In this document: one piece after another, positions 1 through 22,648 of the stretch
Position numbering within the stretch: the stretch's first letter is position 1
Layout: every line of letters begins with the position of its first letter
Source of the DNA: a virus
Direction: 5' to 3' (one strand)
DNA: 22,648 nucleotides
IMG/VR virus record: IMGVR_UViG_3300046462_000676
Coordinates: 1-22,648 of that record
Made by a program: the position numbers and the translations under genes
Notes under the pieces: model-generated
Database searches by the model: none
The model's input: only the letters and a program-made list of their open reading frames with translations
What the model was told of the DNA's origin: nothing

Positions 1-588
1 CTTGTAAGCGTAATTGCCCTGCAGCACCGCGCCATTGATCATAGCGGCAGCGACCAGCGTGGCGTCGGGATGCGGCGCCCAAATTACGTTGGCCGGCAGA
101 ACCGGATTGGTCGGGCTGTTGGGATCATCCAGGGTTTGCTGGACCGTGATGTTCGATGCTCCAGCCGAACTGATCTGGATCGAAACGCCGGGGTTGCCGG
201 AATCGTCGAAGCGCACCCATTGCGACGAGGTGACCGCCGGGCTGGAGTTGGTGCCGACGGTCAAGCCCGCCACGCTCGCTGCCGAACTGGTGATCGAAGT
301 CACGGTCTTGTAGTTTTTGGTGGTGACGATCGTGGCGATATTGCCGCCGACAAGGCTTTCGCTTTGGGTCGCGCCAAAGGCGTCGGTGCCGGTGATCGTG
401 AAGGTGGTGTTCGAATTGTTGCCCGTGGAGGCAAAGGCGATCTGGCGCGCCTGATCGAGAACAACAACGCCATTGACGACCAGCGATCCATTCAGGGCCA
501 GCGGACCAGCCGTCGGCGTCTGCGACAGGCAGATGCCGTTCGTAACGAGCGCAGCAAGCGGCGCAGCAGTGACGACAATTGGCCGCAT
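1..588 (-). CDS. Probable virion structural protein, C-terminus cut by the window edge
   Basis: An open frame of 196 codons starts with ATG at 588 (MRPIVVTAAPLAAL) and is still open at position 1, so the end is missing. A GAAGG ribosome site lies 9 bases before the start, inside the last codons of the upstream gene, which ends only 4 bases away. The protein is rich in Ser, Thr, Ala, Val and Gly with alternating beta-type stretches (residues about 55-135) and has no enzyme motif. That composition and its place downstream of the capsid gene suggest a head-surface, connector or tail structural protein. I do not recognise a named family. It is surely coding; the role is inference. Confidence 0.8.
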   Translation of the reverse strand, partial: MRPIVVTAAPLAALVTNGICLSQTPTAGPLALNGSLVVNGVVVLDQARQIAFASTGNNSNTTFTITGTDAFGATQSESLVGGNIATIVTTKNYKTVTSITSSAASVAGLTVGTNSSPAVTSSQWVRFDDSGNPGVSIQISSAGASNITVQQTLDDPNSPTNPVLPANVIWAPHPDATLVAAAMINGAVLQGNYAYK

Positions 589-592
589 GGCG

Positions 593-838
593 TCAGACCT
601 TCTTCGACATCATCTTCCGGCCAGGCGCGGGCGAACCCGCATTGGCTGACGAGAACAGATGGTTTTCGCAGGAGCCGCCGCTCTTGCGAGCCGCTCGACC
701 GCCATGCGAATGAGCAGACGCGCCAACCGGCCCGCCTACGCGCTTTTTGGTCTGCTTGCCGCCGCCCTTCTCTTCGGCCTCTTCCTTGACATCCTTGTTG
801 CCGCTATCGAAAGCGGGGTTCTTGCCAGCTTTTGCCAT
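593..838 (-). CDS. Small basic protein with HGGRAARKSGG motif
   Basis: An 81-residue, Lys/Gly/Ser-rich, probably disordered protein. The start is supported by a GGAGG site 5 bases before the ATG. Residues 45-55 read HGGRAARKSGG, identical to residues 71-81 of the 426-residue protein at 6233-7513, although 6 of the 11 codons differ silently. No fold, signal peptide or catalytic motif is visible. It sits between two structural-looking genes in the capsid block, so it is probably made late and may be virion-associated. The function is unknown. Confidence 0.7.
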   Translation of the reverse strand: MAKAGKNPAFDSGNKDVKEEAEEKGGGKQTKKRVGGPVGASAHSHGGRAARKSGGSCENHLFSSANAGSPAPGRKMMSKKV

Positions 839-850
839 TGAAGCCTCCGA

Positions 851-1300
851 TCAAGGTGTCGCCACCTGGACATAATGAACCGACACCAGCGCGGAGCCGA
901 TAATGCCCGCGCCAACCGAGGCAACACGAATGTTGATCGGCCCAGTGACCGGCGCAGCCGCGCCCGCCGCCGTATAGCCGCGCTGGGCAGCGATGTTCGC
1001 CGCCGTCTGCGTCATGGCGGGGAAGGGCGCCGCCGCCTTCAGATCGGTGGCGCCGACATATTGCGCGCCGCCAACCACATTGCCAATCGTCATGGACGCG
1101 GAGGTAGCCGAGTTCCATGCCGTGAATGTGGCGACTTCGAAGCCCATGATCACCGAGCCAGGCGGGATGTTGAGCGCGTAGTCTTGGTTACCGGGACCGG
1201 GGTTCAGGATGATGATGTCCTGATAGCACTCGATCTCGCCTTGAGTCCCCGCAGCAGGGTCGCCTACAATAACCGGCCCCGTGAAGTGTGTCGCACCCAT
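851..1300 (-). CDS. Conserved head-region protein, probable virion component
   Basis: A 149-residue protein starting MGATHFTGPVIVGD, with a GGAG site 7-8 bases before the ATG at 1300. It is rich in Ala, Gly, Val and Thr, has no long charged helices, and ends in a hydrophobic beta-like strand (SALVSVHYVQVATP). This style is common in short phage proteins encoded just downstream of the major capsid gene, such as head decoration or fibre components. The gene follows the capsid gene by 24 bases in the same direction. There is no recognisable enzyme motif; the virion role is inferred from position and composition. Confidence 0.75.
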   Translation of the reverse strand: MGATHFTGPVIVGDPAAGTQGEIECYQDIIILNPGPGNQDYALNIPPGSVIMGFEVATFTAWNSATSASMTIGNVVGGAQYVGATDLKAAAPFPAMTQTAANIAAQRGYTAAGAAAPVTGPINIRVASVGAGIIGSALVSVHYVQVATP

Positions 1301-1324
1301 GTGCTTTCTCCTTCTGAGCCAGTA

Positions 1325-2239
1325 TTACGAGGTCGGGAAGTTGCCGTAGACGGCTCGCCAGTTGTAGTAACCGAACGAATACCTCTCGTAACCTTTGACC
1401 AATAGATTATCGGTCACGAAATCGACTTGCATGTCGGTTTCGAACTTTATTCTTTCCATGAAGGAAAGACCATCGATATTTGTCAGAAGGAACCAGGCGA
1501 AGGGCGAGGTCAAGAAGTCATTGACCATGAAGTTTTCGGTCAAGCCTCCACTTGCCGAGAGGATTGCATTGACATCATTATCTGCCGTGCCTGGGCGCAA
1601 TTCTGTCTTGAGAAGACGAATTGCTACCGGTTCCAGTTGCGGCGGGATGATCAACTTCCGCGCGCGGGCGAAAACCTTCAAGCCGGCCTGGTCTTTGAAA
1701 TTAGTCCGGACGCCGATCATGCTGTTGAGCAAGGTCGATTCGCCCAGATCAACTTGCACCGCCGGCGTATTGCCAACGAGGCCGGCGTCGATCGGATGAT
1801 CGACCGCACAGAGCGCCTTGCCGTCGCCGCCGATCGTCGACAGATAGGTCTGCGCCGTGTTCAGCACATTGGCGCCGTAGATTTCCTTGGTCTGCTGGAA
1901 AGATTCGATCAGGCCGAGGTTCGACGGATGGAACTGGGTCTTATAGAGGTTGTCGTCGATGGCCTTGCGGGTCATCGCGTAGCCGAGGCCGATCTCGACG
2001 TGTTCCTGATTGTACACGTAGCGTTCGCCGGCGCCGTTGTCGAACTGAGTCTGGCCGCCTTCAGTCTTCAGGGCGGCGAGGCCCAGGTAGCGCATTTCAG
2101 CCGTGCGCTCCAACGCCATCTTTGAATTGTGCTTCGTAAAGATCTTGTCGTACTGAGACGGAATCATCTCGTACTTGCCCTCGATCCCGCGCAAACCGGG
2201 GAGAAGGAGGTCTTTGATGGCGCTAAGATTGACGGCCAT
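1325..2239 (-). CDS. Major capsid protein
   Basis: A 304-residue protein that should form the shell of the head. It starts at ATG 2239 with an AGGAG site 9 bases upstream. The length, the N-terminal helical part (residues 1-60), the middle region with QFDNGAGERYVYNQEHVEIG followed by a helix (YAMTRKAIDDNLY), and the aromatic-rich C-terminus (YERYSFGYYNWRAVYGNFP) fit HK97-type major capsid proteins. The preceding gene is a decoration-like protein, and a scaffold-like protein and the portal lie further upstream. By eye its codon use is less G+C-biased than that of the neighbouring small genes, as expected of a highly expressed gene. The family call rests on general pattern and synteny, not on a search. 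Confidence 0.85.
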   Translation of the reverse strand: MAVNLSAIKDLLLPGLRGIEGKYEMIPSQYDKIFTKHNSKMALERTAEMRYLGLAALKTEGGQTQFDNGAGERYVYNQEHVEIGLGYAMTRKAIDDNLYKTQFHPSNLGLIESFQQTKEIYGANVLNTAQTYLSTIGGDGKALCAVDHPIDAGLVGNTPAVQVDLGESTLLNSMIGVRTNFKDQAGLKVFARARKLIIPPQLEPVAIRLLKTELRPGTADNDVNAILSASGGLTENFMVNDFLTSPFAWFLLTNIDGLSFMERIKFETDMQVDFVTDNLLVKGYERYSFGYYNWRAVYGNFPTS

Positions 2240-2268
2240 GACGGTCTACTCCTGTTGCTATGGCCGGA

Positions 2269-2868
2269 TCAGATGCCGGTGACGATCTTGGTCTGGACGT
2301 TGTTGAAACCGACGATGGCCCAGTCGTAAGGCTGACCGTTGGCGAGAGTGCCAGCGGAGCCGGGGGGAGCCTGGACGATGCCAAAGACGGTGAACGGGTT
2401 GCCAACAATGCTTGGCGCGGTGGCCGGAATGAGGTACGCGCCAGACATGCCGTTGGCCGGATTGCCAGCGCCGATATTGAAGCCGACGGTTGCATTCACG
2501 TCCGTGAGGGCAGCGCCCGTGCCATCCGTCTGCGCAATGAACTTGGCATGCGGATCGTTGATGATGTACGCGGTCACCAGGTTGCCCGACGCAACATCGC
2601 TACCGGGCCAGTAGTTTGACCAGACGGTGCGCTTCTGCGAAACGGAAAGATACTTGCAGCCCTGGAAAATGCCGGCGATGGGCGGCGGGGGCGTACCGGC
2701 GGTGGTCGGCGCAGCGGCGACAGTGCCGTCGGCAAGAGCCGCCACGGGGTCGCCAAAGTAAATGGCGCCGGCATTGTACTGGACGACAACTTCGACCTGT
2801 TCGTAGGTCGGGGCGCTGCCCAAGCCCTGAACCTGACGGAAGCCAAAGGGAGCATTGGTGTTGGCCAC
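2269..2868 (-). CDS. Head decoration / structural cement-like protein (GTG start)
   Basis: A 199-residue protein. The frame could start at an ATG at 2910, but the GTG at 2868 has an excellent AGGAGGG site 7 bases upstream and gives the typical N-terminus (M)ANTNAPFGFRQVQ. I therefore use GTG. The pattern of NAPFGFR at the start, a Tyr/Asn-rich beta segment (VQYNAGAIYFGDPV, residues about 28-41) and repeated Gly/Ala/Pro turns is shared by many phage proteins encoded next to the capsid gene and annotated as structural or decoration proteins. It is the first gene after two tandem terminators and lies 29 bases before the capsid gene, so the two are probably co-expressed at high level. Confidence 0.78.
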   Translation of the reverse strand: MANTNAPFGFRQVQGLGSAPTYEQVEVVVQYNAGAIYFGDPVAALADGTVAAAPTTAGTPPPPIAGIFQGCKYLSVSQKRTVWSNYWPGSDVASGNLVTAYIINDPHAKFIAQTDGTGAALTDVNATVGFNIGAGNPANGMSGAYLIPATAPSIVGNPFTVFGIVQAPPGSAGTLANGQPYDWAIVGFNNVQTKIVTGI

Positions 2869-2930
2869 GGCAAAACCCTCCTCTTTCAAGGAAGACCTGC
2901 TATGCCACACCGGGGGCTAGGGGAGGTCCG

Positions 2931-2961
2931 AAAAATACAGCTTCTCACAGCGGGGAGAAGC
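2931..2961 (-). terminator. Intrinsic terminator T2 upstream of the capsid unit
   Basis: On the minus strand a 7-bp perfect stem (GCTTCTC/GAGAAGC, arms 2955-2961 and 2940-2946, 8-base loop) is followed after TGTA by TTTTT (2935-2931). It is the second of two tandem terminators between the 3008-3586 gene and the decoration/capsid pair. It would stop or attenuate read-through from the upstream head genes. Confidence 0.7.
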
Positions 2962-2982
2962 GGGTACTCGTTTTGTACATCC

Positions 2983-3008
2983 AAAAATACGACGTCGTCA
3001 AGCGTCGT
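2983..3008 (-). terminator. Intrinsic terminator T1, overlapping a stop codon
   Basis: On the minus strand the arms ACGACG (3008-3003) and CGTCGT (2994-2989) are separated by 8 bases and followed by A and then TTTTT (2987-2983). The first base of the stem is the last base of the TGA of the 3008-3586 gene. The stem is short (6 bp) but the U-tract is good. The hairpin also contains a TTGACG (minus strand, 3000-2995) that could act as a -35 box with TACAAA 18 bases further on, a weak candidate promoter for the capsid unit. Confidence 0.55.
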
Positions 3009-3586
3009 CAGCTATTCGGCACCGGCATAGCCTCGTAAGACTTGCCAAGGCGGGTCAAGGGTTCACCCTTGTTGTCGCGCCCAAACTGGCCCGGAGGCGC
3101 CGCAGTAAGCTGCTCTTCCTTGATGCGAACCTGACGGCGGGCCTTGTCGCGCTCAAGCTGCTTGGCCTCCAGCGTAATTTCGAGCGGGCGCTCCATAAGC
3201 TGCATGCCGCGCCGCATCACGGTCTTTTCCTTGGTGTTGCGAGGCATCAACTCAGGGTGCCGATCGGACGGCACCGGCTCCCAGCCCGTGCGGGCCAGGG
3301 TGACCTGGTACGACCCCTGCTCTTCACCGAGGACCGAATACAGCTTCCACTCGTATGACCACCCTTCAGGAATGATCGCAGGGTTGATGTAAAATTCATC
3401 GGCGCCTTCGTCGAGAACGCCGTTAGTGAAGTGGCCGCGCAATTCGAGGGTGCGCCGGGCGGCGCGGTCCATCGAGGTTTCGACGGGCTGGCGAAGCGGC
3501 GGACGCTCGATAAAAGAAGGCGGCTGGATAGCCGGCTCTTCGCGACTGGGGCTGGTGAAACGCTGCGGAGGCGGACGGTTGACCAT
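3008..3586 (-). CDS. Conserved phage head-region protein, function unknown
   Basis: A 192-residue protein. The frame is open further upstream, but ATG 3586 is preceded by AAGGA at 7 bases and lies 11 bases after the stop of the scaffold-like gene, so it is the likely start. Residues 1-40 are Pro/Arg-rich and disordered. A compact central part contains IPEGWSYEWKLYSVLGEE, then RTGWEPVPSDRHPELMP, then a charged helix of about 40 residues and a loose C-terminus. The central pattern (a beta core with a WxPV, RHP and MxR region) recalls unnamed proteins in head gene clusters of other proteobacterial podoviruses. It may be a scaffold partner or a minor head protein; the function is not known. Confidence 0.72.
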   Translation of the reverse strand: MVNRPPPQRFTSPSREEPAIQPPSFIERPPLRQPVETSMDRAARRTLELRGHFTNGVLDEGADEFYINPAIIPEGWSYEWKLYSVLGEEQGSYQVTLARTGWEPVPSDRHPELMPRNTKEKTVMRRGMQLMERPLEITLEAKQLERDKARRQVRIKEEQLTAAPPGQFGRDNKGEPLTRLGKSYEAMPVPNS

Positions 3587-3596
3587 TGGTGTTTCC

Positions 3597-4454
3597 TTAA
3601 TGCAGGCGGCCCTGGTTCTTGCGAATGTCGTCACGCGCCTTGGCGTAGTCCTGCTCGGACATGCCTGAAATCTCGGCGTATTCGCGCTCAAGCGGCGTCA
3701 GCGTGGCGCTCCTGCCACTCGATCCGCGACTGACAGGCGCAGCCGCCGGCGGGGCCGATTCACGCTGCGGCGCAGCCTTGGCGGACGCGGCCTGCGGATC
3801 ATCAGCGCCAGTGTCGAGATCGCGTTCGCGATCTGCGGGCCTGTCGTAAACGAGCGCCTCCACTGAGCGGAAATAGTCGTCCGTGTCGGGATCGATGTCG
3901 CGCGAAACCGTAATATTGTGGGCCGCGACCATTTTGGCGTAAAGCTTCGGATCGCGGGCGCATTCGGGATGGGCGCGGACCCAGGCGGCGGACTTCGCCG
4001 TCAGTTGGCTCGCCAGTTCCTCGACGGGATCGATGCTCATCTTGATCGGCTGCGGCGCCACAGGCTTGGGCTGCGCCTCCATTGACGCCTTGCCGTTTTC
4101 AAGCTGCCGCAGCGCCGCTGCATTGTCGGCAAGCTGAACCTGAAATTCGGCTGCGTTGTCGTAATCCTGGTTGCGTAACGACTCGGCGTAAGCGGCTTTC
4201 AGGGCGTTGGTGTGCTCCTTGACCCGCTCGATCGCGCTGACCACCAGTTTAAGCTCGTTGTCGGCCACTTCAACCTGAGCGCCGTGCGCGGTGGTCGCGT
4301 ATTCGTTGGCCCGATTTTCAGCCTGGATGCGCGCGGCGCGCTCGCGATCGAGTTGCGCCCGCAGTTCGACCAGTGGATCGCGCTCTTCCTTGCCGCCGTG
4401 CTCCCAGTCGGTGTTCGGGTCGAAGGCCGGGATACTATTCGGATCTTTCGCCAT
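3597..4454 (-). CDS. Putative scaffolding protein
   Basis: A 285-residue, highly charged and largely helical protein. The chosen ATG at 4454 lies 5 bases after the stop of the cochaperonin-like gene and has GGTGA about 6 bases upstream; a GTG at 4463 in a GTGA overlap is an alternative. Residues about 25-125 look like a long coiled coil (VELRAQLDRERAARIQAENR onwards). A Pro-rich linker follows, then residues about 145-200 with AAWVRAHPECARDPKLYAKM, and a basic helical C-terminus (residues about 255-285). Acidic N-terminus, long helix and short basic C-terminal helix match phage head scaffolds that guide capsid assembly and leave afterwards. Its place upstream of the capsid gene and beside a GroES-like gene supports this. 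Confidence 0.65.
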   Translation of the reverse strand: MAKDPNSIPAFDPNTDWEHGGKEERDPLVELRAQLDRERAARIQAENRANEYATTAHGAQVEVADNELKLVVSAIERVKEHTNALKAAYAESLRNQDYDNAAEFQVQLADNAAALRQLENGKASMEAQPKPVAPQPIKMSIDPVEELASQLTAKSAAWVRAHPECARDPKLYAKMVAAHNITVSRDIDPDTDDYFRSVEALVYDRPADRERDLDTGADDPQAASAKAAPQRESAPPAAAPVSRGSSGRSATLTPLEREYAEISGMSEQDYAKARDDIRKNQGRLH

Positions 4455-4459
4455 GTCGC

Positions 4460-4846
4460 TCACCAGATGAGATCGGGCGTCGCAATGCGCCCCTTGATGG
4501 CCGTGTCGGTCAGGATGCGGCACAGGACGCCATTGACGGTGATGTTCCAGCCGTCCGAGGGGCGAAACAGGATCCAGTCATGCAGTTCGATGTCAGGGAA
4601 CTGCCATTCGCCGCCGCTGATGAAGGCCTGCGGGCCTTTCTTGACGACAAGGCCCAATTTGGACTGAAAACGATCCTCGTTGAGGGTCTGCTGGGCCAGG
4701 AACAGGCCGCTCTTGGTTTTATCGGGCCTGATGTAGACCGCAGCGAGCAATTGATTGTGGAAAATTTCGACCCCTGACAGGTCGCCAAGCTCCTTCAGCA
4801 CCTTCTGGACCGGATCTTCCTCGTGCAACATCGAAGCAAAGGCCAT
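4460..4846 (-). CDS. GroES-like cochaperonin (Cpn10 fold)
   Basis: A 128-residue protein; ATG 4846 has AGGAG 6 bases upstream. From residue 32 the layout follows Cpn10: a strand LLAAVYIRP, then KTKSGLFLAQQ (like the KSxGGIxLP segment of GroES), a polar stretch DRFQSK, then LGLVVKKGPQAF (like GxVxAVGxG), then IELHDWILFRP (like VKVGDxVxF), NITVNGVLCRILTDTAIKGRI (like the VxxxGxxYxIxxxxDILAxI tail). Phage Cpn10 proteins such as T4 gp31 cap host GroEL so that the capsid protein can fold inside it. Here the gene lies directly before the scaffold-like gene and two genes before the terminators ahead of the capsid unit. An N-terminal extension of about 25 residues and a 10-residue tail are additional to GroES. 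Confidence 0.75.
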   Translation of the reverse strand: MAFASMLHEEDPVQKVLKELGDLSGVEIFHNQLLAAVYIRPDKTKSGLFLAQQTLNEDRFQSKLGLVVKKGPQAFISGGEWQFPDIELHDWILFRPSDGWNITVNGVLCRILTDTAIKGRIATPDLIW

Positions 4847-4874
4847 GCGCGTCTCCTGTGACGCACAATTACTC

Positions 4875-4891
4875 GCACACTGTCAGTGTGC
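4875..4891. other. Small hairpin before the cochaperonin gene
   Basis: GCACAC and GTGTGC (6 bp) flank the loop TGTCA in the 57-base gap between the 70-residue protein gene and the cochaperonin gene. There is no convincing U-tract on either strand. It may be a weak attenuator or an mRNA stability element; the role is uncertain. Confidence 0.35.
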
Positions 4892-4903
4892 TGACAACAG
4901 AAT

Positions 4904-5116
4904 TTAGAGGCCGCGCTCGCGATCGTTGGCCTTCTGCTCGGCGTCATCGACGGTATCGATGGCGGCGCTAAGGCCGCGTATGACGCCGACGGCCTCGCGA
5001 TAGGCTTCGAAAGTCGTGATGCTGGCGCCGTATGCGAGGTCGTTCTTGGCGGATTCGATCTGCTCGCGCAGGAGCTTCTTTAGTTCTTCGGCAAAAACGC
5101 TCTTAAAAGTCTGCAT
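4904..5116 (-). CDS. Small helical phage protein, function unknown
   Basis: A 70-residue protein (MQTFKSVFAEELKKLLREQI...) that is almost entirely alpha-helical. It has the sequence TTFEAYREAVGVIRGLSAAID in the second half and a charged end (DDAEQKANDRERGL). Proteins of this size and pattern (a helix with 'Y' and 'GVIRGL') are common in head clusters of tailed phages and are annotated as hypothetical. The ribosome site is poor (an AGG 11 bases away). The gene lies downstream of a strong hairpin (5178-5214) and upstream of the cochaperonin. Coding is likely; I do not know the function. Confidence 0.65.
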   Translation of the reverse strand: MQTFKSVFAEELKKLLREQIESAKNDLAYGASITTFEAYREAVGVIRGLSAAIDTVDDAEQKANDRERGL

Positions 5117-5177
5117 TGGGGCTTGAACCTGATTTGTTTCTGATGTAAGACAAGCTCAAGGTGTCGACCGAGGGTAT

Positions 5178-5214
5178 GAGGGCCGCTTCCACGGATGTAC
5201 TGGAAGCGGCCCTC
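5178..5214. terminator. Perfect 14-bp inverted repeat after the decapeptide-repeat gene
   Basis: GAGGGCCGCTTCCA (5178-5191) and its exact complement (5201-5214) flank a 9-base loop, beginning 8 bases after the stop codon at 5222. The stem is very G+C-rich. On the minus strand no U-tract follows. On the plus strand TGTGTTTT follows. It may be a U-tract-poor terminator, an attenuator or an RNA 3'-end protector between two minus-strand genes. Confidence 0.5.
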
Positions 5215-5221
5215 TGTGTTT

Positions 5222-5950
5222 TCAGACCGACGTCGGCTCCGTGCCAAAGTCGGGCTTCACTTCGAACACCCAGGCAAAGCCAGTCTTGCCGACGCCATCG
5301 CTGCCGTCGCTGCATTTCTTGGGCCTTGCCTGCGGATTGACTTCGACCGCCACCCAGTGACCGCCGGGGACAGGCGCTTCGCCCTTGGGCGCGGCGACCG
5401 GAAGGTCATCCGAACCCTGCAGCCAGCCGACAGCCTTGGTTTCGCCCTCGACCACGATGGCGATCCTGCCAGGGCGATGCGGAGGCTCAGTCGGAAGCAC
5501 CGCGCCTTCGGGCAGCGGGATGACCTGCACCACCGGCACACGCGGCACGGGGATCGGATGGCCGGGAGCGGCTGGAAGAATCGGTCCCTGACTGGGATAA
5601 ACCGGCAAGCCAGGCAGACCCTGATCGGGGTGGCCATAACCAGGTAGTCCTTGATCCGGATGACCATAGCCAGGAAGACCTTGATCAGGATGCCCGTAGC
5701 CGGGAAGGCCCTGATCCGGGTGCCCGTATCCAGGCAAACCCTGGTCGGGACGCGGGCGCCTGCCAGGCAGATCTTGATCGGGGTGGCCGTAGCCGGGGAG
5801 GCCTTGATCAGGATGGCCGCCGCTGGGGCGATCATAGCCGGGGTCAACGGGACTCCAGCCGCCGCCAGGACGCCCAAAACCGGGATCAGCGGGGTGAACC
5901 ACGTCACCGATATCGGCCACTCCGCGAATTACAACATGACGCAAGACCAT
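5222..5950 (-). CDS. Pro/Gly-rich protein with GHPDQGLPGY repeats
   Basis: A 242-residue protein starting at ATG 5950, with AGGAG 9 bases upstream. Residues 1-44 contain a motif row HPADPGFGRPGG then PVDPGYDRPSGG. Residues about 45-114 carry seven tandem copies of a decapeptide close to GHPDQGLPGY, one of them altered (RRPRPDQGLPGY). A Pro-rich stretch follows (115-165), then a compact C-terminal part (residues about 165-240) with IAIVVEGETKAVGWLQGS, GGHWVAVEVNPQ and FAWVFEVKPDFG, which looks like a small beta domain. The repeats probably form an extended rod or spacer. I recall similar Pro/Gly repeat proteins in phages of rhizobia, without a known function. It may be a virion protein that projects its C-terminal domain. 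Confidence 0.7.
   Translation of the reverse strand: MVLRHVVIRGVADIGDVVHPADPGFGRPGGGWSPVDPGYDRPSGGHPDQGLPGYGHPDQDLPGRRPRPDQGLPGYGHPDQGLPGYGHPDQGLPGYGHPDQGLPGYGHPDQGLPGLPVYPSQGPILPAAPGHPIPVPRVPVVQVIPLPEGAVLPTEPPHRPGRIAIVVEGETKAVGWLQGSDDLPVAAPKGEAPVPGGHWVAVEVNPQARPKKCSDGSDGVGKTGFAWVFEVKPDFGTEPTSV
5609..5818 (-). repeat. Tandem 30-bp coding repeat (decapeptide GHPDQGLPGY)
   Basis: Seven in-frame units of about 30 bp encode GHPDQGLPGY or near variants. The DNA copies differ at many third codon positions while the peptide is kept, so this is an old array preserved for its protein sequence, not a fresh duplication and not a CRISPR array (no spacers). Confidence 0.85.
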
Positions 5951-5966
5951 CTGATTTCACTCCTGT

Positions 5967-6236
5967 TCAATATTGGCATGATTCGCGGTAGCGACGGCAG
6001 TTTCCCATGCCTTCCTCACCGCGCTCTTCCTTGTACATGCATGCGCGGCGCAACTCCGCGCACACCTCGCCATGCCCGCGCCCGTGACGCTGCTGGCCAA
6101 TCGAGAAGCCCCCCGGCCCAATTTCGATGGACTGAGCGCGGGCGGAAATGATAAAGCCTGCAAAAGCGAAGAGCAGGAGCAGAAGCCCCAAAGCGATGAC
6201 AAGCGCATGGTCGATTACAGTTTTTTCGATGTTCAC
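5967..6236 (-). CDS. Small exported or membrane-anchored Cys-rich protein (GTG start)
   Basis: An 89-residue protein. The start is a GTG at 6236 that overlaps the preceding stop (GTGA) and has GGGGAGG 5 bases upstream, a strong site. Residues 10-34 form a hydrophobic segment (VIALGLLLLLFAFAGFII) ending in SARAQS, which could be a signal-peptide cleavage site or one membrane anchor. The remaining part is basic with four Cys in CAELRRACMYKEE and NCRRYRESC, spaced like two disulphide or metal pairs. This tail resembles small exported proteins I associate with Bradyrhizobium-type genomes, so a host-derived origin is possible. The role is unknown; an envelope or lysis-related role is only a guess. 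Confidence 0.62.
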   Translation of the reverse strand: MNIEKTVIDHALVIALGLLLLLFAFAGFIISARAQSIEIGPGGFSIGQQRHGRGHGEVCAELRRACMYKEERGEEGMGNCRRYRESCQY

Positions 6237-7513
6237 CCCATCCTCCCCTTGGGCGGAACCAGCCCATATGCCTTGATTTTCTCCAGACGGCCCTTGCCGC
6301 CGCCAGAAGCATGCTCAATCGGATACGCTCGACCGCCGTGCTTGCGGCCCATCGGCCCGCCCGGAGGCGGCATCGGCATTGGCGGCGGCGCGCCCGGAGG
6401 CGGTCCGCCCATCGCGCCGCCCGGAGGCAAGCCAGGCGGGGGCGCGGGAGGCGGCACAGGAACCGCCCCCGGCCCCGGCGGCGGCCCTGCCAGCGGGGGA
6501 GGAGGTCCGCCGCCGGCATCGGGAGGAGAGGCGCCACCAGGTTGGCCAATGATAATATTGATGTTGGTCTTGCCCTTGGTCTTGCCGCCGCTGGCGTAGC
6601 CATCGCGCGGACCGAGCTTGACGTTGGGGTCGTAGACGCCGCCGCCATCCTTGCGCGCCTTGCCGCCGCGCTTGGCGCCAAGGCCCGGAGGCGGGCCGGC
6701 TTGATCGTCGGGAGGCGGGGCCGCTTCCGCTTCCTCGTCATCCGGAGGCGGCATCGGCGGACCCTTCTTGTGCTTCTTCGACTTTTTGTGCTCGTGCATC
6801 AGAGCCTCAAGCAACGCCTCCTTGATGTCGGGGCCTTGCTCTGCGCCGGCGGGCGTCGCTTCGGGCGGGCCGGGAGGCGGACCGGCGTCGGCAGGTGACG
6901 GAAGCGGGCCGCCGTCAGCCTTGTGATGCGCGACCAGCTTCTTGGCGCACTTCTCGTCTTCGGCCTTGTGCGGGTGACCGCCCTTCGCCATGCCAAACAT
7001 ATGGCCGCTGCCGCCGGCGGTGGCTTTGACGGGACCGTCCGCGCCAACGCCAGCTTGCTGGGCCGCAGCCGCCATCGGCTTCTGCGCATCCTGCGCCGCC
7101 AGATTGGTGATTGCAGTCTGGCCGCCGATCGGCCCAGCGCCGCCGCCGCCAAACTTGCCGCTCCTGCCGCCGCTCTTCATGCCGCCCTTGCGCTCGACGT
7201 GACCTTCGCGATCGTTGTCGGCTGTCTTGATGCTGCTGTTGAAGATGGCGTTGCCGAAAGCCTGGGCCATGCCGCCGCTTTTGCGCGCGGCGCGCCCGCC
7301 GTGCTTGAAGCCCGCAGCGCCGAGGACGGCGCCGCCGCTTTTGAAGGCTCGCCTCGATAGCGGGCGCGGGCCTTGAGCCTTATCGGCGTGAATCGGATCC
7401 TGCTCGACGTCGCCAAAACTTGAACAGTCGACCTTGCCTGCGGACGAGGCCGTCCCCAAACGCTCGGCCTTGGCGCGCATCGCGGCGCGAAACTTTTTGC
7501 TGTCCTCAGACAT
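6233..7513 (-). CDS. Gly/Pro/Lys-rich low-complexity protein with KHGGRA motifs
   Basis: A 426-residue, mostly disordered protein; ATG 7513 has AAGGGA 8 bases upstream. It carries recurring basic Gly motifs: KSGGAV (58-63), HGGRAARKSGG (71-81), MAKGGH (175-180), KRGGKARKDGG (281-291) and KHGGRAYPIEHASGGG (391-406). A Lys/His block lies at 237-250 (MHEHKKSKKHKKG) and long Pro/Gly tracts at 325-390. The end, GKGRLEKIKAYGLVPPKG, resembles the conserved terminus of low-complexity proteins in other alphaproteobacterial phages (a GRLEKI-YG tail). No enzyme domain is visible. It could bind DNA or other head proteins, or be carried in the virion. Coding is certain; the function is unknown. Confidence 0.75.
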   Translation of the reverse strand: MSEDSKKFRAAMRAKAERLGTASSAGKVDCSSFGDVEQDPIHADKAQGPRPLSRRAFKSGGAVLGAAGFKHGGRAARKSGGMAQAFGNAIFNSSIKTADNDREGHVERKGGMKSGGRSGKFGGGGAGPIGGQTAITNLAAQDAQKPMAAAAQQAGVGADGPVKATAGGSGHMFGMAKGGHPHKAEDEKCAKKLVAHHKADGGPLPSPADAGPPPGPPEATPAGAEQGPDIKEALLEALMHEHKKSKKHKKGPPMPPPDDEEAEAAPPPDDQAGPPPGLGAKRGGKARKDGGGVYDPNVKLGPRDGYASGGKTKGKTNINIIIGQPGGASPPDAGGGPPPPLAGPPPGPGAVPVPPPAPPPGLPPGGAMGGPPPGAPPPMPMPPPGGPMGRKHGGRAYPIEHASGGGKGRLEKIKAYGLVPPKGRMG

Positions 7514-7557
7514 CAGGGTTTTCCCTTCTCGGATTGCGGCTTACCGGAGCCGTGGGG

Positions 7558-7812
7558 TTATGGCTTGGGCAACTTCAGCGAGCCTGACGACAGCAGGCAA
7601 CTGATGAGGTCGAAGACCACATAGATGACAAAGATGACGATCACCGCCCAGACAATGATCTTGACGATCTGCAGGACGACGCCGACAGCGCCGCCCAAAT
7701 CCCCGACTTGAGCCAGCACCCAAGGCACGAAAAGTTGGAGGATGGCGATGAGAGCGCCGACGATGACGACCCAAATGAGCAAGTTCTCAAGCCAGGCGAG
7801 CGAGAAACACAT
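7558..7812 (-). CDS. Small two-helix membrane protein, possible holin
   Basis: An 84-residue protein. The upstream ATG at 7821 directly abuts the GAAGG site, while the ATG at 7812 (MCFSLAWLENLL) is 9 bases from it and is the better start. Two hydrophobic segments are visible, about residues 8-32 (LLIWVVIVGALIAILQLFVP) and 42-70 (VVLQIVKIIVWAVIVIFVIY), with a short C-terminal tail SCLLSSGSLKLPKP. Small size, two membrane segments and a phage late operon fit a class II-type holin, which times lysis by opening the inner membrane. No endolysin or spanin is next to it in this window, so another membrane role is possible. Confidence 0.6.
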   Translation of the reverse strand: MCFSLAWLENLLIWVVIVGALIAILQLFVPWVLAQVGDLGGAVGVVLQIVKIIVWAVIVIFVIYVVFDLISCLLSSGSLKLPKP

Positions 7813-7847
7813 CGGCGTCATCCTTCAAGCTAAATCACCGTATCAGG

Positions 7848-9482
7848 TTAATTCGACCGTGTCGCGGCCAATGCTTTGGCGACTGCGCCGCCACAGGCGT
7901 ATCCGGGCGGCAAGATCAGCCCCGACTGCCGGGGTGCTTGCGGCGCAAGTGCTCCGGGAGGTCCATTTCCTGTTCCGCCGATAATTCCTTGGGGGGCTGG
8001 CCCGCGTGATCCAGGGCCAGGTACGAGTCCCGGTCCACTGGCACCCCGAACCGGTGCATCAGGCGCTCCAGAGGTGTCGTGCCACTCCGGTGGCCGGATC
8101 CCCCCTGCGAAGTCGTGGATTTCTTTGCGGACATCGTCGATTCCTTTTCTTCCGTGCTTGTAGTCGTTCCAGATGCTGTCGATATGGGCGTTGTTTTTAT
8201 CAGTTTTGAAGGTGTCGGGAAACAATCCCCTGATCGCCTCCCACGTAATCGATTGCATTTCGCGAGGCAGTATACCGCGCTCTTTGGCGGCTTGGCGATA
8301 GGCGTCGGCATAGAGCGGATAGGTTCCGTTCACGCCGGTGGCGTTGGAGCCGCCAGCGCCCGGAACGCCCTTGCCGGCGTAGTTGCTGAAATTGTGCGCC
8401 ACCTCAAGCGAATTGCCCGACAGCGCGCGCAGTAGGCCGGCGGCGACCGCATGGGTGTCGATGGTGACGTCGCCATGCTGCGAGTTGGGGTCGAGAATAT
8501 TGTTGTAGAAATTGCGGACCTTGTGGCGCTCGCCCATCAGACGGTTCATGAAGGTCGGCTCGCCGTTGCTCTCGATCGCCTGCACCGCCTTGCCGATCTC
8601 GCCCAGCGAACCCCAGCCCGCCCGCGATGGCGAGCCGTCGGCGTTGCGGGCGATTTCGCCAAAGTGGCCTTCAGGCGTGGCGATCTTGTAGCCGGGATCG
8701 CCATGGGTCTGATCGTGCATCCGGATCCACAGCGCCTTCATGACCGCGCGCTCGTCGCGAGGGATGTGACCCATTTGATCAATTTCGCCCAGCGACTTGC
8801 CTCTAATCGCCTGGAAGATTGGCTCGTTCTTCTCGGTGGCCAGCTTGTCCAGGCCGCGATAAGTGCCCTCCATCTCAGGCGAGAAGGTTTCGCCGTGGTA
8901 GGCGTTATTGCCGCGCCCCTTCATCGCATGCAACACGCGCTCGGCCAGCGACACGTTCTGAAACCAGTCTTTCTGCGGCGACAGCGCGGCCAGCGCGCCG
9001 GCGGCTGACGCCTCCGAAACGCCGTATTTCTTGGCCCACTCCTTGGCCAGCTTGTTGGCGCCGTCGTACCACAGCTTGGATCGCTGGCGAGTTTCGTCGG
9101 GCACCTGGTCGTGTAGCCACAGCAGGTTGTCCTTGACGTGCTTGATGAAATGCTCGGACAGATCCTGGTTCGACAGCTTGCTCGCGTCTTTCGAAACATT
9201 CGGATAATGCCGCAGGATGTCGACGTTCTTGTCGAACAGCGCCGGCGTCGCGCGCAGCGCCGCCATGTTGACGGTGCGCGGCCCTGGCCCCAGATCGAGC
9301 GGCTTGGCGCCCGTCGCCAGCCGGGTGTCGATGCGGGCCGGGTGATCGCCAGGCATGATGATCTGGGGAATGTCCTTGACGACGCCGCCTTTGGCCATCG
9401 GCGCGCCGCCGCCGACGACATGAGGCAGCTTGTCATAAAGAGCCTTGGCCGTCAGGAGCGCAGCGCGGATGGGCTTGTTCAT
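7848..9482 (-). CDS. DUF7178-like phage protein, possible virion-carried enzyme
   Basis: A 544-residue protein translated through an ATGA overlap with the portal gene. Residues 1-60 include a Gly-rich GGGAPMAKGGVV; the tail (about 470-544) is Pro/Gly-rich and ends near CGGAVAKAL. The core has three recognisable blocks: residues 138-173 (WYDGANKLAKEWAKKYGVS, then AAGALAALSPQKDW), 320-351 (KVRNFYNNILDP, then VTIDTHAVAAGLLRAL) and 388-422 (YPLYADAYRQAAKERGILP, then QSITWEAIRGLFP). These blocks match my memory of a phage and mobile-element family called DUF7178, of unknown function. The order SPQ, RN and IDTHA resembles the layout of helix-hairpin-helix DNA glycosylases, but this is only a pattern. 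The site next to the portal suggests a protein packaged in, or ejected from, the head. Confidence 0.65.
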   Translation of the reverse strand: MNKPIRAALLTAKALYDKLPHVVGGGAPMAKGGVVKDIPQIIMPGDHPARIDTRLATGAKPLDLGPGPRTVNMAALRATPALFDKNVDILRHYPNVSKDASKLSNQDLSEHFIKHVKDNLLWLHDQVPDETRQRSKLWYDGANKLAKEWAKKYGVSEASAAGALAALSPQKDWFQNVSLAERVLHAMKGRGNNAYHGETFSPEMEGTYRGLDKLATEKNEPIFQAIRGKSLGEIDQMGHIPRDERAVMKALWIRMHDQTHGDPGYKIATPEGHFGEIARNADGSPSRAGWGSLGEIGKAVQAIESNGEPTFMNRLMGERHKVRNFYNNILDPNSQHGDVTIDTHAVAAGLLRALSGNSLEVAHNFSNYAGKGVPGAGGSNATGVNGTYPLYADAYRQAAKERGILPREMQSITWEAIRGLFPDTFKTDKNNAHIDSIWNDYKHGRKGIDDVRKEIHDFAGGIRPPEWHDTSGAPDAPVRGASGPGLVPGPGSRGPAPQGIIGGTGNGPPGALAPQAPRQSGLILPPGYACGGAVAKALAATRSN

Positions 9483-12013
9483 TTGCTCTTACCCTTCGGC
9501 TTGGCGGCTGGCTTCGGACGGGGTTTGGCCTTGGCGACCGCGATCGCCGCCGTCTTCTTCACGCCCTCCAGTTCCTTCTCGTGCGCGTGGGTCTTTTCGA
9601 CAATCTCGTGCTCATGCGCCTGCTCGCGGCCCATCAGGGCGTGATCGTGGTGCATTTCCTCCTGGGTGCGCGCGTTCTCGGCGTGGCTGTCCATGACCTG
9701 CTTGGCCATGTCGATCGTTTCCGCCCTCGTCTTGAGGCGCTGCTCGTCGTCGTGGTGGGCGTCCTTCATCGACATTTCGCCCAGTTTCAACTGAACTTCC
9801 TGCTGGCGGGTCTGGGCGTTCAGCAGGTCAGCCTGGGCCTTGGCCCCCATGACGGACTGGTGGGTGTCGGCCTGCTGCGCATGCGCGTTGGCCTTGATGC
9901 GCTCCGATTCGGCGCGGTGCTGATCGACCGGCGTATCCTGCTGGACCTGGCCGGTTTCGTCCATGCCCATGGTCTGGGCTTCCGCCATCAGGTTCATGGC
10001 GCGCGCGCCAGATTCCTTGGCTTTCGCCTGGGCGGTGACCATCGCCGCCTGCGCGGTGAGGGTCTTGGCCGCCGTCTCGGCCTGCTGCTGGACGATTTGC
10101 GGAGGAGGCGCAGCCTGGGCCGCCGGCGGCGCCATGAATTGCTGCGGATTGTTCCAGCCCAGCGCCTGCAGCGCCGCCGTGTCGATCGCGATCGGGTCGT
10201 ACATGGTGGGGTTCTGCTGCTGCAACTGCTTGAGCGCCATGATCTTCATCACGCGCTGGCCATGGCTGGCGGTGTTCGGATCGGCCTGCGGGGTCAGATC
10301 GGCCAGATCGAGCGCGGCGCGGAAATTCTGCTCGTCCCATGGCGCGGACGGCTTCTTGTTGCGCTGCCAGAACGCCTTGGGGTTTTCCTTGAAGCAGCGT
10401 ATCAGCAGGCGAAATTCTTGCGACTGAGCCGAGTGCATGCGCTTGTGGACGTTGTTGAGCACCTTCTGGGCCTGCTCGATCATCGCCAGGATGGTGCCGA
10501 CGGGAATGTCAGCCTTGCCTTCGCCGGTGGGCAGTTCGGCGGTGCCGCCGCTGCGCTGGCCGGTCTGCGCCATGTCTTGCACCAGCGCCATCAAAGCTTG
10601 AGACGGCGGCTGGTAAGGAAGCGGCATAATCGCCTGACTGATGGGAAGACCGCCCGTCTTGACGAGAACGCCGCCGCCCGGCGGGACGCGGAAGATGTTG
10701 GTGTTCTGACGCGCGCCCGTGTCAGCCATGAGAAAGCCGGGAAAGTTATTAAACATTCCAGCATCCAGAAGCTCACGCCAAGCAGCAGTAACAGCGTTGG
10801 TAGTGTTCCCCAATATATGGAGCAGGCCAATGTCGTAGAATCCCAATCCTGGCACGAAAATATATTTGACGAAGGTTTCGCGAGCTTCAGGAAGCTCCTT
10901 CGTGTCTTCATCGTAGTTGCGGACGATTGAAAGGATTTTGCGGCTGGAGAGATCGATGGTGACCCGGTAGGGGATTTCGAGGCCGGTGATCTTGCCCTTG
11001 TATTTGTGCTCATAGCCTTTGAGGTCGAGTTCGCAATAGCACTCGTAGATCTCGCGGTCACGGTCGTCGGGCCTCGTGGTGGTGGCCTGGATCCCTTGCT
11101 GGTTTTTGGCTGCTTCCTGGGCCGCGTCGAGGCTCTGCGGCTTGGGCGTGTCGAGATCGACGTCGCGGTAAGCGCCAATAATCTGCATGCGCTTGACCGT
11201 CGAAGGCCGCATCATGGAACGATGGGTAACACGCTTGGCGTTCGCAAGATCAGTCGCAGCGTCGTTGACGATGAGGTCATTAGCATCGACGGATTCGCTG
11301 ACCGGTCGGTTCCGTAAGGGACAATTGTAGACCTTTTTGAAGGCTGTCCCGCCAAATCCGAGCAGCAGGAACATCTTGTCGGTGTCGGGATAGTATTCGG
11401 TCGCGGTGACTGTGAGGTAGTGATTGAGGTCTTTTTCAAGGGCGGTCGCCAGTGCGTCACGAGGAAGGTTGGAGTTGCTGCCGTCGTCGCGGATCTTGAT
11501 CGGCCCGTCGGTCGGCAGCATTTCGGAGCGGGCGTTGGCCTGGAAGCGGAGCACGGCCTCCTGCAGCAGCGGATGCCGCACTTTTGACATGCCGTCGACC
11601 GGAGCGCCATCGGCGGCGCTTTGAAGATTGGGAATTTCGATCTTGAAGCCCAGCAGCTTGATGCCCTGGGCGCGCTCCTCGATCCAGTCGTTGCGGCTCG
11701 ACAGATCCTCATCAATGCCGCGCAGCAGGTCGTCAGCGATCGCGCTGAGATCGTCTTCCTTGATCTTCTCGGCCAAATTGGCGAACCAGCCGACGTTTTG
11801 TTCCGGTTTGTCGACCAGCGACCGGCCATCGAGGGAGACAGTGACGCTGCCGTCGGGATGCTCGATCTTGATGACGGCGCCGGCGTCGTCCATTTCGGGA
11901 ACGCCGGGCGGATTATGCACATCATGCTTGATGGAAAGGCCCGGCGAGATAGCCGGCGGCGCGCCGCCGTTGGTCTGGCGGATGTTCAGGGGCAAGCCCG
12001 GCACCAAAGGCAT
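9479..12013 (-). CDS. Portal protein (P22/N4-like)
   Basis: An 844-residue protein; ATG 12013 has GAGAGGA 7 bases upstream. A ring of twelve such subunits forms the DNA entry channel of the head and the docking site for terminase and tail. Features: a charged N-terminal part, then YYPDTDKMFLLLGFGGTAFKK, then DANDLIVNDAATDLANAKRVTHRSMM (about 240-270), TRPDDRDREIYECYCELDLKGYEHKYK, a Gly-rich GFYDIGLLHILGNTTNAVTAAWRELLDAG, and a helix-rich region with GTILAMIEQAQKVLNNVHKRM. These match portals of the large P22/N4 type. Residues about 620-815 form a long Gln/Ala/His-rich coiled coil like the P22 portal barrel, ending in a Lys/Pro tail. The length slightly exceeds that of P22 gp1 (725 residues). 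A promoter-like site lies upstream. Confidence 0.88.
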   Translation of the reverse strand: MPLVPGLPLNIRQTNGGAPPAISPGLSIKHDVHNPPGVPEMDDAGAVIKIEHPDGSVTVSLDGRSLVDKPEQNVGWFANLAEKIKEDDLSAIADDLLRGIDEDLSSRNDWIEERAQGIKLLGFKIEIPNLQSAADGAPVDGMSKVRHPLLQEAVLRFQANARSEMLPTDGPIKIRDDGSNSNLPRDALATALEKDLNHYLTVTATEYYPDTDKMFLLLGFGGTAFKKVYNCPLRNRPVSESVDANDLIVNDAATDLANAKRVTHRSMMRPSTVKRMQIIGAYRDVDLDTPKPQSLDAAQEAAKNQQGIQATTTRPDDRDREIYECYCELDLKGYEHKYKGKITGLEIPYRVTIDLSSRKILSIVRNYDEDTKELPEARETFVKYIFVPGLGFYDIGLLHILGNTTNAVTAAWRELLDAGMFNNFPGFLMADTGARQNTNIFRVPPGGGVLVKTGGLPISQAIMPLPYQPPSQALMALVQDMAQTGQRSGGTAELPTGEGKADIPVGTILAMIEQAQKVLNNVHKRMHSAQSQEFRLLIRCFKENPKAFWQRNKKPSAPWDEQNFRAALDLADLTPQADPNTASHGQRVMKIMALKQLQQQNPTMYDPIAIDTAALQALGWNNPQQFMAPPAAQAAPPPQIVQQQAETAAKTLTAQAAMVTAQAKAKESGARAMNLMAEAQTMGMDETGQVQQDTPVDQHRAESERIKANAHAQQADTHQSVMGAKAQADLLNAQTRQQEVQLKLGEMSMKDAHHDDEQRLKTRAETIDMAKQVMDSHAENARTQEEMHHDHALMGREQAHEHEIVEKTHAHEKELEGVKKTAAIAVAKAKPRPKPAAKPKGKSK

Positions 12014-12042
12014 GGCGCGTCCTCTCTGGAAAAGCAGAAGGG

Positions 12043-12071
12043 ACTATAACGCCTATTTCAAATATCGCCAA
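12043..12071 (-). promoter_or_regulatory. Candidate sigma-70-like promoter for the portal gene
   Basis: On the minus strand TTGGCG (12071-12066) and TATAGT (12048-12043) are 17 bases apart, matching 4/6 and 5/6 of the consensus. The -10 box is 30 bases before the portal ATG, allowing a short leader. It overlaps the end of the preceding small gene. Confidence 0.45.
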
Positions 12072-12273
12072 TGTATGGCAGCGGCGTCAGATCATAGGCC
12101 TTCTGGAACCGCTTTAGTCCCTCGCGAGCCGCTTCATCCTCGTCGTCGGCAATGATGGTGTATTCAGCCTTGACCAGCGGTTCGCCGCCCTCGACATGGA
12201 CGTCGAACAGGTGAGACGGTCGCCCGCCGGGCATCAGATGATTATCGACTGTGCATTTCATCATGAAGCTCAT
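12058..12273 (-). CDS. Small protein of unknown function
   Basis: A 71-residue protein starting MSFMMKCTVDNHLMPGG. GGGGA lies 8 bases before the ATG at 12273, inside the end of the membrane-protein gene, with which it overlaps by 32 bases. Residues 20-55 look like a small alpha/beta unit (HLFDVHVEGGE, YTIIADDEDEAAREGLKRF), reminiscent of short phage proteins that adopt a compact beta-beta-alpha fold. It is the last of the accessory chain before the portal. I cannot assign a function; anti-defence or regulatory roles are possible but not shown. Confidence 0.6.
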   Translation of the reverse strand: MSFMMKCTVDNHLMPGGRPSHLFDVHVEGGEPLVKAEYTIIADDEDEAAREGLKRFQKAYDLTPLPYIGDI

Positions 12274-12385
12274 CTTCGTAATCCCCGTGTCGAGCGGCGC
12301 GCTCGTCGCGCCGCCCCTTGTTGTAGGAGAGGCGGGCGACGAGCAGCAGGATGAAGACCGAAATGGCGATATCGAGCGCAGTCAT
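12242..12385 (-). CDS. 47-residue single-pass membrane protein
   Basis: A tiny protein, MTALDIAISVFILLLVARLS, then a strongly charged tail (KGRRDERAARHGDYEDELHD). One hydrophobic helix (residues 4-18) should span the inner membrane with the charged tail in the cytoplasm. The start ATG 12385 overlaps the stop of the gp49-like gene (ATGA). The frame is open upstream, but the overlap and the AAGGGG just before it support this start. The function is unknown; it could help lysis or modify the host membrane. Confidence 0.6.
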   Translation of the reverse strand: MTALDIAISVFILLLVARLSYNKGRRDERAARHGDYEDELHDEMHSR

Positions 12386-12864
12386 AGCCCCTTCAGCACG
12401 TTGCGGAGGACGTAGCCCTCCAATGACCAAATCTTGCGGCGGGCGTCATCATAAGCGATGCGCCGGCCAATGGCGGCGTCGTAATTGGTTGGAGAGGCGC
12501 AGGCTGATTCGCCAACGACATGATATCCGTTCATCAGTTCGATGGCGCAGATCATGACGGTGGTGTCGGGAAAATTGTAGTATTTCACCTGGCGGATGCG
12601 CTGGTCGATGATTTCCGGCGTAATCCGGGGCGCAACCTTGCCGTTTTCACGGATTTGCATGTCAATTTGCTCTTCGGCTGCTCTGCTCATTGGGTCTTCT
12701 TCTCCTTCGGCCTGCCAAAGCCAGGCGTTGTTGCCGGCATAGTGATAGGCGCCGGCCTGGCCATCGTTATTCGAGGCCACCAAAACCTTGAAAGGCCTGT
12801 CGTGGGTCAGGCCCCGGTCGTTCAGCGGACCGCCTCTGCAAATTCCGTTCAAAACTTCGCTCAT
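12382..12864 (-). CDS. Phage_gp49/66-family protein with an extra N-terminal module
   Basis: A 160-residue frame starting at ATG 12864 (ATGA overlap with the upstream stop; AGGA 9 bases before). Residues 59-160 match the Phage gp49/66 family of short phage proteins: a Gln-ile-rich start, QIRQVKYYNFPDTTVMICAIELMNGYHVVGESACAS, then AIGRRIAYDDARRKIWSLEGYVL. Its role is not settled in any phage I know. Residues 1-58 are an additional module, NGICRGGP then a Trp-ended strand WLWQAEGEE, similar to the 63-residue protein at 13136-13327. The internal ATG at 12690 (residue 59) has a purine-rich GGAGAAGAAGA site upstream, so a shorter protein of normal family length may also be made. Confidence 0.75.
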   Translation of the reverse strand: MSEVLNGICRGGPLNDRGLTHDRPFKVLVASNNDGQAGAYHYAGNNAWLWQAEGEEDPMSRAAEEQIDMQIRENGKVAPRITPEIIDQRIRQVKYYNFPDTTVMICAIELMNGYHVVGESACASPTNYDAAIGRRIAYDDARRKIWSLEGYVLRNVLKGL

Positions 12865-13139
12865 GCTTTTAGTCCTGCTCCGGTGATCAATCGGCATGTG
12901 CCGTGGGTAGTGGGGGCGGCGCTGTCGGCAATCCACGACATGCAGCGCGTGGTGATGCAATTGAAAGCCTGGGTGATCTGGGCGTCGGTGTCGCCGTAGC
13001 GCAGCCTGACGCCGCGACTGGTCGTCATGTGATCAGCGCCGGCTATGGGAGAGACGTTGACGAACGGGCACCAGCACGTCTGCGCCATCGTGATCGGCAT
13101 GCCGGTGATGGGGGCGACTTTATCGGGAATGTCGGTCAT
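12861..13139 (-). CDS. Small Cys-motif phage protein
   Basis: A 92-residue protein started at ATG 13139 in an ATGA overlap; a longer upstream frame exists but the overlap decides the start. Cys residues occur at C22 and C24 (CWCP), C61 and C66 (NCITTRCMSWI) and C82 (GTCRL). The order CP, then CxxxxCMxW, then GxC recalls short phage and prophage proteins that I believe carry a Cys-bound metal, although I cannot name a family. The middle part (SRGVRLRYGDTDAQITQAF) is soluble. It belongs to the chain of overlapping accessory genes between TerL and portal. The function is unknown. Confidence 0.6.
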   Translation of the reverse strand: MTDIPDKVAPITGMPITMAQTCWCPFVNVSPIAGADHMTTSRGVRLRYGDTDAQITQAFNCITTRCMSWIADSAAPTTHGTCRLITGAGLKA

Positions 13140-13327
13140 TTCTTGCCCTCGTGGTGCAGTTCGACCCAATTCCAGTGGCCGACGCCGTCGTTGCAGTATT
13201 CATTGCCGTCGGGGGCGCAGACGAAACGCGACCCCGCCGTCAATGGCAGGCCTTTCCACGGGCCGTCGCGGCAGACGCCGGTCCATAGCTTGGTCGTTTT
13301 GATGGGTTCGGGCTTGAACGGGGTCAT
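13136..13327 (-). CDS. 63-residue protein with GVCRDGPWKG motif
   Basis: A small soluble protein joined to its neighbours by ATGA overlaps at both ends. The sequence MTPFKPEPIKTTKLWTGVCRDGPWKGLPL is followed by a strand with a Cys (SRFVCAP), GNEYC, and a Trp-ended strand HWNWVELHHEG. The plan G-(V/I)-C-R-x-G-P ... F-x-V ... Y ... W-x-W is shared with residues 7-54 of the gp49-like protein two genes downstream, so the two are probably paralogous modules. Its first residues (MTPFKPEP) also resemble MPPFKPAP in the 16338-16559 product. The function is unknown. Confidence 0.6.
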   Translation of the reverse strand: MTPFKPEPIKTTKLWTGVCRDGPWKGLPLTAGSRFVCAPDGNEYCNDGVGHWNWVELHHEGKK

Positions 13328-13449
13328 CGCGACTTCAATTCCTTCTTCAGCACCTTCGCCGCCGCCTTCAGTATCCTGATCTTGCGCTTCAATTCTTTCT
13401 TGCTGTCATCCTTGTAGGATGGTTGCCGAACCAATCGCAAATGTGTCAC
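13324..13449 (-). CDS. 41-residue basic helical peptide (GTG start)
   Basis: The frame is open much further upstream, but the GTG at 13449 forms a GTGA overlap with the stop of the Tad2-like gene, and its own stop overlaps the next start (ATGA). This gives a 41-residue peptide, MTHLRLVRQPSYKDDSKKEL then KRKIRILKAAAKVLKKEL, a strongly basic amphipathic helix. It may bind nucleic acid or a partner. It is supported mainly by the overlap architecture, so confidence is moderate. Confidence 0.5.
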   Translation of the reverse strand: MTHLRLVRQPSYKDDSKKELKRKIRILKAAAKVLKKELKSR

Positions 13450-14153
13450 GGCACGACCCTCCAATCCTGGGCCAGCATGTCGGATTGGCTCGCCAGCCAG
13501 CCCATCAGGATTTCGCCGGTCGCCGTCTTCATGATGAAGCAAGGCAGCACCTTGACCGTCCCGCCGGGCTGCGCGCGAGCGTAATCGCGGGCCGGCTTTG
13601 ACCACAGCTTTTCGCTGTAGACTTCGCGCGGGCCTTCCACGCCCGACAGAGCGATCCACATATCCTTGCCGTTCCATCCTTCGCGCTGGACTTTGCAGCC
13701 GGCCCGCATTTGCAGGATGGCCGTGCCAAAATCCGTGCCGTAGGAATTTTCGAATTGCTTGAGGTCGCTGGTGACTGGAGGCCGACGCAGCAATTCCATT
13801 TCCGTTGGCTTGTCGCCGCCGGGCATGCGGTCCTCGCCTTGCATCTGAACGAAGCCTGTCCCGTAGATCATGGCGTCTTTCGCCGCCTTTATGACTTCGT
13901 TATCACGCGGGCCGGTGGGGTTGTCGTCCAGCAGCGCCTCCATATTTCGGCGCTGCTCAGGCGTCTGGAGGGGGTGTCCAAAGTCGCCGGCCAGCGGAAT
14001 GCCCTGCATTTCGGGGTCTTGAGGGTCGAAAAGGTTGTCGTCGCCGGGCTTTCTATGCGATCCGGCGATGCTGGGGCGGTGATGGACCGGCCCGGTGGGG
14101 TGGGCCTCGTCCAAAGCAGCCTGAATTGACGGTTTGATGTGTCCGTTGGTCAT
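13446..14153 (-). CDS. Tad2-like (DUF2829) anti-Thoeris protein with long N-terminal extension
   Basis: A 235-residue protein, ATG 14153 in an ATGA overlap. Residues 139-235 match the Tad2 domain: TDFGTAILQMRAGCKVQREGWNGKDMWIAL, then a loop, then KVLPCFIMKTATGEILMGWLASQSDMLAQDWRVV. The family hallmarks RxGWNGK, FIxMKT and WxxSQxDMLAxDW are all present. Tad2 proteins bind the gcADPR signal made by the bacterial Thoeris defence system and so protect the phage; others of the family bind related cyclic nucleotides. Typical Tad2 is about 90-130 residues. Here residues 1-138 are additional, Pro/Asp-rich with HPTGPVHHRPSIAG and a helix (NEVIKAAKDAMIYG), of unknown purpose. The gene lies in a chain of small accessory genes. 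Confidence 0.82.
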   Translation of the reverse strand: MTNGHIKPSIQAALDEAHPTGPVHHRPSIAGSHRKPGDDNLFDPQDPEMQGIPLAGDFGHPLQTPEQRRNMEALLDDNPTGPRDNEVIKAAKDAMIYGTGFVQMQGEDRMPGGDKPTEMELLRRPPVTSDLKQFENSYGTDFGTAILQMRAGCKVQREGWNGKDMWIALSGVEGPREVYSEKLWSKPARDYARAQPGGTVKVLPCFIMKTATGEILMGWLASQSDMLAQDWRVVP

Positions 14154-14305
14154 TTTTTGCTCTCATGCATGTCGCGGTGGGGGTGTTTTTCGACTTCGTG
14201 GACGGTTTCACGACGTTTTTCGGGCTTTTCAGCCTCTTTTTCGGGTTTTTCGGCTGTTTTTGGAGCCTTCTCCGTCACGGACGTGGGGTTATTGCGGAAA
14301 AACAT
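14150..14305 (-). CDS. 51-residue Lys/Glu-rich peptide
   Basis: ATG 14305 is preceded by GGAGG at 7 bases, the best ribosome site nearby, just after TerL. The product is MFFRNNPTSVTEKAPKTAEK, then PEKEAEKPEKRRETVHEVEK, ending HPHRDMHESKK. It is almost all charged and disordered, with PEK-type repeats (EKPEK). It is joined to the Tad2-like gene by an ATGA overlap, so translation of the two is probably coupled. The function is unknown; it could be a leader that sets translation of the Tad2-like protein. Confidence 0.55.
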   Translation of the reverse strand: MFFRNNPTSVTEKAPKTAEKPEKEAEKPEKRRETVHEVEKHPHRDMHESKK

Positions 14306-14321
14306 GACTTTTCCTCCATAG

Positions 14322-15950
14322 TTAACCAGGGTAGAGCGGTTCAAGGGGCCGATTACGACCATATTCCACCTCTTCGTTCATTTCCGCCAGCCTTTCGTCG
14401 GATCTGACGAGGAGGCCGCAGTCGCGGAGGTGCCGGATGGCCTGGGATGTGGTGTCGGTGAGGTCGTCATGCAGCGCCTTGGGGAAGGAAGCCACTTGCC
14501 TGATCACCATTTCCGCCCATTCCTTGTCTGGCGCGTAAATCATGCCCTCCGCGAACAGCGGCTGGACGCTGTAAAGACGCGCCAGCTTGTCCTGGTTGCC
14601 AGGGTTGATCAAATGAACCGCCCAAGGCTCGTGGCCATAGAGCCGGCGCATTTCCTGAGCGACGCTGATGCCGCTGGCCTTGGCCTCGACCAGCAGCCGG
14701 TCGACCTTCAGCTTCTTGCAATGGAGGGCGACTTTAGCCACCAGATCGGAAAGGGACAGGCGCTCGGTCCAGGCGTACATCAAAATGACGCGCGGGGCGG
14801 CGTTGAGGCTGGAGTTGGGCGCTCCTTCCGGCATTTCCTTGGGATGGCCGTAGCGATCCACCAGGCGGGTGGCGGCGTTGCGGGTGTCGCCTGAAAACAC
14901 CCCCCACACCGTCATGGCGCTGGGGTCGTTCTCCTGCTTCAGGCCGTAGGCGGTGTCGATCGAGGCGACGATAAAGTCGAGCGCGGGAAATTCCGGCTTG
15001 TCCCACAAGATCCAGTCGGCGTCCTTGATGACGCCGCCTCCTCGCGGGACCGGGGCCTGCTGCATCTGGCCGGCGGTGGCGAACGGCCCCATGATCCGCT
15101 CTTCGCGTTCGACCACGTCGAGGGGAAAGCGGGCGGGAAAATAAAGCTGGCCGGGGATGGTGCGGGGGTCGGTGAAGCCGAGCATGGTGGGATGGGCGCG
15201 ATCCGGATCGTAGCGCATCGGGATCATGATGTGATCGTAGCCGAGCTTCTTGTCGAGGATCATCCCGGACAGATCGGCCTCGTGCAGCCGCTGCATGATG
15301 ACGACGATCGCGGACTTGCGCGGCGAATTGAGGCGGGTCGGGACAGACTCCCTGAACCACAGGTTGACGCTCTCGCGGGTGCTGTCGGAGTTGGCGTTCT
15401 TGACGCTGAGAGCGTCGTCGATCAGGACGCGGTCGGCGCGGTGGCCGGTGTCAGCGCCCGCCGCGACCGCCCTGCGCCATCCGGAGCGGGTGTTTTCGAA
15501 CACCGTCTTGGAGTTCTGGTCGCCAGTCAGTTGCACCAGACTGCCCCAGTGCTTCTGGTACCATTGGGTGGTGACCAGGCGGCGCATGCGAATGCTGTCG
15601 CGCTCGACCAATTCGATGTTATGGGACGCGCAGAGATAGCGCATATGGGGCAGCGCCGCCGGCCCCCACTCCCAGGCTGGCCAAAAGACGTTGAGGAGGA
15701 GAGATTTCATCCCTCCTGGAGGGATATTAATAAGGAGACGGTTGTAGGGCTTGCCATCGACGGAAGCGCCGTCGGTGATCGCCTCCAGGTGCTCGCAGAT
15801 ATAAGGAAGGTGCCAGTTGTCGATCATCGGCTGGCCCGGCTCGACCTCCTTCCAGGCCCGCTTGACGAACTCGTGCAGGGACCGCTCGCAAAATTCCTTG
15901 TCGATGCGATCGAGGACGTCCTGGGGGTCGACCTTCTGGAGCGCGGTCAT
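14322..15950 (-). CDS. Terminase large subunit
   Basis: A 542-residue packaging motor that cuts concatemeric DNA and drives it into the head. ATPase part: a Walker A-like loop INIPPGGMKS (residues 75-83), Walker B RVLIDDA (174-180, with D178/D179) and a coupling segment VVIMQRLHEADLSG (216-229). Nuclease part (RNase H fold): SIDTAYG (D332), LLVEAKASG (E422) and HDDLTDTT (D495/D496/D499), the expected acidic set. Length is normal for the family. Start ATG 15950 overlaps the preceding stop (ATGA). The short P-loop PPGGMKS resembles the PPxxxKS found in podovirus and N4-like terminases. It lies downstream of TerS but is separated from it by three tiny genes. Confidence 0.93.
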   Translation of the reverse strand: MTALQKVDPQDVLDRIDKEFCERSLHEFVKRAWKEVEPGQPMIDNWHLPYICEHLEAITDGASVDGKPYNRLLINIPPGGMKSLLLNVFWPAWEWGPAALPHMRYLCASHNIELVERDSIRMRRLVTTQWYQKHWGSLVQLTGDQNSKTVFENTRSGWRRAVAAGADTGHRADRVLIDDALSVKNANSDSTRESVNLWFRESVPTRLNSPRKSAIVVIMQRLHEADLSGMILDKKLGYDHIMIPMRYDPDRAHPTMLGFTDPRTIPGQLYFPARFPLDVVEREERIMGPFATAGQMQQAPVPRGGGVIKDADWILWDKPEFPALDFIVASIDTAYGLKQENDPSAMTVWGVFSGDTRNAATRLVDRYGHPKEMPEGAPNSSLNAAPRVILMYAWTERLSLSDLVAKVALHCKKLKVDRLLVEAKASGISVAQEMRRLYGHEPWAVHLINPGNQDKLARLYSVQPLFAEGMIYAPDKEWAEMVIRQVASFPKALHDDLTDTTSQAIRHLRDCGLLVRSDERLAEMNEEVEYGRNRPLEPLYPG

Positions 15951-16132
15951 CCGAACACCATGCCTTTATCAAGCGCCAGCATATAAGAAATGGCGGCCAA
16001 ATGATTCTCCCAGTCGGGATTGATAAAGCGCCAGGCGTGGACGCAGGCAGTGTAGGATCCGAACCACATCGGCGCCCAGTCGCAGGACGAAGAGAGGGAA
16101 ATTCCCAGCTTAAGAGCAGGGTCGTTCTTCAC
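15947..16132 (-). CDS. 61-residue protein of unknown function (GTG start)
   Basis: A small protein starting at GTG 16132 in a GTGA overlap and ending in the ATGA overlap with TerL. The sequence MKNDPALKLGISLSSSCDWA is followed by PMWFGSYTACVHAWRFI and NPDWENHLAAISYMLALDKG. It has five Trp/Phe-type aromatic residues in the middle and looks like a compact helical protein. It could support terminase or be an accessory factor. It is supported by overlap architecture only. Confidence 0.5.
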   Translation of the reverse strand: MKNDPALKLGISLSSSCDWAPMWFGSYTACVHAWRFINPDWENHLAAISYMLALDKGMVFG

Positions 16133-16341
16133 TGCAACTCCCCGATCTGGCGCTTGATTTCTTCGACCGGGAGCCGCAGCCAGGCGGGATCGCAAATGGC
16201 GTGAATGGCGAAAACGTAGCGGGCCTCAGCAAAGTCGCGGGCCTGTTCCTTGCAGATCGGCCAGAGGTATTGAACGTCGATGGCCCGCTGTTGCGCCGCC
16301 CACCAGTCCTGAAGCAGGGAAATCGGGTTGGGGATTTTCAT
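16129..16341 (-). CDS. 70-residue helical protein of unknown function
   Basis: ATG 16341 overlaps the upstream stop (ATGA), so the 32 residues of open frame before it are not counted. The product MKIPNPISLLQDWWAAQQRA, then IDVQYLWPICKEQARDFAEARYVFAIHAICDPAWLRLP, is helical. The pattern LWPICKxxA ... A-F-x-x-HA-x-xDPAW occurs in short proteins of other phages without a known role. It lies in the TerS-to-TerL interval. Confidence 0.55.
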   Translation of the reverse strand: MKIPNPISLLQDWWAAQQRAIDVQYLWPICKEQARDFAEARYVFAIHAICDPAWLRLPVEEIKRQIGELQ

Positions 16342-16559
16342 AAATGCCCCGCCGGCGCCCAGGTCTTGAGATCCTTGATGGCGAAACAAAAAGCAGGCTC
16401 CGTCGAGGGGTGGGCGGGAATGACCTGCATCTTCCACTCGCCGTCGATAAACTGGACGTTGAGCGGGAAGATCCGGCCTTCATAGGGTTTCGGGCCTTCG
16501 ACGGTAATATCCACCAGGGAGCGGGGAGCGGGCTTGAAGGGGGGCATGGGCAGGGTCAC
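16338..16559 (-). CDS. 73-residue protein starting MTLPMPPFKPAP (GTG start)
   Basis: The frame starts with GTG 16559, overlapping the TerS stop (GTGA); ATG 16547 is an alternative with GAGGAG 11 bases upstream and would give MPPFKPAPRSLV. The rest reads VDITVEGPKPYEGRIFPLNV and EWKMQVIPAHPSTEPAFCFA, a likely small beta protein. The start MPPFKPAP resembles MTPFKPEP of the 13136-13327 protein. Role unknown. Confidence 0.55.
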   Translation of the reverse strand: MTLPMPPFKPAPRSLVDITVEGPKPYEGRIFPLNVQFIDGEWKMQVIPAHPSTEPAFCFAIKDLKTWAPAGHL

Positions 16560-17119
16560 TCCTCATCGTCTTCGGGATTATGGCTGGAATGCCCGATCGC
16601 TTTCTGCAGCGCCTTTTCGGCCTGGAGAAGCTCCTCGTTGGTGAGGCGGGAAATGTCGATCTTGGTCAAGGTGTTGATATTGACGTTGGAAACCGTCTCG
16701 ACCTGGCGGCGATCGCCGTAGAAGCGAGGAGAGCGTTTGACCGCCAGCCACTCCCTGGCGTGAATGCGGTGGGGCAGCTTGGCGACATCGAGGTCAGTGA
16801 TTGCCTCGTCGGCAATGGTCACGATCTCGCGGGCGATGTCATCGGCATATAGCTCTCGCGCCGCCGCGAAGGCCCGCGCGAACTCCGGGTGCTCCTCCAG
16901 CCAATAATACATAATCCGGGCGTTGGGCGCCCAGACCGCCTCCAGCGCGATCTGGCGCAAGGTCTTGCCGTCGGTGACCATATCGCAAATCCGCTCGGCT
17001 ATCTCCGGAGTGTAGACAGCGGCCCACGGCGGCTTGACCTCCGGGGGCGTCGGCGCCGCCTTAACGGACTGCGCTAACTCGTAGCGAGCGATGCGCCGGT
17101 TTTGCTTCTTGGTGGGCAT
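16556..17119 (-). CDS. Terminase small subunit (Sf6-like)
   Basis: A 187-residue protein. The frame is open back to 17308, but ATG 17119 has GGAGG at 8 bases and the natural N-terminus MPTKKQNRRIARYELAQ; the extra part is Pro/Ser-rich and unlike protein. The N-terminal part is basic. Residues about 40-75 read YTPEIAERICDMVTDGKTLR, then QIALEAVWAPNARIMYYW, a helix-turn-helix that would bind the pac/cos site. Then EHPEFARAFAAARELYADDIAREIVTIADEA and HRIHAREWLAVKRSPRFYGDR, a pattern typical of Sf6-like small terminases. It recognises phage DNA and loads TerL. It is the first gene of the leftward block, with a promoter-like site just upstream. Confidence 0.88.
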   Translation of the reverse strand: MPTKKQNRRIARYELAQSVKAAPTPPEVKPPWAAVYTPEIAERICDMVTDGKTLRQIALEAVWAPNARIMYYWLEEHPEFARAFAAARELYADDIAREIVTIADEAITDLDVAKLPHRIHAREWLAVKRSPRFYGDRRQVETVSNVNINTLTKIDISRLTNEELLQAEKALQKAIGHSSHNPEDDEE

Positions 17120-17149
17120 GGCGTGGGCCTCCGGGAGAGGGGTCGGGGG

Positions 17150-17179
17150 AGTATATGAGGGAAATGGGCTTGCCGGCAA
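17150..17179 (-). promoter_or_regulatory. Candidate sigma-70-like promoter of the packaging/head block
   Basis: On the minus strand TTGCCG (17179-17174) and TATACT (17155-17150) are 18 bases apart, 4/6 and 5/6 of the consensus, placed 31 bases before the TerS start codon. The -35 box is part of the palindrome TTGCCGGCAA (17170-17179), so a rightward -35 box is present too, although no good rightward -10 box follows. Confidence 0.5.
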
Positions 17180-17234
17180 GAGCGAAAACGGGTTAGACAA
17201 GCGAGTACGAAATTGGGAGGAGGAGAGTGTGGAG

Positions 17235-17615
17235 ATGGGAAAGAATAGAGCGCCAGAAATGGTTTCGGACGACTGTGGGGGGTACGACCCCTTCACCCAG
17301 ATCTGCAAGCCTTACGACTACAGCCGCCATGGCTTCAAGCTATCGAAGTGGGAAACCCGCATCCTGCCAAGGATAAATATGTGCGTGTGGGTCGCGGATA
17401 GACAATTCGAGATCTACACCCTCTATGCCGAGGGCGTCCAGGAAAGCAAGATCGACCTGCTGGAGGCGATTACGGCGCATATCGACACCTGGGAGGGGGA
17501 CTCGGCGGGGGAAATGAACGATACGTTGGAAGCCTTGGAGAATCTCGTCACTGGGCTGAATGACCTCATGATCAAGGTTAGGGGGAAGATTGAGAAAAGT
17601 TCAAAACAAGCCTAG
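17235..17615 (+). CDS. Soluble protein of unknown function, divergent from the terminase operon
   Basis: A 126-residue protein read rightward. The frame is open further left, but the purine tract AGGAGG (17218-17223) lies ahead of both the GTG at 17229 and the ATG at 17235; I use the ATG (MGKNRAPEMVSDDCGGYDPF). The rest, QICKPYDYSRHGFKLSKWETRILPRINMCVWVADRQFEIYTLYAEG, then a helical part ending in LMIKVRGKIEKSSKQA, looks like a real acidic-helical protein. I do not recognise it. It is the only plus-strand gene left of 18351 and is followed at once by a strong RNA hairpin. It could be a regulator. Confidence 0.68.
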   Translation: MGKNRAPEMVSDDCGGYDPFTQICKPYDYSRHGFKLSKWETRILPRINMCVWVADRQFEIYTLYAEGVQESKIDLLEAITAHIDTWEGDSAGEMNDTLEALENLVTGLNDLMIKVRGKIEKSSKQA

Positions 17616-17619
17616 TGAA

Positions 17620-17655
17620 ACGTGGGAAATGAATGAGAGCATTCGTTTCCCATGT
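17620..17655 (+). terminator. 16-bp stem-loop after the 17235-17615 gene
   Basis: Arms 17620-17635 and 17640-17655 form sixteen pairs closed by the tetraloop AGAG. Two of the pairs are G-U (17622/17653 and 17630/17645). G-U pairs form only in the plus-strand RNA; in the opposite RNA they would be A-C mismatches, so this is a structure of the rightward transcript. It starts 4 bases after the stop and is followed by CCGTTTATT. It is a terminator or RNA 3'-end element with a weak U-tract. Confidence 0.6.
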
Positions 17656-17752
17656 CCGTTTATTGGTCAACAACCGAATACGTTTGAAAACCAGGGAAAA
17701 TTTTATAGAAAAATTTTTGGGGCTTATAGTATACTCTGAGCCGCCTATTAGC

Positions 17753-17774
17753 GGGGGTACCCCCCTCATTTTTT
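17753..17774 (+). terminator. Possible second terminator (GGGGGTACCCCC with T run)
   Basis: A palindromic GGGGGTACCCCC (17753-17764) is followed by CTCATTTTTT. The usable stem is short (GGGG, 4-base loop, CCCC), but the T6 run makes a terminator for rightward transcription plausible. The surrounding 260 bases between the convergent genes are A+T-rich with no convincing gene. Confidence 0.4.
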
Positions 17775-17832
17775 CGATCGAGGCCTGTGATCCCCCTGTC
17801 AGCACCCTGCCAGAACAGACCGGGAACGGCCA

Positions 17833-17859
17833 TGTCAGGGGGCTGTCAGCCCCCTGACA
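17833..17859. terminator. 11-bp G+C-rich hairpin beyond the 17876-18181 gene
   Basis: TGTCAGGGGGC and GCCCCCTGACA flank the loop TGTCA. It begins 16 bases after the leftward gene's stop. No U-tract follows on the minus strand. A further CCCCCTGTCAG lies at about 17793. It may be a terminator-like barrier between convergent genes or a protein-binding site. Confidence 0.4.
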
Positions 17860-17875
17860 GGCCTGGGCCTGGGCG

Positions 17876-18181
17876 TTAGCCCTCGCCGGCCAGGGCGGCG
17901 GCGTAAGCGGCGGCGCCCTCGGCGGCGACGCTTGGCTCGGTCCACCCCAGGGCGCGCGCCTCATGCTCGGCATAGGTGCGCGCCGATCGCGCCGCCTGCT
18001 CTGCCCGGCTGATCCAGCCAGGCTCACCCGTGCGCAGCACCCTCACCTCTTGGAACTCGTTCCGCTCGCGACGCAGGCGGGCGATGTCGTCGCGCACATA
18101 CTTGGGCAGGATGCGCCCCTCGTGTATGACGCGCCAGGCGTCGGATCCCTTGTGGAAGGGCAGGCCTTGAACTTGCAGCAT
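17876..18181 (-). CDS. Small helical protein of unknown function, divergent from the plus-strand operon
   Basis: A 101-residue protein; ATG 18181 has AAGG 8 bases upstream. MLQVQGLPFHKGSDAWRVIH begins it; then a basic helix (YVRDDIARLRRERNEFQEVR) and an Ala-rich helical tail (AEQAARSARTYAEHEARALG). It has no domain I can name. Its promoter would share the control region 18182-18350 with the plus-strand operon, and a near-palindromic site covers the -35 box, so it is probably controlled together with that operon, for example as one arm of a divergent switch. Confidence 0.6.
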   Translation of the reverse strand: MLQVQGLPFHKGSDAWRVIHEGRILPKYVRDDIARLRRERNEFQEVRVLRTGEPGWISRAEQAARSARTYAEHEARALGWTEPSVAAEGAAAYAAALAGEG

Positions 18182-18216
18182 GTCGTGTGCCTTTCGTGTG
18201 CGGTTGTTAACTGGCC

Positions 18217-18247
18217 CTTATATGCCTGGCGTCAACCTAGTTGTCAA
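18217..18247 (-). promoter_or_regulatory. Candidate leftward promoter
   Basis: On the minus strand TTGACA (18247-18242, 6/6) is followed by TATAAG (18222-18217, 5/6) with a long 19-base spacer; CATATA at 17 bases is an alternative -10. The -35 box lies largely within operator site O1. It would drive the gene at 17876-18181. Confidence 0.5.
18231..18245. promoter_or_regulatory. Operator-like site O1
   Basis: GTCAAC-CTA-GTTGTC, a 6-3-6 near palindrome with one mismatch between halves. It overlaps the leftward -35 box. Its centre is 42 bp from that of O2, four helical turns. Confidence 0.55.
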
Positions 18248-18272
18248 GCGCGAAAATAATTTATTTTAATTT

Positions 18273-18287
18273 GTAAACCTAGTTGAC
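18273..18287. promoter_or_regulatory. Operator-like site O2
   Basis: GTAAAC-CTA-GTTGAC, extending to TTGTAAAC-CTA-GTTGACAA (18271-18289) with 7 of 8 half-site bases symmetric. The right half contains the -35 hexamer TTGACA of the rightward promoter, so binding there would block polymerase. An A+T-rich stretch (18248-18272) lies between O1 and O2. Confidence 0.6.
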
Positions 18288-18311
18288 AACCGAACACGCT
18301 CTGGCTATATT
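18283..18311 (+). promoter_or_regulatory. Strong rightward sigma-70-like promoter
   Basis: TTGACA (18283-18288, 6/6) and TATATT (18306-18311, 5/6) are 17 bases apart, an ideal arrangement. The start codon of the first gene of the operon lies 39 bases after the -10 box. Confidence 0.78.
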
Positions 18312-18350
18312 CGGGACAGTTCAACGCCGCAGACAAAAAGGCCTCTCCAA

Positions 18351-19136
18351 ATGATCCGCACAGCCTCCGACATGCTCGCCGCTCTCAAGTCTAACCGCTT
18401 CTGCGGCGTCGTGCTCTATCGCGGCCCGTCGATGATTGATGGCGCGCCGATCGTCGCCATCGCCAACAAAATCACCTCAGCGTCGACCAATGCCAAAACC
18501 GGCGCGATGGTTCAATCGTTCATCATCCGCTCGGACGTGTCGCCGGTCGTCGCCCTCAAGCAAGGCTTGGACAGCAGCGTGTGCGGCGATTGCCTGATGC
18601 GCCCCTATCTCGGCGGCGCTTGCTACGTCAACGTCGGTCGGTCTGTCCGTAGCGTTTACGAAACCCTGGTGCGCGGCGATCGCTACGCCGAGCCGGGCGT
18701 TGATTACGACGTCGCCATCCTGCCCGAATTGTTCGCCGGCCTGGGCTTCCGCCTCGGCACCTATGGCGACCCGGCTGCGGTCCCTTTCCAGGTTTGGCGC
18801 GCCGCCACGCTTCGCGCCGCCTTCACTAACGGCTATTCGCACCAATGGCGCGACGCTCGTTTCCAGGCTCTCAAGACCATTTGCATGGCGTCGTGCGACA
18901 GCCCGGCGGACCTGGCGGACGCGATCGCCGCCGGCTGGCGCTCGTTCCGCGTCCGCACCCCGTCGGAGGCGAAAGCCAAGGGTGAAGTGATTTGCCCCGC
19001 GTCGAAAGAGGCCGGCGTGAAGACGTCGTGCGACGCCTGCCAGGCCTGCGGCGGCACGAGCGCAAAGGCGAAAGCGTCGATGGTCATCATCGCCCACGGC
19101 GCAACCGCAAAGCGTTTTGTCGGCGCCCAGGCGTAA
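18351..19136 (+). CDS. Conserved Cys-rich phage/plasmid protein, function unknown (DUF7227-like)
   Basis: A 261-residue protein; ATG 18351 has AAGG 9 bases upstream. Recognisable blocks: RGPSMIDGAPIVAIA (24-38), KTGAMVQSFIIRSD (49-62), CGDC (78-81) with C91 in GGACYVNVG, RLGTYGDPAAVPFQVWR (134-150), GYSHQWRD (161-168), CMASCDS (178-184), AAGWRSFRV (193-201) and GEVICPASKEAG, then CDACQACGG (211-235). I recall this block order from a widespread phage and plasmid family (DUF7227 by memory) without a known reaction. Ten Cys in two clusters (C78, C81, C91; C215, C227, C230, C233) suggest metal or iron-sulphur binding; this is inference. It is the first gene of the operon and has a strong promoter. 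Confidence 0.72.
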   Translation: MIRTASDMLAALKSNRFCGVVLYRGPSMIDGAPIVAIANKITSASTNAKTGAMVQSFIIRSDVSPVVALKQGLDSSVCGDCLMRPYLGGACYVNVGRSVRSVYETLVRGDRYAEPGVDYDVAILPELFAGLGFRLGTYGDPAAVPFQVWRAATLRAAFTNGYSHQWRDARFQALKTICMASCDSPADLADAIAAGWRSFRVRTPSEAKAKGEVICPASKEAGVKTSCDACQACGGTSAKAKASMVIIAHGATAKRFVGAQA

Positions 19137-19143
19137 TTTTTTC

Positions 19144-19179
19144 GACAACTGGGTTGACAAGCCTGTCAACCCAGTTTAC
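19144..19179. promoter_or_regulatory. Operator-like pair O3 and O4
   Basis: GACAAC-TGG-GTTGAC (19144-19158) and GTCAAC-CCA-GTTTAC (19165-19179), each with one mismatch between halves, have the same 6-3-6 plan as O1 and O2. Their centres are 21 bp apart, two helical turns. O3 overlaps the TTGACA of the promoter before the second gene. Confidence 0.58.
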
Positions 19180-19182
19180 ATA
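19154..19182 (+). promoter_or_regulatory. Candidate promoter before the second operon gene
   Basis: TTGACA (19154-19159, 6/6) is followed 17 bases on by TACATA (19177-19182, 3/6); TATAAG (19181-19186) would be a better -10 but is 21 bases away. A weak promoter, or one that needs an activator, is likely. Confidence 0.45.
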
Positions 19183-19208
19183 TAAGTCACCAAACAGGAG
19201 CACACGTT

Positions 19209-19682
19209 ATGACCCAAACCGTTGACACCCTCAAGGCCGAAGGCCTGTATTTTGAAGCCGGCAAGCTCGCCCGCAAGCTCGGCAAAGACCGCCATTACGG
19301 ATGCCATTTCGGCATGCGGTCGACATACGATTACGCCGTTTCGTCGTTTTATCAGGGCTTTGACGCGCCGGCGGACAAGCCCCGCCTGGCGCCGGCCTGC
19401 AACGCGCGCATCGTGCAAGTGCTGATCCATGGCGCTAAAGGCGACTTGGCTTTCGACGCCGCCGGCGACATCCGCTATGGCTGGGACGCCGAGCGCGACT
19501 GTCGCACCGCCGCCGGCGTTGGCCCGATCCTGGTCAAAAACACGCGCGACGCTCTCGTGATCACTGAATCCGGCCTGGAATGGATCCTGGAAAACCTGCA
19601 GGGCTGCATGACCAAAAACGACGAGCGCCAGGCCCTGGCGTTCCTCAAAGGCAACGCCGACGCCACCCGCGCCTATCGCTGA
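19209..19682 (+). CDS. Soluble protein of unknown function
   Basis: A 157-residue protein; AGGAG lies 8 bases before ATG 19209. MTQTVDTLKAEGLYFEAGKL begins it. The middle has HYGCHFGMRSTYDYAVSSFYQGF and ARIVQVLIHGAKGDLAFDAAG, and the end has a short helix (GLEWILENLQGCMTKNDERQAL). No known domain is visible. It has its own operator pair and promoter-like site, so it may be expressed separately from the Cys-rich protein. Functions linked to early host takeover or regulation are possible but not shown. Confidence 0.65.
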   Translation: MTQTVDTLKAEGLYFEAGKLARKLGKDRHYGCHFGMRSTYDYAVSSFYQGFDAPADKPRLAPACNARIVQVLIHGAKGDLAFDAAGDIRYGWDAERDCRTAAGVGPILVKNTRDALVITESGLEWILENLQGCMTKNDERQALAFLKGNADATRAYR

Positions 19683-19699
19683 ACCAAAGGAAAACCGCC

Positions 19700-19915
19700 A
19701 TGATTCTCGCCCAAACCTTCAAAACCGCCCGTGGCGCCGCCGAACAGGCGGCCCACCGCCAGGGCTGCGCCGACGACGCTTTCAAGCGCGGCGACGCCGC
19801 CTATCGCTACACTTTCCGCATCGTGCGCTTCAATCACGATCGGCGCGACGAAGGCCTGGCGATCACCCAAAACGCCGCCTATACCTGGCGCATCGAAAAG
19901 ACGAGGGTCAAATAA
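19700..19915 (+). CDS. 71-residue basic protein of unknown function
   Basis: AAAGGA lies 8 bases before ATG 19700, which decides the start although the frame is open further left. MILAQTFKTARGAAEQAAHR, then QGCADDAFKRGDAAYRYTFR, then LAITQNAAYTWRIEKTRVK: a helix followed by beta strands, strongly basic. The stop TAA overlaps the next start (TAATG), so translation of the HTH gene is probably coupled to it. Function unknown. Confidence 0.62.
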   Translation: MILAQTFKTARGAAEQAAHRQGCADDAFKRGDAAYRYTFRIVRFNHDRRDEGLAITQNAAYTWRIEKTRVK

Positions 19916-20118
19916 TGGACGCTGTCGAATATTGCATGGCCTTGCGCCATCTGAAATTGACAGGGCCGCAATGCGCCGCCCTGTTCGGCTATTCTCGCCA
20001 GACGCATTATCAGCACTGGCGCGAAATTGGCCCACCCTTGCCTGTCGCGATGTTCCTGCGCCTGATGATCCGCACCGGCATGTCACAAAAACAAGCCCTA
20101 ACGTATACGAAAACGTGA
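19915..20118 (+). CDS. HTH-like DNA-binding protein
   Basis: A 67-residue protein. Residues 12-40 read HLKLTGPQCAALFGYSRQTH, then YQHWREIGPPLPV, close to the Cro/C1-type plan 'L-x-L-S-x-x-x-x-A-x-x-L-G-V-S-x-x-T-x-x-x-W-x-x-G-x-x-x-P'. A C-terminal helix (AMFLRLMIRTGMSQ) follows. It could bind DNA as a dimer, and the palindromic sites O1-O4 in the same operon are obvious candidate targets, which would make it an autoregulator. It is the last gene of the operon, before the terminator. The HTH call is fairly secure; the target is inference. Confidence 0.62.
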   Translation: MDAVEYCMALRHLKLTGPQCAALFGYSRQTHYQHWREIGPPLPVAMFLRLMIRTGMSQKQALTYTKT

Positions 20119-20142
20119 CCTTTAACGAAAGTAAACTAGATT

Positions 20143-20169
20143 GACGCCTCCGGGCGTCTTTCTTCGTTT
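20143..20169 (+). terminator. Intrinsic terminator of the plus-strand operon
   Basis: GACGCC and GGCGTC with a 4-base loop (20143-20158) are followed by TTTCTTCGTTT. It lies 25 bases after the last stop and is a textbook terminator for rightward transcription. Confidence 0.75.
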
Positions 20170-20257
20170 AGGGGTTTGCTTAGGGGTTCTTTTAGATGTT
20201 TCGAAAAATCAAACCCCTGCCCTTAAAACCATGATTCTAAAGGCCTTTCTCGATTTT

Positions 20258-20378
20258 AGGGGTTTTAGGGGTTTTACGAGCTACCTTTATATAGAAAAAT
20301 CATCTATATATGTCTCATATTAAGACATAAGATATAAAAATTATTCCTTAAATATAAAATAAAACCCCTAAAACCCCT
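20258..20378. repeat. 18-bp perfect inverted arms around an A+T-rich core
   Basis: AGGGGTTTTAGGGGTTTT (20258-20275) is exactly complementary to 20361-20378. The 85-base space between them is almost only A and T, with TATA-rich stretches, and could melt easily. The two arms could cruciform or bind the same protein in mirror orientation. Confidence 0.75.
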
Positions 20379-20409
20379 GTATTACGTCCTAAACCATTGA
20401 TTTAACAGG

Positions 20410-20446
20410 AAAAATGACTAGGGGTTTGCTCGAACGCAAACCCCTA
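20410..20446 (-). terminator. Terminator after the primase-like gene
   Basis: On the minus strand an 11-bp perfect stem (arms 20436-20446 and 20419-20429, six-base loop) made of two octamers is followed by GTCA and TTTTT (20414-20410). It lies 34 bases after the stop of the primase-like gene. Confidence 0.6.
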
Positions 20447-20475
20447 TAAAACCCCCAAAATTTTCCCCAAACCCC
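20441..20475 (-). other. G-quadruplex-capable stretch
   Basis: On the minus strand four G runs of 4, 4, 5 and 4 are separated by loops of 3, 8 and 7 bases, just beyond the stop codon of the primase-like gene. The transcript of that gene and the coding-strand DNA could both fold into a quadruplex. It overlaps three of the octamers and competes with the terminator hairpin. Confidence 0.55.
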
Positions 20476-20479
20476 TAAC

Positions 20480-22648
20480 CTATTCGAACCGCCAGACTGT
20501 CTTCTCCCCCTTGTATGCTGTGCGCTTGGCCGCCTGGCGCAGGAAAATTTCCTTGCCCGCGTCATACACTGGCCGATCGCGATGCTTGAGCAGGAACCGG
20601 CCCAGCCGTTTCGCAAACCGGCTCGCCCCAATGCGGCGCAATTCAAATTCATCTATGAGGTGATCGAGCGCCGCCTGAGCCGGGCTAGGCGCGCCCACGC
20701 TCCCGAACGTGCTCCCCGACGCCTGAACTTTCTCCACAATTTCCGCAACCGTGAACCCGACAGCGCCGCCGTCCATCGCCGCCCTGACCGCCAGCAGCGT
20801 GTCGCTCCATTGCTCGTGATCGGCGTCCATCGCCTCAAGCACCGCCCTGGATGCATCGGGATCCTCCCCCGTGACCGCCTTGCAAGCTTCCCTGACCACC
20901 CGCGACCATGCCTCATAATTTTGCGTCGCCGGCAATGACGCCGGCCTGGTGCGCCAGTTATGGTCTAAAACCGTCAGCGCGGCCCCCAGGATGCGCCCGT
21001 GCGCCGCCGGGTCCGCATACATGGCGTCAAGGTCCAGCCGGCACAGGTCCGCCTCCCAGCCCACCCTGTCCGCCGCCTTGCGCGGGTCCAGGTTCGTGCG
21101 CAGCACCCGGCGCACCATGTCCTTGCTCACTTCGACCGCGCAGCCGGTGACCGCAAGCGTGGTCGCATCTGTCCTGACTGTCTTGTGATCGTCGTTTTTG
21201 CCGAACCGCCGGATTTTTAGCTCTGGCGTCGTCGCCGTGAGATAGGTCCGCATCGTCGGAAAGTTCGGCATCTTTCCATGTGGCACATCATCGAGCAAAA
21301 GCATTCCGCTCGCCTCCGTCATCAGCGCCGTTTCAAAGCGTTTGCTTAATTCTTCTTCGCCCTTGTCGACGCCGCACGGGATAAGGTTCATCGGCTGGCC
21401 GCTGAACAGCCCCAGCTTGCCGGCCAGGAAAGTTTTGCCCGCGCCATATTCCGGCGCGTCGATCACGTAAGCCGGCCCGACGCCAAAGGCCCCGCGCGCG
21501 ATTAGCGAGAAAAACAGCGCCAGGCCCACCGCCTCGCTCACGTCGTCAGCAAACGGAAACAAGGCCAGGAAGTCCAACAAAATGCTTTTGGCGTCGCCAA
21601 TATGCATCAGCTTGACATGGCCGCGCATCGCCCCCTGGACCGTAAAAACGATTTCACCCGCCGCCGTCTCCAGCGGCCCGTCATCCATCAGCAAGCGCCC
21701 GTCCCTGCCGAAAGATGGGGCTGTAGACACAGACCTGAGCCAGGGCGTCCCGATCGTGCCTGCGCACCCCCGGAAGCTTGTCACCACCGCCTTAATCACC
21801 GCGCCCTTGGGCAGGGGCTGTCTAATCCAGGCGTCGCGATCGTCGACCCAGGCGTCGCGCCCGTGATTATGCGCGGCGCGCCTGGCCCAAACCGCCGTCT
21901 TTGCGCCCTCGACCTTTAACCCGCCGGCGCCGCTCCACGATATGTCCTCGCCGTTCGGGTCGCGCTTGAGCACGATATGCGACGGCCCGCCCTCGTCCGG
22001 GATTGTGACCCGCTCCCAGGTCGTGACCGCGTCCCCGATCATTGCCCGCACTTCGTCGTCGGTCGGGATCGATACCCGCACCTGGGGCGGCGTCGGATCC
22101 TTCAACGTGCCTTTGGGCGCCGCCACGCCATGCGCGCCGGCCATTGGCAGCACCCGCACCACGTCGCCGGCCATGTTGCGGTAGAGCGACCCGCGCCAGG
22201 ACAGGGTCGCCGCCTCCGCGATCAGCGCCGCATATGACGTGTCTGTGCCATGGCGCAGCACATGCCTGCGCTCGATCGTCCGGTGCAGCGTGGCGAGGGC
22301 GATCCTGTAGCCGTCATGGCCGATCGGCGTGACGTTTGGCGCAGGCCCCGGCGGCCCGCCTCCCAGGCCCGCCTTGGCCGCCTCGGCGTTCCAGTCAATG
22401 GCCGGCTCCGCGAATTGCTGCCCGTCCGACTTGGCCACGCCGTTGTCGAATTGCCGCAAGTCTTTCTGATTGTCGGCGCCCAGGGCGTTGCTCACCTCGG
22501 CCCGCACATCGTCAAGCTCGATGCCGCCATCGCGCAGCGCAAAGCCGGCCCAGCAGCCAATTTCGAAAGCTTTGGTCCCGCGCCCCGTCCCGACGCCCAT
22601 GGCTGCGAGAGCAGCGATTTCGCGATTTAGGTAAGCCTCGACCGCATC
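20480..22648 (-). CDS. Primase/helicase-like ATPase, N-terminus cut by the window edge
   Basis: An open frame of 722 residues that continues past the right edge; the ATG at 22600 is internal, since the in-frame codons before it are open (DAVEAYLNREIAALAA). The first visible 90 residues (AYLNREIAALAA ... GTKAFEIGCWAGF) match the helical linker seen after the primase-polymerase part of phage primase/helicases. Later comes Walker A APEYGAGKT (398-406), Walker B LLLDDVP (450-456) and an arginine-bearing MVRRVLRTNLDPR (511-523), as in replicative DNA helicases of phages and plasmids. It would unwind, and perhaps prime, phage DNA. A protein with this shape often has a Prim-Pol domain in front, outside this window. 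The stop lies beside the octamer array. Confidence 0.78.
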   Translation of the reverse strand, partial: DAVEAYLNREIAALAAMGVGTGRGTKAFEIGCWAGFALRDGGIELDDVRAEVSNALGADNQKDLRQFDNGVAKSDGQQFAEPAIDWNAEAAKAGLGGGPPGPAPNVTPIGHDGYRIALATLHRTIERRHVLRHGTDTSYAALIAEAATLSWRGSLYRNMAGDVVRVLPMAGAHGVAAPKGTLKDPTPPQVRVSIPTDDEVRAMIGDAVTTWERVTIPDEGGPSHIVLKRDPNGEDISWSGAGGLKVEGAKTAVWARRAAHNHGRDAWVDDRDAWIRQPLPKGAVIKAVVTSFRGCAGTIGTPWLRSVSTAPSFGRDGRLLMDDGPLETAAGEIVFTVQGAMRGHVKLMHIGDAKSILLDFLALFPFADDVSEAVGLALFFSLIARGAFGVGPAYVIDAPEYGAGKTFLAGKLGLFSGQPMNLIPCGVDKGEEELSKRFETALMTEASGMLLLDDVPHGKMPNFPTMRTYLTATTPELKIRRFGKNDDHKTVRTDATTLAVTGCAVEVSKDMVRRVLRTNLDPRKAADRVGWEADLCRLDLDAMYADPAAHGRILGAALTVLDHNWRTRPASLPATQNYEAWSRVVREACKAVTGEDPDASRAVLEAMDADHEQWSDTLLAVRAAMDGGAVGFTVAEIVEKVQASGSTFGSVGAPSPAQAALDHLIDEFELRRIGASRFAKRLGRFLLKHRDRPVYDAGKEIFLRQAAKRTAYKGEKTVWRFE

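Follow-up and report, generated by a model that had tools for sequence, protein, structure and literature searches.

A Tad2-domain protein with an N-terminal tail and a neighboring Acb4-family gene between the terminase and portal genes of a phage lineage

INTRODUCTION

The Tad2 and Acb4 families are both already known, and the sponge proteins of such families have mostly been described singly. In Tad2, the ligand pocket is assigned to the loops beta1-beta2, beta3-beta4, and beta4-alpha3, strand beta4, and helix alpha3 in the accessible part of a review (PMC12043709). Acb4 corresponds to Pfam family PF13876; as far as the available text of PMC11722364 goes, 8 of 8 homologs tested bound 3'3'-cGAMP. 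For the defense systems themselves, the accessible portion of PMC11312562 describes the major head protein as the activator of staphylococcal Thoeris and a prohead protease as that of a CBASS cyclase, with capsid mutations escaping CBASS.

This work describes a locus in which members of the two families lie together. The locus was found in a 22,648-base virus record, the whole of which was analyzed and is referred to here as the window. We consider it probable that the interval between the terminase large subunit (TerL) and portal genes forms a cassette, probably expressed late, that combines a flexibly tailed Tad2 sponge directed against Thoeris with an Acb4 sponge directed against CBASS, the tail acting as a tether or spacer.

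RESULTS

Gene order between the terminase and portal genes

A sequence-only reading of this DNA had proposed a Tad2-like anti-Thoeris gene at 13446-14153 without giving its strand. The gene is real and lies on the minus strand, where a 235-aa open reading frame (ORF) runs from an ATG at 14153 to a stop codon at 13446-13448. The features of the interval are as follows.

14322-15950, minus strand: terminase large subunit (phrog_38, 5.7e-77)
14150-14305, minus strand: 51-aa charged ORF between TerL and Tad2; it begins just past TerL, and its stop overlaps the Tad2 ATG
13446-14153, minus strand: N-terminally tailed Tad2 protein of 235 aa; coordinates include the stop codon
13740-14153, minus strand: N-terminal tail, residues 1-138 (helices modeled with low confidence)
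13824-13835, minus strand: candidate internal start, with GAGG 5 nt ahead of an ATG at residue 110; hypothetical, would give 126 aa
13452-13733, minus strand: Tad2 domain PF11195, residues 141-234 (Pfam, predicted fold)
13324-13449, minus strand: 41-aa basic ORF whose start, a GTG read manually, overlaps the Tad2 stop
12382-12864, minus strand: Acb4-family protein of 160 aa (start taken at 12864)
12400-12624, minus strand: PF13876 (Acb4) domain (Pfam)
9479-12013, minus strand: portal protein, the downstream border of the cassette

The minus-strand order is thus TerS, TerL, the 51-aa ORF, Tad2, small ORFs, the Acb4-family gene, more small ORFs, the portal gene, and, later, the major head protein gene. 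A promoter scan of 9000-18400 returned 5 sites versus 2.5 expected, none of them on the minus strand between TerL and Tad2; given this and the gene overlaps, the Tad2 gene is likely cotranscribed with the packaging genes. Four other contigs (L001 to L004) encode the identical 235-aa protein. In MW202675.1, the isolate with the most similar portal, different small genes occupy the TerL-portal interval, and no Tad2 motif was recognized among them by eye.

Elsewhere in the window, a GroES-like co-chaperonin (phrog_3188, E value of 6.9e-7) is encoded among the head genes (4460-4846, minus strand), and a near-consensus sigma-70 promoter-like site (18283-18311, plus strand, 11/12 positions) stands ahead of a plus-strand ORF starting at 18351. 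A single 138-kb IMG/VR record includes both L001 (21-34 kb) and L010 (90-103 kb), and a separate TerL-Tad2-Acb4-portal segment is present in each; the record holds either two phages or a double arrangement.

The C-terminal Tad2 domain

Pfam, solved relatives, and the predicted fold all identify residues 141-234 as a Tad2 domain. The PF11195 (Tad2-like) profile matches them with an E value of 1.7e-20 and 73.7 bits (cutoff, 25), in agreement with the earlier assignment of residues 139-235, and the motifs cited for that assignment (QREGWNGK, FIMKT, and ASQSDMLAQDW) are all present. When the Protein Data Bank (PDB) was searched by sequence with E values up to 1, all 7 distinct matched sequences were Tad2/AcrIIA7, ranging from 6.7e-13 for SptTad2, the best, to 5.8e-7. 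A structure model of the 235-aa protein as a monomer averages 64.5 pLDDT over the whole chain and has 10-residue block means of 74 to 93 within residues 141-235. A Tad2 fold is evident in this model: Foldseek ranks 1 to 24 are all Tad2/AcrIIA7 entries (E values of 3.3e-8 to 8.3e-6), and rank 25 follows at 1.7. Searches of PADLOC and NCBIfam gave no match for the window's Tad2 and Acb4 proteins. The Tad2 domains of the window and contig L005 are 87% identical while their TerL proteins share just 63%, which suggests that the domain has been exchanged between phages or is strongly constrained.

The size of the protein had been considered exceptional, on the premise that other Tad2 proteins have 90 to 130 residues. 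Comparison does not bear out that premise in the form given. Among the matches listed, 126 of 218 Tad2 ORFs (a redundant set) place at least 50 residues ahead of the domain, counted from the first Met, and in the PHROGs Tad2 families phrog_872, phrog_1048, and phrog_30130, the domain is preceded by 76 to 170 residues. Because extended members are common, size does not define the family, and the 235-aa window protein is unusual only in the type of its extension. The widespread alternative is an SWSPK-type domain of ∼75 residues, which by a rough motif rule precedes Tad2 in ∼44 of the 156 distinct loci among the matches listed. Proteins of this type (e.g., in L024) are N-terminally extended, as is the window protein, but by a different domain; in L024 (5806-6030), it has no Pfam match.

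The N-terminal tail

The first 138 residues had been characterized as rich in Pro and Asp and as lacking a recognized fold, and both descriptions hold: the tail contains 11.6% Pro, 9.4% Asp, and 9.4% Gly and has no family match in Pfam, PHROGs, PADLOC, or NCBIfam. It is protein-coding, and selection on it is weaker than on the Tad2 domain. Its G+C content by codon position (0.67/0.42/0.73) is close to those of TerL (0.64/0.42/0.83) and portal (0.64/0.41/0.79), and in pairs that include the window, dN/dS is 0.32 to 0.52 for the tail versus 0.13 to 0.36 for the domain, values that are rough because many dS values exceed 1. Outside the window pairs, the tail gives 0.66 (L049 versus L010) and 0.72 (L017 versus L039, including a swapped block). 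A wrongly called start as the origin of the tail was ruled out, since tail homologs are coding in several lineages. The structure model places helices at residues 8-16, 65-76, and 83-97 and a short one at 118-122, with block means of 35 to 67 pLDDT; most of the tail is predicted to be disordered.

A search with the tail alone confirmed 5 of 7 stretches, and a tail-profile search of viral contigs confirmed 17 of 77, all from the window's lineage; a further tailed member, L049, surfaced in the Tad2 scan. Six forms of the tail are found in this one lineage: those of the window (identical in L001 to L004), L005, L010 (with L015), L017, L039 (on the same contig as L050), and L049. Five forms carry the tail on a full Tad2 domain, L010 being the exception, and in every form the tailed gene comes next after TerL or is separated from it by one small ORF (the contig of L015 stops short of TerL). 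In these searches, the tail was found only fused to Tad2, beside TerL, in one phage lineage. Of 249 matching records in a phage collection, none spans 80% of the 235-aa protein; the widest matches, from Vibrio phages (query residues 98-233, 32% identity), reach slightly into the tail, so residues 98-138 may bear a faint resemblance to Vibrio phage sequences. The idea that the tail is a shared virion-targeting signal found no support, as the tail profile matched only Tad2 genes (4 ORFs) in the whole records of the window and three relatives.

Contig L010, whose TerL is 94% identical to that of the window, holds two adjacent genes: the first encodes 195 aa, in which the tail precedes a shortened Tad2 domain (PF11195, E value of 3.4e-13), and the second encodes a 112-aa, tail-less Tad2 that is 90% identical to the window domain. 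As fusion is seen in the window and in four more forms, the simplest history that we infer for the L010 lineage is a duplication after which one copy lost its tail.

These data bear on whether the tail contributes anything to the sponge. It could be a mere spacer or an evolutionary ornament, the sponge working equally well without it, and we give this alternative a substantial chance, though below an even one. A low-confidence, mostly disordered model is what it would lead one to expect, and the dN/dS ranges of tail and domain in the same window pairs, large indels, a swapped block between L017 and L039 (forms that are otherwise nearly identical, the L039 block resembling the window's), and a tail-less Tad2 that suffices in the neighboring L010 gene point the same way. 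Set against these are 13 tail residues, Met1 included, that are invariant across four forms, together with helix-forming motifs that recur across divergent lineages. On balance, we favor a flexible, motif-bearing tail that serves the sponge as a tether or spacer; it may also localize or oligomerize the sponge or act on a second target, the roles raised in the sequence-only reading.

Contig L017, from a phage of this lineage, encodes a second Tad2 protein (7226-7951), whose Pro-rich tail is built from HPDQGLPG-like repeats. These are resembled by the HPDQGLPGYG-like repeats of a 242-aa window protein without a PHROG match (5225-5950, minus strand), in which seven copies of a 30-base unit form a tandem repeat at 5608-5819.

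The Acb4-family neighbor

A neighbor that the sequence-only reading had missed matters more than the tail: an Acb4-family gene lies 0.6 kb downstream of the Tad2 gene, ahead of the portal gene. PF13876 is matched with an E value of 3.8e-25 by the ORF that ends at 12382. Its start was set at the ATG at 12864, for 160 aa; the ORF list begins it at 12960, for 192 aa. Searched as a single sequence, the protein matched nothing in the PDB. A profile built from 21 homologs matches 9e4w, the SPO1 Acb4 structure, at 9.4e-10, and profile matches of the Acb4 alignment to mCpol are weak and not significant (E values of 0.49 and 0.61). In the structure model, the domain blocks reach 82 to 96 pLDDT, and Foldseek ranks 1 to 13 are all 9e4w (best E value of 1.6e-4, target TM score of 0.67). 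The available text of PMC11722364 lists K36, F48, E49, V56, Y57, F62, N63, I66, T70, and K81 as the cGAMP contacts of SPO1 Acb4. Mapped by eye, 1 of these 10 is identical in the window (I66), F48 and F62 are conservatively replaced by Tyr, and the other seven (K36, E49, V56, Y57, N63, T70, and K81) are changed to T, H, C, A, D, I, and S, respectively. By family and fold, the neighbor is probably an Acb4-family anti-CBASS sponge whose ligand, judged from these residues, is uncertain.

A GVCxGGPxxGKGL-like motif, noticed by eye, is present in a 63-aa ORF of the window (13136-13327) and at Acb4 N termini (in the window, 12382-12864); it occurs twice in L005 (7194-7967).

Linkage and fusion of Tad2 and Acb4

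Linkage was scored up to ∼6 kb on each side of Tad2 in loci taken from the best 80 of 566 confirmed viral stretches and the best 80 of 283 genome stretches, along with homologs of the protein and of its tail. As the loci were drawn from best matches and window homologs, the sample leans toward the window's relatives; the window itself (L028) and the named reference stretches (L034 to L036) are left out of the count. Acb4 was counted with a domain-only profile lacking the N-terminal GGPL region, which kept 63 of 65 ORFs and removed L017 and its duplicate L033; PF13876 was not found in the whole record of L017. Among the matches listed (199 loci, 156 of them distinct), an Acb4 domain lies near Tad2 in 30 of the 156, always on the same strand, and the other 126 have none in the stretch examined. 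Linkage is seen in 5 of 7 loci inside the window's lineage and in 25 of 149 outside it. The distance is within 1.21 kb in 29 of the 30 linked cases and 2.6 kb in one; Tad2 comes first in 19 and Acb4 in 11, four of which are fusions. In these four, a single ORF holds both Pfam domains over the cutoff:

L093, 5587-6288: Acb4-Tad2 fusion (L094 scores the same)
L129, 5161-6285: Acb4-Tad2 fusion, Pararobbsia silviterrae
L181, 5659-6255: Acb4-Tad2 fusion, Moraxella metagenome-assembled genome (MAG)
L198, 5620-6249: Acb4-Tad2 fusion, Oceanospirillaceae MAG

The L129 fusion has a further N-terminal region, which resembles one that precedes Tad2 in L057.

Whole records were also searched. PF13876 is present in 7 of 16 records (8 copies) and in 9 of 34 (9 copies), and for each of the 17 copies in these 50 records, a Tad2 domain is no more than 1.25 kb away. 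The 34 records were hand-picked, are mostly long contigs, and include nine for which an Acb4 next to Tad2 had been seen beforehand; no unlinked PF13876 copy occurs among them. For isolated phages, 58 of 675 records that match the L093 fusion (some phages being listed under two accessions) cover at least 80% of its length at a single place, meaning that both parts lie close together; Escherichia phages Huey, IME10, and IME11 are examples. In SPO1, the Tad2 and Acb4 genes are ∼108 kb apart.

That the two domains are side by side or fused in many phages suggests that Tad2 and Acb4 work as a pair. Their proximity could instead come from small accessory genes that share a type of variable interval and have no functional pairing, as the 126 of 156 loci without a nearby Acb4 (among the matches listed) and the unlinked genes of SPO1 would allow. 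Such sharing accounts less readily for linked genes that keep, in 29 of 30 listed cases, within 1.21 kb on one strand in both orders, for four fusions with both Pfam domains over the cutoff, or for 17 of 17 PF13876 copies within 1.25 kb of a Tad2 domain, and we judge it possible but rather unlikely. We read the TerL-portal interval as a two-sponge counterdefense cassette.

No description of the tail, the linked pair, or the fusions was found in the literature consulted, which was mostly open access, and an earlier mention is possible. The words "fused" and "adjacent" are absent from PMC11722364, in which "fusion" occurs twice.

A possible internal start

In the window (residue 110), L017, and L039, an in-frame ATG lies 5 nt past a GAGG, and a product begun there would have 126 or 135 aa, which is in the usual range for Tad2. 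One gene could then yield two sponges, the full 235 aa and a 126-aa form. Codon conservation is compatible with such use: for residues that are identical between window and L017, 9 of 10 codons are unchanged in the block around this ATG versus 43 of 97 elsewhere (P = 0.006), and for L039 the counts are 8 of 9 versus 50 of 102 (P = 0.02), in a block that was chosen after looking and with two contigs that are not independent. Local DNA exchange would also be expected to conserve codons in this way. L010 does have tailed and tail-less forms, encoded by separate genes. However, the GAGG-ATG feature is absent from L005 and L049, and the tails of L017 and L039 contain comparable GAGG-start combinations elsewhere, at residues 72 and 88, respectively. 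We regard two products from this gene as unlikely.

Candidate ligands of the Tad2 domain

Residues A145, G152, R157, W160, G162, W219, S222, D225, A228, D230, and W231 are invariant in a 12-sequence alignment that includes SPO1 Tad2. Loss of the ligand-pocket residues would have spoken against the Tad2 reading; alignment with characterized Tad2 proteins shows that the conserved ligand-loop motifs are retained, namely, GWNGK, W219, and S-x-x-D...A-x-DW. The first is the same in the window as in SPO1, ModTad2, SptTad2, and HgmTad2; the window's SQSD corresponds to SQTD in SPO1, SptTad2, and HgmTad2 and to SVSD in ModTad2. From sequence, we take these motifs to lie in the ligand-pocket loops, whose positions come from the accessible part of PMC12043709. 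The insertion after strand 2 is long in the window, as it is in SptTad2 and HgmTad2, and the same review text has Tad2 hold cyclic dinucleotides through an insertion of this kind.

The domain might have another role, as an anti-CRISPR protein (AcrIIA7 has the same fold) or as a purely cyclic-dinucleotide sponge. AcrIIA7-named PDB entries are among the best matches, and the long insertion would fit the second option; with the loop motifs of the ADP-ribose pocket retained, we find either role improbable. The window Tad2 most likely binds a Thoeris signal of the ADP-ribose type (gcADPR or His-ADPR), possibly along with a cyclic dinucleotide.

DISCUSSION

In the mechanism that we propose, binding of its signal by Tad2 would blunt Thoeris, and the Acb4-family protein would most likely bind CBASS cyclic dinucleotides. 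Both sponges would probably be made from the late transcript, at a time when capsid-related proteins would trigger both defenses, and the tail, flexible and motif-bearing, would most likely tether or space the sponge. The placement of the gene among late packaging genes had been thought odd for an antidefense factor; it loses that oddity where capsid-related proteins trigger Thoeris and CBASS, as the available portion of PMC11312562 reports, and late expression would fit such triggers. Counting against a purely late timing, the cGAMP-binding activity of SPO1 appears early, at ∼15 min, and then persists, according to the accessible text of PMC11722364.

A bolder version, in which the tail holds Tad2 at the site of capsid assembly or packaging, where capsid-sensing TIR and CD-NTase enzymes would make their signals, the internal start supplies a free short form, and Tad2 and Acb4 constitute a standing unit, strikes us as very improbable in its entirety.

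If Tad2 and Acb4 do act as a pair, one cassette would counter both Thoeris and CBASS, and gene order could reveal further sponge families among the small genes nearby. The late placement and the tail also raise the question of whether phages place their sponges at the site at which the capsid trigger arises.

Compared with the known Tad2 proteins SPO1 gp34.65, ModTad2, SptTad2, and HgmTad2/AcrIIA7, the window protein shares the fold, GWNGK, and the C-terminal S-x-x-D...A-x-DW, and it adds a 138-residue tail, a location between TerL and portal, and an Acb4 homolog close downstream. Its neighbor has a family match and a predicted fold in common with SPO1 gp1.3 (PDB entry 9e4w) but differs in an extra, low-confidence N-terminal region and in 7 of 10 contact residues. 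The Acb4-Tad2 fusions draw on the same two sponge families; there, one polypeptide carries both domains, with Acb4 in the N-terminal part, where the window protein has its tail, whereas the window divides them between two genes.
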